DNA of 64,000 nucleotides from Chitinophaga pendula (GTDB lineage Bacteria > Bacteroidota > Bacteroidia > Chitinophagales > Chitinophagaceae): the NCBI RefSeq assembly GCF_020386615.1, contig NZ_CP077769.1, positions 310,001 to 374,000 on the forward strand, read 5' to 3'. Positions 1 to 64,000 of this stretch are shown here, piece after piece. How positions within the stretch are numbered: the stretch's first letter is position 1; the number at the start of each line of letters is the position of its first letter. The notes under the pieces were generated by a model. It was given only the letters and a program-made list of their open reading frames with translations. It did no database searches and was not told where the DNA came from. The position numbers and the translations under genes are program-made.

Positions 1-527
1 GGCGGTGGTTTATTCCGGGGTTCATAAAGTTTCAGTATTTCAATAAACAGCAGGAGTTTGAACTATTACTAAATAATCCTCTTCATAAATCATTGTATCA
101 GAGCTTAAATACTAATTCTGTCGATTTGGGGGCTGTTAGGGGGCTAATAGCGGTCTGCCAGCCCTCCAAGGATAAGGATAAGGTAAAGGATAAAAAAAAA
201 GAGTTAGTAATCTCTTATTGTTTTAATGAAGAAGAATTTAAAAAAGTATTTAATGAATGGATATGCTTTCGGAAAGAAAAAAAGAAGCCACTAACGCAAC
301 TTTCAGTTGACAAGCAAATGGACTTTTTAGCTGGCTATACAGTACAGGAGGCATGCCAGATCATCGAAGAAAGCATTAGAAACGGTTGGCAGGGCTTGTT
401 CCCGCTCAAAAAAATAAACAATGGAATCTCGCGAAAGCAGACAGTTACAGACAGTGCAGCAGCAGTTAACGCCGCTTTCGATGACCTCATCGGAAGTCTG
501 GATGCAGAAATGCGCGGCAGGGGATAG
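1..527 (+). CDS. Phage replisome-organizer-like protein, C-terminal part (5' end outside window)
   Basis: The frame is open from the first bases of the window (codons from position 3: RWFIPGFIKFQYF...) to the TAG at 525-527, so the gene starts upstream. A W-I-P-x-F-I-x-F-Q segment, then a lysine/aspartate-rich linker (KDKDKVKDKKK), then a helical C-terminal domain with WQGLFPL is a layout I associate with phage replisome-organizer or helicase-loader proteins of Bacteroidota. That family reading is inference; no catalytic residues are visible. It sits first in a plus-strand row of phage genes, 10 bases before the next likely start. The TTG at 93 is internal and probably not a start. Confidence 0.6.
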   Translation, partial: RWFIPGFIKFQYFNKQQEFELLLNNPLHKSLYQSLNTNSVDLGAVRGLIAVCQPSKDKDKVKDKKKELVISYCFNEEEFKKVFNEWICFRKEKKKPLTQLSVDKQMDFLAGYTVQEACQIIEESIRNGWQGLFPLKKINNGISRKQTVTDSAAAVNAAFDDLIGSLDAEMRGRG

Positions 528-537
528 GTTACAAGAA

Positions 538-1368
538 ATGAGCACTGAGGTACTATTTAAGGGCCTTCCCCGGGCTTTAAACCAGATCGGCGTTATTACA
601 GGCTTAAAGGTGGAATCAAGCCCGGAGTTCGCCAGGGCATTCGCTCAGGAGGTAAGTATCTTCCTCTATAATCACTACGGTATACTCACCCTCGACGAAA
701 TAGTTTTAGCGTTTCGGCTGAATGCCTCCGGGGAATATGGCGACATTATCTCTCATTATGGCCAAAATTTAACGATCGAGCACATAGGTAGGGTCTTGGT
801 CCAGTATAAACAAAGGCGGGCAAAATTGGCGGTTAAAATCCAAAATCAGGAAAAGCTGCCCGAGGCACCAAGGCCAACATCTTCCGCGATTGACGAAGAG
901 GCAAGGCAATTCGCAAACGAGTATTACCGGAAATATCTAACCGGGGAGATGACCGAGATCACAATTTCGTATGCCCATTTGGTGTATAATGACCTCGATA
1001 GGTTTGGAGTGCTTAACCTGGATAAGGAAAAGAAAATAGGATACTACAAGGAGGCACTGCTATTTAGGAAAAAGGAATTAGGATTACCAGCGGCAACGAA
1101 AGATGAAAGAAAGGCGATTAATAAGTTGGTACAGTCGTATTTGGAAAAGCAGGTTCCTGTGGCAGAAAAGGAGTTGGTGCGGAATTACGCACGGCGACTG
1201 GCACTGCTAGATTATTTCAAAGCCTTAAAAGGTAAGGATATAAAAAAAATATTTGAAGATGAGCGAATACATGAAGGAACGCCTACAAATGAAGCTGGAA
1301 GGCAAGAAACAGGGAAAGGAGAAGCCAAAAAGAATTCGACCAGTCAGCAAGAAGAGGCAGCAAATTAA
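538..1368 (+). CDS. Phage protein, possible replication accessory factor
   Basis: About 276 residues, rich in Lys, Arg and Glu, beginning MSTEVLFKGLPRAL. I chose the ATG at 538 because it lies just after the stop of the upstream gene. The frame is open back to ATGs at 421 and 481, but these would overlap the upstream gene by up to 107 bases. Helical segments (PEFARAFAQEVSIFL..HYG, then LDEIVLAFRLNASGEYGD) resemble small phage proteins that follow the replisome organizer in Bacteroidota prophages. No known catalytic motif is visible and I assign no firm function. The last 110 bases overlap the next gene. Confidence 0.6.
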   Translation: MSTEVLFKGLPRALNQIGVITGLKVESSPEFARAFAQEVSIFLYNHYGILTLDEIVLAFRLNASGEYGDIISHYGQNLTIEHIGRVLVQYKQRRAKLAVKIQNQEKLPEAPRPTSSAIDEEARQFANEYYRKYLTGEMTEITISYAHLVYNDLDRFGVLNLDKEKKIGYYKEALLFRKKELGLPAATKDERKAINKLVQSYLEKQVPVAEKELVRNYARRLALLDYFKALKGKDIKKIFEDERIHEGTPTNEAGRQETGKGEAKKNSTSQQEEAAN

Positions 1369-1615
1369 CCGGGAGTATTCGGAAATCTCCCGCCCGATTT
1401 GGCAGGATAAGCCGTGTATGATCCGTGCGCCTGGTTGTTGGGGCCGCGCCCAGGGTATCCACCATCCGGGCGGCAAAACAAGTGTAGAGGCTCTATTGGA
1501 TGAAAGAAATATGATTGCCTCCTGTAACTATTGTAATGCCTTCGTAGAGCAGCATGACGCCTGGGCCCGGATAAGAAAGTTTAAGGTGTCCCGCTTGAAT
1601 AAGTTGAATGATTAA
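1259..1615 (+). CDS. HNH/NinG-like phage protein with Cys-His zinc-finger motif
   Basis: About 118 residues. A very basic N-terminal tail (KKQGKEKPKRIRPVSKKRQQ) is followed by a compact module containing PCMIRAPGCWG, GIHHPGGKT, RNMIASCNYCN and FVEQHDAW. The CxxxxPGC / HH / CxxCN arrangement fits the zinc-binding HNH-type fold of phage NinG-like recombination proteins and small HNH nucleases. The fold is inferred from the motif; nuclease activity is unproven. An in-frame TTG at 1253 is an alternative start. The start overlaps the preceding gene by about 110 bases, normal in compact phage operons. It ends tail-to-tail with the minus-strand peptide gene at 1612. Confidence 0.6.
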   Translation: MSEYMKERLQMKLEGKKQGKEKPKRIRPVSKKRQQINREYSEISRPIWQDKPCMIRAPGCWGRAQGIHHPGGKTSVEALLDERNMIASCNYCNAFVEQHDAWARIRKFKVSRLNKLND

Positions 1616-1791
1616 ACGGTTTGGCAAACACCTTCTATACATTCGCACCTACTTTCCCAATCTCCGCATTCGTCCCAATTGAAACAAAGTTTTATTTGGC
1701 AAATAGGTCTCATTTCTATGGAAGCGCCTCCGCCCAAAATGTCCTTCATTTCAGCGCGTGATATTACAGGATATTTGTTAAGGAATTTCAT
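1612..1791 (-). CDS. Six-cysteine peptide precursor A with double-glycine leader
   Basis: This 59-residue product was translated by eye from the minus strand. The leader is MKFLNKYPVISRAEMKDILGGG (residues 1-22, ending in GGG), followed by a core with exactly six cysteines spaced C-x4-C-x5-C-x6-C-x-C-x4-C. Leader and spacing match three genes on the other strand at 2704, 3046 and 3296. A GG leader before a short Cys-rich core is the hallmark of exported ribosomal peptides (bacteriocin-like or RiPP precursors) cleaved by C39-type peptidase transporters; that role is inference. No such transporter or modifying enzyme lies in the window. It opposes the phage genes in direction, as cargo genes often do. 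Confidence 0.75.
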   Translation of the reverse strand: MKFLNKYPVISRAEMKDILGGGASIEMRPICQIKLCFNWDECGDWESRCECIEGVCQTV

Positions 1792-1902
1792 AATAGGGGT
1801 TTTGAATAAAGTTAAGTTTAGCTACGGAGTTCAAAACGCAGTACGTGATAAATACACTATGCAACGAAAAATAGGCAGTCGTAAATGAAGTGCTAGCAAT
1901 TA

Positions 1903-2430
1903 TTAACCGTTCATAGTCTGTAATCTATGGAGTATCAATAACGCTTCGTTTCTGTGGTGGGGAATAACCCCGTCGGAGGTGGCATTAGTTGATATCCCAG
2001 AACTCCATATGAATTTATCTTTATTGCCGTCCGGAAAAGTTACAGATAATTCGTATTCATATTTGCTTAATTCATTTACAACAACATGATTTCCGCTTTC
2101 GCAAGTAAACTCTAAAGGGTAGTTGATCATGACGGGAATTTCGAGATCGGTAGGAAATGCCTTTTTTTCAGCAGTTGCAAATGCATCCTCATAATCGGAT
2201 CGCTTCAATATCTTACCCAAGTCCCCTAAGCTGCCGCTAAATATATAGTTTCCATTTGTTTCTTTAGTTACAAGCAAATCTAAAGATGTGTTTTCAATAA
2301 TTACGGTATAGATACTATCGGCTGGTGTATTTGCTATGCCTGTCCAGGGCGGCATAACTCGTGTTGCTGTCGCCGAGTAGCTTCTGTCGTTCGAACTGAA
2401 CTCAAAGTGAAACGTATCAGATTGTTCCAT
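1903..2430 (-). CDS. Hypothetical protein in the peptide-cargo locus
   Basis: About 175 residues starting MEQSDTFHFEF; an upstream TTG at 2448 is possible. No signal peptide or membrane segment is visible. The sequence alternates short polar and hydrophobic stretches, suggesting a beta-rich soluble protein. I do not recognise the family. It lies between Cys-rich peptide gene A (same strand, downstream) and gene B (opposite strand). An immunity or accessory role for the peptides is possible from position alone, but no sequence feature supports it. Confidence 0.55.
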   Translation of the reverse strand: MEQSDTFHFEFSSNDRSYSATATRVMPPWTGIANTPADSIYTVIIENTSLDLLVTKETNGNYIFSGSLGDLGKILKRSDYEDAFATAEKKAFPTDLEIPVMINYPLEFTCESGNHVVVNELSKYEYELSVTFPDGNKDKFIWSSGISTNATSDGVIPHHRNEALLILHRLQTMNG

Positions 2431-2703
2431 GTTGGGGATTTTACACAAACTACATAATAATTAGTTCTTGCAAAACTATTTTGGGAAATGAATAAAATGA
2501 ACAGATTAGAAATTTGATATGTGCCTTTAGTATTTAGTACACCAATTCTATAATAAACCATCCCCCTGTGTGAAATGATCACGGGCTGTATATTGGAAGT
2601 TGAGGCCATCCAGAGTAACGCAGGGGGATTTCTATGTGTATGTTATACATGCTGCGTTTAGGGTTCACCGATCTGAACTATCTTGAGTAGATAACCACCA
2701 GAT

Positions 2704-2910
2704 ATGAATACCCAAAAAGAATTCTCTGTAGTATCCCGTATCGAAATGAAAGAGATCAAAGGCGGAGGAAACCAAAAGTCAAATCCGGATTGCTGGTACT
2801 ACCAGTGTTTCAACGGTGCTATTGAATGCTCGTATTTGAATGGCTGCGCTTGCAAACTAATCGGGAGTGGTGTCTTAACCTGGACTTGTGTCGCAATACC
2901 ACCGAAATAG
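2704..2910 (+). CDS. Six-cysteine peptide precursor B with double-glycine leader
   Basis: A 68-residue product. The leader reads FSVVSRIEMKEIKGGG up to residue 22, aligning directly with peptide A. The core has six cysteines spaced C-x4-C-x6-C-x5-C-x-C-x11-C, so only the last spacing is longer than in its relatives, and it is rich in Tyr and Trp near the first two cysteines. By family logic it is an exported, GG-cleaved small peptide whose cysteines could form three disulfides or be modified. Antimicrobial activity is unproven. It stands upstream of two further copies in the same direction. Confidence 0.75.
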   Translation: MNTQKEFSVVSRIEMKEIKGGGNQKSNPDCWYYQCFNGAIECSYLNGCACKLIGSGVLTWTCVAIPPK

Positions 2911-3045
2911 TTCCTTCTGATTTTCCCCAAACGCCTATGCTGTGAAATATATCGGTGCTATACTACATCCTCGTACTGACTGTCAGCTTCTGCGAGTAGA
3001 ATTCGCGACGTTCATTTTATATTCTTTACTCCAAAAATAAAGCGA

Positions 3046-3219
3046 ATGAAAAAGTTAAAACAGTTCACTACTATCCCCCGTATCCAATTAAAGAAAATTA
3101 CCGGCGGTGGAACTAATAAGGCAGTCCTAGCTTGCGCTGGATTTATTTGTTGGCGTGAGGGGCAGGTATGCCCTCCTGGCTGTTTCTGCGACAGTAAATA
3201 TTGCCAAACGGCAGATTAA
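3046..3219 (+). CDS. Six-cysteine peptide precursor C with double-glycine leader
   Basis: A 57-residue product translated by eye: MKKLKQFTTIPRIQLKKITGGG leader, then a core with cysteines spaced C-x4-C-x6-C-x3-C-x-C-x4-C. The start MKKLK is shared with the next copy at 3296, and both are preceded by similar A-rich sequence, so C and D look like a local duplication. Function is inferred as for copies A and B. It is too short for most gene callers. Confidence 0.75.
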   Translation: MKKLKQFTTIPRIQLKKITGGGTNKAVLACAGFICWREGQVCPPGCFCDSKYCQTAD

Positions 3220-3295
3220 TAAAGTGCTGCTGAAGTAGTTCAGATCGATTTGTCATCGATAAAGCTCCGTATTCATTATCTCAAAAACAAAACAA

Positions 3296-3498
3296 ATGAA
3301 AAAGTTAAAAAATGTTGTTGGTATATCCCGTGCCGAATTATGAAAATTATCGGTGGAGGAATTGGAAAGTTTGCAATTCCTTGTACTAGTATTATTTGTA
3401 TAAATACTGCACCTTATTGCCCAGTAAAGGCATGCGTTTGTACTGGTCAGATTTGCGAGAATCCAAGACCATTACCTCCTCCCGGTCGGCATATTTAA
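3296..3498 (+). pseudogene. Six-cysteine peptide precursor D, frameshifted between leader and core
   Basis: The ATG at 3296 opens MKKLKNVVGISRAEL and hits TGA at 3341-3343. The core continues one frame back, from ATG 3340, as MKIIGGG, then six cysteines spaced C-x4-C-x6-C-x4-C-x-C-x4-C and a Pro-rich tail ending at 3498. Restoring one missing A (gaattAatg for gaattatg) would rebuild ELMKIIGGG exactly as in the sister genes. So this is a one-base deletion or a sequencing error. The stop and internal ATG overlap as ATGA, so a leaderless core could still be made by coupled initiation. No canonical slippery heptamer is present. Confidence 0.75.
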
Positions 3499-3522
3499 CA
3501 AGTTTTTTTGAACATCCATCTT

Positions 3523-3553
3523 AAGAAATCCGGGATTTTATTCCGGATTTCTT
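3523..3553 (+). terminator. Hairpin after the peptide locus
   Basis: An 11-bp perfect stem (AAGAAATCCGG / CCGGATTTCTT) with a 9-base loop, followed by GGTTT. It separates the peptide genes from the sigma-factor gene and is one reason for placing that gene's start downstream at 3627. Confidence 0.6.
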
Positions 3554-3626
3554 GGTTTATGGACAGAATAGTCTGTACATTTGTTGTATCTCAACTTCCA
3601 ATGAGTACGGCCGCATTAAATGCGGT

Positions 3627-4133
3627 ATGACAAAGAACGACATATTTAAGACCATCGACAAAGACCCTCGTTTCCGTAAGGCTTGCCAACTTGTAGCCAC
3701 TGAATCCGAGGCTGACGACCTATACCAGGAGGTTGTATTAATTCTACTTCAGTTACCAGAGGATAAGCTACTACAGCTATCCGGATCATGTCTTTACTGC
3801 TACTTTGCCCGCATTGTCGTGCATGAATACTGTTCTTCCCGTAGCAAATACCATCGTAAATACCGTAAAGATCAACTACCCCTCAACCGAGATACAAGGG
3901 GGGTAATAGATGCTTTGTATTCTGACCAGCCAGATGATGAAAACCTGCATGACGACATAGCTAGTGCCTTACGTCAACTGAACGAGAGGGAAAGGCAAAT
4001 GATAGAGCTGTACGCAGAGCTAGGCAGTACCAGAAAGGTAAGCGAGAAAACCAAAATCCCGGTTACCACCGTTCACACTGCATTAGTAAACGCCCGGAAG
4101 GTTATTAAATCCCACTTGAACAAATCCTTATAG
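3627..4133 (+). CDS. Sigma-70 family (ECF-like) RNA polymerase sigma factor
   Basis: About 168 residues from ATG 3627 (MTKNDIFKTIDKDP). The N-terminal half has the region 2 pattern (ATESEADDLYQEVVLILLQL). The C-terminal half has the region 4 helix-turn-helix (ALRQLNERERQMIELY, then STRKVSEKTKIPVTTVHTAL, NARKVIK). Such short sigma factors are frequent just upstream of packaging genes in Bacteroidota prophages, where they may switch on late transcription; that is inference. The open frame extends upstream to 3552, but that part falls on the terminator hairpin. The stop is followed by one base and the next gene. Confidence 0.75.
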   Translation: MTKNDIFKTIDKDPRFRKACQLVATESEADDLYQEVVLILLQLPEDKLLQLSGSCLYCYFARIVVHEYCSSRSKYHRKYRKDQLPLNRDTRGVIDALYSDQPDDENLHDDIASALRQLNERERQMIELYAELGSTRKVSEKTKIPVTTVHTALVNARKVIKSHLNKSL

Positions 4134-4134
4134 A

Positions 4135-4407
4135 ATGGATCACCTTATGTTAATCGTTGGGCCTTCCGCCCTTGCATGGCTATTTGTAAACGTCCTTCAG
4201 TTCCCGCGAATTATTAAGCGGGCAATGTGGGGCGATGATGTCAGGAAATGGAGACAGCTAAAACCCATCGACTGTGATCTTTGCTTGTCTTTCTGGTTTG
4301 GCATCGGCCAGGCTATTTATTTCCGAACAGATCCCCTAATAAGCACTTATATAGGATGTGCAGCCGCAATACTCACAATTTTTATAAACAAATTTCTTAA
4401 TAAATGA
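4135..4407 (+). CDS. Small membrane protein with CxxC-x-FW motif
   Basis: Ninety residues. Two hydrophobic segments (about 4-20, LMLIVGPSALAWLFVNVL, and about 65-85, ending AAAILTIFINKFL) flank a segment KPIDCDLCLSFWFGIGQ. The DCxxCxSFW pattern resembles DUF1360-like small membrane proteins found in prophages. Function is unknown. It overlaps the next gene by four bases (ATGA), so the two are probably translated together. Confidence 0.6.
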   Translation: MDHLMLIVGPSALAWLFVNVLQFPRIIKRAMWGDDVRKWRQLKPIDCDLCLSFWFGIGQAIYFRTDPLISTYIGCAAAILTIFINKFLNK

Positions 4408-4703
4408 AGTTTACAGACGAGCATATAGCCTTACTGGATGAATACATGCCTATATGGGTACGACTGCGGGACGCCCACTATGTCCGTAATATGGAGGGTC
4501 GCATATTGGAAACCCTACAGCGTATACATAACGAAGCCCTGCACGTACATTTTTACAACCTCTGGTGTAACAGCTGCGTGGCCGAAATGATCCGGATATT
4601 GTATGTGAATTACGAACAGTTTAAAGCCGTTAGAAATGTGCAACAAGCGAAGCCTGAGCAAACGGGAAGCGATAAACGCAATAGTCGTAATAAGAACGCA
4701 TAA
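4404..4703 (+). CDS. Hypothetical phage protein
   Basis: Ninety-nine residues, mainly helical, with a His/Cys-containing stretch (HVHFYNLWCNSC) in the middle and a polar, basic tail ending in RNSRNKNA. Family not recognised. It overlaps the upstream membrane-protein gene by 4 bases and the downstream zinc-ribbon-like gene by about 68 bases, consistent with a tight phage operon between the sigma factor and terminase genes. Confidence 0.5.
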   Translation: MKFTDEHIALLDEYMPIWVRLRDAHYVRNMEGRILETLQRIHNEALHVHFYNLWCNSCVAEMIRILYVNYEQFKAVRNVQQAKPEQTGSDKRNSRNKNA

Positions 4704-4842
4704 GGGCAGGAAGGCAAACCGCAAAAGGAGAGAAAGTAGGTTTTATTTCTGTGAAGAGTGTGAAACCTTTCATTTAACCAGCAGCAAAGAAAGAATGTAT
4801 GGCAAAGACAACAAAAGCAGCAAAGAAGCCCACCACCCGTAA
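4636..4842 (+). CDS. Small basic CxxC zinc-ribbon-like protein
   Basis: Sixty-eight residues. After a basic N-terminal half (KGRKANRKRRESR) comes FYFCEECETFHLTSSK. The Y-x-C-x2-C-x(3)-[FY]HLTS pattern is common in tiny Bacteroidota phage proteins with one half zinc-ribbon, which argues that this frame is real despite overlapping both neighbours (68 and 44 bases). Function unknown. Its end runs into the terminase small-subunit gene. Confidence 0.5.
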   Translation: MCNKRSLSKREAINAIVVIRTHKGRKANRKRRESRFYFCEECETFHLTSSKERMYGKDNKSSKEAHHP

Positions 4843-5278
4843 AAAGACGGCAACAGTAAAGAAGGCGGGCCGACCTTTGGCTATCGAGACACCCGAGGCA
4901 CTTACTGATAACTGGGAGAGGTTTAAAGAGCACTGCGACAAAAAACACTTTGAATATGTTGCATCAGCTGGGAAGAAGATCGCCCTGCCCAAACGTCTCG
5001 TCTATACGCTAGAAAGGTTCATGGTATGGCTGCGGATTTCCCGCGAAACCTGGTCCAACTACAAGGAGCGCCCTCCATATCTTGACGCTATAAAAAGAAT
5101 AGAGGAAGAGGTGTTTGCCCGTAAAAAGGAGGCAATGATCAACGCAGAAGGCAGTACTGCCGGGCTGATCTTCGACATGAAGGCTAACTACGGCATCAAC
5201 GAAAAGACCGTCATACAGCATGAGGGCGGTTTTGATATCACGATGGACCTGGGCGGACCTGGTAGTGAATCTAAATAG
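4799..5278 (+). CDS. Terminase small subunit (DNA-packaging protein)
   Basis: About 159 residues. A Lys/Thr/Ala-rich N-terminal tail (TTKAAKKPTTRKKTATVKK) leads into GRPLAIETPEALTDNWERF and a helix-turn-helix-like middle (FMVWLRISRETWSNYKE). The C-terminal half, with EEEVFARKKEAMINAEGSTA and FDMKANYGINEKT, is the pattern seen in Bacteroidota small terminases. The family recognises phage DNA and regulates the large subunit, whose gene starts five bases downstream. Confidence 0.75.
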   Translation: MAKTTKAAKKPTTRKKTATVKKAGRPLAIETPEALTDNWERFKEHCDKKHFEYVASAGKKIALPKRLVYTLERFMVWLRISRETWSNYKERPPYLDAIKRIEEEVFARKKEAMINAEGSTAGLIFDMKANYGINEKTVIQHEGGFDITMDLGGPGSESK

Positions 5279-5283
5279 GCTGA

Positions 5284-6513
5284 GTGGGCAAGACGCATAT
5301 AAGATATACCCGGCCATTTCTCTACAACTACCAGCGGAAGATACTGGACGACCCTGCGAGATTTACAGTCACAGAAGCGTCCACCAAAGTCGGCAAAACT
5401 GCATCGCACGTCATATGGTTGATTGAGAAGGCTATAGCGCTGCCCAACCTGGTGCTGAAAGGCGGAGGCCACCCACCCCCGGGTAGCTCGGTGTGGTGGG
5501 TGGCTCCTGTATATGGGCAAGCAGAAATTGCATTCAACAGGATGCGGAAGCAGGTAAGCAATAAGGCATTTTTTCGCGTCAATGAAAGTAAGCTCCGCCT
5601 GACCCTGCCAACCGACGTAAACATCTATTTTAAGTCCGCAGACAAGCCAGATAACCTATATGGGGATGATGTCTATGCAGCCGTCTTTGATGAATTCACC
5701 AGGGCTAAACAGGCAGCATGGACGGCATTACGGTCTACCCTTACATTCACGAATGGTCCTTGTAAGTTTATTGGCAACGTAAAGGGTAAAAAGAACTGGG
5801 GCTATCAGCTGGCATTGAAGGGGAAGGCGGGAGAACCTGGATACAGCTACCACCGAATAACGGCGTACGATGCCGCAGCGGAAGGGCTGTTAAGCTATGA
5901 GGAGATAGAAGCAGCGAAGAATGACCTACCGGAACACGCTTTCCGGGAATTGTATTTAGCCGAAGCTGCGGAAGATGGTAGTAACCCGTTTGGCGAATCT
6001 CACATCACAGCATGCGTGAAGCCAATTAGCGACCTTCCCCCTGTATGCTTTGGTATCGACCTTGCCAAATACACAGACTGGACGGTGATTGTTGGCCTGG
6101 ATATCAACGGTGATGTATGTTACTTTGATCGGTTCCGTAAAGACTGGAAGCAGACCACAGAGACTATATGCAATCTCCCGGATTTGCCCATGCTGATAGA
6201 TAGTACTGGTGTGGGAGACGCTATAGTGGAACAGATACAACGTAGCCGGCAGTACGCCGAAGGGTTGAAATTCACCCCTATAAGTAAACAGCAGTTAATG
6301 GAAGCACTGGCATGGGCGATTCAGAACGGGGAAATCGGATATCCTGATGGGGTGATAACCGGTGAGCTGGAATCTTTCGAGTTTTTTCATACACCTACAG
6401 GTACACGATACACGGCCCCCGCAGGCTTTCACGACGATACTGTTTGTGCCCTGGCCCTTGCCCGCTACTGCTATATCAATAACCGTCAAAATGGCTTGTA
6501 TGCCTTTTCATAA
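5284..6513 (+). CDS. Terminase large subunit (packaging ATPase/nuclease)
   Basis: 409 residues from a GTG start. The ATPase domain shows a Walker A-like TEASTKVGKT (about 30-39) and a Walker B VYAAVFDEF. The RNase H-like nuclease domain shows GIDLAKYTDWTVI, LIDSTGVGD and HDDTVCALALA, which supply the acidic metal ligands. It couples ATP hydrolysis to moving DNA into the prohead and cuts genome ends. Length is near the usual 400-450. It follows the small subunit by five bases and precedes a tail-chaperone gene rather than the portal gene, which in this prophage lies 10 kb further on. Confidence 0.9.
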   Translation: MGKTHIRYTRPFLYNYQRKILDDPARFTVTEASTKVGKTASHVIWLIEKAIALPNLVLKGGGHPPPGSSVWWVAPVYGQAEIAFNRMRKQVSNKAFFRVNESKLRLTLPTDVNIYFKSADKPDNLYGDDVYAAVFDEFTRAKQAAWTALRSTLTFTNGPCKFIGNVKGKKNWGYQLALKGKAGEPGYSYHRITAYDAAAEGLLSYEEIEAAKNDLPEHAFRELYLAEAAEDGSNPFGESHITACVKPISDLPPVCFGIDLAKYTDWTVIVGLDINGDVCYFDRFRKDWKQTTETICNLPDLPMLIDSTGVGDAIVEQIQRSRQYAEGLKFTPISKQQLMEALAWAIQNGEIGYPDGVITGELESFEFFHTPTGTRYTAPAGFHDDTVCALALARYCYINNRQNGLYAFS

Positions 6514-6524
6514 AACGCATAACC

Positions 6525-7169
6525 ATGTGGGATAAAGTCACTTTAGGAATGTTTCAGGCACTGGACGACATTAGGAACAGTCCGAACTTTGAATCTGAGA
6601 TTGAGCGGGACATTAACATCCTTGCTTGCTACACAGGTAAGCCGATACACCATTATGAGGTAATGCACCTTACCGATTTGCGCAGGGAGTTGCATAAAAT
6701 CCGCTTCCTATCCGAGGACATGCCAGTATCCAAGCCGTCCAAATATCTAAAGGCAAATGGACGCACGTATAAGGTCGTTTACGACTTCCGTGAACTACGC
6801 GCAGGGCAATACATAGATGCAATGTCTTTCGGCAAAGATCGGGGCGCTATGGTGCAGGAAATGCATAACATTCTTGCAAGTATCTGCCTGCCGGTTAGAA
6901 AGTCACTTGTTAAGGGAAGAAACCGGCCCCAGATATACGGATCAATACCGCATAATATCGTTGCAGAGGATATGAGGGCCGTAAATTTCCAAGAGGCATA
7001 CGGTGTGGCGCTTTTTTTTTATCAACTCTGGACGGAATTCTATCAAAGTACTCAGGGCTGTTTCCCCCAGTTGTTGATGAAGGCGATGAACCTGAGCCTG
7101 GAGCAGATGCAAAGATTGGAAGCCGTTTCCATGATCGGTGGGGATGGGTACAGAACGCAGCATGTATAG
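6525..7169 (+). CDS. Tail assembly chaperone-like protein (gpG-type, short form)
   Basis: 214 residues in the zero frame (MWDKVTLGMFQALDDI...). Nothing in its own sequence names it, but it contains a near-perfect slippery heptamer at 7061-7067, and the -1 frame beyond stays open for 72 codons up to the next gene. This is the signature of tail assembly chaperone pairs such as lambda G/GT. The short form ends at TAG 7167-7169, after about 34 residues beyond the slip site. The chaperone role is inference from this architecture and from its place ahead of tail genes; in many phages the pair lies directly before the tape measure. Confidence 0.6.
   Translation: MWDKVTLGMFQALDDIRNSPNFESEIERDINILACYTGKPIHHYEVMHLTDLRRELHKIRFLSEDMPVSKPSKYLKANGRTYKVVYDFRELRAGQYIDAMSFGKDRGAMVQEMHNILASICLPVRKSLVKGRNRPQIYGSIPHNIVAEDMRAVNFQEAYGVALFFYQLWTEFYQSTQGCFPQLLMKAMNLSLEQMQRLEAVSMIGGDGYRTQHV
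7061..7067 (+). promoter_or_regulatory. -1 ribosomal frameshift slippery site T-TTC-CCC
   Basis: The zero-frame codons are TGT TTC CCC CAG, so the heptamer T TTC CCC fits X XXY YYZ exactly (X=T, Y=C). After a one-base slip the tRNAs re-pair with TTT and CCC and translation continues CCA GTT GTT GAT. The -1 frame downstream has no ATG, GTG or early stop, so a frameshift is the simplest way to express it. Confidence 0.65.
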
Positions 7170-7285
7170 CAGAGTTTGAGCGTATCAGATTGACGGAGGT
7201 CTATGATTTGTCTGCTATCCATTTCCTGAATAACCTGGCCTATCTGAAGGAGAAACAAGTACATGATGAAGAAAATCGTAAGTAA
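7067..7285 (+). CDS. Frameshift extension of tail assembly chaperone (GT-type C-terminal part)
   Basis: The -1 frame from 7067 encodes 72 residues: PVVDEGDEPEPGADAK, then RFHDRWGWVQNAACIAEFER, then LTEVYDLSAIHFLNNLAYLK, ending at TAA 7283-7285. The WGW...IAEFERI...VYDLSAIHFLNNLAYLKEK pattern resembles the C-terminal domain of phage tail chaperone fusion proteins. The stop overlaps the next gene's ATG (TAATG), as expected for a translated frame. The fusion of 6525-7067 plus this part would be about 253 residues. In the family the long form recruits the tape-measure protein at a minor stoichiometry. Confidence 0.65.
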   Translation, partial: PVVDEGDEPEPGADAKIGSRFHDRWGWVQNAACIAEFERIRLTEVYDLSAIHFLNNLAYLKEKQVHDEENRK

Positions 7286-7947
7286 TGGCCAGTGAGAGTA
7301 AGCTACAAAGGCAGCTTTTAGAAAGCGGATTTCTCGACGATATAGGGCAGGCAAGGGGCGGTGATAAGCTGAAGTTTACCAGCGTTGAGCAGGTATTTAT
7401 TAAGCATATGGGGCAGCTATTAAAGCGTCTACAGGAAAGAGTAAATGCCCCGCAATGTGCTGATAAAGAGATAACAGCCAGCGGTGGGCTATCAGCCTCT
7501 ATGCGCTTTGAGTATACTTTTCTTGGCGTCTTATATCGGGCACAATTCTATATGGCCAGCTATGCCGACTACCAGGATAAGGGGGTCCGCGGTCTAGGTA
7601 GTAATAATCAAAATACCACGTCCCCTTATTCATTCCGTTTTAAAAATGCCTCTCGCAACCACGTGGACGCAATCGAAGGCTGGTTGAAAGAGAAAAACAA
7701 CCTCACCGATAGGAGAGCACCGAAAGGGTTATTAACCGCCGGTAAGAAGAACCATATTAACGACGCTATACAGACTAACCGGTCTATCGCATACGCTATT
7801 GCTGTTGCAGGCAAATCAAAGGGGCTGAAAGCTCAAAATTTCAAACAGGGTGCTATTGATGACGTTATGCCCGGTCTTATGAAGGAGTTAGCGCAGGCAA
7901 TGGCAAGAGATATTAAAATCAGCATCGACACATCCGTATTACAATGA
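7285..7947 (+). CDS. Phage structural protein, possible tail-completion type
   Basis: 220 residues starting MASESKLQRQLLESGFLDD, at the TAATG junction with the frameshift extension. Central features are a Gln/Asn/Ser patch (GLGSNNQNTTSPYSFRFKNAS) and a basic segment RRAPKGLLTAGKKNH, with alternating helices. I do not recognise a named family. Position between tail chaperone and tail/baseplate proteins suggests a minor virion protein. The end overlaps the next start by 4 bases. Confidence 0.5.
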   Translation: MASESKLQRQLLESGFLDDIGQARGGDKLKFTSVEQVFIKHMGQLLKRLQERVNAPQCADKEITASGGLSASMRFEYTFLGVLYRAQFYMASYADYQDKGVRGLGSNNQNTTSPYSFRFKNASRNHVDAIEGWLKEKNNLTDRRAPKGLLTAGKKNHINDAIQTNRSIAYAIAVAGKSKGLKAQNFKQGAIDDVMPGLMKELAQAMARDIKISIDTSVLQ

Positions 7948-9140
7948 TAACAATACATGATAAACCGCAGACATTTACACCTGCCTGGAATTCGGTTAGC
8001 TACATGATCAGTTCAGATAACTATATGCAGCCTGATTTTAAGTTTGTTGCGGATGTATATTCCGGTGGTTCACTTTTAGGAACATTGAAATACCAGGCAG
8101 AGCCAATAGGTAGCGCGCCTGTATTTGTCGAGATAGGAAGATTGATCCAATCAACAGTATCGGCTAACTACTGCCGATTAAACACTGTTGTTGCGCCTGA
8201 TGTAGTAGTGGTCGCTGGTGGCGCAGTGTCTGCATATAGCGTTCAATTTGGCGAGCAGTACAGTGGAACGCTCCATGCAAACCTTAACAGTCATAGTGGA
8301 TATGCGTTCAATGGCGCGCTAAATAATATGCGGTTTGCCTTCTTTGATTATACAGCCCTTCAGAATACACGGTTTTTAACCCCGTTAAGCCGCTTTGTTG
8401 CTCGTAAGCAGGATAGCGTTATGTTGTCGGTGATTCAGTCAGATACGGCCCCTATAGCATTATTTGAGCTGAAGATTTATAGCGCTACCGGTGTGCCGGT
8501 TTATACCGGAACTATTCCCAATCCCTATACGAGTCTGACGGCGGTTAACAATAGAGTCTTACACCTTCATGTAGGATTCAACCACCTGGCTACCGTGCTG
8601 ACATTGCCGCTTAATGTAGTATCGGTAGCTGCGTACTATACTATATCTATGTCTGGTGGTGGGGCGGTACGGATCGATCTAAATAGTCGCTGCGAAAGGA
8701 TACCCAGTGTACGTCTGCATTTTTTGAACGAGTTAGGGGGATTCGATTCTTTCAACTTTATGTTAAATTCCATCAGGAGCATAGAGACAGAGCGGAAGTC
8801 GTATTATCGACAACCATCTAACCGCCGTACCGGATATGATCCTACAGAACGAAGGTTTGAGACGTTGCAACGAAATTACGCTACATCCTATACTGAGAAG
8901 GTACGGGCGGTTAGCGATTTTCTTACAGACAGTGAATCCGAAGGATTAGAACAACTCATGCACTCTCCCTTAATCTATCAGGAGGTACAAGGGGAGGATT
9001 ACGGCAGTAGCGGGAAATTATTAGTTCCTATTGAAAATACAATCACGAGCTACCAACGGAAGAGAGTAAGCGCTGACAAGCTGTTTAATCTCGAAATAGA
9101 CCTACAATTAACTACACGTAACATCCGCCAGGGTATTTAA
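7944..9140 (+). CDS. Tail (distal tail-like) structural protein
   Basis: 398 residues, strongly beta-rich. The segment RLHFLNELGGFDSFNFMLNS (about 260-280), followed by the charged stretch SIETERKSYYRQPS, is a pattern I have seen in Bacteroidota phage tail proteins just ahead of a large hub/baseplate protein. The C-terminal part (ENTITSYQRKRVSADKLFNL) fits a beta-sandwich. No enzymatic motif is seen. It overlaps the upstream gene by 4 bases and is followed by the 724-residue tail protein. Confidence 0.55.
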   Translation: MITIHDKPQTFTPAWNSVSYMISSDNYMQPDFKFVADVYSGGSLLGTLKYQAEPIGSAPVFVEIGRLIQSTVSANYCRLNTVVAPDVVVVAGGAVSAYSVQFGEQYSGTLHANLNSHSGYAFNGALNNMRFAFFDYTALQNTRFLTPLSRFVARKQDSVMLSVIQSDTAPIALFELKIYSATGVPVYTGTIPNPYTSLTAVNNRVLHLHVGFNHLATVLTLPLNVVSVAAYYTISMSGGGAVRIDLNSRCERIPSVRLHFLNELGGFDSFNFMLNSIRSIETERKSYYRQPSNRRTGYDPTERRFETLQRNYATSYTEKVRAVSDFLTDSESEGLEQLMHSPLIYQEVQGEDYGSSGKLLVPIENTITSYQRKRVSADKLFNLEIDLQLTTRNIRQGI

Positions 9141-9186
9141 TTGTATTCCCTCCCGTACAGATATACCTTTTCGACCTTATATAGGT

Positions 9187-11361
9187 ATGATCAGGACAAC
9201 GATTATCGTAGAGGGATATAAAGTCGACTTGCTAAAGGATATAGCGACCGACTTTACATACTCTGTACAGGATATACGGGAGCCAGATAAACGCAATACC
9301 GACTATTCAAAGACGATAGAGTTACCAGGAACAGCCTATAATAACTCTTTGTTTGCCCATATCCTTGAAGTGAACATAGAAAACGACTTCAATGCTGCGC
9401 TGGCGAATATCGGGTACAACTTTAATCCAAATAAGGTTGCAAAAACTGTTGTCTTAGTAGACGGTGTTGAGGTATTCAGAGGCGTAATGCAGCTAACAAA
9501 GGTGCGCAGTGATAGGGGAGTGGTGATCTACGAAACGAACGTCACGGGGAGGCTTGCTGACATTTTGTACTCGATGGGAGATAAGAAGTTAGCAGACATA
9601 CCATTTTCCAATTTGAACCATATCTTAACTGTCGATCACCTACAAAACGTATGGAACAATCCCGATAGTTTCCGTTATGCATATCCATTAATCGACTATG
9701 GTATGTCGAAAACGGGAGTTAGTTACCCACTTAACAACTTTGCGCCTGCAATATATGTCAAGGAATACATAGATCGCATTTTTGCGCAGGCCGGGTTTAC
9801 ATATAACTCCCGATTCTTCAATACTCCCTATTTTAAAAGCCTGATAATACCCCCCACAGAAAATAGAGAGTTCACCACCAGTGGTGAGAAAACAAAGTTT
9901 ATGCGGCTATACTCCCGCTACGAATCCCAGTCAAACAAGCGAACGGGTAACAACTGGCGAGAGGTAACAGTACCATTTGTTAATGTAGACTATGACAAAT
10001 ACCGTTGGCATTCCGGTGATAATCACCATATAATTATTACTAATCGGCTAGAAAGTAGCTTTCAATTTAGCCTGAATTTTAGGCACCACAACACACGGGG
10101 CCGAGGTTGTGAAATATTTGTTTTGAAGAATGGTAATAGAATTCTTACACAGCAAGTTGATAGCCGGTTTGAATTCAGAGAGGAAGTAATAGAGGTTCCC
10201 CGCCAGTTGTGGGAGGTAGGGGATACCATCCAGCTTGCTTTCAATATGCCGCCGAAAAGTACAGTTACATGGGAAACATCCTCTACCTGGCTCGCGCCTT
10301 CTCCAGTAGATCAAAGCCAGTATCCTATTGACGGGAATGCCGAAATTGACATGGCCCAGCTGGTAAGTAAGTCAGTTACACAACGGGATTTTTTTAAGTC
10401 AATAATACTTATGCATAACCTATTCGTGTTCACCGATGAGAACGACGAAAGGAATCTATTTGTGACGCCTCAAATGTGGTTCTACAGTACATATGCTGTA
10501 GATGCTGTAGACTGGACTTGTAAGGTGGACTACAGCAAGCCGATAGACATTACCCCTATGGGCTTACTTACTGCGAGGGAATACAGCTTTACCTACAAAA
10601 AGGACAACGACTATTGGGGAAACGATTGGTATTTCACGCGATATAATGAAACCTACGGGCAGCGAACATATGTTGTTGACAATGATTTTCAAAAGAGTAC
10701 GCAGAAAATAGAACTCATATTCAGCCCTACCGTGTCTGTTCAAGAAGAGGGGAGCAGACGAGTGATACCCCACATCTATAAGAAGGATAAGGAGGGATCA
10801 AGGCAAAGAGACGCGTTTAATATTCGCATCCTGCAATATGGTGGGCTGCTTGACAGCTTAGACGATAGCGGTAGGCCATACGCCCGATGGGAGATTGTAG
10901 ATACGTTTAACAACGTTTTAGGTCAGTTTGTCCAATATCCTTATGCTGGCATGACAGATCATCCCACATCCCCCACACGTGATATCTGCTTTTCCCCACC
11001 GAGAGAATTAAAATATCAGGTAGATAATCCCTATCCCAATGTAGGGCTGTATCGGTATTATTGGGAATCCTACCTAAAAGAGATCACAAACAAAGATAGC
11101 AAGCTCGTCGCTCTATTTGTCTACCTGTTACCGATGGATATTAGCCGCTTGGATTTTAAGAGGCTGGTAAAAGTTAATAACGTGTACTACAAGCTAAACA
11201 AAGTGCCGGGCTATGACCCACTTAACGAGGGAAGTACACAAGTCGAGTTATTCAAGACCGCGGTAAAAGTTTCTATTGAGAAGCCTGGTTTCCTTTTGCA
11301 TGGGAATGACGGCTATCTGCTTCACGATGATACTTCACCTGCAAGAATACCATACGCTTAA
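9187..11361 (+). CDS. Large tail/baseplate protein
   Basis: 724 residues. The N-terminus (IIVEGYKVDLLKDIATDFTY, then DIREPDKRNTDYSKTIELPG, then YNNSLFAHILEVN) matches the opening of a widespread Bacteroidota phage tail protein that combines a hub-like beta domain with later carbohydrate-binding-like repeats. The rest is rich in Tyr, Trp and Asn. It ends LLHGNDGYLLHDD. Likely at the tail tip; role inferred from order and composition. The stop overlaps the next ATG (TAATG). Confidence 0.6.
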   Translation: MIRTTIIVEGYKVDLLKDIATDFTYSVQDIREPDKRNTDYSKTIELPGTAYNNSLFAHILEVNIENDFNAALANIGYNFNPNKVAKTVVLVDGVEVFRGVMQLTKVRSDRGVVIYETNVTGRLADILYSMGDKKLADIPFSNLNHILTVDHLQNVWNNPDSFRYAYPLIDYGMSKTGVSYPLNNFAPAIYVKEYIDRIFAQAGFTYNSRFFNTPYFKSLIIPPTENREFTTSGEKTKFMRLYSRYESQSNKRTGNNWREVTVPFVNVDYDKYRWHSGDNHHIIITNRLESSFQFSLNFRHHNTRGRGCEIFVLKNGNRILTQQVDSRFEFREEVIEVPRQLWEVGDTIQLAFNMPPKSTVTWETSSTWLAPSPVDQSQYPIDGNAEIDMAQLVSKSVTQRDFFKSIILMHNLFVFTDENDERNLFVTPQMWFYSTYAVDAVDWTCKVDYSKPIDITPMGLLTAREYSFTYKKDNDYWGNDWYFTRYNETYGQRTYVVDNDFQKSTQKIELIFSPTVSVQEEGSRRVIPHIYKKDKEGSRQRDAFNIRILQYGGLLDSLDDSGRPYARWEIVDTFNNVLGQFVQYPYAGMTDHPTSPTRDICFSPPRELKYQVDNPYPNVGLYRYYWESYLKEITNKDSKLVALFVYLLPMDISRLDFKRLVKVNNVYYKLNKVPGYDPLNEGSTQVELFKTAVKVSIEKPGFLLHGNDGYLLHDDTSPARIPYA

Positions 11362-11888
11362 TGGATAAGAAGCTAAATCTGTTAGACCCTGCCGGGCCGG
11401 TATCAGGGAATGACATAATCGGAATAGTGCAGGACATGGCAACCGGTAAGATGTTATATACATCCGCCCAGGCTCTTAAATCCTTCGTGCTTGGCGGTGC
11501 TACAGCTGGCGCGCGGATATACTTTAGTCCTGGTGTGCCCGGCGTATCCGTTGGAGTTGATAACGATGTCGCTTTTGATACGCAGGGGAAGGGAATGTAC
11601 TTGAAGATTTCCGGGAGGTGGATACTGCAAGACTTTTATGGATCAACCGGTGGGATGCAAAGGATCGCCGCAATTATTCCGACTGAAAGGTCGAGCTATC
11701 AAAACTCTGCATTAGCTGATTCTGAGGTTCTTGATGTGTCGTTAGATGGCATAGGATTAAAGGAGCGTACCACCTCGGGTACACTTGCACAGGATGAATG
11801 GCGACAAAATAAGGAAGATCCATCTATCGTAAACTTTGGGCAGGTGTTACCGGCAGGTGTCTTTATTCGAATTCTTTATAACGTATAG
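11361..11888 (+). CDS. Hypothetical virion-associated protein
   Basis: 175 residues starting MDKKLNLLDPAGPVSGNDI, with Gly/Ser/Val-rich short beta strands (GARIYFSPGVPGVSVGVDNDV; GRWILQDFYGSTGG). No membrane segment or signal is visible. Such Gly-rich beta proteins between a tail-tip protein and the tape measure are usually minor tail or fibre-attachment proteins. Family not recognised. It shares a start/stop overlap with the upstream gene and leaves two bases before the tape-measure gene. Confidence 0.5.
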   Translation: MDKKLNLLDPAGPVSGNDIIGIVQDMATGKMLYTSAQALKSFVLGGATAGARIYFSPGVPGVSVGVDNDVAFDTQGKGMYLKISGRWILQDFYGSTGGMQRIAAIIPTERSSYQNSALADSEVLDVSLDGIGLKERTTSGTLAQDEWRQNKEDPSIVNFGQVLPAGVFIRILYNV

Positions 11889-11890
11889 GC

Positions 11891-13888
11891 ATGGCAGAAA
11901 AGGTAGAAATAGGAATCGAGGTCAACCCTGGAGATTCAGGAAGGACAGTAGCTAACATAAAGAAAGAGATCAAGGAGGCGACGGCGGAAGCTATAAGGTT
12001 AAGCCGAGAGTTTGGAGAACTATCCCCGTCTGCCCAGGATGCAGCCAAAAGGCTTGCAGGACTGAAGGATGAAATGGCGGATTTAAGCGAACGTGTTGCC
12101 CTGTTTGATCCGGGTAAAAAATTCGCTGTATTTGGTAACGTTGTTAACTCAGTTGCCGGTGGCTTTACAGCTGCGCAGGGCGCTATGGCTGTATTTGGGT
12201 CAGAAAGTGAAGACCTGCAGAAGCAATTGGTTAAACTGCAAGGGGCAATTGCATTGACACAGGGGCTTTCTACGATTGCAGATAGTTGGAAAGATTTCCA
12301 GCGCTTAGGCCTGGTGGTACGTACCTATGTTGTTACGGCCTTTACTACGTTGCGCGGTGCGTTAATAGCAACTGGCATTGGTGCGCTGATCGTTGTCGTT
12401 GGAACTTTAATAGCTAACCTGGAATCAGTCGAAAAGTGGCTAAAAAAGATTATACCAGGATTTGAAGGTTTTGCTACAATTCTGAATAAACTTAAGGCGG
12501 TCGGCTCCGGCCTTGCGAACGCATTAATTGAACCGTTTAAAGTCCTGGGTGACGTGATTTCTAATCTCTTTAAAGGCGATTTTTCCGGAGCTATAACAGC
12601 TGCAAAGGGGCTTGGAGAGAGGTTAGGTGATGCTTTTAACAAGGGGTTTAATGACGCCCTACAATCACAGCGACAGGCCGCAGCAGCAGAGGCATTAAAA
12701 GCGCTTAATGAGCGTTTGGAAAGGGAATTGAAGGTAAGGAAGGCTTACGGTCAGAATGTCGCAAGTCAGGAAGAAGAGATAGCAAGAAACGCCGCAGCTG
12801 CGAAGCTATTGGAATTCGGAGCAGACAGCAAAGAGTATTTAGATGCCCAGGCAGATTTTAACGCAACAATAGCATCCAATAGGAAAGCAGCAGCAGATAA
12901 AGCAGCGGCCGATGCAAAGAGTGCCGCCGATAAGAACAGAGAGTATGCAATGCTTGCCCTAAAGGACTTACAAAACCTTCAAGCATTAGAGTATAAACAG
13001 GCGCAGCTTCGAGGTGATAACCTGTATAAGCTAAAGCAACAGCAATTAGAGGCAGAAAGGCAGTTGCTTATCTCTTACGGACAGTCTACAAAGGATATAC
13101 AGCAACAAATTGACTTAGAAATGCTCGCACAGCGGGAGCAGCTGACATCCGTATTAAAGGACAAGGCATATGCAACCACTGGAAATGTTTCGTCTCTGCT
13201 TCAAAATGTAGGGAAGGCTTTGGTAGACCTGGAACAGAGGAATATAGAAGCGCAAACAGCGGCAAGAATTAGAACGGAGGAAGAAGAAGAGGCCAAGCGG
13301 CAAGCGTTCCAACGCACAAATGATTATCTGTCCTTTATTGTCGATAACAGGGCGGAAATGGGAAATACGGAGGCCGCTATTGCTGCTGCCGCTGCCGCAG
13401 TTGTGGCCTTTCAGGAGAATGCAAAACAAGATGCGTTCACGCAAACTGCTAACGTATTAAAAGCCGCTTCCGGAGTACTTGGGGCACAAAGCAAAGTGGG
13501 GAAAGCCGTAGCTATAGCCTCTGCCACAATAGAAGCAATATCCGGGGCTGCAAAATCTTTCACTGCACTGGCGGGTATTCCTATCATTGGTCCTGGGCTG
13601 GGTGCTGCCGCGGCTGCTGCGGCTTTGGTCGCTGGCTACGCACGTGTGCGCCAGATCGCTAAGGTTCAGGTTCTGGGTGGTGGTGGGGATTCACCTGGGT
13701 CGCCTCCCAACGTATCCATGTCCGCCCCATTACAGCCAAGCATACCTACTAACAACAGCACGATAGTCGATCGGCTTGATGATGTCAATAGCAATCTTCG
13801 TGAATCACGCAGGGTGTATGTATTAGAAAAGGATATCACCGACACCCAGGACAGAGTTGCAAAAATTGAACAGAACGCAAAATTTTAA
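11891..13888 (+). CDS. Tail tape measure protein
   Basis: 665 residues. The N-terminal helical part (IEVNPGDSGRTVANIKKEIK) is followed by long Ala-rich helices, a hydrophobic segment at about 150-175 (FTTLRGALIATGIGALIVVV), coiled-coil stretches (LKQQQLEAERQLLISYGQ), and a Gly/Ala-rich membrane-like region near 550-590 (IPIIGPGLGAAAAAAALVAG). This layout is typical of tape measures, which set tail length and may aid DNA entry. At roughly 0.15 nm per residue the tail would be near 100 nm, a rule-of-thumb estimate. It is shorter than many siphophage tape measures. Confidence 0.8.
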   Translation: MAEKVEIGIEVNPGDSGRTVANIKKEIKEATAEAIRLSREFGELSPSAQDAAKRLAGLKDEMADLSERVALFDPGKKFAVFGNVVNSVAGGFTAAQGAMAVFGSESEDLQKQLVKLQGAIALTQGLSTIADSWKDFQRLGLVVRTYVVTAFTTLRGALIATGIGALIVVVGTLIANLESVEKWLKKIIPGFEGFATILNKLKAVGSGLANALIEPFKVLGDVISNLFKGDFSGAITAAKGLGERLGDAFNKGFNDALQSQRQAAAAEALKALNERLERELKVRKAYGQNVASQEEEIARNAAAAKLLEFGADSKEYLDAQADFNATIASNRKAAADKAAADAKSAADKNREYAMLALKDLQNLQALEYKQAQLRGDNLYKLKQQQLEAERQLLISYGQSTKDIQQQIDLEMLAQREQLTSVLKDKAYATTGNVSSLLQNVGKALVDLEQRNIEAQTAARIRTEEEEEAKRQAFQRTNDYLSFIVDNRAEMGNTEAAIAAAAAAVVAFQENAKQDAFTQTANVLKAASGVLGAQSKVGKAVAIASATIEAISGAAKSFTALAGIPIIGPGLGAAAAAAALVAGYARVRQIAKVQVLGGGGDSPGSPPNVSMSAPLQPSIPTNNSTIVDRLDDVNSNLRESRRVYVLEKDITDTQDRVAKIEQNAKF

Positions 13889-13893
13889 ACAAA

Positions 13894-14481
13894 ATGGATT
13901 TACCACTGTATCAGTTGCGCCTTAGCGATGATGAATCAGACAATACACAAGTTGAATATGTATCACTTGTAGAACGACCCGCCATACAAAAGGACTTTTT
14001 AGTATTTAATGAGACTGTTCATTTTGAGATACAGGACGAAGAGCAGCGGATACTTACCGGTCCCGCAATGATACCAAACATGCCGATTTTTCAACGTAAT
14101 GAAACATATGGGGAACACTACGCATTATTCGATGCGGAAACAGTAAAAGAAATAGCGTATCGCTTTTTCAAGAAAGGGTTTCAATCCAATATCAACATTG
14201 GGCATAGGCGGGATGATCTTGCAACAGATAGCGTATTCTTCGAATCCTGGATAGTGGATAGAAAAATAGGTAAATACCCTATGGGCGCTTTTTCGGAGGT
14301 TCCAGATGGGACATGGTTCCTATCTGCAAAAATAAACAATGATGATACGTGGACGCGTATTAAGTCAAAAGAGTTAAAGGGGTTCAGTGTAGAGGGTTTT
14401 TTTCAATATGTGCCGGAGGATCACGATGACATGACAGATGATGAGTTTATGGCGCAGCTTGCGCGAATACTTAAAAGATAA
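13894..14481 (+). CDS. XkdF-like putative prohead protease
   Basis: 195 residues. The opening VEYVSLVERPAIQKDFLVFN matches the XkdF family of PBSX-type elements (putative phage serine protease). Further support comes from LTGPAMIPNMPIFQRNE, FFESWIVDRKIGKYPMGAF and KSKELKGFSVEGFF, the last being a family-typical segment. The family is thought to process scaffold and capsid proteins. It is placed just before scaffold and capsid genes, as in PBSX. An intrinsic terminator follows six bases after the stop. Confidence 0.7.
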   Translation: MDLPLYQLRLSDDESDNTQVEYVSLVERPAIQKDFLVFNETVHFEIQDEEQRILTGPAMIPNMPIFQRNETYGEHYALFDAETVKEIAYRFFKKGFQSNINIGHRRDDLATDSVFFESWIVDRKIGKYPMGAFSEVPDGTWFLSAKINNDDTWTRIKSKELKGFSVEGFFQYVPEDHDDMTDDEFMAQLARILKR

Positions 14482-14486
14482 AACAG

Positions 14487-14511
14487 GCTGCGAATCATCG
14501 CAGCTTTTTTT
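14487..14511 (+). terminator. Intrinsic terminator inside the head gene block
   Basis: A perfect 7-bp stem GCTGCGA / TCGCAGC with loop ATCA, directly followed by seven T. It ends one base before an ATG at 14512, so the capsid block downstream either has its own promoter or receives read-through only. Confidence 0.8.
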
Positions 14512-15120
14512 ATGGCAACTCCGAACGCTTCAACAAAAATGTCCTTTTATAGACATACACAAATGAATCAAATGAGTAAAAAAGTTCTTATTGACAAAAT
14601 AAAGGCGCTTTTCTCTTCCATCGAACAAGCTGGTGAGTTGCAAACGGCAATGCTACAGAATGGTACAGTTATTCAGTATTCCGTGCTTGAAGCTGGTGGT
14701 ACTATTTCCACCATCGCAGCTGATGGCGTTGCTATTCCTGCCGAGCCTGGACAATACACCCTTGAAGACGGACGGATTATTGTCGTGGCTGAATCTGGGA
14801 GGATTGATGAAGTGAAGCCAGCCGCCAATGAAGACGAAAAGACTGAAATGTCAGAACCTGCGCCCGCCGTGGTTGACTGGGCACCAGTAATTGACGGCTT
14901 GAAGGGACAGCTCGAACAATATGCAAAGCGTGTATCTGCGTTGGAGGGGGCAAACGCTAAGTTCAGCGCTGCATTTAGGGAAACATTAGGCATCGTCGAG
15001 ACTATGGCCAATGAGCCAGATGGAAAGCCTATTCACACCCCGCGACAATCTGTCTTTAGTGAAACTAAAAAAATAGAAAAGGCGCATCGGTTCGATCGCT
15101 TAAAGCAGGCTCTGAAGTAA
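14512..15120 (+). CDS. Putative capsid scaffold protein
   Basis: Up to 202 residues. The ATG at 14512 abuts a terminator T-run, so the true start may be one of the later ATGs at 14563 or 14572 (MSKKVLIDKIKALFSSIEQ). The product has a small beta-like middle (GTVIQYSVLEAGGTISTIAA), an acidic linker (NEDEKTEMSEPAP) and a C-terminal coiled-coil-like helix (LKGQLEQYAKRVSALEGANA). Acidic, helical proteins between protease and capsid genes are usually scaffolds. Function is inferred from place and composition. Confidence 0.55.
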   Translation: MATPNASTKMSFYRHTQMNQMSKKVLIDKIKALFSSIEQAGELQTAMLQNGTVIQYSVLEAGGTISTIAADGVAIPAEPGQYTLEDGRIIVVAESGRIDEVKPAANEDEKTEMSEPAPAVVDWAPVIDGLKGQLEQYAKRVSALEGANAKFSAAFRETLGIVETMANEPDGKPIHTPRQSVFSETKKIEKAHRFDRLKQALK

Positions 15121-15165
15121 TGCATACCTGATTGTATTCACACTACTTAAATTAAACACGAGAAT

Positions 15166-16134
15166 ATGGCGTTTGACCTTAAAGATTTACAAAACTATAG
15201 TGATGAGCAGAGCGACAAACTGATTGTACGGACTGCGGTATCCGGCCCAACCCTGGATAAAATCAGAAAGCAGGCCAATGTGGAAACAGGCATAAAGACA
15301 GAGCAAAAAATCAATCGTCTGGGAACTGATGTAGTATTCCAGGATGGTGATGGTTGCGGGTTCAAGAGTGCGGATACTACTAAGCTAACACAGCGCAGTA
15401 TTGTAGTAGGTAACATGAAAGTAAATGAGGAGCTATGTATAAGAGACCTTGAAAAAAAATGGACACAAAAACAGCTCCCCATCGGCAGCGACTACGACAA
15501 AATTCCATTCGAACAAGAGTATGCAGAACTGAAGTCTGACGCGATCACAGAGGCTTTAGAGGTTGCGGTATGGCAGGGAGATAAGACAAGCGCAAAGCCT
15601 AATATTAACAAGTTCGACGGGTTTAATAAACTTATTGACGCATCTGCCGATGTTATCAAATCAAATGCTCCAAAATATACCAAAGGAGCCCCTGTAGCAG
15701 AAATAACAGAAGATAATGTATTTGATGTTGTAATGGGGGTTTACAAGGCAATTCCCTCCAAGTTGTTAAGTAAAAGTGATTTGGAGATTGTGGCAGGATG
15801 GGACACATTCAGGCTTTTCGTATTGGCGTTGACCATGAAAAATCTATTCCACTACAATGGTGACAACGCAAATGGCGAAATCGTCATACCTGGCACCAAT
15901 ACGAAACTGGTAGCACTCCCTGGTCTCGACCTCACGAACAGAGTACATGCCTTCCGTTGGTCTAACATGTATTATGGTACAGACTTGGACCTCGAAGAGG
16001 ATCAATTTAAGTTTTTGCCTATGGAGAGCGACGAACTGGTGAAGTTTAAAGCCCGTTGGAAGTCTGGTGTTAACTATGCCTATCCCGATGAGATGGTAAC
16101 ATTTAAGCCGGCTCCGCCAAATGGAGGAAACTAA
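15166..16134 (+). CDS. Major capsid protein
   Basis: 322 residues (MAFDLKDLQNYSDEQSDKLI). Features include an extended N-arm with helices, a central alpha/beta domain with DKTSAKPNINKFDGFNKLID, and a C-terminal MESDELVKFKARWKSGVNYA. The assignment follows size, the position after protease and scaffold genes, and resemblance to HK97-fold capsid proteins of Bacteroidota phages. A terminator hairpin follows after about 20 bases, as is common for the most abundant virion protein. Confidence 0.7.
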   Translation: MAFDLKDLQNYSDEQSDKLIVRTAVSGPTLDKIRKQANVETGIKTEQKINRLGTDVVFQDGDGCGFKSADTTKLTQRSIVVGNMKVNEELCIRDLEKKWTQKQLPIGSDYDKIPFEQEYAELKSDAITEALEVAVWQGDKTSAKPNINKFDGFNKLIDASADVIKSNAPKYTKGAPVAEITEDNVFDVVMGVYKAIPSKLLSKSDLEIVAGWDTFRLFVLALTMKNLFHYNGDNANGEIVIPGTNTKLVALPGLDLTNRVHAFRWSNMYYGTDLDLEEDQFKFLPMESDELVKFKARWKSGVNYAYPDEMVTFKPAPPNGGN

Positions 16135-16155
16135 CCCATAGGGAGGTTGAATTGT

Positions 16156-16185
16156 AATAGCCGGGGAAACCCGGCCTATTTCTTT
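16156..16185 (+). terminator. Intrinsic terminator after the major capsid gene
   Basis: A GC-rich stem (GCCGGG / CCCGGC) closed by a GAAA tetraloop and extended by A-T pairs beyond a one-base bulge, followed by TCTTT. Confidence 0.7.
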
Positions 16186-16202
16186 GTACAAAAAACAAGC
16201 AT

Positions 16203-16742
16203 ATGAATTGTGCATTAACGCAGAACTATATCATGGAGTGTGGGGATGCCATCGGCGGATTGAAACGGATGCTATCGATTGAGCATGCGAATGTGCTAGG
16301 CATCACGGTTACAGATGGTGTTATTACGGCAATTACCATTGCTCCGGGTAAGAAATTTTTTCAATACCAGCTTGTTCGGGAAACGGCCGGATTCAAGGAA
16401 ACTCCGACGAAAAACGTTCAAAACGGAAGTATGTACTATACCCAGGAATTAACGATTGTCCTTAACAAGCTGCGAACAAACACCCGCAACGAAATTTTAA
16501 ACCTGGCCCAAAATACACTCATTCAAATCGTTGAGGATCGTATGGGTCAATACTGGCTTTTAGGCAAGGATACCGGCATGGAGTTAACGGGCGGAGAAGT
16601 TGGTAGCGGCACCGCAAACGGAGACCGTAACGGCTACAGCCTCGTCTTTACCGGTCAAGAAAGGGTGCTTGCATACGAAGTGTCTCCCACTATCATAGAT
16701 ACCTTGCTTTCTGCTACTCCCGTTGGAAAAATCAACGGGTGA
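16203..16742 (+). CDS. Phage tail-tube-like protein
   Basis: 179 residues. It contains YYTQELTIVLNKLRTNTRNE and then LIQIVEDRMGQYWLLGKDTG, MELTGGEVGSGTANGDRNGY, a beta-rich pattern resembling tail-tube proteins of Bacteroidota siphophages. The tube forms the inner wall of the tail. The evidence is pattern resemblance only. It starts after the capsid terminator and its stop overlaps the next ATG (TGATG), so it heads a second unit leading to the portal. Confidence 0.5.
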   Translation: MNCALTQNYIMECGDAIGGLKRMLSIEHANVLGITVTDGVITAITIAPGKKFFQYQLVRETAGFKETPTKNVQNGSMYYTQELTIVLNKLRTNTRNEILNLAQNTLIQIVEDRMGQYWLLGKDTGMELTGGEVGSGTANGDRNGYSLVFTGQERVLAYEVSPTIIDTLLSATPVGKING

Positions 16743-17113
16743 TGATCGTGTTATACAGGGGAGAGGTCGCGAAAGTAGTGGTTACGGTAACTGAAAAGAC
16801 CTCTATAGCTGATGCCCAATACCTTTTCCTCTTTACAAACGATTTAACCGGCATGTCTGTGGCATTTATAGCTGCGAATGTTAGTGCTTACCCGATCAGA
16901 TATGATGAATTTCTGATAGACGTAGACGCTTACTTCTCGGCAGGAAAGGACGGATTTTATACCTATCGGATATTTCAACAATCAAGCATCGTAAACCTGG
17001 AACCTGAAGCGACCGCCGGGCTTGTAGAGGTTGGGAAAATGAAATTAGTATCCGAAAAGGGTGCAATTAAGGAATATAATCATAATAGTCAGTATAAGGC
17101 TTATGGACAATAA
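16742..17113 (+). CDS. Hypothetical phage protein
   Basis: About 123 residues from ATG 16742 (a GTG lies one codon earlier). Mostly beta strands (EVAKVVVTVTEKTSIADA, YLFLFTNDLTGMSVAFIA), with no hydrophobic membrane segment. Family unknown. It is coupled to the upstream gene by TGATG and overlaps the portal gene by 11 bases, suggesting a minor head or tail component. Confidence 0.5.
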   Translation: MIVLYRGEVAKVVVTVTEKTSIADAQYLFLFTNDLTGMSVAFIAANVSAYPIRYDEFLIDVDAYFSAGKDGFYTYRIFQQSSIVNLEPEATAGLVEVGKMKLVSEKGAIKEYNHNSQYKAYGQ

Positions 17114-19064
17114 TCTAAACGTCAGGTTTGTAGCGCTTGAAGAGATACCTAAACCTGTGTTCAAAGAGCAGAAGGGTAAGCCATACATTAAGTATGGTAC
17201 TGATAACGCTTACAATAAATATCTGATGTTTCTTTTTAAGTCAAGCCCGAAAAATCAGGCTATAATTGAAGGTAAGGCAGACTATGTATTTGGCAAAGGG
17301 TGGCCTTTAGAGCGGATGAATGAAGACGATCCAAATAGAGTGATACTCGAAAAAGTCAACACCTCGGGAGAGAGCGCAAACGATGTTACCCAAAAGGTGG
17401 CATTGGATTTTGAGATTGCCAATTTTGCATTTCTTCAGGTAATATGGTCAAAGGATCGTACTGCTATTGCTGAAATTTATCATATAGATTTTAACAAGGT
17501 CAGAACGAATGAGCAGGGGACAGAATTCTATGTAAGTGACGAATGGGTAAAGGAAAATGCAGATGGTACATGGAAAGCGAATGCTAACGCAGGGTATGAT
17601 ACTTATCCGGCCTATGACCCATCGAATCCCAGAGGGACACAAGTTTTGTATTTGAAGAAATACACGCCGGGGATGGCTGCATACCCTTTGCCTGGATACA
17701 TTGCCGCAGATAATTGGATAGAAGTTGATGTAGAGATTGCAGCATACCACCATTCTAACGTAAAAGGCGGATTCTTTGCCAATAAGATCATTAACCTGAA
17801 TAACGGAATACCAGAAACGCCACAGCAGGAAGAGATAGAAAAGAGATTTAAAAAGAAACTTACCGGCGTCCGGTCGCAGAAATTCATTTTGGCCTTTAAT
17901 AAGAATGCGGAATCGGCTACCAGTATTGAAGATTTAGGGGTCGCAGAAAGCGATAAAATTTTTGATCTGCTTAATAAAACAGCCGGGCAGGAGATATTTA
18001 CTGCTCATCGGGTAACAAGCCCCATGCTTTTTGGAATTAGAGTAGAAGGGCAGCTTGGAGGTCGTACCGAATTGATAGATGCTAGTGAGTTATTCCAAAA
18101 TACCTATGTAAATAATCGTCAGCAAGAAATCGAACGCATGTTCAATTGGATTTTTCCAAAGATGGGCGTAACTGTTCCCCTAACTCTTCAACGAACGGAA
18201 ATAATAACATCCCGGTTTTCAGAGGCCACGCAGACGCAAAATATGTCGAGGGAGGAAATACGGGAGAAAATGGGACTTCCTTCGGAAGAGAAGAAAGGAA
18301 GTATGCAAGAAGTAATAAACGCCTTAAAGGCGCTTCCGGATTCGGTTGTAAATAAAGTCCTGGACGCGATGAGCAAAGATGAATTAAGGGCCCTTGCAGC
18401 TCTTACACCAGCAGTGTCTATGTCTACGATACATTTTAGCACACAGGAGGAAGAAGAAGCGGCCGCAGTGTTTTCACGATTTGGAGTCGATCGTGCCAAG
18501 TTTAGGCTATTGCTACGGCGTGAGGCTAGGTTTAGGAATGACAGTGAGGAGGTAGCGCACTTTGCAGCGGCTGATGACGAATTAACTAATAAGCAAGTGG
18601 TAGCCTTAGACCTCCTTAATAAAGATCCTCTTATTACTCCGGATGATCTTGCTTCCGCCTTAAATGTCACACTCGAAGAGATAGGGGGGATTCTATCCTA
18701 CCTGGAAGAGGCGGAGTTAATAAAGACGGTGAAACGAAAGGACAAGAGCGGTAATACTGTGTTGGAGAGAAAACCAGTTCAGGAGGCATTACGGCTATTA
18801 AAGGAAATAAGGCCACTCACCCGCAGTATACAGGTTATGTACTCTTATGAAGGACCGGAGGATGACCGTAATAGGCCATTTTGTGCAAAGATGCTGGAGC
18901 TTGACAGACTGTATTCTCGCGCGGATATAGAGGCCATATCTACTAAGCTGGGTTACTCTGTTTGGGCAAGGCGTGGCGGTTGGTATACGGACCCCAAAAC
19001 AGGTGCGCCGCGTCCTTACTGTCGCCATACCTGGGTGTCTAACGTTGTGGTAAAAAATGTATAA
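17103..19064 (+). CDS. Portal protein with long C-terminal extension
   Basis: About 653 residues from ATG 17103. The first ~420 residues are portal-like: PKPVFKEQKGKPYIKYGTDN, KNQAIIEGKADYVFGKGW, NRTGG-type helical core, and VTSPMLFGIRVEGQLGGRTE with LIDASELFQNTYVNNRQQEI, typical of Bacteroidota portals. The portal forms the DNA channel at the capsid vertex. The final ~220 residues are extra: a winged-helix-like part (DDLASALNVTLEEIGGILSY) and a Cys/His-containing end (RPFCAKMLELDR...RRGGWYTDPKTG...CRHTW) reminiscent of Mu gpF-type minor head proteins. The stop and next ATG overlap. Confidence 0.75.
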   Translation: MDNNLNVRFVALEEIPKPVFKEQKGKPYIKYGTDNAYNKYLMFLFKSSPKNQAIIEGKADYVFGKGWPLERMNEDDPNRVILEKVNTSGESANDVTQKVALDFEIANFAFLQVIWSKDRTAIAEIYHIDFNKVRTNEQGTEFYVSDEWVKENADGTWKANANAGYDTYPAYDPSNPRGTQVLYLKKYTPGMAAYPLPGYIAADNWIEVDVEIAAYHHSNVKGGFFANKIINLNNGIPETPQQEEIEKRFKKKLTGVRSQKFILAFNKNAESATSIEDLGVAESDKIFDLLNKTAGQEIFTAHRVTSPMLFGIRVEGQLGGRTELIDASELFQNTYVNNRQQEIERMFNWIFPKMGVTVPLTLQRTEIITSRFSEATQTQNMSREEIREKMGLPSEEKKGSMQEVINALKALPDSVVNKVLDAMSKDELRALAALTPAVSMSTIHFSTQEEEEAAAVFSRFGVDRAKFRLLLRREARFRNDSEEVAHFAAADDELTNKQVVALDLLNKDPLITPDDLASALNVTLEEIGGILSYLEEAELIKTVKRKDKSGNTVLERKPVQEALRLLKEIRPLTRSIQVMYSYEGPEDDRNRPFCAKMLELDRLYSRADIEAISTKLGYSVWARRGGWYTDPKTGAPRPYCRHTWVSNVVVKNV

Positions 19065-19582
19065 TGAGCAAGAACATTTTATTTATAGGGGAACAAGGAC
19101 TAAAAGACAGGTCTGTACTTTCAGGAAATGTAGACCCAAAGCAGATTCGCCCAACTATAAAGGCGGTACAGGATATATACATACACCCATTGCTAGGGTC
19201 AGCTTTATTCACGCGCTTACAGCAGGATATTGACAGGGGTACTGTATCCGGTCCGTATAAAATCCTATTGGATGAATACTTATTGGATTGTATCGTTTGG
19301 TACGTGATGGCAAAGATTACAACGCCTCTACAATACAAATACACGAACAAGGGAACAATTAAGCGGACAACCGAAGAGGGGCAACAGATTGACTATGCAG
19401 AGATGAACCGTGTTGCTGCCGAGTATTTAAATACTGCTGATTTTTACGCGCAACGCGCTATACAGTTCCTGTGTGCGAATTCTACGGATTACCCAGAATA
19501 CAAAGCGCCTGGTGGGCGGGCTGATGATATTAAGCCGGATCGTACAACCTATCATACCGGTATATTCTTAGGTACATCGTGA
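19064..19582 (+). CDS. Head-tail connector-like protein (DUF6712-like)
   Basis: 172 residues. The pattern KQIRPTIKAVQDIYIHPLLG, then LLDEYLLDCIVWYVMAKITT and EMNRVAAEYLNTADFYAQRA is that of a small helical adaptor which follows portals in Bacteroidota phages. Such adaptors close the portal and provide the tail docking surface. The role is inferred. The end overlaps the next gene through GTGA, a coupled-translation junction. Confidence 0.65.
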   Translation: MSKNILFIGEQGLKDRSVLSGNVDPKQIRPTIKAVQDIYIHPLLGSALFTRLQQDIDRGTVSGPYKILLDEYLLDCIVWYVMAKITTPLQYKYTNKGTIKRTTEEGQQIDYAEMNRVAAEYLNTADFYAQRAIQFLCANSTDYPEYKAPGGRADDIKPDRTTYHTGIFLGTS

Positions 19583-20028
19583 ATTATAAAGTAAGCACAA
19601 TGACATTAAATCAGGTAGTTGACCTATTAAAGAAATACGGTAGCAGCCATAAACAAATAAATCATGTTGGCCTGGGAGACCTTTTAGACTGGGCTGGCAG
19701 CGAAGATGCTACTTATCCCGTCATGTGGGTTGAGTTGCTGCCATCCCCATACAGAGACAAGAACATGAAATATACTTTCCAGGTGTTTTTTGCAGATCAA
19801 GTATTCGATGATAACAGAAATGAGCTGGAAGTACAAAGCGACATGCTACAAGTGGGAATTGATATAGTTGCACATTTTCGTGATCATCCTGACTACGATG
19901 TCACCGTAGATGCAGACGTAGTATTTAATTTCTTTTCAGGGCGTTTTCGTGATTTAACTGCTGGCGTGTATTTCAATCTAACTTTTAATGATCCACAACC
20001 TTTAAACAGATGCGTTATACCTATTTAG
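19579..20028 (+). CDS. Tail-terminator/head-tail adaptor-like protein
   Basis: 149 residues from GTG 19579, which overlaps the previous stop (GTGA); ATG 19600 is an alternative giving MTLNQVVDLLKKYGSS. The pattern GLGDLLDWAGSEDATYPVMW, YTFQVFFADQVFDDNRNELE, VFNFFSGRFRDLTAGVYFNL is alpha/beta and resembles small tail-completion proteins. Placed directly after the connector gene. The next gene starts within its last 19 bases. Confidence 0.55.
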   Translation: MNYKVSTMTLNQVVDLLKKYGSSHKQINHVGLGDLLDWAGSEDATYPVMWVELLPSPYRDKNMKYTFQVFFADQVFDDNRNELEVQSDMLQVGIDIVAHFRDHPDYDVTVDADVVFNFFSGRFRDLTAGVYFNLTFNDPQPLNRCVIPI

Positions 20029-21662
20029 TTTTATTTCTGCTATTGAGTTTCGTAGCTACCGCACAAGAGCCGACGTTAGGCAACTTCAATGGGGCATATA
20101 GATACAAAGGACGTTTGTACGTAGATGGCGTACTTGGGGTGCCCTCTGATGTTAGTTATTCCGCTCCGCTTCGCGACGGTGCAATCCGTTATAATCCTGG
20201 TCCGGGTAGTTTGCAGCTCTGGAAGGCTAATGCCTGGGTAGATGTAGGAGCGCCGCCATTGTCAGACAGCATCAAATCTATCTGGACACAGACATCCGGA
20301 GGTGATAGATCGGACTATGTAGATCGGTTGAAATCCATGTCTGCCCCAGTAGTTAACAACTATATACGATACATCGGATCAGGTGATGCGCAGCAAATAG
20401 TTGCATGCGGGATAAATTATGCAGATGGTTACACCGCAGAATATCGTATACGTAAAAGCACCTCAGATTTGTGGTTGCTCAGAGGTATTTATATGGGCCG
20501 GACTATTTTGGTTAATCCGCCTGACGTCGCACTAAACGGCGACTGGAATACTAGCGCAGCACCATCTACCTACACTACCTCCGCAGGTGCAACCTTCACG
20601 TTTCAGTTTATGGGAAGCGGCTTTATTTTTAAACACTATAGCGACAACCGCGGAGGAATATTTCGTTTTACTATTTCAGAAACCGGCGCAACTAAAGAGG
20701 TTTCAGTATGGCGGAACAATGCGCCTAGTACGGGAACTTCGATTGTGCGAGATGTCATTTTCGAAGGTCTGAAGTATGCAACCTATACAGTAACAGCAAC
20801 ATTTATTGGCGCTGATCCCAACCATGCGCCATCCTCCGGGCCTGCCCGGGGGTGGATAAGATACACACCTACAGGAAAAGAAACCGTAGACATACTTGCT
20901 ATTCACGGTGTGCCGTCCGGCGACGCGGTAGATGTTGTAGCGGAGAATACAATTTTAGATTTTGCTATTTCCGCGCGTCCGGCAGAAGTGCCATCTATGG
21001 CTTTCACCTGGATACCTGCACACGGTGCAGTCAGCGGCTCCACTCGATCAGTTGTAACGCAGATCGTTGTTGATAGTGTTAGCTTAAACATGTCAACACT
21101 CACAAGTTTGGAAATGCTTACCGGTATACACAAGGTTAGTTTCCAGCAATCCTATACAGGATTTAACGAAAATGATGTGCCGGGTAATTATCCGTTATGG
21201 TCTGGTTTTATTAGTCATTCCATATCACGCGAAGGATTAGAGATCACACATAAAATCCGCATGCTCAGGGATGTCACAACATCTGTAGGTTATCTAGCCA
21301 TGTTCGCGGGTAAAATGCCTACCGCAAACAAAGTCATTTTCGGTGTGCAGGAATATGCTGTTGCCCGGCCAGCGGCCGAAATTCAAACAAATTTACCTCG
21401 TGCATACGGCTCGGCTGCTGTGGTAGATGATAATACGATTTCAAGCGGATTCGTAGCCGGTTTTAGCACTAATATCACAGACGCACACCAGCTGGATAGA
21501 CGAGCGTATATCGTCGGAGACAACTACTTCACCCAAAGAACTGACGACATCGCAAAATTCTACTGGCGCTTCGGTCGTAATACGCTACATCCTGCCGGCA
21601 CTGTTTATAAAATTCGTAACCGCTTCTATGCTGCTCGAATCTTTGATGTTCGAGCTTTATAA
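20010..21662 (+). CDS. Fibre-like phage protein carrying an N-terminal signal peptide
   Basis: 550 residues. The N-terminus MRYTYLVLFLLLSFVATAQ looks like a classical signal peptide with an A-x-A-like cleavage site. The next region (DGAIRYNPGPGSLQLWKANA) resembles the trimerising head of phage tail fibres. The remainder is beta-rich and Gly/Ser/Thr-rich, consistent with a receptor-binding or carbohydrate-binding fibre. No ATG follows soon, so the signal is not an artefact of start choice. A signal peptide on a virion protein is odd. It may be a moron-type surface protein or a fibre exported before lysis. Confidence 0.6.
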   Translation: MRYTYLVLFLLLSFVATAQEPTLGNFNGAYRYKGRLYVDGVLGVPSDVSYSAPLRDGAIRYNPGPGSLQLWKANAWVDVGAPPLSDSIKSIWTQTSGGDRSDYVDRLKSMSAPVVNNYIRYIGSGDAQQIVACGINYADGYTAEYRIRKSTSDLWLLRGIYMGRTILVNPPDVALNGDWNTSAAPSTYTTSAGATFTFQFMGSGFIFKHYSDNRGGIFRFTISETGATKEVSVWRNNAPSTGTSIVRDVIFEGLKYATYTVTATFIGADPNHAPSSGPARGWIRYTPTGKETVDILAIHGVPSGDAVDVVAENTILDFAISARPAEVPSMAFTWIPAHGAVSGSTRSVVTQIVVDSVSLNMSTLTSLEMLTGIHKVSFQQSYTGFNENDVPGNYPLWSGFISHSISREGLEITHKIRMLRDVTTSVGYLAMFAGKMPTANKVIFGVQEYAVARPAAEIQTNLPRAYGSAAVVDDNTISSGFVAGFSTNITDAHQLDRRAYIVGDNYFTQRTDDIAKFYWRFGRNTLHPAGTVYKIRNRFYAARIFDVRAL

Positions 21663-21671
21663 CTTAGAAAC

Positions 21672-21839
21672 ATGAATGAAAAATCCGTAGCTGCAATAAG
21701 CGGCGCGACCATGGGAATTGTAACGAATATAGGGCCTGAAGTTCTCAAAACTCTTATGATGGGAGCAGTTGGGGCTTTAGGTGGGTTGATAGCAAAAGAA
21801 TTTTGGAACTATTTAAAACGTAAGTATGGGAGAAACTAA
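21672..21839 (+). CDS. Small holin-like membrane peptide
   Basis: 55 residues translated by eye: MNEKSVAAISGATMGIVTN..., with one hydrophobic helix (about 26-41, LKTLMMGAVGALGGLI) and a basic tail (NYLKRKYGRN). Size, single helix, charged tail and the position before spanin-like and amidase genes suggest a holin or antiholin. It overlaps the following gene by 14 bases. Confidence 0.55.
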   Translation: MNEKSVAAISGATMGIVTNIGPEVLKTLMMGAVGALGGLIAKEFWNYLKRKYGRN

Positions 21840-22548
21840 GTTCGGCTTGGGCCAGGTCGAGAAGCCTGCACCGCTTTGGTATCGTAGGTTAAGTAATGCA
21901 CTGATCATTTTTATAATCCCTGGTTTCGTTACTCTTATACAGGGCTGGGGGCTATCAGACGCAATAGAAAACCGTTGGCTAATGGTTTTGACATTTATTC
22001 CTGCCGCACTTAAAGGTATTGGCGTATTGTTGGGCAATGGGCAAGTATACACTACAAAAAACCTCCTGCTAATCGTTGCCTTTTTCTTTGTTGCCTGTAA
22101 GTCTCCGCAGCGGATTGCAAGGAAGCAAGAAAAGGCCAGGCAGAAGGAAATGGTACAGTTGGAGAAAGTCCGACAGCAATTGCCTTGTGTGCCGGTAGCA
22201 TACAAGGTCGGTGTGACGCATTATATACCTGGCGACACGATCCGAATTATTGACAGCTCCGGGAAAACTATAACGAAAGTCTGTCCACCTTCCGCCCGGC
22301 GGGTAGATACCCTTCGAATTTTGGACGAAGCGGCGTTAAAATCCGTACGCGACAGTCTGGCAAGTGCCGAGTATCTTAATGGGCTAAAGGAGGCCGAAAT
22401 TAAGGCTTTGCTTTTAGATAGAGAGAAAGCACAGCAGAAGGTCATTAAGGCTGAAAATGGGCGTGATAAATGGCGAAACATCGCAATACCGACATTATGT
22501 CTATTGGGTGTTGCACTGGTATTAAAGTTTAAAAGCATTATAAAATGA
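21826..22548 (+). CDS. Holin/u-spanin-like fusion protein
   Basis: 240 residues. Residues 1-75 hold two hydrophobic segments (ALIIFIIPGFVTLIQGWGL; WLMVLTFIPAALKGIGVLLG) like Bacteroidota holins. At 79-91 comes NLLLIVAFFFVAC, a lipobox with Cys 91. A coiled-coil, Arg/Lys/Glu-rich periplasmic-type region follows, then a C-terminal transmembrane helix (IPTLCLLGVALVL) and a basic end. A lipobox plus C-terminal membrane anchor is the layout of unimolecular spanins that fuse inner and outer membranes at lysis. The T-K-N before the lipobox could derive from a lost M-K-N start. An internal TTG start near residue 67-68 might produce the spanin alone. Confidence 0.55.
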   Translation: MGETKFGLGQVEKPAPLWYRRLSNALIIFIIPGFVTLIQGWGLSDAIENRWLMVLTFIPAALKGIGVLLGNGQVYTTKNLLLIVAFFFVACKSPQRIARKQEKARQKEMVQLEKVRQQLPCVPVAYKVGVTHYIPGDTIRIIDSSGKTITKVCPPSARRVDTLRILDEAALKSVRDSLASAEYLNGLKEAEIKALLLDREKAQQKVIKAENGRDKWRNIAIPTLCLLGVALVLKFKSIIK

Positions 22549-22973
22549 GACGCATAGACTATATAGTAATACATTGTACTGCAACACAACCTACTGCCAC
22601 GATAGAGGCTATACAAAGGTATTGGAGAACTCCGAAGCCGTTTGGGCAGGGGTGGAAGTCTCCCGGATATCATTACATCATTAAAGCAAGTGGTGAAATT
22701 GTGCAGCTATCATCGGAATGTGACGTAACAAATGGTGTGGCTGGGCATAATGCGAATAGTATACATGTTAGCTACATAGGTGGTGTAGATAAGACCGGAA
22801 AGATTCCCGAGGATACACGGACGCCCGAACAGCTGGAGGCAATGAAGACGATAATTACTGATCTTCATTCCAAGTATCCCAAAGCAAAAATATTAGGGCA
22901 TAGGGATTTTAAGGTACCAAAAGCCTGCCCCAGCTTCGAGGTATCACAGTGGTTAAAACAGATTGGCATCTAG
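22545..22973 (+). CDS. N-acetylmuramoyl-L-alanine amidase (endolysin)
   Basis: 142 residues of the Amidase_2 (PGRP-like) family. Zinc ligands fit: IHCTAT (His 10), GHRDF in the C-terminal third, and ACPSF (Cys). GYHYIIKASGEIVQL and NSIHVSYIGGVDKTG are family-typical. It cleaves the bond between N-acetylmuramic acid and the stem peptide and is the phage endolysin, exported to the cell wall through the holin. It overlaps the spanin-like gene by four bases (ATGA), closing the lysis cassette. Confidence 0.9.
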   Translation: MRRIDYIVIHCTATQPTATIEAIQRYWRTPKPFGQGWKSPGYHYIIKASGEIVQLSSECDVTNGVAGHNANSIHVSYIGGVDKTGKIPEDTRTPEQLEAMKTIITDLHSKYPKAKILGHRDFKVPKACPSFEVSQWLKQIGI

Positions 22974-23252
22974 TCACGTTTGCTTTTCTATTTCAGCCTC
23001 TATGAGGTCGTAGATCGCCGCGATATCTGCACCATTTAGAATGTAATTTATTTCGCTTCTTTCTCTGAATCGAGTGTATTCTATTGTCGTAGACCAGCGC
23101 CCGCCTCGCTTGTATATGGTTCCTTGGAAATAGTTATTTATATAAACGTGAAATACTGGTTCATCATTACCCATACCACTTATCGCGGAAATTTTTACAT
23201 TCCTAGTCTCACTCACCACGATATTAAACTCTATGCTTAGCTTCTTGTTCAC
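22974..23252 (-). CDS. Small hypothetical protein
   Basis: About 92 residues from GTG 23252 (reading MNKKLSIEFNIVVSETRNVK); a TTG at 23267 is the alternative. It contains HVYINNYFQGTIYKRGGRW and an acidic helical tail (ADIAAIYDLIEAEIEKQT). It faces and abuts the amidase stop with no gap. I have no family name. The compact alpha/beta look and place at the end of the lysis cassette suggest a prophage or boundary gene. Confidence 0.55.
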   Translation of the reverse strand: MNKKLSIEFNIVVSETRNVKISAISGMGNDEPVFHVYINNYFQGTIYKRGGRWSTTIEYTRFRERSEINYILNGADIAAIYDLIEAEIEKQT

Positions 23253-23495
23253 AATGTAAAAATACAAATACTAATATTTTTAGCAAATTAACTTAAAAAG
23301 CTCTGGTGTCGCTTTTCATGGATTTTGAGATTGGTAAAGGACAGGCGATTCAGCATTACCTTCCTGGCTTCAGGCTTTACTGGCCTAGTTTATACTACCG
23401 ACTGCTATTAAAAGTTTAATAATCAATAAATTAAGTTTTTTTTACACATTGTATGAGTATATGTGTTAGTATAATTTGGTATGGCTATTTAGTAT

Positions 23496-23511
23496 GTATC
23501 AAATTTGATAC
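23496..23511. promoter_or_regulatory. 16-bp perfect palindrome, operator-like
   Basis: GTATCAAATTTGATAC is fully self-complementary, in AT-rich sequence with no gene. It is the kind of symmetric site bound by dimeric repressors. No regulator for it is identified. Confidence 0.5.
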
Positions 23512-23515
23512 GTAC

Positions 23516-23543
23516 ATTTACAGTATGATATTTACAGTATGAT
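23516..23543. repeat. Tandem 14-bp direct repeat
   Basis: ATTTACAGTATGAT occurs twice back to back, four bases after the 16-bp palindrome. The GATAC ends of palindrome and repeats are similar. Confidence 0.6.
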
Positions 23544-23766
23544 ACAGAATGTTGTAGATATAATGTAGTAAACACCATTTTACAGCTACTATTAAGGAGG
23601 AGTATTAATATCCGATAACTCAAATCGTGTCACAATTTTTTTTGTCGAATTAGATGATTTTATGCGCTAATCACTAATCGGTTCAGATAATCAATAAGAA
23701 AGTATATTGTACCTAGTATAGTAATTAATTACTATAAGCTCCTTAATTACATTAGGTCCTCAGTGC

Positions 23767-23803
23767 AAAAAAAATAGGCTAACGCCTGTAACGTTAACCT
23801 ATT
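23767..23803 (-). terminator. Intrinsic terminator for the small membrane-protein gene
   Basis: A 12-bp stem with one mismatch (AATAGGCTAACG / CGTTAACCTATT, loop of 7) and an A-run on the plus strand at 23767-23774, i.e. a T-run on the minus strand. Confidence 0.7.
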
Positions 23804-23824
23804 ATAGCTACTGGAAGTTTAGGA

Positions 23825-23983
23825 TTAGGGGAAATGCTTAAAAAGTGTACTGATGAAAGATATTAGCGATGATAACAATGGTACCAGCAAAATAAACAAC
23901 CGCAATAGTTCCTTTGCGTTGGCATGAAGGAACTTAACAAAACTTCGCCATCTTCTGGCTTTCTGTCTTTTAGACATCTTCAT
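23825..23983 (-). CDS. 52-residue basic membrane micro-protein
   Basis: Translated by eye: MKMSKRQKARRWRSFVKFLH, then a hydrophobic helix LLRLFILLVPLLSSLISFIS. A very basic N-terminus before one helix gives an N-in small membrane protein. ATG at 23977 (MSKRQ) is an alternative start. The gene ends 21 bases before a good minus-strand terminator, which supports expression. Function unknown; holin, toxin or small regulatory membrane protein are all possible. Confidence 0.5.
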   Translation of the reverse strand: MKMSKRQKARRWRSFVKFLHANAKELLRLFILLVPLLSSLISFISTLFKHFP

Positions 23984-24008
23984 TAAATATTTATTTGTAG
24001 ATAAATAT

Positions 24009-24049
24009 GAAATCCGTCCTCACCTTCGAACGTAGGGCGGATTTCTTTT
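24009..24049 (+). terminator. Hairpin with short T-run
   Basis: A 12-bp stem (GAAATCCGTCCT / AGGGCGGATTTC, one G-T pair) followed by TTTT on the plus strand. No plus-strand gene ends here, so it may insulate the minus-strand genes or end an unrecognised transcript. The next 225 bases (24050-24277) show no gene. Confidence 0.5.
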
Positions 24050-24277
24050 GCCCTATAAAGATACGGAGGGTGTACTCGATTGTCCCGACAAGTTGCCCAC
24101 AGGTAGTGGAAAAATGGTGCATATAATGCTTAGTATGTATTTATGAGATTTATGACCTATATGTAGTCGTAATAATTATAGCTACTATAGTTACTATAGC
24201 TATCATGATAATAAGTAGTGGTATGGGTTTAAATGTGTGATAAGTTATCTATGGTAGTTGACCTAACTTCTTAAAAC

Positions 24278-24309
24278 AAAAAAGCCCCGGATCATTCCGG
24301 GGCTTTTTT
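24278..24309. terminator. Bidirectional intrinsic terminator
   Basis: A perfect 14-bp stem AAAAAAGCCCCGGA / TCCGGGGCTTTTTT with loop TCAT. It ends the minus-strand pair of lipoprotein and micro-protein genes. Confidence 0.85.
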
Positions 24310-24315
24310 ATGGAT

Positions 24316-24480
24316 TTAGTCTTTCTTATGCCGTAGCAGGTCTATCAGTTCTACAATGTTCTTCCTAAGTCCAGTCAGCAGTTTATAGAACTTAAAAATG
24401 GCCCATATTATCGCCGCCAGTAGTGCCGCGTTGAATAAGTACCATAAAACAATAGAGGATTTAAAGAGAAACTCGTCCAT
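24316..24480 (-). CDS. 54-residue single-pass membrane micro-protein
   Basis: Translated by eye: MDEFLFKSSI, then one membrane helix (VLWYLFNAALLAAIIWAIF), then a basic amphipathic tail (LLTGLRKNIVELIDLLRHKK). It begins 16 bases after the stop of the lipoprotein gene on the same strand and ends just before a strong terminator, so the two form an operon. Function unknown; it could be a partner of the lipoprotein or a small phage membrane protein. Confidence 0.6.
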   Translation of the reverse strand: MDEFLFKSSIVLWYLFNAALLAAIIWAIFKFYKLLTGLRKNIVELIDLLRHKKD

Positions 24481-24496
24481 AGGGTTAATTTTTATA

Positions 24497-25660
24497 TTAT
24501 TTTATTCTTGATTGCACCAACATATATTCGCCGGTTTCTGTATTGTAAGCGCCGGAAATCATCACCGGCTTTTTGTAGATCGTACCTATTCCACTTACGA
24601 ATAGCGTATAAGTAAACTCACCTACGACTTGAAACCTTAGCTCTTTCTTATATATCAACTCGGTTGCCTGGGCACTAATTTGGTTAAAACTTATAAGACC
24701 CAATGTTGCCCCAGTAATGCTAGTAGCTATGCCGTCCAGTTTGTACGGCTGGGAACTGACATCCCAGTTAAAAGTTACAACATAATTAACCATGCCAAGC
24801 AAAGATAATGTAGTAAGGGCATACCCAGAAGTTGCCCCTGGTATAAAATTCGGATTCTTACCTTTTTGTATAACATCGTATGCCTTTTCAAATTCGGTTA
24901 AAATATTTTTTATCTGGTTGTTGGTGGTGGAGTTGCCAGTGACGCCAGGCGCGCCGTCCGGTCTAGGGTAATCATCGGGATTCACCGGGCTTGTGCCGGG
25001 TTCGTGCCCCCATGGATTATTCCCGCCACCGCCACCACCGTCACATACTGAGACTGTATGATCGTAGTGACAGTACGGGCCACTGTTCCCAACGGTTATG
25101 CAGGTCCATATAGCTATTTCCGCGCACAACTGGAAAGTCTCGCTCTGGACAGCTTCCCCCTTTACGGATATATCTGCCTTCCGATACAGTCCGTTTTTGT
25201 ACGTGTAGCCCCTTAATATCTGTCCGGACCAGTCCTGCACGATAACGGTACCGCTAAATCCGATTCCGGTATCTGTCGCAGAGGGAATTACGGATACAAC
25301 TTCGTATTGCAGGTCTCCGGCCTTCCCTTTATACACCAGCAGGTAGTTGTCGGGTTGCACTTTGTGTTTCCCCTTGTCCTCTGTCATATATCTGGCGCCA
25401 TCTATGGGAACGGCGATCGCGTCGCCTGTTTTTAAGTGCTTTGTGTAGGCGCTGTCCCAATTAGGCGGTCCTGCTATCGGTAGCGCGCCAGCGCTTTCCG
25501 GCTTGGCAGAGATTGGAAGTACCTTGCTTTCGAAAAAGCTACGGGCTTTGGCTACGGTTAATTGCTCAGGAGCGGGAGCCGGGTGATCTTGTTTTTTACA
25601 GCTAAGTACAGATAAGGCCAGCATAGCGGTTGCTAGCAACATACGGTAATTTCTTTTCAT
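24497..25660 (-). CDS. Exported lipoprotein of unknown function
   Basis: 387 residues. The signal MKRNYRMLLATAMLALSVLSC has a lipobox with Cys 21, so the protein should be anchored in a membrane, facing the periplasm or surface. The first ~200 residues are a beta-rich domain with several Cys, followed by a Gly/Asn/Pro-rich linker (DGGGGGGNNPWGHEPGTSPV) and a C-terminal domain with hydrophobic strands. This layout is common among variable Chitinophaga lipoproteins. No enzymatic motif is seen. Operon with the 54-residue membrane protein downstream. Confidence 0.65.
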   Translation of the reverse strand: MKRNYRMLLATAMLALSVLSCKKQDHPAPAPEQLTVAKARSFFESKVLPISAKPESAGALPIAGPPNWDSAYTKHLKTGDAIAVPIDGARYMTEDKGKHKVQPDNYLLVYKGKAGDLQYEVVSVIPSATDTGIGFSGTVIVQDWSGQILRGYTYKNGLYRKADISVKGEAVQSETFQLCAEIAIWTCITVGNSGPYCHYDHTVSVCDGGGGGGNNPWGHEPGTSPVNPDDYPRPDGAPGVTGNSTTNNQIKNILTEFEKAYDVIQKGKNPNFIPGATSGYALTTLSLLGMVNYVVTFNWDVSSQPYKLDGIATSITGATLGLISFNQISAQATELIYKKELRFQVVGEFTYTLFVSGIGTIYKKPVMISGAYNTETGEYMLVQSRIK

Positions 25661-26058
25661 AGTTTTTTTTGTGTTTTGAGGTATTTAGAAAATAGGTGCT
25701 TTTTTCATGGGGTTGCATTCGTAATCATAATACAAAATACTAAGAACTATCATTGTACAAATGTGTTATCATAAAAATGCGTATTTATACGTTCCGTTAA
25801 TACAATTAGTGGGGCGGTAGACACCGCCCGTTTTGATGATCTAGCTCACAAGCCCTGACCGTGGGCAAGTATTGTATATCCCAGATATATAAAAGCCAAG
25901 TACCATTTGGCCGAAAAAAGACATATTGGCACCCAGGTAGAAACCTAGGTGAAAAAAATGAGATGACACAACGCTATGCTCTGGTTGTGTCCACTTGTTT
26001 GTTAACCCAGGTGTAGAGTGGGTATAAACCCTCCTACGCATTGTAAACCCTTAAATTT
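25661..26058. other. Intergenic region with one GC-rich hairpin
   Basis: No supported gene. It contains the likely promoter of the minus-strand lipoprotein gene and, at 25812-25834, a stem GGGCGGT-AGAC-ACCGCCC followed by GTTTT. That resembles a plus-strand terminator with no gene before it, so it might end a small RNA. A 66-residue minus-strand frame here (25841-26041) has no coding character. Confidence 0.4.
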
Positions 26059-26265
26059 TTAGGATCGTTTTTCCTGTTTAGGGAAATAATTTGAGATAAT
26101 TTCTATTGCCCGTTTCTCTATCAACGGATCAGGACGAGGCTTTATGAAACGCCCGGTGTTCCTGTCGAAATAGTATTTTTTACGATCTACAGTTACCATA
26201 ATAGCTTTTACCGGTTTGAGGCTGAAGGATTGCCCTTCTACAGTAATATTTACAATGTTAGTCAT
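26059..26265 (-). CDS. Small hypothetical protein
   Basis: 68 residues from ATG 26265 (MTNIVNITVEGQSFSLKPVK); upstream codons in the same frame exist but begin in low-quality Arg/Ser/Pro-rich sequence. It has a beta-hairpin-like start, RKKYYFDRNTGRFIKPRPDP, and a helical end with Lys/Arg. Family not recognised. It lies divergent from the helix-turn-helix gene. Confidence 0.5.
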   Translation of the reverse strand: MTNIVNITVEGQSFSLKPVKAIMVTVDRKKYYFDRNTGRFIKPRPDPLIEKRAIEIISNYFPKQEKRS

Positions 26266-26487
26266 CGGTTTAGGGCGCAAAAAAAGCGCGGAACTCTTAC
26301 GATGCCGGCCAGGGTGCCCGTAGGAAGGCATGGGACGCGCGCAAAGAAGAGCCCGCGCCGTAACGCGAGCTTACCCCCTTCCATCGTCGCCCAATTGAAA
26401 ATTTCCTACGTTTCCCTGGCGCGATTCAGAAGCAGCTACCATAAATTTTAGGGGCTGCAAATCTAAGTAATTGAATGCAATATAGGT

Positions 26488-26516
26488 TAATTTTGCAATT
26501 GATGTACGATCGTACA
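26488..26516 (+). promoter_or_regulatory. Promoter element and 14-bp operator palindrome before the HTH gene
   Basis: TAATTTTG at 26488-26495 matches the Bacteroidota -7 consensus TAnnTTTG; the only TTG upstream (26471) is closer than usual. At 26503-26516 TGTACGATCGTACA is a perfect 14-bp palindrome at the expected transcription start, 36 bases before the regulator's ATG. Its position suggests autorepression by the adjacent regulator. Confidence 0.5.
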
Positions 26517-26551
26517 GCAAAAGATTTATCTGACGGGTGGATTTTGTGTTA

Positions 26552-26776
26552 ATGGATGATAAAAAACTACTTCAGCAAATAGGTTTCACCTTGAAGCAAA
26601 TTAGAGAGCGAAAAGGGTACACGGTCCGTACTCTTGAGGCTTATTCCTCAATGGATAATGGACATATAAGTCGTATTGAAAATGGACAAAAACGACTTTC
26701 TGTTACGACGCTGGTCAAGATATGTGAGGCACTAGAGGTGCTGCCCTCTGATGTATTGAAAGAGGCGGGTTTATAA
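26552..26776 (+). CDS. Xre-family helix-turn-helix regulator
   Basis: 74 residues from ATG 26552; a GTG 15 bases upstream is less likely. A single HTH_3 domain: LLQQIGFTLKQIRERKGYT, then RTLEAYSSMDNGHISRIENG with the recognition-helix signature, then TLVKICEALEVLPSDVL. These proteins bind DNA as dimers. A perfect palindrome sits just upstream and a terminator ends the unit, so it appears to be a stand-alone autoregulated regulator. It may be the last prophage-associated gene or a host gene. Confidence 0.8.
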   Translation: MDDKKLLQQIGFTLKQIRERKGYTVRTLEAYSSMDNGHISRIENGQKRLSVTTLVKICEALEVLPSDVLKEAGL

Positions 26777-26886
26777 GTTCTCTAGTTTAGACATAAATTT
26801 AGACACTACCTCTTATAATGCTTTGAAAGTTCCTGTGTGTAAGGGATTTATGGTTAAGTTGAATATTTAACGGAGGAATGGAGCAT

Positions 26887-26920
26887 AATATAGCGGACAT
26901 ATAGTCCGCTATATTTTTTT
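26887..26920 (+). terminator. Intrinsic terminator after the HTH gene
   Basis: A 12-bp stem AATATAGCGGAC / GTCCGCTATATT with a 5-base loop, running into T-rich sequence (about seven T). It lies about 110 bases after the stop. Confidence 0.8.
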
Positions 26921-26940
26921 TAAGAAGGTATACCCAATAA

Positions 26941-26970
26941 AAAAAGGTGTCTGATACCAGACACCTTTTT
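26941..26970. terminator. Bidirectional terminator downstream of the cold-shock gene
   Basis: A perfect 13-bp stem AAAAAGGTGTCTG / CAGACACCTTTTT with loop ATAC. It serves the minus-strand cold-shock gene, and could also stop plus-strand read-through. Confidence 0.85.
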
Positions 26971-26998
26971 CCGTTAACTGAAAATATTAATATCAGTC

Positions 26999-27202
26999 TT
27001 AATCGATACGTCTAACGTTTACCGCATTCATACCTTTTCTACCTTCCTGCAGTTCAAACTCTACGCGGTCGTCTGCTTGGATCTCATGAATGAGACCGTT
27101 TACGTGTACAAAAGATTCTTTTTCAGATTCTTCATGTCTGATAAAGCCAAAGCCTTTTGTCTCGTTGAAGAACTTTACAGTTCCGATAAATTTTGTGTTC
27201 AT
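26999..27202 (-). CDS. Cold-shock domain protein
   Basis: 67 residues. Both RNA-binding motifs are present: GTVKFFNETKGFGFI (RNP1, K-G-F-G-F-I) and ESFVHVNGL (RNP2-like, S-F-V-H-V). It is a single-domain CspA-type RNA chaperone that keeps mRNA unstructured. The region upstream of the ATG contains an A-rich leader. Family role is well established; which cold-shock paralogue this is cannot be told. Confidence 0.9.
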   Translation of the reverse strand: MNTKFIGTVKFFNETKGFGFIRHEESEKESFVHVNGLIHEIQADDRVEFELQEGRKGMNAVNVRRID

Positions 27203-27365
27203 TTTAAAAAAAATTGTATAAAAGAAGGACCGAAGGTAGGCTTTATATCTAGGGAAACCAAATCTGATGCTAGTTTCTAAGCAATCATCCGCATAGAATC
27301 TATAATTCGTGTCTTTTTCTATTGCTCCACAGTACTATTATATATGTTAATATTTATGACTGTTT

Positions 27366-29192
27366 CTATTTATATAACAGTAGTGTATGGCTTGTATCTG
27401 TTAAAGTATGCATAAAAGCTACCAGCGCCTTTTTTTCCGGGTCTGAAAGGTGAAGTTTTTCAGCCGGTAGAGTCTGGTTATCTGGCGCAATATCCAGACC
27501 CGCACCACCACCATTATCGTAAAAGTCAATCACTTCTTCCAGGCTATTATATATCCCATTATGCATATAAGGGGCCGTAAGTGCAATATTACGAAGCGTG
27601 GGGGTCTTAAAGGCAAAACGTTGGATAGGGATCTGGTATAGGGCATACTTACCGGGGTCCGGATCGAGTTGAGGAGCATATTTAGATGCTGTTGCTGGTA
27701 CACCTAACACTTCCGATTCCGCTTCTGAAAAATAAGGAGGTGCAACACCATTAAAGAAGGGCACAAAATGACAAGTACCACATTTGGCTTTGCCCATAAA
27801 AAGATTGAACCCTTTTTTCTCCATGGCACTCATCGCTGTGGTTACTCCTGCCATATATCGATCAAACCTTGCATAAAGACTGACCAATGAACGCATATAT
27901 GCCGCCAGTGCATTCGCAATGTTGTCGGCACAGATCATATCCTTATCATCTCTAAAGGCGAGGCGGAATAGCGAGACATACATGCTGTCCTGCTGTATCC
28001 TACGCGCCGCCGTTTCCAGGGATCCATTCATCTCATTACGATTGTGTACCACATCAAACACCTGGCGTTCCATAAACACCGCCCTGGAATCGTAAAACTG
28101 CTTGGGCTGGAATGCAGCATTCCAAAGGGTTGGAGCATTACGCGCCAATGTCACACCTGTCTCCATCGACAGGCTTTTAGGCAGGCCGTCTGTGAATGCT
28201 TGCTGTGGCTGATGGCAACTTGCGCAGGAACGTTGCCCGTTACCGGAAAGGACAACATCACTGAAAAGGCGTGCACCCAGTACTATTTTCTCCGGCGTCG
28301 CATCCGCTGCCTTATTGGGAGAGTAGACATTTGGATCATAATAAGCCGAAGCAAAAAGATGAGGCGCATCCGGTCTTAATACCCTTCTTTCTGGCGCAAT
28401 CATAAGGCTGTTCCGTTGCTGTAAGGATAATAGTGCTGCTGACAGCGGGTTGGCATACCGGGCGATAAATGTCAGCCGGTCGAAAGTGAGAAAGGAGGTA
28501 GGTTGACACAAATAACGAATAGCCTGGTTACAAGCTATAAGGCTACTGTCGGGTAGTGCCGATGTTGTATACAATTTACATACTGATCGTACTCCCGCTA
28601 ACGCTGCCGCAGCTTCCGGTAGAGAATGTTGCGCGATAGGCGAATCGTAACCGCTGATACCTAAAGCGATAACGCGATATATTTCCAACCGCATAGCATC
28701 AAACACATAAGTATCCTGGAATCCATACTCGTCCTGTTGCTTCGCAACTGAAAAAATATGCTGCCGGAGCCGATCCAGCATAGGTAATACAGTATGGTAT
28801 GCGTCTGCTCGTACGCTAGGGAATAGTTGTTCCTCTATCACCTGGAAACCTTCCGGTGGCAGCTCTTCCCGGCTATTCTCTCCGTCTGCAAAAGGCAGGG
28901 CAGGACCATTGATCTGACGGATAAGATGCGGATAATAGTATTCCAGCAAAAACTCTGTCTTTTTATAGGCCAGCCTGCTGCGCCGGAAAGCATTTTGTAT
29001 ATTTACTACCGGTTGTCGATGACGGATAGCTCCTTGCAAAATACCCAGGGAAGAATCCAGCGCTAGCAACTGTCTTTGAAAATAGGTCTCCGCGGCTTGC
29101 GCTGCAGGAGATATATTTTTTACAGGTGGCCGTAGCTGGTAAACGCCGGCAATGACAATAAAAAAACTGACAAGATTGAGGTAGGTTTTCAT
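27366..29192 (-). CDS. Di-haem cytochrome c peroxidase family protein
   Basis: 608 residues with an N-terminal signal/anchor helix (MKTYLNLVSFFIVIAGVYQL). Residues ~30-260 form a helical domain resembling imelysin-like regions. The C-terminal ~320 residues carry two haem c motifs, CASCH and CGTCH, and the family pattern FKTPTLRNIALTAPYMHNGI with the distal Met. These periplasmic enzymes reduce hydrogen peroxide or act as MauG-like oxidases, with electrons from small cytochromes. The N-terminal domain makes it longer than the ~330-residue classical enzyme. No partner gene lies close by. Confidence 0.8.
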   Translation of the reverse strand: MKTYLNLVSFFIVIAGVYQLRPPVKNISPAAQAAETYFQRQLLALDSSLGILQGAIRHRQPVVNIQNAFRRSRLAYKKTEFLLEYYYPHLIRQINGPALPFADGENSREELPPEGFQVIEEQLFPSVRADAYHTVLPMLDRLRQHIFSVAKQQDEYGFQDTYVFDAMRLEIYRVIALGISGYDSPIAQHSLPEAAAALAGVRSVCKLYTTSALPDSSLIACNQAIRYLCQPTSFLTFDRLTFIARYANPLSAALLSLQQRNSLMIAPERRVLRPDAPHLFASAYYDPNVYSPNKAADATPEKIVLGARLFSDVVLSGNGQRSCASCHQPQQAFTDGLPKSLSMETGVTLARNAPTLWNAAFQPKQFYDSRAVFMERQVFDVVHNRNEMNGSLETAARRIQQDSMYVSLFRLAFRDDKDMICADNIANALAAYMRSLVSLYARFDRYMAGVTTAMSAMEKKGFNLFMGKAKCGTCHFVPFFNGVAPPYFSEAESEVLGVPATASKYAPQLDPDPGKYALYQIPIQRFAFKTPTLRNIALTAPYMHNGIYNSLEEVIDFYDNGGGAGLDIAPDNQTLPAEKLHLSDPEKKALVAFMHTLTDTSHTLLLYK

Positions 29193-29353
29193 AATAAAAT
29201 ATTAGTCCCTCCATTGCGTAAAAAGAAGCACTGCAAAAGCAATGCGTTCATCCCAGCGGGCTTTTTTTTGTTAACGAATATAACCGTATTGCGGAAAGAA
29301 TTCGTTAATTTGAATCAATATTTTAACCCTATTGTAAACCTTAATCCCCATTT

Positions 29354-31714
29354 ATGCAGCCTACAACTACTCCACGTTCTCTGTGGTTTTTACTCATCAT
29401 ATCACTATGTATTTCGTACACGGCAGATGCACAATCCATATTTGCATTTCAATCTAACTGGAAGTACCTGGATAACGGAAGCAACCAAGGTACTGCCTGG
29501 CGGACGGCAACTTTTAACGACGCCAGCTGGAAAAGCGGAAACGGGAAGTTAGGATATGGAAATGGAGATGAAACTACTGTACTCAGTTACGGGAGTAGCG
29601 CGAGCAATAAATATATCACTACCTATTTCCGCCGTACATTCAATATCAACGGATTGAGTAACTATACCGGTTTTAAGATGGACTACTATCGCGACGATGG
29701 TTTGATCATCTATGTAAATGGCACCGAGGTAAAACGTGATAATATTGGCAGCGGCACCGTAACATATACAACCACGGCAAGCGACGCCTCCGATGATGGA
29801 ATGGGATTGCAAACGGCAACGATCGCCGCCAGCTACTTTGTGGAAGGCGCCAATACAATTGCAGTCGAATTACATCAGACGTCTAAAAGCAGTAGTGATA
29901 TTGCCTTCGACCTAAGCCTCACCGGTGCGGGAGGAAGTACACCCGCTACAATCACACGTGGTCCCTATTTACAGATGGGTAATCAGCAGTCCGTGATCAT
30001 CAGGTGGAGAACAGATATAGCAACTGACAGCAAAGTAAAATACGGCGATGCACCCGGCAATCTGAGCCAGTCAGTAACAGATGCCGCGATCACAAAAGAG
30101 CATGAAGTACGCATCACAGGACTTCAACCAGATACCCGCTATTATTATAATATTGGTACAGGTAATGCCGTACTGGAAGGTACCGACCGGAATTACTTCC
30201 AGACAGCTCCCCCGGTTACCGTAAATCGCAAGATCCGGATCGCAGCATATGGAGATTGTGGTAATAACTCCTCCAATCAGGTAAAGGTCAGGAATGCCTA
30301 TCTGTCTTTCAGCGGACAACAACATACAGATCTGTGGTTGTTGTTGGGAGACAATGCCTACGACGATGGCACTGATGCTGAGTACCAGTCTAACTTTTTT
30401 AATATCTATAAGGATAACCTGTTAAAAAATACCTTGCTTTTTCCAGCCTTGGGGAACCATGACTATGCCAACAGCAGCTCGCGGCAGGACGATCATAACA
30501 TACCGTATTTAAGTGTATTTTCATTACCCAAAGGAGGAGAGTGCGGTGGACTTGCATCCGGAAAGGAAGAATATTATTCTTTTGACTACGGCGATATCCA
30601 CTTTATCAGCCTCGATGCTTATGGTAAAGAAAGTGGAAAAAGAATGTCTGATACGACCAGCCCGCAGATCGTATGGTTGAAAAAAGACCTGGCTGCTAAT
30701 CAACGTAAATGGACTATTGCTTATTGGCACCATCCGCCTTATACCATGGGCAGCCATAATTCTGATACGGAATCTGACCTGGCAGCTATCCGTAGTAATA
30801 TGATCCGTATCCTGGAACGTTATGGCGTAGATCTCATCCTCAACGGGCATAGCCACGATTACGAACGCTCTTATCTGTTAAAAGGGCATTTCGGTATGGA
30901 AAATACTTTCTCCTTTAGTAATCACGCAGTGAGTAACTCCAGTGCTAAATACGATGGCAGTAGCAATTCATGTCCTTATCTGAGCACGGCCGCAAAGGTG
31001 AATCATGGAACCGTATACGTAGTGGCAGGATCTGCCGGTCAGGTGGGTGGCACATCAGGCTCGTTCCCACATGCAGCTATGTTTTACTCCAATGCAACAG
31101 TAGGAGGCTCCTTATCTCTCGAAATAGAGGGTAACCGATTGGATGCAAAGTTTGTAGCTGCTGATAATACAATAAAAGATCAATTTACGATATTGAAGGA
31201 TGTGAATAAACGGACAGTGTTGACGGCTACCAGCGGTCAACCGATCACGTTGGCCGCATCGTGGATAGGTAATTACACCTGGAGCACTGGTGCTAATAGC
31301 CGTAGTATCACCGTAACACCATCAACCGGAAACGCACAATATCTGGTGACGGACCAAAACGGAACCGCTGCTAAATGTATAACAGATACCTTTATCGTAA
31401 ATGCCACCAACAATATAAATGCGAGAGTAGCTGTAAGTGAAGAAACAGGTGGTAAATCTCCGGCAGGATTTGAATTAAAAATCTACCCCAATCCAAGTAC
31501 GAATAATACAGTACAGGTACTGATTGAGCGACATTATTCTCAACAGCTTCGATTGCGGGTAAGTAGCACCGCTGGTCAGGTGATCCGGACACAGGTGATA
31601 CCAGCAGCACACAAAAATTATACGGAGAGTTTGCCATTACCCGCCGGTATCTATATCGTAGAAGTAGCCAATGAAAAGGGAGAGCGGAAAACCGAAAAAG
31701 TAATGGTTCGCTAA
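29354..31714 (+). CDS. Secreted metallophosphoesterase with T9SS sorting tail
   Basis: 786 residues. Signal peptide at 1-26 (ends YTADAQ). Residues ~27-195 are a beta-sandwich module; ~198-285 a fibronectin/purple-acid-phosphatase N domain (GPYLQMGNQQSVIIRWRTDI; TGLQPDTRYYYNIGTG). The calcineurin-like core follows: AAYGDCG, LLGDNAYDDG, ALGNHDY, YWHHPPY, LNGHSHDYERS, giving the Asp/Asn/His metal ligands. The C-terminus IYPNPS...LPAGIYIVEVANEKGERKTEKVMV is a type IX secretion (Por) signal. It likely releases phosphate outside the cell. Confidence 0.9.
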   Translation: MQPTTTPRSLWFLLIISLCISYTADAQSIFAFQSNWKYLDNGSNQGTAWRTATFNDASWKSGNGKLGYGNGDETTVLSYGSSASNKYITTYFRRTFNINGLSNYTGFKMDYYRDDGLIIYVNGTEVKRDNIGSGTVTYTTTASDASDDGMGLQTATIAASYFVEGANTIAVELHQTSKSSSDIAFDLSLTGAGGSTPATITRGPYLQMGNQQSVIIRWRTDIATDSKVKYGDAPGNLSQSVTDAAITKEHEVRITGLQPDTRYYYNIGTGNAVLEGTDRNYFQTAPPVTVNRKIRIAAYGDCGNNSSNQVKVRNAYLSFSGQQHTDLWLLLGDNAYDDGTDAEYQSNFFNIYKDNLLKNTLLFPALGNHDYANSSSRQDDHNIPYLSVFSLPKGGECGGLASGKEEYYSFDYGDIHFISLDAYGKESGKRMSDTTSPQIVWLKKDLAANQRKWTIAYWHHPPYTMGSHNSDTESDLAAIRSNMIRILERYGVDLILNGHSHDYERSYLLKGHFGMENTFSFSNHAVSNSSAKYDGSSNSCPYLSTAAKVNHGTVYVVAGSAGQVGGTSGSFPHAAMFYSNATVGGSLSLEIEGNRLDAKFVAADNTIKDQFTILKDVNKRTVLTATSGQPITLAASWIGNYTWSTGANSRSITVTPSTGNAQYLVTDQNGTAAKCITDTFIVNATNNINARVAVSEETGGKSPAGFELKIYPNPSTNNTVQVLIERHYSQQLRLRVSSTAGQVIRTQVIPAAHKNYTESLPLPAGIYIVEVANEKGERKTEKVMVR

Positions 31715-31743
31715 ACAGATAAATAACATACTATAACAACCGG

Positions 31744-31785
31744 CAAGGGTTGTCGCACCATATCAGGCGGCAACCCTTGTTTATT
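31744..31785 (+). terminator. Terminator after the phosphoesterase gene
   Basis: A 13-bp stem (CAAGGGTTGTCGC / GCGGCAACCCTTG, one G-T pair) followed by TTTATT. It separates the gene from the convergent TPM-domain gene. Confidence 0.75.
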
Positions 31786-31803
31786 AAAGGCATATCAGTT
31801 GCT

Positions 31804-32322
31804 CTAACGGTGCACCTTTTGAACGATATCTCGCAACCCTATGATAAAACCTTCATAGTATTTTCCTTGCTTGAAAGCCGGAATAAAGCTCCCATCGATT
31901 ACATGTTGCGCTGCCTCATCAGGAAAACGATACACGATACCGCGGCCAACGCTGATGCGTATCTTTCTCAAATCTTTACTAAACCCTATCCCAATACCCT
32001 CTTCTGTGCCACTTGCCATCGCCCATTTTTCGCGAATGCCATTCACCGTATCGTCAAATCGTTCTTTTGTTGTCATGCTGCTATCTAACGTGAAAACGAT
32101 CATCTTCACAGTATCGTGCTGGTCATAGTAATGGAGTAAACTATCCAGCGTTCGCTGTTCTGCCTGGTTAAATACATGGGCACGGTCTGACAGATATAGC
32201 AATTGTTTCGGTATAGTATCCGGAACATCTACCGTAACAAAAGTGCTGTTTGCGTCAGAAAGGTAGTTAACATCCTGAAAAGATAACACAAAGAATGTGA
32301 GGCTGCAGATCAATTTAATCAT
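31804..32322 (-). CDS. TPM-domain (YgcG-like) exported protein
   Basis: 172 residues with an N-terminal hydrophobic signal (MIKLICSLTFFVLSFQ). The rest is a TPM domain: YLSDRAHVFNQAEQRTLDSL, MIVFTLDSSMTTKERFDDT, then GTEEGIGIGFSKDLRKIRIS and GRGIVYRFPDEAAQHVID, as in the YgcG/TPM family. Members occur in the periplasm and have been linked to photosystem II repair and acid phosphatase activity; here the activity is unknown. Unusually, there is no C-terminal membrane helix. Confidence 0.75.
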   Translation of the reverse strand: MIKLICSLTFFVLSFQDVNYLSDANSTFVTVDVPDTIPKQLLYLSDRAHVFNQAEQRTLDSLLHYYDQHDTVKMIVFTLDSSMTTKERFDDTVNGIREKWAMASGTEEGIGIGFSKDLRKIRISVGRGIVYRFPDEAAQHVIDGSFIPAFKQGKYYEGFIIGLRDIVQKVHR

Positions 32323-32367
32323 GTTACTAATTTAAGAAATACTTAACAGCAGTCCCGCTATTTTTGA

Positions 32368-34686
32368 ATGCAAGCCAATATCCCTTTTATGCGCATTATA
32401 TGCTATACCTGCTTATGCTTACTATATTGTTTTTTTATTCCTGCGTCTTTATGTGGACAAAAAATGACAGTGCTGGAAGGGCAGATAGTGGCTATGGAAG
32501 ACGGAGGCCCCATCCCCGGGGCGATTATAAGCGTGCACAATGGCGGTATTCATAGCATGAGTAATCAGGAGGGAAGATTTATTTTAAAGATCCCTGCTAT
32601 GAATACAAACGATAGTATATATGTGCGAATGCTCGGATACCAACCACAATGTTTTACGCCGGCTATATTGTATCAACAAGGCAACAGGATATTGTTACAA
32701 CAGCAGCCACTACAATTAAAAGGGATATCCATATCAGCAATCAATCCTTTGTCGTTAATTCAAAAGGCGATACAACGGATTCCGGAAAACTACTATGGTC
32801 GTCCTCATGTAATGAAAGGATTCTACCGGTTATCAGCCCGCAAAGCTTGGGACTATATCCATATTTCAGAAGCCGCGTTCGATCTGTACTGTCCGGATCT
32901 TAGTGGACGTCACAGGCTATTTCGGCTCACGCGGGCGAGGATGGAAAAAGACTTGTCTCCTTTCCACGGGGTAAGTAATATCGTATTTGGCGTTAAACCC
33001 GAAAATGTGTTTGAATATGATGTGACAGCCAATATTAATGAGTCAGATGTGCTGAGTAAACAAGGGCTGAAAGACCACCGGTTTTCATTAAACGGATTGG
33101 TAGTATACAATGGCCGGCAGGCATATGAACTGATATTTGATCAACGGGAAGGGCTACGTAAATCCAGATACCAGGGCAAAATATATCTGGACAAGGAAAC
33201 ACTGGCCATTCTTTCATTACAGTATTGGTTAAGTCCCAGCGGCATTCATTATTGGGAGGTTAAAAGCCTTTCCCAAAGAGCATTAATGAAACTATTGGAT
33301 ATGTATGAAACTGTACTACAAGACACAGTACAGATACATTACAGGCAGTATGGTGAAAAATATTTTTTAAGCCATGTATCTAATCGCTCATTAATACGTT
33401 TGCATAGTGGAAGAGTACATTTTGATTTTAATTGTCCGGTAGATATGCAATATATAACTACACAAATTGATACGGTGGCGGTTAAACCTTTTGCTGATAA
33501 AGAACTGTTGGGCCACAATCGATACATAGAACACCAGGGAGAAGAAAATAGTGGGATGTTTTGGAAAGATCTGAATCTGATGCCGGCAGATTACGACGTG
33601 GATTCAGTTGCTGCTGCCATACATAGCCGGAATGATATTTCCCAATACAGGCGTATGCTGGAGAATATTATACGAAAGCAATCGAAACAGCCGGTATCTC
33701 GAATAGATACTATCCTGTCATTTTACCATCGTAAGGGATTGTTTGATGGGGCCGCTCTTATTCAACATAAAGGACAAACAATTTATCAACACGCTTTCGG
33801 ATGGGCCGACCGCAGCAGGCAATCCGCCAATAAGTTAAATACAAAGTTCAGAATAGGCTCTATTACCAAACAATTTACAGCTATGCTCATCCTCCAGCTA
33901 CAACAGGAAGGTCGCTTACAATTGGAGGATAGTGTGGGTAAATATCTCCCGGACTATATACATAAAAATATAACCATCGCACAATTGTTAACTCATCAAT
34001 CAGGTATCCCTAATTGTACGTTAAATACAGATTACCTTTCTCAGCTACTCTTACATCCATTTAGCAATTCGGAACTGGTCACCCGCTTTTGTAGCGATAG
34101 CCTTGAGTTTACCAGTGGCCAGCATTTTCGTTACAGCAATGCCGGTTACATGGTGTTGTCGGAGATAATTGAACGCGTTACCGGGAAAAAATATGCGGAT
34201 GTGCTGACGGAAAAAATATTCGGACCTTTGAATATGCTTTATTCTCATGCCGGTGTTGTAGATGCTGAAGATACTTTGATGGCTACCGGATATGAAGGAT
34301 CAGTGCCTGAAACCAAATATCCGCTGCTTAATATGGCAGGAGCAGGTGCAATCATATCCAATGCAACAGATCTATTAATATGGGAGCAGGCGCTGCATAG
34401 CGATAAGCTATTACCACTTAGAGAAATAAACCAGATGTTCCAACCTCATGCGCATTACAAAGACTGGAATGCAGATTACGGTTACGGATGGATGATAGAT
34501 AAAGGTATGTTTAAAGTGTCAGATAAACATGTAATACAATATCATCCGGGTACAGATATGGGATGCTATAGTATGATATTGAGGCAGCCGGATGAAGGCA
34601 TTGTAATCATTTTATTGAGCAATAGTGGCGATTTTCCGCGGTTTGACATGGCCGATCTGATACTACAGCAACTAAACAGCAAATAA
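32368..34686 (+). CDS. Fusion of regulatory-domain exported protein and class C beta-lactamase-like serine hydrolase
   Basis: 772 residues; signal peptide within 1-30 (ATG 32389 is an alternative start). Residues ~33-115 form a carboxypeptidase-regulatory-like domain (VLEGQIVAMEDGGPIPGAII). Residues ~120-400 form a beta-rich domain of a kind found in Bacteroidota outer-membrane proteins. From ~440 a serine hydrolase carries SITK (Ser 498, Lys 501), YSN in FRYSNAGYMV and an HPGTDMG site. Such enzymes act as peptidases or esterases, or are penicillin-binding-like. Joining these modules in one chain is unusual. A sensing or surface role is inference. Confidence 0.7.
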   Translation: MQANIPFMRIICYTCLCLLYCFFIPASLCGQKMTVLEGQIVAMEDGGPIPGAIISVHNGGIHSMSNQEGRFILKIPAMNTNDSIYVRMLGYQPQCFTPAILYQQGNRILLQQQPLQLKGISISAINPLSLIQKAIQRIPENYYGRPHVMKGFYRLSARKAWDYIHISEAAFDLYCPDLSGRHRLFRLTRARMEKDLSPFHGVSNIVFGVKPENVFEYDVTANINESDVLSKQGLKDHRFSLNGLVVYNGRQAYELIFDQREGLRKSRYQGKIYLDKETLAILSLQYWLSPSGIHYWEVKSLSQRALMKLLDMYETVLQDTVQIHYRQYGEKYFLSHVSNRSLIRLHSGRVHFDFNCPVDMQYITTQIDTVAVKPFADKELLGHNRYIEHQGEENSGMFWKDLNLMPADYDVDSVAAAIHSRNDISQYRRMLENIIRKQSKQPVSRIDTILSFYHRKGLFDGAALIQHKGQTIYQHAFGWADRSRQSANKLNTKFRIGSITKQFTAMLILQLQQEGRLQLEDSVGKYLPDYIHKNITIAQLLTHQSGIPNCTLNTDYLSQLLLHPFSNSELVTRFCSDSLEFTSGQHFRYSNAGYMVLSEIIERVTGKKYADVLTEKIFGPLNMLYSHAGVVDAEDTLMATGYEGSVPETKYPLLNMAGAGAIISNATDLLIWEQALHSDKLLPLREINQMFQPHAHYKDWNADYGYGWMIDKGMFKVSDKHVIQYHPGTDMGCYSMILRQPDEGIVIILLSNSGDFPRFDMADLILQQLNSK

Positions 34687-35185
34687 GAGATGAACGGATA
34701 AGTTCGCTGAAATGATACTAATTAGTATAGGCCAACTAGTTATATTTGTCAAATAAATTTATAACAGTTGTACTGCAAAATATTTTCCGCCGATTTAGAT
34801 TTCTTAGTATATTAGATTATTATTTTATTATTATGTTTTGTGTGGCTATATAATGTCGGCGCACAGGAATAACCCAGGTGAAGGACCAGTGAAGTATTAT
34901 TAAACTATGCTAACATCGAAGTCTTGTGACTTGAAATAGCGAAGCTATATCTAATCAAATCTACCCAAACCCCGGATACTACCTGAAAAACTTGTTTTGC
35001 GTTTGTTTACTCTGCGTGCACATTATCATCTTGTTGCTGGATGAATAGAAGTGTTTCATAACTGTAAATCCCATCATCTTGTATCAGGCCCAGCCGGGAT
35101 CTGCTAACTACCTCTTTTTTAAGACTTATTGCTTAACTGATAACTGATTTTAAGTAATTAGTTGATATTTTAATTTATTAAACCT
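34687..35185. other. Intergenic region upstream of the biosynthetic cluster
   Basis: About 500 bases with no gene. It must hold the promoter for the co-directional eight-gene cluster. The clearest -7-like match is TATATTTG at 34741-34748, 440 bases before the first ATG; no matching -33 TTG was seen. The end of the region (around 35140-35185) is very AT-rich. Nothing resembling a riboswitch stood out by eye. Confidence 0.4.
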
Positions 35186-37639
35186 ATGCATGTGTCTTCA
35201 GATTTTACCCGAAGCAACGCGGATGCCATTGCGTTATTTTTTGACTACCAGGAGCGAATAGTCAATTTAATTGCTTCCCAACCCCTCACGCCACATACTG
35301 CAGATTTACTTCGCGCTATTTTAGATACCGGTGAAAGAGTATTTACACTATATCTAAAGGCCAATGAATTATTAAGGGAACAATTGCTACAACAAACTGA
35401 TAAAAGTACAGGTGTCCTTATTTCAGCTACAACTGGAGAAATTTCCTCACATAACAAATCGGAATCCAGTACCCCTCCAGTTTTTCCAGTTATACAATCC
35501 TGGTTACAGTCGCGTATTGCAGCGTTGCTAGGTATAGATGCAGAACTGATTACTACAGATGCAGATTGGGAGAGCGATCTGGGCCTGGACTCAATACGTT
35601 TGGCTACTATATGGCGACAACTGTGTGAAAACTTTCCTCAGTATCAGCTACGACATGATGCAATTTATAATAACCGTACCATCGCACAATTAGTGGCGTA
35701 CCTGGAAGAAATACCAGCAACCACTGAGAACGGAAAAGAAGCGCCGGATGCTGGTATAACCGTAGCCAGCGGGATAACAACAGATGCCGAAAAATGGCTG
35801 ATCAATACACTGTCAGTGATGACAGGTGTACCCGCAACGATCATTACGGCCGATACCTTACTGGAGTCGGAACTCGGTATGGACTCTCTGCGGTTAGTAG
35901 AGCTACAGCTGCAATTTGAACGGCAATTTCCGGCTATAAAGAAAGGAAAGGAACGGATATTTCATTTCAGCACAGTAAAAGAATTGGTGGAGCAGCTACC
36001 AGCGATACCTATTCCGGCGATACCGGAAAAAATGATGAAGATAGATGATGGTATACCTAAGCTGTCGCAGCATAGTAGCAATGGTATTGTAAAGGAAGAA
36101 CCGGTAATACGTTCACTCTTACACGCGGGCATCCAGCAGATCAATGTTGCCGGAGGATTACCCGCAGAGGAGATATTATTGGTCGGAGATAAGTCCCGTA
36201 CACAAATGTGGGGACAATATCTACGGCAAGTCACCCGTGTAAAGATGCTGGTAACTGGCAGGAAAAAATGGAAATATAACAGCAAAGAATACACTATGGA
36301 TAATGAAGGAAGTGCACTCTCTTTATTATCTGATTTGGAGCCTGGCCGGTCCCCGCTCATTATTTTCCTGGCTAACACATCCGCTGGAAAGAAGACAAAA
36401 ATGCATAGCTCCGGTATTACCTTACTAAAATTTGCCCAGCTGTTGGACAAAGGATCATTGCCGGAACAAAGCGAATTGAACATCAGTATCGTGATAGAAG
36501 GGAATGAACGCCTTTCACAGATAGCTGCGAGGGGTGTTGCCAAAACACTGTCGAAAGAATGGATACATAGCTCCGTTCGCACAGTAGACATGCAGTCCGC
36601 TATTACACATTGGTCTCCGGCGGAGCTACTACAGCTGCTGCAATACGCCCCGGTATCCCATGATCTGGTATTACACAACGCCGGTCTATACAAGACACTG
36701 AATAAAGCGGTGACAACTGATGAGGCAGTCAGCCGGCAGGAGCTGCTAAGCAGGACAATAGGGCCCGGTCAGGTGATCTTATTACTGGGAGGCGCGTGCG
36801 GAATAACGGCTGCTTTGACAAGAGCACTATCTGTCACCTACCCCTGCCATTTTGTATGTGTCGGAAGAACAGCCTTACCCTCAGAAGATCCCCTCCCGGG
36901 AGAAGATGCAGCTGCATTAACGATACAAGAGCTGCTACAACGGATGGGCACCAGCGAAACAGATATCTCTCATCTGCAAAAACGCCTGAAACTGTTACGC
37001 AGACAACAGGCCATTTTTAGAACTCGTCAGGCCGTAATTGCCAACGGAGCGAAATTTCACTATCTGCAGGCAGATACTTCTTCACAGGCAGATATGAAGA
37101 AAATACTGACATACTGCAAGCGATTAGGACCTTTGGCTGGTGTCGTACATGGTACAGGTTTTTTCCAAGATGCCAGGATACCCCACAAAACCACTGCCGA
37201 TTTCAAAACTGTGTTTAATGCGAAGGTGTCGACGGCCAGGCACCTGTATAAACAGCTACAGACATTTCCAGATTTACAGTTTGTATGTTTCATGAGCAGC
37301 ATTGCAGCAGTATATGGCAACGCCGGACAAGCTGATTATGTCGCTGCTAATGATTGGCTGAATGAACTGGCTTCGCAATGGAATAAAGAAGTAACCTATC
37401 CGGTAAAATCCCTATTATGGGGAATATGGTCGGAAACAGGCTTTGCCAGGGACAAACAGGGTGGACTTCGAATGTTGACAGAACACGGGGTCCAGGGGAT
37501 CAGCAATCAGGCAGGTGCGGCCGCGTTCTTACGCGAACTGTATAGTGGTACAAAAGAGGCTGCCAATATCTTGTTGACTACTCCTTCCTGTCAGGAATTC
37601 CTGGCTGCCGCTCCGGCTGCTGCCTTGTGCAGCAATTGA
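35186..37639 (+). CDS. Polyketide/fatty-acid synthase subunit: ACP-ACP-ketoreductase
   Basis: 817 residues. Residues 1-95 are helical (docking-like). ACP1 at ~97-178 has the phosphopantetheine Ser in DLGLDSIRL (Ser 136); ACP2 at ~197-275 has it in ELGMDSLRL (Ser 234). The KR spans ~300-800: structural half at ~300-500, nucleotide-binding GGACGIT (535-541), and catalytic residues in FMSSIAAVYG (Ser 704/705), QADYVAAND (Tyr 718, Asn 722) and Lys in FNAKVSTARHL. All needed residues are present, so reductase and carrier functions are plausible. It is the first gene of the cluster and supplies carriers to the ketosynthase encoded next. It resembles the ACP-KR end of PUFA-type synthases, but product and family are open. 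Confidence 0.85.
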   Translation: MHVSSDFTRSNADAIALFFDYQERIVNLIASQPLTPHTADLLRAILDTGERVFTLYLKANELLREQLLQQTDKSTGVLISATTGEISSHNKSESSTPPVFPVIQSWLQSRIAALLGIDAELITTDADWESDLGLDSIRLATIWRQLCENFPQYQLRHDAIYNNRTIAQLVAYLEEIPATTENGKEAPDAGITVASGITTDAEKWLINTLSVMTGVPATIITADTLLESELGMDSLRLVELQLQFERQFPAIKKGKERIFHFSTVKELVEQLPAIPIPAIPEKMMKIDDGIPKLSQHSSNGIVKEEPVIRSLLHAGIQQINVAGGLPAEEILLVGDKSRTQMWGQYLRQVTRVKMLVTGRKKWKYNSKEYTMDNEGSALSLLSDLEPGRSPLIIFLANTSAGKKTKMHSSGITLLKFAQLLDKGSLPEQSELNISIVIEGNERLSQIAARGVAKTLSKEWIHSSVRTVDMQSAITHWSPAELLQLLQYAPVSHDLVLHNAGLYKTLNKAVTTDEAVSRQELLSRTIGPGQVILLLGGACGITAALTRALSVTYPCHFVCVGRTALPSEDPLPGEDAAALTIQELLQRMGTSETDISHLQKRLKLLRRQQAIFRTRQAVIANGAKFHYLQADTSSQADMKKILTYCKRLGPLAGVVHGTGFFQDARIPHKTTADFKTVFNAKVSTARHLYKQLQTFPDLQFVCFMSSIAAVYGNAGQADYVAANDWLNELASQWNKEVTYPVKSLLWGIWSETGFARDKQGGLRMLTEHGVQGISNQAGAAAFLRELYSGTKEAANILLTTPSCQEFLAAAPAAALCSN

Positions 37640-37683
37640 CCTCTCTGGCAGCACATCCTTTACACATTCACACTCCGATATCA

Positions 37684-40600
37684 ATGTTTACAGATCCTAT
37701 AGTTATTACAGCCATGGAAGGTATATTTCCTGGTGCTGCTGATATAGCTGCCTTTTGGGAACTTATCCTGCAGGCCAAACAATTGGAACCTGCCTCACTT
37801 CGTGCAATGTGGGAAAAAGACCCCGCACTTTATCTGCCAGATCATGGACAGGATAGTAAAGATGTCTTCCTTGATAGCGCATTTCTGGTAGATGAACATC
37901 CGCTATTTGCATATAATGATCCCAATCGGCAGGAGAAAGCGGGGCGTTATATTTGTGAACTGCTGCAACACCAGATACCGGTAGCGGCAAGGGCACAAAC
38001 AGGTTTGGTGTTAGGTGCGCAATGGCCACCTAATAGCTATCTGGAACAGGATAGTAGTGATCACTTACAACAATACGGAGTAACATCAGTATATAGGCGA
38101 TCTCCTGTCTATAGTATTGATGAACAGGCAGCTTTTATCGGTGCCGGATTGGGAGGTCCTCATATATCCGTTGATGTGGCGTGCGCCTCTTCCCTGTATG
38201 CCATTGCCCAGGCAATGGCCATGCTGCAGAGTGGACAGGTGACCCATGCCGTGGTGATAGGACTGAATATGTCTATATCGTTGCCTGTTTTCTCCATATT
38301 TTCTCATCTAGGTGCATTGGACAAAAGAGGACACGTCCGCAGTTATATGCAGGACGCAGGTGGTACATTCCTGGGAGAATCAGTAGCAGGCATTGTCATG
38401 GAGCGTGAGCAGACAGCTGTAGCCCGTAAAGCGAATATACTGGGGAGGATCTGCGGACTAGGACTTTCATCTGATGGCGCAGAACGTTCTGTATTTACGC
38501 CAGGGCCTAAAGGTCAACAGTTGATGTTTGAACGGGCCTATCAGCATATTGATGGGGCCCCCGACTATCTGGAGGGCCATGGTACCGGTACACTTGCTGG
38601 TGATAAAGCTGAATTGGAAGCTATGCGCCATTTCTTCGGCCCACGATTGCCAGCCGGAAAACAAATACGACTGGGCAGTATTAAAAGCCTGGTTGGCCAT
38701 ACGCTGGCAGCAGCAGGTATGGTAGCTGTTATTAAAGCATTACTTATCATCCAGCACCGGCAATTACCTCCGCACCTGGCGGGTACACTTCATCCATTGC
38801 TAAATGAAGGTTGTCTGTCATTGAGGGAAGAAAGTACAGCAATAGCAGGATCTCAACCGGCAGTACGGGTCGGTATCTCGGCGATGGGTATCGGAGGAGG
38901 GAATGCACATCTGGTATTGGAGACGGCCGTCTCTTCACCTGCCGGAAGTCACTCATTGCCTGATCGCTTCACTTTTGCATTACAGGATATGGCATGGCAA
39001 TACGGAAATGTTGGCGATCACCAAATGCCTGCCATACCGGATCGACGTCAGCAGTTCCCGGATACGCTCGATATTGCAACAAAAGGATTACGTTCCGGAC
39101 CCAATTTTTTGAAGAACATCTCCGCCTTTCAATTGCTGGCTTTAGATAAAGCACATCAGCTGTTTGATAGGCATCCGGTATTGGCAAATGCTGACAACAC
39201 GGCTATGCTTATACATACCAACGATGGTAACCATAAATTTCTGCAGCTAAACCAACGTGCATCGCTGTTGTACGATCAGCATCAGATAATGCCCATAGCA
39301 GACAGACAAAAACTGGCTACAGAAACGTTGCCGCCAATTGATAATGATGTCATTGTATCCGCATTGCCTTCTATGTGTGCAGGTTATCCAGCCTGGCATA
39401 TGAATACACGTGGCGGTTATATGACAAGTTCCGGTGCCATGAAAACGTTTTATTCCAGTTTGCTGAATGGCCTTTTATTATCCCGCTACCAAAAGGGCCA
39501 ACTGCTGGCCGGAGCCGGCGTGTACGATGATCATCGCTATGCAGACGAATATGTTTGCTGGTTTTTGTTTGACACAAATGACAGATTATATTCCGCATCG
39601 ACTATATTGCTGCACTATTTTCCGCATCAATCACCTGATATAGCCGTCCGGAAAATGAACTGGCCCGCCCACCAGGTATCTATATCTTCTGATGCATTGC
39701 CTACCGACTTGCTACACTTTGCCTATGGTGATGACCAGTACCTGGCCATCCCTCTGGCCGATGGTACCTTGTTACTTGAACAGCAGCATGCAATGAAACC
39801 GCTTTCCATATCTAAACCCCAGCGTCCTATGTCCATCCATTTTAATCAGAGAAAGCCGGTCTCTGTTAACTCGCTTCCGGCTCGCCATTCCCTCTTGCAG
39901 GAGATATTGCTTGCAGAAAAGATGGTGACAGCACAGTTTAAACGCCTGCAACAAAAGGTACAGTCATTGTTAATCCGACCTGCAAGCGACAATACAGCGA
40001 CAAATGCAGACCCGGTAATCAGTAGCGTATCCCTGAAAGAGCAACGTGCCACCGCTATACTGCAGGTAAATGAAGAACATCCTTATTTTTTTGACCACCC
40101 ATTAGATCATGTCCCGGGTATCTTATTGCTCGAAGGCACGAGTCAATTAATCGACCAGCAACTACAACAATATCCGCCGGATACCGGCGCGGTAGGCTCA
40201 CATTATATCAACCGCCTCGATATGCGGTTTACACGTTTGTGTCATTGCAACCGTCCTGCAGAGATTGTAATACGCCCTCAGGCCGGCCGTGCCTATGAAG
40301 GCAGGATATGGCAGGATGAGAAAGTAGTGGCAACAATCAATATGGAGTGCAGTGCTGCAGCTGATACGCCCCTGCAATCAGCTATACAACCCGTGTACAA
40401 TACACCGCCCGCGCATTGGTTACACAAACATCGGGAAGAAAATATATTGGTAAGTGAACTTATACCTTTACCCGGTAATAGCTGGTCTTGCTACGTGAAG
40501 CCACCGGCCGCTACACATTTTTTTAATGATGGACATCCCCGGTGGTATAGTCCATGCTTTGTACTCGAGGTATGCCGGCAATTTTTTATGTTGCTTTCCC

Positions 40601-40833
40601 ATCAGCAATATGACATTCCTGTAACACAGCCGATGTATTTGCTGGATATCAACTTCCAGCTGGAACAACCACTATACAGAGAGCAGGTAATAGAACTGAG
40701 ACATACTTTAGTTACAGACCGTAATGCAGGAAATATATCACATCTACAGGCAGATATCTATGTCAATGATCAACGTATAGGACAGTTTAGTACGCACTCG
40801 CTCATATTGGAAAAACAATCTGCTATCCTTTAA
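37684..40833 (+). CDS. Ketosynthase - degenerate KS-like segment - tandem AfsA-type hotdog fusion
   Basis: 1049 residues from ATG 37684; GTG 37627 would overlap the upstream gene. The KS (1-~415) has Cys 167 (VDVACASS), His 299 (EGHGTGT) and His 339 (SLVGHT), so it should condense. Residues ~475-620 look like a shortened second KS: the usual active-site strand becomes RGGYMTSSGAMKTFY without Cys, as in chain-length factors. Residues ~785-900 contain FFDHPLDHVPGILLLE and ~940-1045 a second copy (FFNDGHPRWYSPCFVLE): these match the AfsA/ScbA A-factor hotdog repeats. AfsA joins a beta-ketoacyl chain to dihydroxyacetone phosphate; here the fusion could do likewise or dehydrate. This is inference from family knowledge. 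Confidence 0.8.
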   Translation: MFTDPIVITAMEGIFPGAADIAAFWELILQAKQLEPASLRAMWEKDPALYLPDHGQDSKDVFLDSAFLVDEHPLFAYNDPNRQEKAGRYICELLQHQIPVAARAQTGLVLGAQWPPNSYLEQDSSDHLQQYGVTSVYRRSPVYSIDEQAAFIGAGLGGPHISVDVACASSLYAIAQAMAMLQSGQVTHAVVIGLNMSISLPVFSIFSHLGALDKRGHVRSYMQDAGGTFLGESVAGIVMEREQTAVARKANILGRICGLGLSSDGAERSVFTPGPKGQQLMFERAYQHIDGAPDYLEGHGTGTLAGDKAELEAMRHFFGPRLPAGKQIRLGSIKSLVGHTLAAAGMVAVIKALLIIQHRQLPPHLAGTLHPLLNEGCLSLREESTAIAGSQPAVRVGISAMGIGGGNAHLVLETAVSSPAGSHSLPDRFTFALQDMAWQYGNVGDHQMPAIPDRRQQFPDTLDIATKGLRSGPNFLKNISAFQLLALDKAHQLFDRHPVLANADNTAMLIHTNDGNHKFLQLNQRASLLYDQHQIMPIADRQKLATETLPPIDNDVIVSALPSMCAGYPAWHMNTRGGYMTSSGAMKTFYSSLLNGLLLSRYQKGQLLAGAGVYDDHRYADEYVCWFLFDTNDRLYSASTILLHYFPHQSPDIAVRKMNWPAHQVSISSDALPTDLLHFAYGDDQYLAIPLADGTLLLEQQHAMKPLSISKPQRPMSIHFNQRKPVSVNSLPARHSLLQEILLAEKMVTAQFKRLQQKVQSLLIRPASDNTATNADPVISSVSLKEQRATAILQVNEEHPYFFDHPLDHVPGILLLEGTSQLIDQQLQQYPPDTGAVGSHYINRLDMRFTRLCHCNRPAEIVIRPQAGRAYEGRIWQDEKVVATINMECSAAADTPLQSAIQPVYNTPPAHWLHKHREENILVSELIPLPGNSWSCYVKPPAATHFFNDGHPRWYSPCFVLEVCRQFFMLLSHQQYDIPVTQPMYLLDINFQLEQPLYREQVIELRHTLVTDRNAGNISHLQADIYVNDQRIGQFSTHSLILEKQSAIL

Positions 40834-40871
40834 CATATCATCACTTTGTTCAACACCCTTAATCATTAAAA

Positions 40872-41516
40872 ATGAAAAAGATCTTTGCTGCAATGCCGCT
40901 AATACTCACTATTATTGGCGGTGGCCTCATACTATTCTTTGCGGGACGTCTGATCTGGCAATTGCCCGATATTCCCCGTCAGGTTATCGCAGGAGCTACC
41001 TTGTTATTATATTTCTATTGGCTACGTTGGGAAAGCCATATTTCAGTAGGCGAACTCAAAAAGAGTACAGAGCATAAGGACTATCACACCATGGAACTGG
41101 CAGCAGTTGCAAAACTTACCACGTTAGGCGCTGCTTTCCTGGGGGGGACAGTCGTACATCTTTACCTCGCGCTGCCTGGTATCGCTGTAATGTGGTGGGG
41201 GATACGCCTGCGGCAATATGCAGTTATCGCATTGGGTAATCAATACAGTCATCGTTTACGCATCCCCGAACAGGGTATTATAGAAGAAGGCCCCTACAAC
41301 AGTATACGCCATCCGGCTTATTTAGGCACTTTCATCGCTCATATAGGATTTGTAATGGTCTATTTCAATAAATGGTCTGTATTGTCAGTATTTATCCTTT
41401 GGGGAGCAGCAGTACTGATCCGCACAATACTGGAAGACCGCATGTTGATGGAGCTACCCGAATATCGCTTATACGCACAGCGTGTGAAATATAAACTCTT
41501 TCGCTCCATTTGGTAA
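40872..41516 (+). CDS. Isoprenylcysteine-methyltransferase-like membrane enzyme 1
   Basis: 214 residues with four to five membrane helices (LILTIIGGGLILFFAGRL; VIAGATLLLYFYWL; LGAAFLGGTVVHLYLA; VFILWGAAVLIRTI). The C-terminal half carries the ICMT/PEMT signature ALGNQYSHRLR...GIIEEGPYNSIRHPAYLG with the conserved RHP, and ILEDRMLMELPEYRLYAQR. The family transfers methyl groups from S-adenosylmethionine to carboxyl, amino or phenolic acceptors at the membrane. It follows the ketosynthase gene by 38 bases and is followed by a paralogue. Confidence 0.75.
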   Translation: MKKIFAAMPLILTIIGGGLILFFAGRLIWQLPDIPRQVIAGATLLLYFYWLRWESHISVGELKKSTEHKDYHTMELAAVAKLTTLGAAFLGGTVVHLYLALPGIAVMWWGIRLRQYAVIALGNQYSHRLRIPEQGIIEEGPYNSIRHPAYLGTFIAHIGFVMVYFNKWSVLSVFILWGAAVLIRTILEDRMLMELPEYRLYAQRVKYKLFRSIW

Positions 41517-41568
41517 GTTATCCCGTATATCACCACTGGTATGTTAACCACTTATAAACACGATCACT

Positions 41569-42225
41569 ATGCAAACCTTCCGTAATCAGATCCCTCGTAT
41601 TCTTTCATTATCCTTCATTACCGTTGTTATCGGCATTACCATCTATAAGGTAAGAGTATTGGAAACGGTCGCATCACCACTTATTCCCTTTTTACTGCTT
41701 TTTATCGGTAGTTATCTATTGTGGATACTACTGGAATTTAAAACTGCCAAGTCTGAAACACAAAAAGGTACCCGCACAGCTGATTTTGGCACCTGTGAAG
41801 TATACGCACTCGGTCGCATGCTGACATTGTTGTCGGGCCTGCTTTTCTACGATGAATGGTCAGAATTGACACCCCGACACATTATTGCGTTCGCACTGTT
41901 CATTGCCGGTTTTAGTTTTCGTTTATATGCTATTCATACATTAGGACGATACTATTCTCATATCGTCAGAAAGGTGGAAGGCCATCGTATCATTTCAAGT
42001 GGCCCTTATCGCTTACTACGCCACCCGGCCTATACCGGGATGATATTGGCGAATCTCGGCGTAACCTTGTTCTTCCTTAACCCGATAACCGTTTGTATCT
42101 ACGCAGGGGTACTGATCCCGGCTATCATTATACGCATCCGCATTGAAGAACGTACCCTTTATGAGATCGATGGCTATGAAAACTACGCCAGGCATCGCAA
42201 ACGTATTATTCCCTTTATCTGGTAA
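41569..42225 (+). CDS. Isoprenylcysteine-methyltransferase-like membrane enzyme 2
   Basis: 218 residues, paralogous to the preceding gene. Helices: ILSLSFITVVIGITIY, LIPFLLLFIGSYLLWILL, HIIAFALFIAGFSFRL, MILANLGVTLFFLNPIT. The signature TLGRYYSHIVRKVEGHRIIS plus SGPYRLLRHPAYTGM and RIEERTLYEIDGYENYARH is present. The two enzymes match in order of motifs but differ clearly in sequence, so they may act on different positions or as a heteromer. It lies two bases upstream of the SDR gene. Confidence 0.75.
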   Translation: MQTFRNQIPRILSLSFITVVIGITIYKVRVLETVASPLIPFLLLFIGSYLLWILLEFKTAKSETQKGTRTADFGTCEVYALGRMLTLLSGLLFYDEWSELTPRHIIAFALFIAGFSFRLYAIHTLGRYYSHIVRKVEGHRIISSGPYRLLRHPAYTGMILANLGVTLFFLNPITVCIYAGVLIPAIIIRIRIEERTLYEIDGYENYARHRKRIIPFIW

Positions 42226-42227
42226 CT

Positions 42228-43214
42228 ATGAATATCGTATTAACAGGCGGAAGCGGATTTGTCGGTAGTGCATTACTCAGACAGGCAGCAAACCATGGCG
42301 GAATAAGCATGAAGGTATTGGTCCGTCAACCACTGACTATATCTTATCCTTTTGTAGAAGAAGTAAAAGGAGATCTTTTTCATATACCATCCCATTTATG
42401 GTTCGACGAACCCTATGTGCTGGTGCATTATGCAACCAAGCAGGTGGATAAGGATGGAAGCGGATTTGAATATAATAATGTACGTGGTACCAGACAACTG
42501 TTGGCCAGCATGCAGGGCAACTGTATCGGAGCTATCTACGGCAGCTCCATGTCCGTATATGGCGATGGCATACAGTATATGGTCAAAGATAGCTGCCCAT
42601 TGCGTCCCGAAACCCCATTGGCAAAAAGCCGGGCTGCGGCAGAACAACTTATTCACGAAGCAATGAAAGAAAAAGCGCGCCATAGCTTCACCCTTCGTCC
42701 TAGGTTTATTATAGGTGAAGGAGATCGGTATACAATGAAGGTAATGATGCAGCTGGCGAATAATGGCATTCAGATTAACCATGGAAAACAACGGTTTAAC
42801 CTGATAGATGTTGAGGACTATGCCCGTATTATTTTGTCACTGTGCGGGCATATAAAAAGCGGAAATGTAGAATTGCAACAACGGCCTTTACATATCGGTT
42901 ATCAGCAACCGATCAGCTATAACGAATGGATGCGAACTATCGCTATAGTTACACAGTGTGATTGGCCCCGTAAACGTTGGTATGCACCGGCCGCACTGAT
43001 CCGTTTATTACATTATTTCCCATTCGGCCGTATTCCACAATTTGTTACCAAAGCGGGTTTACTAGGATTGGAACATTCAGCGGATACAAAACCATTGTAT
43101 GACCTCGCAAGTGCTGTTATCAGGAAGACCGCAATTACTGCAGTACACGATGCCTGTCGTGCAATTTATACCCTAAAAAAAGAATATAATGAAACACATA
43201 ATCAGTATCAATGA
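42228..43214 (+). CDS. Extended SDR (NAD-dependent epimerase/dehydratase fold) without catalytic Tyr-Lys
   Basis: 328 residues. Rossmann start VLTGGSGFVGSALL and family segments VLVHYATKQVDKDGSGFEYN, IYGSSMSVYG and FIIGEGDRYT identify an extended SDR. The usual Tyr-x-x-x-Lys site (Y-G-x-S-K) reads PLAKSRAAAE: Tyr is Leu and Lys is Arg. The protein may therefore bind NAD(P) without normal oxidoreductase chemistry, or use another residue. Role in the cluster unknown. The last 26 bases overlap the dikinase gene. Confidence 0.75.
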   Translation: MNIVLTGGSGFVGSALLRQAANHGGISMKVLVRQPLTISYPFVEEVKGDLFHIPSHLWFDEPYVLVHYATKQVDKDGSGFEYNNVRGTRQLLASMQGNCIGAIYGSSMSVYGDGIQYMVKDSCPLRPETPLAKSRAAAEQLIHEAMKEKARHSFTLRPRFIIGEGDRYTMKVMMQLANNGIQINHGKQRFNLIDVEDYARIILSLCGHIKSGNVELQQRPLHIGYQQPISYNEWMRTIAIVTQCDWPRKRWYAPAALIRLLHYFPFGRIPQFVTKAGLLGLEHSADTKPLYDLASAVIRKTAITAVHDACRAIYTLKKEYNETHNQYQ

Positions 43215-45954
43215 TCTGCCAACGAATGCAGAAACCGGTAGTAAATTCTCCAGGCAGGCAGTAATGGCAAAACGCGACATTCAGGTGCCTCCCTTTTTCT
43301 GCATCAGTAAAGCAGTGTATACAGCCTGTACAGCAGCTATACGTAGCTCGATCCGGTATATTACAGATCGTATCGACTTCCGGCAACAGGCATCCATTAT
43401 ATCGGCATCCGAAGCGATAGGTCTGCTATTTGACGAACTGACCATACCTGAAAAGGAAGCACAGCAGATATACGAAGCCTTTGACCGTATGCATGGAAAG
43501 GACGCAATGGTATCTGTACGTGCCTCTACAGTAAGCGACCGTGCCGGCCAAAGCGAGGACTCAGCTACCAACGCATTTGCAGGAATGAGTAGCTCCTTCC
43601 TCTATGTAAAACGCGAACATTTGCTAGATAAGGTTAAACTGTGCTGGGTATCAGGATTTTCAACAGAATCATTGATCTACAGGCATGCCCAGAGCTTCGA
43701 CGTAATGGACTTTGCAGTGGCAGTAGGTGTACAACGTATGATCTTCGGACAACGCTCCTTCGTAATGTTTAGCTGCCATCCGGAGACAGCTGCCAAAGAT
43801 GTGCTGATAGCCGGCGCTCATGGTATAGGAGAGGGTGTAGTACAAGAAGCTGTACCGATAGATCATTACCATATAAGACAAATGGACCAGGTGATCACTT
43901 CGCATGTCGTAAATAAAACAGAACAGCTAACCTTTGACGCGGAACAAGGATATGGTGTGAAGAGAATACCTGTACCGTTCGCATTTCGTGAGCAGCCGGT
44001 ATTTTCAGATGAGGTTCTGTTGGAATTAGCAACGCTTGCCCGCCGGATAGAAGGCATTTTTGCTGCACCGCAGGACATAGAAGGTACCATAGATGAACAA
44101 GGGCAGATATGGATATTGCAATCCCGGCCGATCGTATTTAACTACGACCGCCAACTGATCTGGACGAACGCCAATGTCACAGAAAGTTTTCCTGGCGTAA
44201 CAACAGCATTGACCTACAGTTTTTCAAAATACTTTTACCGGGTCATATTTTTTGATGCCTATTTGCGTATAGGCGTACCATACAAGCGTATACACGACAA
44301 TTTTGAAATGCTGGATAGAATGATAGGATTTCTAAAGGGCCGCGTGTATTATTGTTTAACACATTTTTACTTGCTGCACCGGCAAACTCCTATGTTCCCG
44401 CTATTGGCCAAAGACTGGGAAAAGATGATGGGATTCAGTGCATCTTACCATACACGTGGAGATGGGCTATCTGCATGGGGCCGTAAGATAAAAACAAAGC
44501 TAACCTACTATATTGTGCTGTTCCGCAATCTGCTGCAGGTCGTTAATCACCAGCGGAATATGCTTAAGTTCCACCATTGGTGGGAAAAGTTGATCAGTCC
44601 CTTGAGAGGAAAAGATTTCCGGCTAACCGATCCGCTGGAGCAAGCACAATTGTTCCATCGTGTCTGGAAAGAGGTAGGGGAGCAATGGGGAATCACCCTG
44701 ATGAATGATACCTACCTGCCTATTCTTAATGGAATAGTTAACCGGGCTTTTGATAAGGCCGGGTTGACCACTCGCTATCCTGGCTTACTAAGCGAATTAC
44801 TATGTGGGGGTGGCCGCCTTCGTAGCGTTGATATCATGCTTTCTGCGGTGGCACTGGGAGAGTATATACGAAATAATAAAGCGCTGGCCGCTCATTTCAA
44901 CGCTGTACAGGATGCACATACCCTTTGGGGAGAGATCGAGCGGGAAGAACTGGATGGAGAATTCTGTCGTCGTTTTAAACACCATTTGCATTATAACGGA
45001 GATCGTGGCCTGCAGGAGTTAAAAGTAGAACAACCATCGCTGCGGGATACACCCTGGGAGCTAGTGAAGATCGTGAAACAATATGCGGTACAACAGGTAT
45101 CAGAGGCGACTGTCCGGGCCACCGAACAGCAGACCCGCGACCAGGCGGTAGCGGTATTAAAAAACGCTTTGAAAGGTAAACCCGTCCGTTATCACTACTT
45201 ATTGCTGATTACAGGATGGTTGCGGGGACTAATCAGGAATAGAGAAAATTCCAGGTATTGCCGCTCGGAACTGTTCGGCTTCAGCAAAAATATCTTCAAC
45301 GCCTTGGGCCATTATTTTGTAAAGGAGGGTATCCTGCGTAGTGCTGACGATGTGTATCACCTGGCAAAAGATGAGATATTCGGCTATATTGATGGCACCG
45401 GTTATACGGAAGACTTGCAATCGCTGGCGGATATACGCAGAAAGGAATTTACGGCTAATACACAGTGTCAGACACCGGAACAGATCACCACGATGGGACC
45501 TGTACGCCAGAACAGTCTCGCGAAAGAAGTCAGAGAACAACAAGGTGGCAGTAATGAACTCAAAGGACTACCCTCCGCTGCAGGCCGGGTCACGGGGATC
45601 GCCAGGGTAATAACACACCCTACCACGGTAGAACAGATACATCAGCATGAAATATTGATTGCAAGAGAAACCGATCCTGGTTGGCTATTCCTGATGATGT
45701 CGGCTAGGGGAATCATCGCCGAAAAGGGCTCTATGCTCTCTCATACCGCTATTACTGGGCGGAAATTTAATATTCCTACCATCGTATCCGTAAAAGAAGT
45801 GACCACCCGTATCCAGGACGGAGCATTGATAGAGATGGATGGCGCCACCGGCATTATCCGGATACTAAGGGAAAAAGCCATACAAGAAGACTATGATACA
45901 CTGAAAACCGGACAACGGAGCGCTGTTATATTGCAGGAAGAAGCAACAGTTTAA
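43189..45954 (+). CDS. PEP-synthase/rifampicin-phosphotransferase-like dikinase
   Basis: 921 residues in the order seen in rifampicin phosphotransferase: an ATP-binding PPDK-N-type domain (~1-320: VSVRASTVSDR, AGAHGIGEGVVQEAV, DIEGTIDEQG with ILQSRPI), a ~440-residue middle domain that in Rph binds the acceptor, and a C-terminal swivelling domain with ARETDPGW and GSMLSHTAITGR, whose His 852 is the expected phosphohistidine. The enzymes split ATP into AMP and phosphate and phosphorylate a small acceptor via this His. In this cluster the acceptor could be the product or a building block. The ATP-domain FAG motif is atypical (FAGMSSSFLYV). Confidence 0.8.
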   Translation: MKHIISINDLPTNAETGSKFSRQAVMAKRDIQVPPFFCISKAVYTACTAAIRSSIRYITDRIDFRQQASIISASEAIGLLFDELTIPEKEAQQIYEAFDRMHGKDAMVSVRASTVSDRAGQSEDSATNAFAGMSSSFLYVKREHLLDKVKLCWVSGFSTESLIYRHAQSFDVMDFAVAVGVQRMIFGQRSFVMFSCHPETAAKDVLIAGAHGIGEGVVQEAVPIDHYHIRQMDQVITSHVVNKTEQLTFDAEQGYGVKRIPVPFAFREQPVFSDEVLLELATLARRIEGIFAAPQDIEGTIDEQGQIWILQSRPIVFNYDRQLIWTNANVTESFPGVTTALTYSFSKYFYRVIFFDAYLRIGVPYKRIHDNFEMLDRMIGFLKGRVYYCLTHFYLLHRQTPMFPLLAKDWEKMMGFSASYHTRGDGLSAWGRKIKTKLTYYIVLFRNLLQVVNHQRNMLKFHHWWEKLISPLRGKDFRLTDPLEQAQLFHRVWKEVGEQWGITLMNDTYLPILNGIVNRAFDKAGLTTRYPGLLSELLCGGGRLRSVDIMLSAVALGEYIRNNKALAAHFNAVQDAHTLWGEIEREELDGEFCRRFKHHLHYNGDRGLQELKVEQPSLRDTPWELVKIVKQYAVQQVSEATVRATEQQTRDQAVAVLKNALKGKPVRYHYLLLITGWLRGLIRNRENSRYCRSELFGFSKNIFNALGHYFVKEGILRSADDVYHLAKDEIFGYIDGTGYTEDLQSLADIRRKEFTANTQCQTPEQITTMGPVRQNSLAKEVREQQGGSNELKGLPSAAGRVTGIARVITHPTTVEQIHQHEILIARETDPGWLFLMMSARGIIAEKGSMLSHTAITGRKFNIPTIVSVKEVTTRIQDGALIEMDGATGIIRILREKAIQEDYDTLKTGQRSAVILQEEATV

Positions 45955-46017
45955 CAGACATGCTGGAAAAATGAAGGGATTATGTAATTTTATATATTAA
46001 CCGATGTAACCAGTTAC

Positions 46018-46533
46018 ATGATCCGATTCAGTACCAAAATAGTCAATGATCACTCCAATTTCGGCTGGAATTATATTAACATTCCTGCCGAAATTGCTCA
46101 ACAGCTTAACCCTGGTAATAGGCGCGCATTTCGCGCCAGCGGCCATATAGATAGACATCCGGTTCACTGTATCACCTTGCTACCTTTGGGAAACGGAGAT
46201 TTTATGATCCCTTTAAACAATGCGATCCGTAAAGGCACCGGCAGAAAGTCTTTAGGCGCTACCCTGCAACTATCCTTAACTTTAGATGCTGAACCGGTCG
46301 CCGTTTATTCCGCAGAATTAATGCAATGCCTGGATGATGAGCCGGAGGCACTACGCTTTTTTGAATCCTTATCCTGGTCGAACCGTAACTTTTTTGGTAA
46401 ATGGATAGAAGAGGCTAAAACAGCGCCTACCAAAGCAAATCGCATCGCCCAGACAATAGAAGCATTATCAAGAAAACAGAATTTCAACCAAATGGTGGTA
46501 GCCAGGCATGAACGGCGCCGGCGTGATCAGTAG
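46018..46533 (+). CDS. YdeI/OmpD-associated (bacteriocin-protection type) protein
   Basis: 171 residues. The N-terminal ~95 residues (WNYINIPAEIAQQLNPGNRR, PLGNGDFMIPLNNAIRKGTG) fit DUF1905. The C-terminal ~70 (FFESLSWSNRNFFGKWIEEA, KANRIAQTIEALSRKQNF) fit the OmdA/YdeI 'bacteriocin-protection' domain. The biochemical role is unknown, but members have been linked to tolerance of membrane-active peptides. In a biosynthetic cluster it could contribute to self-protection; that is inference. It starts 63 bases after the dikinase gene. Confidence 0.7.
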   Translation: MIRFSTKIVNDHSNFGWNYINIPAEIAQQLNPGNRRAFRASGHIDRHPVHCITLLPLGNGDFMIPLNNAIRKGTGRKSLGATLQLSLTLDAEPVAVYSAELMQCLDDEPEALRFFESLSWSNRNFFGKWIEEAKTAPTKANRIAQTIEALSRKQNFNQMVVARHERRRRDQ

Positions 46534-46629
46534 AACTATCCTTTTCATGATGTGTGTTTCAGACAACGGAAACCTATCCAATGTTATCTGATCTTATCTA
46601 CGTTAACTAATTATAATATTGAGTAAAAT

Positions 46630-47544
46630 ATGAAATCCCTTTCCCACAACTATTTCAGTCGACTGCTGCTATTCCAGCAAAAGTCATATGCCCCGGTTAT
46701 ACACCTTTTGTTCGCCATTTTTTGGTTTACCGCTTTGAAAACGGCTACATTGCTGGTAGTTAACAAACCTATCAGTAGCATATGGCTATGGCAGGATATG
46801 CTGGTCATACTGAGTATGTACCTCACCTTATTCCACCTGCGCATAGCAGATGAGATAAAGGACTACGATTACGATAAGGTACATAACCCGGATCGCCCCT
46901 TAGTGCAACGACTGGTCAGCCCACGGGACCTTGGTAGCTACATGATCGTATTGGCAGTAATAACCGCCAGCATCAACTTATATTTGCAACAGATGTTAGG
47001 GTTGATCATCCTGGCCGATTTCGTATATGGATACTTGCTGATATTTATAGAGAAAAGATGGCCTAAACTGGCTGATAACATTTATATCAACCTGCTCATT
47101 ACCTATCCGGTAAATATCCTGTTGAGCGTTTACATTACCTTTTATACATATCAGCAGTACCAGATCAACTGGCGTGATACCTATTGGTTCTCAGTAGGTG
47201 GATTTGCGCTGGGTTTTCTGTTCTATGAATTTGCCAGGAAGACCCGTTGGCCGGAATTGGCCAAAGAAAGTGCCCGTATTTACTCACGGGAACTTGGAGG
47301 AGTAGCCACCGCCATGCTCACCCTTTTATTTGGACTGCTCGCCCCCGTTGTTGTTATGATAGGTGTTATCAGTAGCCGCTCTTTCCATCCCTTGTTACTG
47401 CTAATGTATGTCTGCTGGATACCGGCCATATATGGCGTTTCCCAGTTTCTGCGCCAACGGAATGGAGAACCCATCAAACATGGGCTCTGGTACCTGGGAT
47501 TGTTCTATGGCAGCCTCATCGTATTACAATGCCTCTTACTCTGA
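46630..47544 (+). CDS. UbiA-family membrane prenyltransferase
   Basis: 304 residues with about eight membrane helices. The Asp-rich segment LRIADEIKDYDYDKVHNPDR (about 70-90) matches the first prenyl-diphosphate-binding motif of UbiA-like enzymes; the second site lies near FYEFARKTRWPELAKESARI. Such enzymes transfer prenyl chains or other lipid-like groups to aromatic or polyhydroxy acceptors within the membrane. As the last gene of the cluster it points to a lipid-anchored or prenylated product. It ends 5 bases from a convergent nitrilase gene. Confidence 0.8.
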   Translation: MKSLSHNYFSRLLLFQQKSYAPVIHLLFAIFWFTALKTATLLVVNKPISSIWLWQDMLVILSMYLTLFHLRIADEIKDYDYDKVHNPDRPLVQRLVSPRDLGSYMIVLAVITASINLYLQQMLGLIILADFVYGYLLIFIEKRWPKLADNIYINLLITYPVNILLSVYITFYTYQQYQINWRDTYWFSVGGFALGFLFYEFARKTRWPELAKESARIYSRELGGVATAMLTLLFGLLAPVVVMIGVISSRSFHPLLLLMYVCWIPAIYGVSQFLRQRNGEPIKHGLWYLGLFYGSLIVLQCLLL

Positions 47545-47549
47545 GGTAA

Positions 47550-48503
47550 CTATTTTACTGAATGTAACCAGGCTACATTTTGCTCGGCAACATTCGGCTG
47601 GCCAATTATATCACGGTATAATGCTGGTCTTCTGGCTTTTCTGTAACGGAAACCTCCTGCTTTGATAAGTTTATCGGCCGTAATAGTAGCAATAGCAATG
47701 TCATTATCCAGCAATCTGCATTCCGCTACAATATCCCCGAATGGATCCAGTATCATCGAGCAACCATTTTTGAGCTGATCATCATCCATACCGATAGGAT
47801 TGGAAAAGACAGCATAGATAGCATTGTCATATGCACGTGCCGGCAACCATTTCATCAACCAAGCCCTGCCTTTAAGACCCTCAAATTCCTGCCGGAGTGA
47901 AGTGGGATCATTCTCCCGGTTATACCATAATGCAGGATCTACAAAGCCGGCTCCCGGCCTGGTTGAGGGCGTACACATGGTTACATGTGGCATGAAAATG
48001 ATATCTGCGCCAAGAAGGGCAGTGGCTCTGACATTTTCAATGATATTATTATCGTAACAGATCAGGATACCACATTTCCAGCCATATAAATCAAAAACAA
48101 CGTAGGCATCTCCAGGTGTAAGATGTGGATTAATAAAAGGATGCAGCTTACGGTACTTAGCGACTAACCCACCTTTGTCCACTGCGATGTAGGCTTTATA
48201 AAGCCGTTCCTCACTGTCTTTTTCAAAAAGCCCGGCCAGGATCGTCATATTATAGGTAGCTGCAATAGCTGTTAACTGCCTGATACTGTCACCCTCCGGA
48301 ATGTATTCTGCCAGGTCGGATAGCTGCTGTCTGGATAAATGCCTGGCAAACGTATACCCCGTTACCGAACATTCATGAAAGGCTATTATATTTGCCCCTT
48401 GAGCTGCAGCTCGAGCAGTCAGATCAGCAATGACAGACAGGTTGTACTGTTTGTCGCCACTGCGGTTTTCAAATTGGGCCGTTGCAATCCTGATATTGTC
48501 CAT
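47550..48503 (-). CDS. Nitrilase-superfamily carbon-nitrogen hydrolase
   Basis: 317 residues. The Glu-Lys-Cys triad is visible: AFHECSVTGY (Glu), KYRKLHPFI (Lys) and GILICYDN (Cys), with DPFGDIVAECRL near the end. The family hydrolyses amides or nitriles, such as N-carbamoyl compounds. It is the last gene of a minus-strand run (amidohydrolase, AraC regulator, nitrilase) and converges on the prenyltransferase gene. Substrate unknown; whether it belongs to the biosynthetic cluster is unclear. Confidence 0.8.
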   Translation of the reverse strand: MDNIRIATAQFENRSGDKQYNLSVIADLTARAAAQGANIIAFHECSVTGYTFARHLSRQQLSDLAEYIPEGDSIRQLTAIAATYNMTILAGLFEKDSEERLYKAYIAVDKGGLVAKYRKLHPFINPHLTPGDAYVVFDLYGWKCGILICYDNNIIENVRATALLGADIIFMPHVTMCTPSTRPGAGFVDPALWYNRENDPTSLRQEFEGLKGRAWLMKWLPARAYDNAIYAVFSNPIGMDDDQLKNGCSMILDPFGDIVAECRLLDNDIAIATITADKLIKAGGFRYRKARRPALYRDIIGQPNVAEQNVAWLHSVK

Positions 48504-48575
48504 AGTAACTCGTTTTTATGACAAAATTACCTGGCAGTATTTAAGGGAAATTGTAAAAACGCGACAAGGTAACTC

Positions 48576-49391
48576 CTATGCGCAACCTGCTTGTAATTGT
48601 ACGAAGTTGACGGCCAGCGGCAGCGTATTAAAAAGATATTGCCGGGGAGTAATACCGACCATGCTCCTGAACTCCCGGATGAAATGTGATTGATCAAAGT
48701 AACCACATTCATATGCAATGCCGGTAATATTCTCTTTTGCAGATCTGTTACGTAATAAACGGAGGGAATGCTGCAGGCGAATAATATTGGTAAAGTGTTT
48801 GGGGGTAATACCCACTTTCTCTCTGAATAATCTCTCCAGGGATCGCTTATTGATACCCAACTGTTGACTTAGCTCTTCTACGGCTATATGCCCATGGTGA
48901 GCATATATAGTGGTGATCCCTCGTTGGATCATATGTTCTTGTCCGATATCGCCGGTAAGTTTATAGCGTAGAAAATCCTCTATAAATGCGATCTTTTGAT
49001 AAGCAGTTGTAGCTGTCAGTACCTTCTCCTCCAGTACGGTGGCGTCCTGCCCCCAGATATCACGTGTATCCACCCATTTACCTGACAACTCATAAGCAGG
49101 CATTCGTAATAGTGAATGCACGCCATAGGGCTGGAAAACAACAATAAGCAGCCCTATACCGCCGTTGGCAGTAAGGTGTCTGAATTGATTGACCTGACCA
49201 TACAGGAAACTTGTTGGTTGGGTAATAGTTGCGTTGTCCGAAATTTCCTGGTCAAAAGGAACGCCGAAATGGAAGGCCATTCCCGTATTCCCGTCAGGGA
49301 AAAAACAATGCCGGGCATGACTGTGCCCGCTCTCCAGCAGCAGAAAATGTTTGACCACATGGGCCAGATCAGGAGATGGCAATAGTTGCAT
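48576..49391 (-). CDS. AraC-family transcriptional regulator
   Basis: 271 residues from ATG 49391 (MQLLPSPDLAHVV); an upstream in-frame start would overlap the amidohydrolase gene. The N-terminal ~170 residues are a DUF6597-like sensing domain (FFPDGNTGMAFHFGVPFDQ). The C-terminal ~100 hold two helix-turn-helix motifs: VEELSQQLGINKRSLERLFR, then ITGIAYECGYFDQSHFIREF with MVGITPRQYL. AraC proteins usually activate neighbouring operons in response to a small molecule. It lies between an amidohydrolase and a nitrilase on the same strand and could also act on the cluster beyond. Confidence 0.85.
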   Translation of the reverse strand: MQLLPSPDLAHVVKHFLLLESGHSHARHCFFPDGNTGMAFHFGVPFDQEISDNATITQPTSFLYGQVNQFRHLTANGGIGLLIVVFQPYGVHSLLRMPAYELSGKWVDTRDIWGQDATVLEEKVLTATTAYQKIAFIEDFLRYKLTGDIGQEHMIQRGITTIYAHHGHIAVEELSQQLGINKRSLERLFREKVGITPKHFTNIIRLQHSLRLLRNRSAKENITGIAYECGYFDQSHFIREFRSMVGITPRQYLFNTLPLAVNFVQLQAGCA

Positions 49392-49410
49392 AGTATAAAG
49401 GTACAGTTTA

Positions 49411-51144
49411 TCAGAAAAAGTATACTTTTCTGATCTTTTTGTTCTCGATAATGTAGATGGCGCCGGCATTAACCACCTGGCTAATACCCGTCAGCCTTTC
49501 CTGATCCACTACGGTATTGCCAACCACAATGCGGTTTATCACCTGGCAATGTACCTGTGGATTGCGTTTGAAAAATTGATCATATCCTTTCCGCATCTCC
49601 TCTTTCCCCTTCATCAAAAGTTTTTGCGTAGTCTGGTTATATATTTCTACACTGTCGCTATAAGGTGCAAGAAATGCTTCCACATCGTGTGCATTATAAG
49701 CATTCAGTTGCTGTTGGGCTAATATCTCCGGTGTCACCGGGATCAGGCTGGTGGGCTGGAAAAAGCGGCCTCTGTGAATAACGCTGGTGATATTTCCCAA
49801 TACAGAAAGATCATCTGCCGGATCTTTGGGCAGTAGTAGTATGTCCGCTATTTTCCCTTTTTCGATGCTGCCATAGTTTTTGTCCTTTCCGAATCCTTTT
49901 GCTGCGTTAATGGTAGCTGCCCGGATCACTTCCCGGTTGGACAGGCCTGCTTGACGCATAGCCAGTAATTCGGGAAGGAAAGAAGCCGCATGATGTGTCC
50001 CAATATTGCCGGCATCTGTTCCGGCTGCGATGAGTATACCAGCATCCTGCACTCTTTTAAGATTGGACAGCATGATACTGTCTGACTTAGATGGAACAAT
50101 GAATTTGTTGCGTACCTTTTTATAGTTAAGCGTTATACGGGTAGAATCAAGATGCTGCAAATCCATTAATGAACCCAGCATAAAAGGGTCTGCATAGGTA
50201 AATTCATGGGCACTGAAATTGAACTGTTGCGTGAAGACGCGATGGTAGTTCTGCATCACAATAAGTGTAGGAATATATAACACTTTTTTGTCCTTTAGTA
50301 ATTGTAACAGATCGTTGTCCAGGGGCTGGTCGTCTACACTATGCACCAATATATCGGCGCCGGCTGTTACAGCTAGCTTGGCAGTTACATAGGTAGTAGC
50401 ATGTACGGCTACTTTAAGGCCGTTGGCATGGCTTTCTGCTATTGCCGCGGTAATAAGAGGTAGCATGTCTTCCGGTTGCTGGCCGGTGCGCACGACATAC
50501 CATATTTTAATGAAATCAGGTTTGAAAGGTAATTGTTTTCTGACTAGTTCCCGGGCTTCATCCGGTGTGTTGACCTTGATGATAGGAGGGTCTTTTTCAT
50601 CAAGGTTAGGCGGCAGATAGGTGGATACTAACGGGCCGGTAACCCATGTAGTAGGTGCCGCAACCATGGTGTCGGTACGAGCACGGATACTAAAATTACT
50701 CAATGGTCCGCCTACGTCGATCACTTGTGTGATACCGGTAGCCAGGTAGCGGGCAAGGGTATTGTCTAGGTGTGCTTTTATCCATTGCTGATCTTCCTGG
50801 TAAGGTGTAAAGGCATTTAGGTTGAGGGCATCAGGACGGGTATAAAGACCGCCACTCTGAAAAAAATGAATATGGGCATCCGTCATACCCGGCATTGCAT
50901 ATTGTCCGGTAGCGTCGATGACCTTTGCGTTTGCCGGAGGCTTTATCTTGCCCGCAGGGCCAACCGCAGAAATGCGCTGGTCTGTAATAACGATGGTCTG
51001 ATCCTGGTCAGTGCGACCGGTATGGACATTCACCAGGTTGACGTGTGTGATGTAAGTGGCATCAGATGTTGACAATGCCTTTTGGTTTTGGGCAATAACG
51101 GGTAGGGTGACCAGTACTCCTGCCAGCAGCAGATAAGTTTTCAT
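49411..51144 (-). CDS. Exported amidohydrolase with C-terminal NTF2/SnoaL-like domain
   Basis: 577 residues from ATG 51144, with signal peptide MKTYLLLAGVLVTLPVIAQ. The amidohydrolase core has the metal site GMTDAHIHFF, a His in VAVHATTYVT, VHSVDDQ and Asp in AAGTDAGN, and ends in YGSIEKGKIADILLLPKDPA. The last ~115 residues (EILAQQQLNAYNAHDVEAFL, NPQVHCQVINRIVVGNTVVD) form a nuclear-transport-factor-2-like fold. Amidohydrolases cleave amide or ester bonds of cyclic or peptide-like substrates. The fused small domain is unusual for this enzyme. First gene of the minus-strand operon. Confidence 0.8.
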   Translation of the reverse strand: MKTYLLLAGVLVTLPVIAQNQKALSTSDATYITHVNLVNVHTGRTDQDQTIVITDQRISAVGPAGKIKPPANAKVIDATGQYAMPGMTDAHIHFFQSGGLYTRPDALNLNAFTPYQEDQQWIKAHLDNTLARYLATGITQVIDVGGPLSNFSIRARTDTMVAAPTTWVTGPLVSTYLPPNLDEKDPPIIKVNTPDEARELVRKQLPFKPDFIKIWYVVRTGQQPEDMLPLITAAIAESHANGLKVAVHATTYVTAKLAVTAGADILVHSVDDQPLDNDLLQLLKDKKVLYIPTLIVMQNYHRVFTQQFNFSAHEFTYADPFMLGSLMDLQHLDSTRITLNYKKVRNKFIVPSKSDSIMLSNLKRVQDAGILIAAGTDAGNIGTHHAASFLPELLAMRQAGLSNREVIRAATINAAKGFGKDKNYGSIEKGKIADILLLPKDPADDLSVLGNITSVIHRGRFFQPTSLIPVTPEILAQQQLNAYNAHDVEAFLAPYSDSVEIYNQTTQKLLMKGKEEMRKGYDQFFKRNPQVHCQVINRIVVGNTVVDQERLTGISQVVNAGAIYIIENKKIRKVYFF

Positions 51145-51965
51145 GGTGGAATAAGATTTAAGCAGATTAAAGGTAACTACTTTCACGTAATGATGCCCCT
51201 GTGAGGATCTTGTTTCAAATTACCCGCTCTTTGTCTGGAACACCCTGCTTGCCTGCCATACCGAGGAGCCATCATCGTATCTCCTCCAGTTTTTTATTGA
51301 CGGTAGATAGTTCCGTCTTTGGAACATCAAGAGGATGGCAACAAGTATGGGTCAGTTATGAAGGCAGTTTAATCGCCCGCATAGACGTCTTTGTGAATGA
51401 TTGATCGTAAATGGCAGCTTCTTCAAAAGGTTAGATAATCAAGAGTTATCTGACCTTTTTTATTATAAATTGATAAGTGAATTCTCCTGTTTTTATTAAA
51501 AAAGCATAACTTTACTTTGAACGACAATAAAAAGTAGATTGTTGATGTGAATACCATGGAATAATAACTATTAACGTATCCCAAACCTCAAATTACGACC
51601 ATTACATACAAGGATCCTGATACCGGTGAGTACCCCGCTAAAGTAATCCTTATCCAGGCATACTTCCAGATACGTGTTAGCTGCTATTAGTGCAGCTAAG
51701 GCTGACAGTATTAACCTGTTTTACCTCCGCTATTGGTGCATGAATGTACCGTGAAAAACGGTTGCACCTGCCTGTAAACGTTACGGTAGGCCTAAATGGT
51801 GCAGCATTATACAATAACCATTAAGACGAAAAGAATGCCTATGATATATTGTCCAGACAGTACTTAGAACCAATCTGCAAAAGAAATTGTACTTACGTGT
51901 GCCCGTTAATGTTATTTAATGGAAAGGGCATGCTATTGTTTAAATTACCAAAAACACAACTCCAA
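51145..51965. other. Long intergenic region with possible decayed coding traces
   Basis: About 820 bases between divergent genes. It holds a terminator at 51426-51463 and two stretches that read like fragments of protein in short plus-strand frames: GWQQVWVSYEGSLIARIDVF around 51340-51404 and TITYKDPDTGEYPAKVILIQ around 51595-51655. Neither has a convincing start or length, so I treat them as possible pseudogene relics. No RNA gene is recognised. Confidence 0.4.
51426..51463 (+). terminator. Intrinsic terminator
   Basis: A 13-bp stem AAAGGTTAGATAA / TTATCTGACCTTT (one T-G pair) followed by T-rich sequence. It follows the first putative relic. Confidence 0.65.
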
Positions 51966-53303
51966 ATGAAGAAGATCAGTGCCATAACTGTCATTATCTC
52001 TCTATGGGCAGCTATTGTCTATGTGAGTTCCTGCAACAGTGGGCAGCCAGAACAAAAAGATAACTCCAAGCCGCCTGAAGGCATAGCGGCCAGTAGCCCC
52101 CAAACACCCCTTAGCCCTGACTTACCCTATGATGTGACGTTTCTCCCCGGAGAGCCACTTGTAATGGAAACTACTGTACGCAGACGTTTTGATATTTTCT
52201 CCTGGGATTCTTTTATCGCACTATGCTGGCCTACTCAAGATGGAGAGGTAATAGGACAGTTTGGTGATAACCCCACCGTATGGGAAACATGGAAAACAGT
52301 AGATAAGATATTCCTGGATGACGGCAAAGACCCTACTCCCTGGGATAGTACTTTACGTACGCAACCTAAATTGCTATCGCAGACAGGAAAGGTACCTCCC
52401 GAATTATCAGCATTCGTTCAGCCTTTTAATACGGGTCCGTTAATTGACCAGAATGGCGAATACGCTCGTTTTGAAATAGCAGTGAATCAAGAGATGTTTA
52501 ACTACATAGATCAGAATAAACTCTATAATATAGACGGGCAGCAAACATTCTCCAATACCGTCATTTTTCCGTCCGGGAATGATTCTACCAAACAACATGG
52601 TGCGATCATGGTAAAGGCTTCCTGGAAAATATTAGGTAAAGGAGATGATACTTCCCGCTTTCATAAGACGATGGCTACCGTCTATGCCACAGGCCTGCCA
52701 TCAAGAGGTATAAAAGATACCATCTATAAAGCGCTGGTAGGACTGGTAGGATTGCATATCGGCACGAAAACCGTTGTTTCCCCACAATGGATCTGGTCCA
52801 CTTTCGAGCATGTGGATAACGTCCCCGATTTCACCAAGAGGAAAGAAAAACAACATTATAATTTCTATAATGCAGAAGATACCAGCACCAAACGACTCAA
52901 CAGAACACCTGCTCAACCGTGGTGCGCCCGGATCTCCGGACAACGCCCCAGCCAGGTAGCGCGGCTTACTCCTATTGATACCGGTACCCAACATCTCAAT
53001 GATTCTATGCGGACGCTGCTGACAAAGATCAATCCAAAGAGCGTATGGCAGTATTATAAGCTCGTAGGTACCCAATGGCCGGTAAACCCCGCCAAAGATG
53101 CTACTGGCGATCCATTCCCGGTATTTATGGCCAATGCCACCTTGGAAACATACGACCAGGGAAACATACAGGGTAACAAGATCACCTACACACCGAATGT
53201 ATCCTCCAGCTGTATCAGCTGCCATAACGGTGCTACCTCCTGGACCGGCCATACCTCTGACTTCACCTACATCCTGAGAAGGGCCAAAGCGGTAAAAAAA
53301 TAG
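51966..53303 (+). CDS. Cytochrome c family lipoprotein (dehydrogenase electron-transfer subunit)
   Basis: 445 residues from ATG 51966. Signal MKKISAITVIISLWAAIVYV ends in a lipobox SSC, so it is a lipoprotein. Near the C-terminus VSSSCISCHNGAT holds one haem c motif (CxxCH). The region around RFDIFSWDSFIALCWP and WETWKTVDKIFLDD is family-typical of cytochromes found beside GMC oxidoreductases. It precedes the small and large dehydrogenase subunits by 23 and 540 bases, so it likely passes electrons from the flavin subunit to the respiratory chain. One haem is fewer than the three of classical fructose or gluconate dehydrogenase cytochromes. Confidence 0.75.
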   Translation: MKKISAITVIISLWAAIVYVSSCNSGQPEQKDNSKPPEGIAASSPQTPLSPDLPYDVTFLPGEPLVMETTVRRRFDIFSWDSFIALCWPTQDGEVIGQFGDNPTVWETWKTVDKIFLDDGKDPTPWDSTLRTQPKLLSQTGKVPPELSAFVQPFNTGPLIDQNGEYARFEIAVNQEMFNYIDQNKLYNIDGQQTFSNTVIFPSGNDSTKQHGAIMVKASWKILGKGDDTSRFHKTMATVYATGLPSRGIKDTIYKALVGLVGLHIGTKTVVSPQWIWSTFEHVDNVPDFTKRKEKQHYNFYNAEDTSTKRLNRTPAQPWCARISGQRPSQVARLTPIDTGTQHLNDSMRTLLTKINPKSVWQYYKLVGTQWPVNPAKDATGDPFPVFMANATLETYDQGNIQGNKITYTPNVSSSCISCHNGATSWTGHTSDFTYILRRAKAVKK

Positions 53304-53326
53304 TATTCACCCCAAAACAAACTCAC

Positions 53327-53821
53327 ATGACACTTGATGAATTTGTAGGACTTTCTGCTGCATTGACCGGTTACGATGCTGATGTGCTAAAGCCCTCTGC
53401 TGATACCCAACGCGTAAGCGAAGCATTATACGCGGAATTATCAAATCCAGATAATAAAATATCGCCGGCACAACTGCAGCAATTGACAGATACCTGGAAT
53501 GCTATTGCCCACACACCAGCCGCACAACTTGAAGACCAGGTATGGCAGCAGATCGTTCAGAACCCTGCTATTAACAGACTGGCGCAGAACATCATTTATA
53601 TGTGGTATCTGGGTATCTGGTACGACCTCGGTAAAAACCCCAACAGTTTCGCAACGCCTAATAATGATCATGTAGTGTCTTCTGTTGCCTACATCAATGG
53701 CCTGGTATGGGGAGAGATGGGAGCACATCCCATGGGATTTAGTACCGGTGACTATGGCTATTGGGCTCATACTCCCACATTGCCTGCAATAAATGCAGTA
53801 AGTGCAGCGGTACTTAAGTAA
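53327..53821 (+). CDS. Small subunit of membrane-bound FAD sugar dehydrogenase (sorbitol/fructose DH-like)
   Basis: 164 residues (MTLDEFVGLSAALTGYDADV). Segments YMWYLGIWYDLGKNP and VVSSVAYINGLVWGEMGAHP, with GFSTGDYGYWAHTPTLP, match the small subunit of three-component sorbitol/fructose-type dehydrogenases. In those enzymes this subunit assists export and folding of the flavin subunit, often carrying a Tat signal; no Tat signal is visible here. It lies between the cytochrome and GMC subunit genes, 22 bases upstream of the latter. Confidence 0.75.
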   Translation: MTLDEFVGLSAALTGYDADVLKPSADTQRVSEALYAELSNPDNKISPAQLQQLTDTWNAIAHTPAAQLEDQVWQQIVQNPAINRLAQNIIYMWYLGIWYDLGKNPNSFATPNNDHVVSSVAYINGLVWGEMGAHPMGFSTGDYGYWAHTPTLPAINAVSAAVLK

Positions 53822-53843
53822 GAATCATTAAATCTTTCAAACT

Positions 53844-55709
53844 ATGAATACTTCAAATAAAGAATACGACGTAGTGATTGTAGGAGGAGGATGGGCCGGT
53901 AGCTTGCTGGCATATAAACTGGCGGCTGCCAATAAAACGGTATTAGTGCTGGAGTCTGGCGTCGCTATAGATGGTGTGACTTCCAGCGACGACAACGATC
54001 AACCGGAAACATATCAGCGTGGCGATTTTATGGAGACCTTTTACCTGGCTATGGCTAAGACGCCGGAGTCTCCTTATGTACAGAACTATAACGCCCCCAG
54101 GCCTTCCGTACTGGATATACGTACCACTGCAGAAGATGATAAGATACCAGATAACTGTAACCAACCTGTTAAGTCCATCGACACAAAGGGTTACTTTATT
54201 CAAAAAGGCCCCATGCCGTTTGGTAGTACTTACGAACGCAGAGGTGGAGGTACTTCCTGGCACTGGTTGGGCACCAGCTTGCGGCTATTACCAAAAGATT
54301 TTAAAATGGCCTCGGAATACAAAGTAGGTGTTGACTGGCCCATGAAGTATGAAGACCTGTCACCCTATTACGATGAGGCAGAATACGAGATCGGCGTTTC
54401 TGCTGATGTAGAGGAACAAGCGATCCATGGCATTACTTTCAGCAAAGGATACGTATATCCGATGGCAAAAATACCGCCGACATTACTCGACGTAGCCATG
54501 ACTACAGGGTTGAAAAATTTCCACTGGCAGAATATTGAAATGAAAGTAACGGGTACACCGGCAGGTCGCAATGGTACACCAAATAAAATGAAAGACGGTA
54601 CCTACTATGACAATGGCCGGCGTCAATGCCAGGGTAATACCAATTGCACACCTATTTGTCCTATCCAGGCCAAATATGATGCGACTATTTCCATGAAAAA
54701 AGCCCTCATGACCGGCAACGTGGATATCATGTACCAGGCAGTAGCTTACGATATCAAAATAGATAAGCTCACACAGCAGGTCACGGGTATCATGTACAAG
54801 ACATATGAGACGATCAATGGAGGAGTAAAAGATACCGGCGTAGTTACCGGGAAAAAATATGTCATTGCCGCCAACGCTATTGAAGCCGCTAAATTACTCC
54901 TGATGTCCAATGCTCCTTTTGGTGTTGCTAATGGAAGCGGACAGGTAGGTAAAAACCTGATGGATCATCCCGTATACCTGGCCTGGGGGTTAATGCCAAA
55001 GAGTACCTTCCCTTTCAGAGGTCCCTTATCTACCTCTGGTATAGAAACAACCCGGGATGGCGATTTCCGGAAGACAAGGGCCGCTTTCCGTATAGAAATA
55101 GGCAACGAAGGCTGGAACTGGCCTGGAGGGGCACCTTATACACAACTGATCAATATCGTCAGTCCTGGTGGCGCCGTTGCGCATGGCGACAGGAACTCCT
55201 TCGGCTCCGGACTCAGAAAACAGATCCAGAAAGATTTCACCCGGCAATTTAGGATCGGATTCCTGATGGAACAATTACCTGATGCTAACAACTACATCGT
55301 TCCCTCAAAAAAATGTATGGATAATCTGGGCATACCTCGCCCCGAAATCCATTACGACCTGAATAAATATACACGGGAAGGATTCAAAGCCGCCGCAGAT
55401 GCAGCGAAAGCGATCTTCAGTCAACTGAAGGTGGAAAATGCCAATACACCACCGGTAGCTACCGGCGGTCAGTTCAAATATGATAATGTAACCTATTATT
55501 CTCAGGGAGCAGGTCACGTAATGGGAACCCACCGGATGGGTTTTAACAAATACGACTCTGTGACAAATGCTGATATGAAGAGCTGGGATCACGATAACCT
55601 GTACATCGTGGGGTGTGGATCATTCCCTACCACAGCTACCGCTAATCCCACGTTGACAATGTCTGCACTTTGTTTTAAAGCTGCTGATGCCATCATCAAA
55701 AGTTTCTAA
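53844..55709 (+). CDS. GMC oxidoreductase, FAD-binding dehydrogenase large subunit
   Basis: 621 residues. The FAD-binding start DVVIVGGGWAGSLLAYKLAA, RRGGGTSWHWLG, and the C-terminal catalytic HVMGTHRMGF plus NPTLTMSALCFKAADAII identify a GMC enzyme. CQGNTNCTPICPIQ is the Cys-rich [3Fe-4S]-type motif of bacterial fructose and glucose dehydrogenases. It oxidises a sugar or alcohol and transfers electrons through the cluster to the cytochrome subunit encoded upstream. The substrate cannot be told. A strong terminator follows. Confidence 0.85.
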   Translation: MNTSNKEYDVVIVGGGWAGSLLAYKLAAANKTVLVLESGVAIDGVTSSDDNDQPETYQRGDFMETFYLAMAKTPESPYVQNYNAPRPSVLDIRTTAEDDKIPDNCNQPVKSIDTKGYFIQKGPMPFGSTYERRGGGTSWHWLGTSLRLLPKDFKMASEYKVGVDWPMKYEDLSPYYDEAEYEIGVSADVEEQAIHGITFSKGYVYPMAKIPPTLLDVAMTTGLKNFHWQNIEMKVTGTPAGRNGTPNKMKDGTYYDNGRRQCQGNTNCTPICPIQAKYDATISMKKALMTGNVDIMYQAVAYDIKIDKLTQQVTGIMYKTYETINGGVKDTGVVTGKKYVIAANAIEAAKLLLMSNAPFGVANGSGQVGKNLMDHPVYLAWGLMPKSTFPFRGPLSTSGIETTRDGDFRKTRAAFRIEIGNEGWNWPGGAPYTQLINIVSPGGAVAHGDRNSFGSGLRKQIQKDFTRQFRIGFLMEQLPDANNYIVPSKKCMDNLGIPRPEIHYDLNKYTREGFKAAADAAKAIFSQLKVENANTPPVATGGQFKYDNVTYYSQGAGHVMGTHRMGFNKYDSVTNADMKSWDHDNLYIVGCGSFPTTATANPTLTMSALCFKAADAIIKSF

Positions 55710-55732
55710 CGCAATAGTTAGTAGTGGCATAC

Positions 55733-55767
55733 AAGATCATTCCGGCCGTTACGGCTGGAATGATCTT
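55733..55767. terminator. Bidirectional terminator after the dehydrogenase operon
   Basis: A 16-bp stem (AAGATCATTCCGGCCG / CGGCTGGAATGATCTT, one G-T pair) with a 3-base loop. It also ends the minus-strand methyltransferase remnant. Confidence 0.8.
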
Positions 55768-55769
55768 TA

Positions 55770-56395
55770 TTACATACAGGCCGTAACGGCAAGTAAATAG
55801 AAGGCCATAGCTTCGGCTTCTTCTGCTATCTACTTTTCGTAGTCAGCAATAGCAGCAATCCATAACTCTTCGGTAATATACCTGTCTTGTACCAATTGAT
55901 GACCACGTGTTGCCGCTACTTTGGACATATATTAAGGTCGTCAGAAAAACTAGGATCTCCTTTAACGGTCCTTTCAGAAAGATTGGTCACTGTTATTGTT
56001 TGGAAACCTGCTTGCTGCAGCATATCCTGCAGGTGATCCGCAATCCCGTTGTCCATTCCTGCATCTGTTCTCCATTGCAAAAAAGCCTGATAGAACTGAC
56101 GCATACTTTCCGGTATCTGTGGCGTCTACTCGATTTTCTCATGGTGATAGTCAAGTATAGTAAGACAGCCATCTTCTGCCAGCAATTGTTTCATTTGACT
56201 AATAATACCAGCCGGATTATCTACCCACTGTAATACGCGGGCGGTTGTTATCGCCTCCTATTTCCTGTCGGTCAGATATGTATTAATGTCTGCTACCTCG
56301 AACCGGACTTGCGACAAATGTCCAAAATTATTCTTTGCCAGATCGATCAGATGCTCGCTCGTGTCAATACCCGTCACAGTCCCATGTGCTCCGGT
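55770..56395 (-). pseudogene. Decayed SAM-dependent methyltransferase
   Basis: Read on the minus strand, the sequence keeps methyltransferase segments in order: GAHGTVTGIDTSEHLIDLAK, ITTARVLQWVDNPAG, LLAEDGCLTILDYHHEK, PESMRQFYQAFLQWRTDAGM, then after a frame change ATRGHQLVQDRYITEELWIA and IADYEK, IAEEAEAMAFYLLAV. In-frame TAG codons lie at 56258-56260, 56126-56128 and 55830-55832, and the frame breaks near 55920. The N-terminal SAM-binding glycine motif is missing. Several lesions fall where relatives carry Trp (E-W-T-P, Y-E-x-W-I). The gene is dead. Confidence 0.75.
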
Positions 56396-56502
56396 AAGGC
56401 CAGTAATAGGCTATCTGCTTTCGCCTGTAAATCTTGTGCATATGTAGTCTGTAAACAGCCAATGGTAAAAATGAATAAGAGAAAGTAGGTATAGCGTCGC
56501 AT
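56374..56502 (-). pseudogene. Truncated signal-peptide gene fused to the methyltransferase remnant
   Basis: ATG 56502 opens MRRYTYFLLFIFTIGCLQTT, a clear signal peptide ending YAQ, then DLQAKADSLLLALPEHMGL and a stop at 56374. The start of the mature part resembles TPR sensor or two-component proteins of Bacteroidota, but it breaks off where methyltransferase sequence begins in another frame. It looks like a deletion junction between two genes. The next 280 bases up to 56784 hold no gene. Confidence 0.55.
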
Positions 56503-56784
56503 GAATGTAAACATATCGATAGATTGGTTGATCTTGATAATACCTATAAATATAAGGAAATGAGAACGTTATTAGATACAGATGTTTTGCTGAAAGGGCC
56601 AGATGGCTGTGAAGGCTCATCTGTACTGCAATAGAAAGGAATTGTAATTCTCAGTGTGTTTTATTAATTTTATCCGGCAAGTAGATAGTGGAAGTTGCAC
56701 TGTTAACCAAGACCAGTTCCGTGATAAACCCAATGAAACACTAATTCGCCAAAGATTTTCATTTTACTTTTTTAGTATTCCCGT

Positions 56785-57246
56785 ATGAAAACAAGGGTAT
56801 TCAATTTTACTATTGAAGCAATTATCGCTGTGTTGCTTTTACTTTGGATCTATACCGGCTTAAACAAACTGATCCATTATGACAAATTCCGCTTCGAAGT
56901 GGGCCGTTCTCCTTTTTTGCAACACCTCACATCATGGGTAGCGATCACTGTGCCCGTAGCAGAGTTGCTGTTGGCCGCATTACTGATCTTCAAAAGAACA
57001 CGTGCAGCAGGTTTGTATGCATCCCTTTTTACGATGACCCTGTTTACCGGTTACGTATATATGATGCTGCACTATGCTTCCGACCTGCCTTGCAGCTGCG
57101 GAGGAATTATCGAATTACTGACCTGGGAGCAGCATCTGGTCGTAAATGCGCTGCTAACCCTGCTGATAGCAATTGCCATATTGCTGCAAAACCAGTTGGC
57201 GATATTACAAGGGCAAAGAATTCCCCTGAATGAAAATGCCTATTGA
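56785..57246 (+). CDS. MauE/DoxX-like membrane protein
   Basis: 153 residues with four membrane helices (IIAVLLLLWIYTGLNKLI; WVAITVPVAELLLAALLIF; YASLFTMTLFTGYVYMMLH; HLVVNALLTLLIAIAIL). The loop SDLPCSCGGIIELLTWEQHL has the C-x-C-G-G motif of MauE-type proteins, thought to handle disulfides or redox in the cytoplasmic membrane. It precedes a small exported Cys-containing protein, a pairing common in Chitinophagaceae, where MauE may help the partner fold. Confidence 0.75.
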   Translation: MKTRVFNFTIEAIIAVLLLLWIYTGLNKLIHYDKFRFEVGRSPFLQHLTSWVAITVPVAELLLAALLIFKRTRAAGLYASLFTMTLFTGYVYMMLHYASDLPCSCGGIIELLTWEQHLVVNALLTLLIAIAILLQNQLAILQGQRIPLNENAY

Positions 57247-57332
57247 TCAATAAGAAAAGAACTCACTTCTACTGTATGAGTAATGACAGCTGCTGATAGG
57301 TGGTTGTATTTTTTAATTCAAAAAACCAAAAC

Positions 57333-57650
57333 ATGAAAAAGATGAAATTCAGCTTTGCCGCACTGGTAGCCATAGCTGCCGTTGGCCTTACTATCACCTC
57401 CAATGCAAGTACCCTCATCCGGAAAGCGCAGGAAACCTGCTACCGCACAGTAGTGATCCCCGGATTACCGGCCGACCGGACGGCCACTTATGGCGGAAAC
57501 CTAATCCTGTCCTTTGGCAACAATATCAAAAGTGTAGCGGATGCCAACAGCACCGCTAATTGCAAAGGGGATGGATATTTCTGTTGTGCCTCTACTTTCA
57601 GGTCCGGTGGTAAAACATACGTTTCGGAAGTGTTCCTGACGGACCTGTAA
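57333..57650 (+). CDS. Small exported protein, DUF6520-like
   Basis: 105 residues from ATG 57333. Signal peptide MKKMKFSFAALVAIAAVGLT, cleavage likely after SNAS. The mature part is short with cysteines in ETCYRTV, TANCKGD and FCCAST. Size, signal and neighbourhood suggest the DUF6520 family, seen with MauE-type genes in Bacteroidota. Function unknown; the cysteines may form disulfides. Confidence 0.6.
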   Translation: MKKMKFSFAALVAIAAVGLTITSNASTLIRKAQETCYRTVVIPGLPADRTATYGGNLILSFGNNIKSVADANSTANCKGDGYFCCASTFRSGGKTYVSEVFLTDL

Positions 57651-57682
57651 TCATCAGTTATTTACCACAGTAGTAGTTAATT

Positions 57683-57712
57683 AACAGGGACTATCTGCAG
57701 GTAGTCCCTGTT
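57683..57712 (+). terminator. Hairpin between DUF6520-like gene and next gene
   Basis: A stem AACAGGGACTA / TAGTCCCTGTT of 11 bp with no good T-run after it, so termination efficiency is uncertain. Confidence 0.4.
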
Positions 57713-57731
57713 GCCACATGCCCTACGAGTT

Positions 57732-58760
57732 ATGAAACGCACTTTATTTTTTATCATTGGAACTATGTTACTGGCGATTGGGTGTCTGCTGCTGCTGGTA
57801 TTGCTATCGGGAATATCCGGTGATAAACGGAATGGGTTTAGCCGGCAATGGCTGACGATAACCATACGAAAGCAGTCATCACAGCAATGGACATTATTAC
57901 CGGAACGTTTATTCGGCGACAACAAGGCACTCTATATGTCAGAATCTACCCACCAGCGGATATATCGCCTGGATGATTGGCTGCACATCACGGATACCAT
58001 TTATCTGTCTGTCGATAAACAACTTAAACCCCCGGTAGGTTTTTACGCCGATACATCCATAATTTACATACATGAATACAATTCAGGCCGGCTGTTCTTC
58101 AAAGCATTACATGCTACCACATTTGATTCGTTACAAGTATCGACAGGCCCATTTGTCAAATCTCTGCAGTTATCTGACTCAGTGGTGGTAATAAGAAGTT
58201 TTGACGCAGGAAGTTTTCATCCCATATTTATGCGCATCAATACACGATCGGGAGAAAAACGTAAGTCGGAACTACTGTCTGAAAAAGGGGATGCCGGCTT
58301 TTCCAGCGATGGTATCCTTTGTGCGGATGCCGGGAAAGAGCTATTATTTTACATACCATACTTTGAGAATGGGATCTATTGTATGGATAGTGATATGCAG
58401 TTACGCTATAAACGCCCGACCATCGATACTGTATTCAACAGTAGCATCCAGGTTACAAGCAATGGGGTGGGAGAGCGGCAGAAATTATACGCATCGGCTC
58501 CCCGTATAAAAGTAAATAAACGTGCATTCGCCAATGACAGGCTGCTCTTCATCGAGTCCGACTTGCTGGCCGACAACGAAGAGAAGGACACATTCAGGCA
58601 ACATCCGGTATTGGATACCTATCACCTCGAAAATGGTAAATATGCCGGTAGCTTTTATCTGCCGGTAGACAAAAGACAGGTGTTATCTTATCATATCAAA
58701 GGACAACAAATATATGTACTGCTGAAAGAGCAGCTGATTAGTTATACAATGGAACTATAG
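57732..58760 (+). CDS. Membrane-anchored beta-propeller-like protein, unknown function
   Basis: 342 residues from ATG 57732. The N-terminal hydrophobic segment (LFFIIGTMLLAIGCLLLLVL) is an anchor or signal. The rest is beta-rich with repeating strand patterns (YRLDDWLHITDTIYLSV; LFFKALHATTFDSLQVST; CMDSDMQLRYKRPTIDTV) like a six-bladed propeller. Proteins of this shape follow MauE/DUF6520 genes in several Chitinophaga genomes, as I recall. Function unknown. It ends one base before the convergent DUF4256 gene. Confidence 0.6.
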   Translation: MKRTLFFIIGTMLLAIGCLLLLVLLSGISGDKRNGFSRQWLTITIRKQSSQQWTLLPERLFGDNKALYMSESTHQRIYRLDDWLHITDTIYLSVDKQLKPPVGFYADTSIIYIHEYNSGRLFFKALHATTFDSLQVSTGPFVKSLQLSDSVVVIRSFDAGSFHPIFMRINTRSGEKRKSELLSEKGDAGFSSDGILCADAGKELLFYIPYFENGIYCMDSDMQLRYKRPTIDTVFNSSIQVTSNGVGERQKLYASAPRIKVNKRAFANDRLLFIESDLLADNEEKDTFRQHPVLDTYHLENGKYAGSFYLPVDKRQVLSYHIKGQQIYVLLKEQLISYTMEL

Positions 58761-58761
58761 A

Positions 58762-59325
58762 TCAGACACGTAACAAACCGCGAAATCCTCTGGTGGCATA
58801 GTAAGATTCTGCCCCGTTATGATATACAAATACATGGTCGTAACGACGATCCGCGAAGAGCGCCCCACCGAGTTTTCTGATAGCAGCAGGCGTAGCTATC
58901 CAGCTGGATGTCTTCAGATCGAAATTACCCAGCTGTTGTAGCTCCTTGTATTGTGCTTCGGTTAATATCTCAATACCTATGGCAGCTGCCATCGCCAATG
59001 CGCTGTCGGTAGGTTTAAAAGTTTTCCTCGACTCCAGGGCATCATCATCGAAACAAATACTCCTGCGACCCTTGGGACTTTCCGGAGAACAGTCACAAAT
59101 GATAAACTCATCAGCCTTTTTATCATAGCCGATTACATCTGGTTCACCGCCGGTTTCTTCCATTTGCTGTATGGACCACAGTTTGGCAGGACTTTCTTCT
59201 AGCTTGGTTTGTACGCTAGCCCATTCAATACCTTTATGCCGGGGCATATTTTTGGCAAAACGAGCCTTTAAAATGTTTAACAAAGTATCCTGTTCGGTGG
59301 CAGACAGCTTCTTTTTTGTAGTCAT
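58762..59325 (-). CDS. DUF4256 domain protein
   Basis: 187 residues. Family-typical segments include NMPRHKGIEWASVQTKLE, WSIQQMEETGGEPDVIGYDK, ICDCSPESPKGRRSICFD and SSWIATPAAIRKLGGALFAD with YYATRGFRG. The domain has no known activity. It is divergent from the SDR gene; twin palindromes in the shared upstream region suggest common control. Confidence 0.85.
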   Translation of the reverse strand: MTTKKKLSATEQDTLLNILKARFAKNMPRHKGIEWASVQTKLEESPAKLWSIQQMEETGGEPDVIGYDKKADEFIICDCSPESPKGRRSICFDDDALESRKTFKPTDSALAMAAAIGIEILTEAQYKELQQLGNFDLKTSSWIATPAAIRKLGGALFADRRYDHVFVYHNGAESYYATRGFRGLLRV

Positions 59326-59381
59326 AGCTTTAGTTTTATAGCCAATGAATATGTCACCCTTAGATAGGGGAAATTAAATGC

Positions 59382-59420
59382 GTAGCTATTTGACTACAAT
59401 ATACGTAGTTATTTGACTAC
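59382..59420. promoter_or_regulatory. Two near-identical operator-like palindromes
   Basis: GTAGCTATTTGACTAC (59382-59397) and GTAGTTATTTGACTAC (59405-59420) lie 23 bases apart, about two helical turns, between divergent genes. Each is an inverted repeat GTAGT-ACTAC (the first with one mismatch), as bound by dimeric regulators. No regulator gene is next to them. Confidence 0.6.
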
Positions 59421-59530
59421 GCAAACTTTTCTTAAACAAAGTTGACCCTTTTGCAATACTCTTTGATGGATTCGCAATATGCCGCCGGAGTACTCCCGGC
59501 TAATTTTGCATTAACAACAAATTTGATCAG

Positions 59531-60343
59531 ATGAAAAATATACTGGTGGATAAAACCATCCTGGTAACGGGAGCTACAGATGGCCTCGGGAAATTGCTGG
59601 TCCTGCGTCTCGCGGAAAAAGGGGCACGGGTATTACTACATGGCAGATGTATGGAAAAAGGGCTCTCTGTGCTAGAGGAAATAAAAAAGATCACGGGGAA
59701 TCAGCACTTGAATTATTATAACGCTGACTTTTCGTCCCTGGAAGCTGTACATGCAATGAGCGAAAAAATAGTCAATGAACAACCTCGTATAGATATACTC
59801 ATTAATAACGCCGGTATGGGCACTTTCAGACGTGAAATCAGCCGCGACGGCATGGAGCTGACCATGGCCGTCAATTACATGGCACAGGTGTTATTGACAG
59901 AAAAATTGCTTCCGGTGATGGCCACCGGATCAGGTAAAGTGATTAATGTGGCATCTGCATCGCAGGAGCAGCTCAACTTCTCTGATTTCATGATGGAAAG
60001 ATATTATGAGGGGTATTCCGCGTATTGTAAAAGCAAAACATCCCTGATCATGTATACCATCGATCTGGCAGAAAGACTGATAGAAGCAGGAATAGCAGTA
60101 AATGCATTGCATCCGGCAACGCTGATGAATACTAAAATGGTCCCGAAGAATTCGGTTTGTAGTTCGGTGGAAGAAGGAGCCACCGCGGTAGAAGCATTAT
60201 TAAAAGTGGAGACAACGGGTAAATATTTCAATGGTAAAAGGCAAGCGAAAGCCATTCATCAGGTCTATGATGCAGAAAGCAGGAAAGAGCTCCGGGAGTT
60301 GACGCAACGTATGTTGAAACCGTATTTATATGCCATATCCTAA
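59531..60343 (+). CDS. Short-chain dehydrogenase/reductase
   Basis: 270 residues. Cofactor site VTGATDGLGK, NNAGMG, catalytic Ser in NVASAS and Tyr-Lys in YSAYCKSK are all present. HPATLMNTKM and the long substrate loop match the 'SDR family NAD(P)-dependent oxidoreductase' group related to retinol and WW-domain-type dehydrogenases. Substrate unknown. Two operator-like palindromes lie about 110 bases upstream of its start. Confidence 0.85.
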   Translation: MKNILVDKTILVTGATDGLGKLLVLRLAEKGARVLLHGRCMEKGLSVLEEIKKITGNQHLNYYNADFSSLEAVHAMSEKIVNEQPRIDILINNAGMGTFRREISRDGMELTMAVNYMAQVLLTEKLLPVMATGSGKVINVASASQEQLNFSDFMMERYYEGYSAYCKSKTSLIMYTIDLAERLIEAGIAVNALHPATLMNTKMVPKNSVCSSVEEGATAVEALLKVETTGKYFNGKRQAKAIHQVYDAESRKELRELTQRMLKPYLYAIS

Positions 60344-60350
60344 AAGCCAT

Positions 60351-60391
60351 ATGTAAAATGGATGCCTCCTCGTAAGGCACCCATTTTACAT
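60351..60391. terminator. Hairpin after the SDR gene
   Basis: A 17-bp stem with one mismatch (ATGTAAAATGGATGCCT / AGGCACCCATTTTACAT). It lacks a clear T-run, but its place between convergent genes suits a bidirectional terminator. Confidence 0.55.
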
Positions 60392-60417
60392 ATAAGACCC
60401 AAGACTATCAGATATTG

Positions 60418-61326
60418 CTATATGATGGCTTGCTTTATTAAGCTCATGATGTACTCTAAATGTATCGTGTCTCTTATGATTATTTCGTAGTCTCCATTAC
60501 CATTATGCCCTTTTAAGGTAGACACATCGCGCATGATATTAAGTGAATCATTTAATGCTCCTTTCCGGACATTGATCCACAGCTTAATTGAATTTGCTTG
60601 TAGTTCAATATCTACAATATTACTTTTTAGTTTAAAAGCGATATAAGTTTTTTTAGGTACCACTTCAATATTGTCTGATAAATTCAGAATAGCATTTTTA
60701 AAGGTGTAATACAATTCCTTCACTTCATCAGATTTGCTAGCAGTATGATCCTCTTCTGTATAAACTCTAATTTCTCGGGTAACATGTTGTAGCGTTTCAT
60801 TTTGTGACGCGATTTGTTTTATACTGGGCGCTGCTGCAGACTTTTTAATACTATCGATAATGACTGTACCGTTTTCGTATTGTTTGATTTCCCATAATTC
60901 AATAGCGAGATCTTTGAAGTTTGTTGCCTGCTTTTGGTTGTCTGTAAAAGAAGTAGATACAAATATAACTTTGGTTTGACTCCAATCTACATCTTCACGC
61001 TTCAGATTTTGATGTAGATTTTCATTATACTCGACTATAAAATCAGCCTTGTATTCCAGCATCAAGTTTAAATATGAAATTCCTTGATCTACTACACTAT
61101 GGCTTTTGTCCCTTTTGTATTCAATAACAACGAAAGCATTGGTCTCTGGATCAAATGCCAATGTATCTATTCGTTTATTTTTTATTGTGCATTCGCTTTT
61201 TACCAATAGCAATCCCATAATGTTAGTGAGATTGTTTTCAAGTAGGGTTTGAATATTCTTTTCCAATTTAAAAGGATATTCCTTTACGACTTGTAACAGG
61301 TTACCTTGTTTTGAATATAGCATCAT
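60418..61326 (-). CDS. PD-(D/E)XK-like protein with DUF5655-type C-terminus
   Basis: 302 residues. The N-terminal ~120 residues show a nuclease-like pattern: IDTLAFDPETNAFVVIEYKR (Asp, then Glu-x-Lys), followed by DQGISYLNLMLEYKADFIVE, as in NucS/restriction-type folds. The C-terminal ~110 residues (ELYYTFKNAILNLSDNIEVV, KTYIAFKLKSNIVDIELQ) match DUF5655-like 'predicted transport' domains. Role unknown; DNA repair or defence is possible but unsupported by neighbours. Confidence 0.65.
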   Translation of the reverse strand: MMLYSKQGNLLQVVKEYPFKLEKNIQTLLENNLTNIMGLLLVKSECTIKNKRIDTLAFDPETNAFVVIEYKRDKSHSVVDQGISYLNLMLEYKADFIVEYNENLHQNLKREDVDWSQTKVIFVSTSFTDNQKQATNFKDLAIELWEIKQYENGTVIIDSIKKSAAAPSIKQIASQNETLQHVTREIRVYTEEDHTASKSDEVKELYYTFKNAILNLSDNIEVVPKKTYIAFKLKSNIVDIELQANSIKLWINVRKGALNDSLNIMRDVSTLKGHNGNGDYEIIIRDTIHLEYIMSLIKQAII

Positions 61327-61540
61327 ACTTCCAATGTATTTTTTCTAACGAAAAACTTATCTGAGATCCAATTCTGAAGAAGTCAGCAGTTAGTAAATAT
61401 CGTTCATATGTTTTGTTAACTAAAATAAAGATGGAAACTAACAAGATGCACGGGAGAGATAATTGGGAACGCTGGGTGCAGTAAAAAAGAGATGATCCAA
61501 GTAATAGACACTCTATAAGTGCTCTTCCCCCCCAAAACAA

Positions 61541-61572
61541 AAAGCCTCCAAATCTTTCGACTTGAAGGCTTT
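61541..61572 (-). terminator. Terminator downstream of tRNA-Asp copy 1
   Basis: A stem of 10 pairs with one mismatch (AAAGCCTCCAA / TTGAAGGCTTT), followed on the minus strand by TTGTTTTGG. Confidence 0.7.
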
Positions 61573-61580
61573 AAAGCTTG

Positions 61581-61654
61581 CGGACCAGACGGGACTCGAA
61601 CCCGCGACCTCCGCCGTGACAGGGCGGCATTCTAACCAACTGAACTACTGATCC
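61581..61654 (-). tRNA. tRNA-Asp (GTC), copy 1
   Basis: A 74-base cloverleaf on the minus strand: acceptor GGATCAG / CTGGTCC, D-arm AGTTCAGTTGGTTAGA, anticodon stem and loop CCGCCCTGTCACGGCGG with anticodon GTC, T-arm CGGGTTCGAGTCCCG. CCA is not encoded. Confidence 0.95.
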
Positions 61655-61692
61655 TTTCCGGTTTGGATGTGAACATCCCTCATTTAAAAGAG

Positions 61693-61724
61693 AAAGCCTC
61701 CCAGGTATTAATTTGAGAGGCTTT
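61693..61724 (-). terminator. Terminator downstream of tRNA-Asp copy 2
   Basis: Stem AAAGCCTC / GAGGCTTT, followed on the minus strand by CTCTTTT. It lies between the two tRNA copies. Confidence 0.65.
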
Positions 61725-61725
61725 G

Positions 61726-61799
61726 CGGACCAGACGGGACTCGAACCCGCGACCTCCGCCGTGACAGGGCGGCATTCTAACCAACTGAACTACTGATCC
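61726..61799 (-). tRNA. tRNA-Asp (GTC), copy 2
   Basis: Identical in sequence to the first copy over its 74 bases; transcribed from the minus strand, each copy having its own hairpin terminator. Confidence 0.95.
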
Positions 61800-62005
61800 A
61801 AACCGAATATTTTTTAGTAAGAACTTTCTAAGATTGCAGTACTACTGCGGCTGACTTCACTTATCTTTCTGGCCCTCAACGGCTTACTACTGTTCCGTTT
61901 TGGGATTGCAAAGATATGAACAAAGTTCACAATTCTGCAAATCTTTTTTAAATTTTTTTTTCGTCTTTATCTTTACACCGAACTTTAACCAATTTAAACC
62001 AATTT

Positions 62006-62959
62006 ATGCAATTCCTGGATTTCGAAAAACCCATTGAAGACCTGTATGGCCAGCTGGAGAAATTGAAAGAAAGCGGAGAGAAGTCTGGCGTCGATGTGTC
62101 TGCTACGGTAAAGGAGTTTGAGCAGAAGATCGCGGATACGCGTCAACAGATATACGGTCACCTGACCAGCTTTCAGAAGGTACAACTCAGCCGTCATCCC
62201 GACAGGCCATATACCTTGGCCTATATCGAAAGGATGTGTTCCAGCTTCATCGAGCTCTATGGTGATCGCAATGTTAGAGACGATAAAGCCATGGTAGGTG
62301 GCTTTGCAGACCTCGACGGTCAAACCGTTATGTTCATCGGCCAACAGAAAGGCGTAAATACCAAAATGCGCCAGATACGCAATTTCGGTATGGCTAACCC
62401 GGAAGGGTATCGTAAAGCCCTCCGCTTGATGAAACTGGCCGAAAAGTTCAACAAACCCATCGTAACGCTGATCGACACCCCGGGCGCATACCCCGGCCTG
62501 GAAGCAGAAGAACGCGGACAAGGAGAGGCTATCGCCCGTAACCTGTTCGAAATGGTCAACCTGCGCGTACCAGTTATCTGTATCATCATCGGCGAAGGTG
62601 CCTCCGGTGGCGCCCTCGGTATCGGTATGGGCGACCGTATCCTCATGCTGGAAAACAGCTGGTATACCGTGATCTCCCCGGAAAACTGCTCCACTATCCT
62701 CTGGCGTAGCTGGAACTATAAAGAAAAAGCAGCGGAAGAACTCAAACTGACCTCCGACTACATGAGTCAGTTCGGCCTCGTAGATGGCGTCATCAACGAA
62801 CCGCTGGGTGGCGCACATGTCAACCCGGAAGAAATGGCCGTGATCCTGAAAGATAAAATACTCGATACCCTTAAAGAACTGCGTGCCATCGATCCCGATA
62901 CACGTATCGAACAGCGTATCGAAAAGTTCAGCAAAATGGGCTTCTTCGAAGAACGCTAG
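62006..62959 (+). CDS. accA: Acetyl-CoA carboxylase carboxyltransferase subunit alpha
   Basis: 317 residues, the normal length. The N-terminal coiled coil ([20 protein letters not shown]) leads to [76 protein letters not shown] and [19 protein letters not shown], all hallmarks of AccA. With AccD it transfers carboxyl from biotin to acetyl-CoA, making malonyl-CoA for fatty-acid synthesis. The upstream A/T-rich region has TATCTTTA near 61969, a possible -7 element. Confidence 0.97.
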
Positions 62960-63129
62960 AAAAAAATGCGGAATTAAACAGCGCAATTTGCAATATTTGC
63001 ATGCTCTTTAAAAAACGGGGTTAGGTAGGCGATATATGCCAGACTACAGACCGGCAGGCAATCCTTTTGCCCCATCCGGGTCATGTGAACAATGCTGCAT
63101 GTAAGCTACCAGTCTATTACATACTAACA

Positions 63130-64000
63130 ATGGAACAGCTAAGAGGTACAGGTGTTGCACTCGTAACACCTTTTAAAGCAGATGAAAGCATCGACTGGCA
63201 TGCTTTGGAAAAATTGATAGACCATGTGATCCAGGGAGGCGTTGACTACGTAGTATCCCTCGGAACTACTGGCGAGACACCAACGCTATCCGCAGAGGAA
63301 AAGCTGGACCTGATAAAGTTCACCTTTGAGAAAACCGCCAAACGAGTGCCCGTTGTAGTAGGTATCGGAGACTATGACACCCGCAACGTCATCAAGCGCC
63401 TGGAAAGCTGCCCACTCGACGAAGCCGCCGCCATCCTGAGCGTCGCTCCATACTACAGCAAACCTAGCCAGGAAGGCATCTATCAGCATTACAAAGCCAT
63501 TGCTGCCGTAGCGCCCAAACCTGTGATATTGTATAACGTACCAGGTCGTACCGGCAGAAATATGACCGCCGATACCACCCTCCGCCTGGCCCGCGAAGTA
63601 GAAAACATCGTAGCCATGAAAGAAGCCAGCGGCGATATGGTACAATGTATGGAGATCATCCGCAACAAACCGCAAGGATTCCTCGTGATCAGCGGCGACG
63701 ACGTACTCGCACTACCACAAATAGCCTGCGGAATGGACGGCCTCATCTCTGTGGGCGCTAACTACTTCGCCAAAGACCTGTCCTCCCTCGTCCGCGCAGC
63801 ACTAGCCAACGACTTCCAGACAGCTCGTACCATGCAGTACAAACTCCTGGAAGCTTTTGACCTCATGTTTGCCGAAAACAATCCGGGAGGTATCAAAGCA
63901 TTCCTCTCCGAAGCTGGCATAGTAGGCAACCAGTTCCGCCTGCCGGTAACTCCCGTAAGTGCCGGCTTACAGGAAAAGATCAAAAATTACCTGCGTCAGT
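63130..64000 (+). CDS. dapA: 4-hydroxy-tetrahydrodipicolinate synthase (right end cut by window)
   Basis: The frame runs from ATG 63130 to the last base, about 290 codons, so only the last few residues are missing from the usual ~293. Diagnostic segments: GTGVALVTPF, SLGTTGETPTL (substrate-binding Thr-Thr), LYNVPGRTG (catalytic Tyr) and IVAMKEASGD (Schiff-base Lys). The enzyme condenses pyruvate with aspartate semialdehyde, the first step toward diaminopimelate and lysine. The 170-base leader after accA holds no gene that I can see. Confidence 0.95.
   Translation, partial: MEQLRGTGVALVTPFKADESIDWHALEKLIDHVIQGGVDYVVSLGTTGETPTLSAEEKLDLIKFTFEKTAKRVPVVVGIGDYDTRNVIKRLESCPLDEAAAILSVAPYYSKPSQEGIYQHYKAIAAVAPKPVILYNVPGRTGRNMTADTTLRLAREVENIVAMKEASGDMVQCMEIIRNKPQGFLVISGDDVLALPQIACGMDGLISVGANYFAKDLSSLVRAALANDFQTARTMQYKLLEAFDLMFAENNPGGIKAFLSEAGIVGNQFRLPVTPVSAGLQEKIKNYLRQ

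Follow-up and report, generated by a model that had tools for sequence, protein, structure and literature searches.

A putative Chitinophaga pendula operon with a cross-phylum AfsA-ICMT-SDR-dikinase-UbiA core and a candidate lipidated, phosphate-bearing butenolide or butyrolactone product

Among the described systems closest to the locus analysed here, the spt (salinipostin) cluster encodes the AfsA homologue Spt9; to our knowledge, the way in which the phosphate triester is assembled on the butyrolactone in nature is not settled. As set out in the accessible part of PMC6681047, cyclophostin, the cyclipostins and the salinipostins are bicyclic enol-phosphate butyrolactones bearing a phosphate triester, with a methoxy group in cyclophostin and longer chains in cyclipostins and salinipostins. 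The portion of PMC11095149 available to us discusses the salinipostins without the spt genes, and PMC12113709 and PMC10819033 refer to the spt work by citation only. An AfsA-like domain (phosphorylated butenolide synthase) is also found at the C-terminus of the gladiostatin/gladiofungin polyketide synthase (PKS), where it condenses 3-ketothioesters with dihydroxyacetone phosphate (DHAP), according to the accessible sections of PMC7756379. Finally, in the available text of PMC8779670, an alkylresorcinol cluster of Gephyromycinifex, centred on a type III PKS, has genes of the UbiA and ICMT families next to it, and a term search of that text returned neither AfsA nor butyrolactone.

We analysed a window of 64,000 nucleotides of C. 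pendula DNA, for which the initial annotation had claimed eight biosynthetic genes at 35186-47544 with intergenic gaps of -26 to 96 bases. All eight open reading frames lie at these coordinates on the + strand, and the recomputed gaps range from -26 to +96 bases. The domain calls hold for all eight genes, that of UbiA being weak by single sequence and upheld by profile comparison. The reading of the genes as a putative co-directional biosynthetic operon is supported, and the conservation of the core across phyla supports a functional unit. As in the gladiostatin/gladiofungin synthases, the AfsA domain of the window is fused to a PKS; those are trans-AT glutarimide synthases, unlike that of the window, and the accessible text on them mentions no ICMT, dikinase or UbiA. 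With the classical ScbA/AfsA systems of Streptomyces, the window has in common the AfsA fold and motifs, together with an SDR, which adjoins ScbA in Streptomyces sp. Mg1. However, three ScbA stretches (6-12 kb, with incomplete gene tables) list no ICMT, dikinase or UbiA. The window also resembles the Gephyromycinifex cluster in combining UbiA and ICMT genes, although that cluster is built on a different type of synthase. The likeness to cyclophostin, cyclipostins and salinipostins is one of structural logic (lactone plus phosphate triester), drawn from the structures in the accessible part of PMC6681047.

The first gene (35186-37639, + strand; ORF calls and Pfam) encodes an ACP-ACP-KR protein of 817 aa, with ACP serines S136 (GLDSI) and S234 (GMDSL) and the KR at residues 531-750. 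The second (37627-40833, + strand; ORF calls and Pfam) encodes a KS-AfsA protein of 1068 aa, with KS catalytic residues Cys186 (VACASS), His318 (EGHGTG) and His358 (KSLVGH); its true start may be an in-frame ATG at residue 20. Domain scanning detected no AT in the window synthase. The 350 residues between KS and AfsA (441-790) have no NCBIfam match and only chance-level matches in Pfam and the PDB. A chain-length factor, suggested for this region by its appearance as a degenerate KS, was dropped as the database searches were at chance level or empty; over residues 441-800, an HMM of KS domains, made with up to 31 segments, matched only a short, unconvincing stretch (E 0.06). The single-sequence predicted structure of residues 441-1068 (pLDDT 35.7) was too poor for a fold search.

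The AfsA domain scores 80.3 bits with PF03756 (gathering score 24) over two stretches, which places it in this family. Profile alignment identifies a double hotdog with both halves present and their order swapped relative to ScbA: the first half (39982-40356, + strand) aligns with the half that stands second in ScbA (profile positions 184-289, E 1.1e-14), and the second (40357-40830, + strand) with the one that stands first there (positions 3-140, E 2e-13). The DHxxDHxPG motif (DHxLDHxPG) is intact in the first half as DHPLDHVPG. The domain stays below the cut-off of the NF041195 equivalog (95 versus 200 bits) and departs from the ScbA half order. The initial suggestion that such a domain couples acyl chains with a C3 phosphate is backed by the analogous gladiostatin chemistry in the accessible sections of PMC7756379.

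The next two genes encode ICMT-like methyltransferases (40872-41516 and 41569-42225, + strand), which score 50.2 and 71.6 bits with PF04140 (gathering score 24) and fall under the cut-off of the true-ICMT equivalog NF040696 (36 and 53 bits versus 160). The first is a diverged extra copy, the second being closer to the conserved-core ICMTs, and no second copy was seen in the other cassettes examined. Pfam and alignment assign the following gene (42228-43214, + strand) to the extended (Epimerase-type) SDRs, without the YxxxK catalytic pair of the canonical members (TPLAKSRAAAE in the window). The pair is missing in all seven aligned SDRs, including the one adjoining ScbA in Streptomyces sp. Mg1, with which the window SDR family matches (hhalign 98.6%). 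In the absence of the canonical catalytic residues, a reductase role for this protein is an assumption.

The PEP-synthase-type dikinase (43189-45954, + strand; PPDK_N and PEP-utilizers) consists of an ATP-binding domain (residues 17-317), a middle region of its own and a phosphohistidine domain (818-888). The Pfam scores of 189.5 bits for PPDK_N and 75 bits for the phosphohistidine domain identify it as a dikinase, and His852 (SHTAITGR), the phosphohistidine, is kept in all eight aligned sequences. Its best NCBIfam score is 512.6 bits against a cut-off of 883, and no family among the 25 of 27 listed scores up to its cut-off, whether for Rph, PigC or PEP synthase, which leaves the earlier functional label "Rph-like" unsupported. 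Cj1418, an L-glutamine kinase, offers a precedent for a protein annotated as a PEP synthase that phosphorylates another small molecule (PMC10971088, in its accessible part). For the YdeI/OmdA-DUF1905 protein encoded next (46018-46533, + strand; Pfam), a search of the other cassettes returned no match.

The last gene (46630-47544, + strand) encodes a UbiA-type membrane transferase. UbiA prenyltransferases are defined by two Asp-rich motifs. In the window protein, the first is kept (DExKDxxYDxxxNPDRPLV) and common with digeranylgeranylglyceryl-phosphate (DGGGP) synthase, whereas the second is replaced by E(F/I)xRK...YS in all seven aligned sequences. Compared to UbiA prenyltransferases, the protein is also under the Pfam cut-off (PF01040, 19.4 bits versus a gathering score of 34.2). 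Homology is nevertheless supported at the profile level by a 99.2% hhalign match to a six-member UbiA set, two members of which were scanned and are both above the Pfam cut-off. The best PDB match of the profile is DGGGP synthase (E 7e-6), followed by a weak match to decaprenyl-phosphate phosphoribosyltransferase (E 0.03). The structure predicted from two sequences (pLDDT 45.9) was too poor for a fold search.

The description of the gene set as undescribed stands for the eight genes together within our searches, and no paper describing the set was found in the open-licence texts searched; its core, however, recurs in other phyla. Of 274 genomes from the order of a Pseudomonadales MAG (L036), five, this MAG and its relatives, share the gene order AfsA-ICMT-SDR-dikinase-UbiA with the window, with identities to it of 48-50% for the dikinase, 35-39% for the SDR, 32-37% for UbiA and 39-40% for the ICMT. 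In these genomes the core is joined to a different polyketide synthase, of the layout AMP-ligase-ACP-KS-AT-(DH)-ACP-TE-AfsA; three of the five synthases were scanned and gave no KR match. Plasmid pSCL4 of Streptomyces clavuligerus carries AfsA-ICMT-dikinase-UbiA, with a zinc-type oxidoreductase where the SDR might be expected; its AfsA shows no DHxxDHxPG motif and is not matched by the window AfsA in blastp. Plasmid p1 of S. durmitorensis carries AfsA-ICMT-dikinase; its listed genes include no SDR of the window type, and a UbiA search, confined to this plasmid, found none. The conserved core does not include the YdeI gene, a second ICMT copy or the ACP2-KR protein.

In the window's phylum, the core was found only in C. 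pendula itself among 395 sampled genomes. A dikinase match at E<=1e-120 was obtained in 11 of the 395, ten of them other genomes, and no AfsA or ICMT match was obtained in the eight of these ten loci examined (G402 and G512 left out); the AfsA search was not very sensitive, since it relied on a single query only 27-31% identical across phyla. Around the L036 MAG, dikinase matches were obtained in 6 of 274 genomes of its order (E<=1e-190), five with the cassette and the sixth with none within the 12.7 kb seen, in 7 of 369 genomes of its class (E<=1e-150) and in 1 of 229 of its phylum, G633 itself. The six class-level loci besides G633, one seen as an 8 kb contig only, gave no AfsA or ICMT match. 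Since these searches scored no more than 2 or 3 candidates in each genome, weaker copies may be missed. A single-sequence search of genome contigs found one relative.

From the gene content, we consider it rather probable that the product of the operon is a lipidated, phosphate-bearing butenolide or butyrolactone, formed through an AfsA-DHAP condensation and tailoring. Judging from their domains, the KS, the two ACPs and the KR would build a beta-ketoacyl chain on ACP, possibly partly beta-hydroxylated, from malonyl and starter units of host fatty acid synthesis. The swapped-order AfsA didomain would then condense the beta-ketoacyl thioester with DHAP and so release the chain as an acyl-butenolide phosphate, a reaction demonstrated in another system for an AfsA-like domain fused to a PKS and assigned here by homology. 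The SDR, of the kind adjoining ScbA, may reduce the butenolide, and the dikinase, passing phosphate from ATP through the phosphohistidine to a small acceptor, could activate the butenolide phosphate or a lipid partner. UbiA, whose nearest solved relative is an enzyme that lipidates a glycerol-phosphate acceptor, would lipidate the phosphate-bearing core, which the ICMT might methylate, perhaps at a phosphate oxygen. The butenolide- or glycerol-linked, lipid-like product of the initial annotation appears a fair guess, while no evidence was met for its quinol link. The window KR, which a simple beta-ketoacyl product does not need, and the lack of an AT count against the butenolide reading, as do the SDR without its catalytic pair, the missing SDR-type gene in both Streptomyces loci, the missing UbiA on the S. 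durmitorensis plasmid and the motif-less S. clavuligerus AfsA; the L036-order synthase, without a KR match, fits a beta-ketoacyl product.

A phosphotriester product of the cyclophostin/salinipostin type would be plausible. As a tentative extension, possible rather than probable, the AfsA-ICMT-SDR-dikinase-UbiA cassette may be cross-phylum machinery for phosphotriester (enol-phosphate) butyrolactones, in which the DHAP-derived phosphate introduced by AfsA would be kept, activated by the phosphohistidine dikinase and closed onto the enol, with ICMT-like methylation or UbiA-like alkylation as the last step. The order-conserved core would narrow the phosphotriester candidates to four tailoring enzymes and supplies versions outside actinomycetes for testing. 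If this holds, AfsA signal-type chemistry would extend to two lineages, that of the window and a Pseudomonadales-type one, with the swapped-half hotdog didomain fused to two different synthase layouts, and the ICMT-like and UbiA-like families would gain a new phosphate-ester chemistry.

It is unlikely, in our estimation, that the operon instead serves a membrane or phenolic lipid pathway, with UbiA-dikinase as a general lipid module, the AfsA hotdog merely releasing or processing an acyl chain, and a product that would be no butenolide but a structural or surface lipid. UbiA-dikinase pairs do occur among lipid genes at two loci without AfsA or ICMT matches, where their neighbours are HMG-CoA reductase and DUF3419 (L052) or, at L093, a fatty-acyl reductase type protein, DAG kinase, PS decarboxylase and DUF3419, so these two enzymes need not act on a butenolide. 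This pathway would also agree with the continuation of the L036 operon into genes for an MMPL protein and for a member of the fatty-acid hydroxylase family, with the role of DGGGP synthase as an ether-lipid enzyme, and with the UbiA and ICMT genes adjoining the alkylresorcinol cluster (PMC8779670, available text), which make this pair alone no pointer to a butenolide. However, where AfsA is missing, the dikinase shares only about 26-32% identity with that of the window, AfsA adjoins ICMT in all eight loci with a dikinase at least 34% identical to it (window, L036, L038, L039 and L110-L113), and the SDR is of the type adjoining ScbA.

Less probable still is an ordinary A-factor-type gamma-butyrolactone signal, dephosphorylated and secreted, with the extra enzymes as mere decoration. 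AfsA and the ScbA-type SDR would fit such a signal, but ScbR-type genes, present in all three ScbA loci examined, were not noticed among the ORFs read by eye in 32-51 kb, and the three short ScbA stretches list neither dikinase nor UbiA, enzymes for which we know of no need in the A-factor pathway. A PUFA-like or hydroxy-fatty-acid synthase, in which ACP2-KR and KS-hotdog would form a small machine resembling PfaA/PfaC and the dehydratase would be the AfsA didomain, is very improbable: the KR region matches the PfaA model TIGR02813 and a hotdog didomain follows the KS within one protein, but the match of 158 bits is far under the cut-off of 1010, the hotdogs match AfsA/ScbA, residues 441-800 give no chain-length-factor signal (E 0.06) and the L036 core carries a different synthase.

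With regard to the surroundings of the operon, none of the other 26 window genes tested had a match at E<=1e-15 in the neighbourhoods of six relatives, in a genomic-island test in which no empty site was shown. Shuffled sequence gave 30.9 (sd 6.4) promoter-like and 12.4 (sd 3.6) terminator-like sites, against 40 and 17 counted between 34600 and 48600. The nitrilase gene downstream of the operon is common within the genus, with matches at E<=1e-60 in 48 of 60 genomes, and a nearby regulator at 48576-49469 reads as AraC.

The eight ORFs of the cluster (35186-47544, forward strand), within a window taken from positions 310001-374000 of a single-contig 7.66 Mb genome whose gene content suggests Bacteroidota, were found exactly at the coordinates of the initial annotation, with the intergenic gaps of -26 to 96 bases that it had described. 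Its domain names agree with Pfam except for UbiA, which falls below the Pfam cut-off. The KS catalytic motifs are intact (Cys186, His318 and His358), both ACPs have their serine (S136 and S234), and the KR, judged by reading, retains its SS...Y region. In KS-AfsA (37627-40833), about 350 residues lie between KS and AfsA (residues 441-790; 38947-39996), with no convincing family or solved-structure match; their resemblance by eye to a degenerate KS was unsupported by an HMM test.

A genome-contig scan with KS-AfsA minus its KS part revealed one relative, in a MAG titled 'Pseudomonadales bacterium' (locus L036). There, a synthase with the layout AMP-ligase-ACP-KS-AT-ACP-TE-AfsA, whose AMP-ligase we infer to be FAAL-type, is followed by ICMT, SDR, dikinase and UbiA, then by genes for an MMPL protein and a member of the fatty-acid hydroxylase family. 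Compared with the window by blastp, the dikinase matches at 48% over 900 residues, ICMT at 39%, SDR at 35%, UbiA at 33% and AfsA at 27%. Among 274 genomes of the same order, six matched at E<=1e-190, and five of these, counting that of L036, share AfsA-ICMT-SDR-dikinase-UbiA-MMPL in identical order; the sixth had no AfsA or ICMT match. The hydroxylase gene is on the opposite side of the synthase in one of the five (L113), and two more synthases of this set, when scanned, displayed the L036 layout with an additional DH match and no KR match. Elsewhere in the order, L114 of genome G1138 has two dikinase-like ORFs lying back to back, one on each strand (6698-12376), the stops reported for one dikinase match sitting at its very end.

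Using the dikinase in tblastn against 72,556 plasmids, we matched 222 records; the 16 best rows all came from Streptomyces clavuligerus (41%), with S. durmitorensis next (35%). The S. clavuligerus locus (L039, one annotated record) reads AfsA, ICMT, dikinase, UbiA homologue and zinc-type oxidoreductase, the homologue being the 'hypothetical protein' after the dikinase (28%, E 3e-27). In S. durmitorensis (L038), AfsA and ICMT are followed by a nitroreductase, the dikinase, a P450 and other genes; the plasmid carries no UbiA. Across the window, the five Pseudomonadales-type loci and these two plasmids, UbiA is present in 7/8 and SDR in 6/8, and AfsA-ICMT-dikinase is the minimal set common to all eight. 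The cluster is a real, conserved biosynthetic unit.

Mapping AfsA on the ScbA model (290 positions) shows that its two hotdog halves are swapped: the first and second halves correspond to 184-289 and 3-140 in the window, 186-287 and 4-156 in L038, and 195-279 and 6-154 in L036, and alignment gives the window's order for L110-L113. The AfsA part of the window protein carries DHxxDHxPG at residue 33 of 278; three ScbA proteins instead have it at 220 of 330, 245 of 333 and 236 of 323, and L031 at 151 of 258. The S. clavuligerus AfsA is without the motif; its first half is unmatched and its second half corresponds to 21-176. An Aliiroseovarius plasmid AfsA is likewise swapped, with ICMT, dikinase and UbiA absent from the genes listed beside it, so the swap extends beyond the cassette. 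This gene (L101, 7935-8837, A. crassostreae) adjoins a trpA-like gene, an FAD oxidoreductase and transporters, which is a different context for a swapped AfsA.

In A-factor biosynthesis, AfsA is adjoined by BprA. PLAKSR of the window SDR aligns with PYGKSK of GalE, and the Tyr and Lys are missing there in all seven proteins compared, namely the SDRs of six cassettes and the one adjoining ScbA in Streptomyces sp. Mg1. The window and Mg1 SDRs share ~24% identity (E 6e-12 or 6e-15 depending on direction), the profile of the window SDR family matches the Mg1 protein with 98.6% probability, and the NAD(P)H-binding proteins adjoining the ScbA genes of L102 and L103 match the SDR only weakly. We read the cassette SDR as a putative butyrolactone-type reductase.

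A UbiA profile built on seven members found two matches among solved structures, digeranylgeranylglyceryl-phosphate synthase (E 7e-6) and, weakly, decaprenyl-phosphate phosphoribosyltransferase (E 0.03). Both enzymes act on phosphate-bearing substrates. The dikinase phosphohistidine is kept in 8/8 loci, and an excerpt of PMC10971088 provides a precedent for small-molecule kinases in Cj1418, annotated as a PEP synthase, which is an L-glutamine kinase. Since lipid-type loci can hold UbiA-dikinase pairs and no AfsA, and UbiA with ICMT adjoins an alkylresorcinol cluster (PMC8779670), our analysis suggests lipid chemistry for UbiA, dikinase and ICMT, which may or may not act on the butenolide. One such locus (L052, 3303-13197; G923, class of the L036 MAG) reads HMG-CoA reductase-UbiA-dikinase-DUF3419-unknown-GNAT-AMP ligase, with no AfsA or ICMT match; gene sizes are similar in L094, L095 and L100. 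Another, in the window's phylum (L093, 5738-14635; G385), reads fatty-acyl reductase type SDR-DAG kinase-UbiA-dikinase-unknown-PS decarboxylase-DUF3419 and looks like a phospholipid pathway of unrecognised kind.

A PKS-borne AfsA-like domain condenses 3-ketothioesters with DHAP, according to PMC7756379. The window AfsA would catalyze a similar condensation, and we infer every later step. In combination, a dikinase, an ICMT-like methyltransferase and a UbiA that transfers lipid groups would plausibly suit a phosphotriester butyrolactone product, a reading that stops short of a verdict. Our verdict on the cluster itself is a predicted new version of AfsA-type butenolide-phosphate pathways.

Within the window's family, 2/195 genomes have AfsA (PF03756); outside the window it is a lone ORF, and none of the ORFs in the 3.4 kb covered there is a cassette gene. 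In the phylum, the AfsA-containing part of the window protein matched 2/395 genomes, the second through 59 residues within a longer frame that looks unrelated. With the dikinase profile, 10 other genomes of the phylum gave matches, all far weaker (<=698 bits vs 1613), and neither AfsA nor ICMT was found in the eight of these ten that were checked. Being alone in the phylum sample, the cluster may have been gained horizontally by the window's genome. Elsewhere in the window, the gene at 32368-34686, upstream of the cluster, joins a CarboxypepD-regulatory-like domain to a domain of the serine beta-lactamase family, and a prophage-like block spans 5284-21659, where 7/10 proteins scanned match PHROGs, including terminase large subunit, head maturation protease, portal, tape measure and tail fibre.
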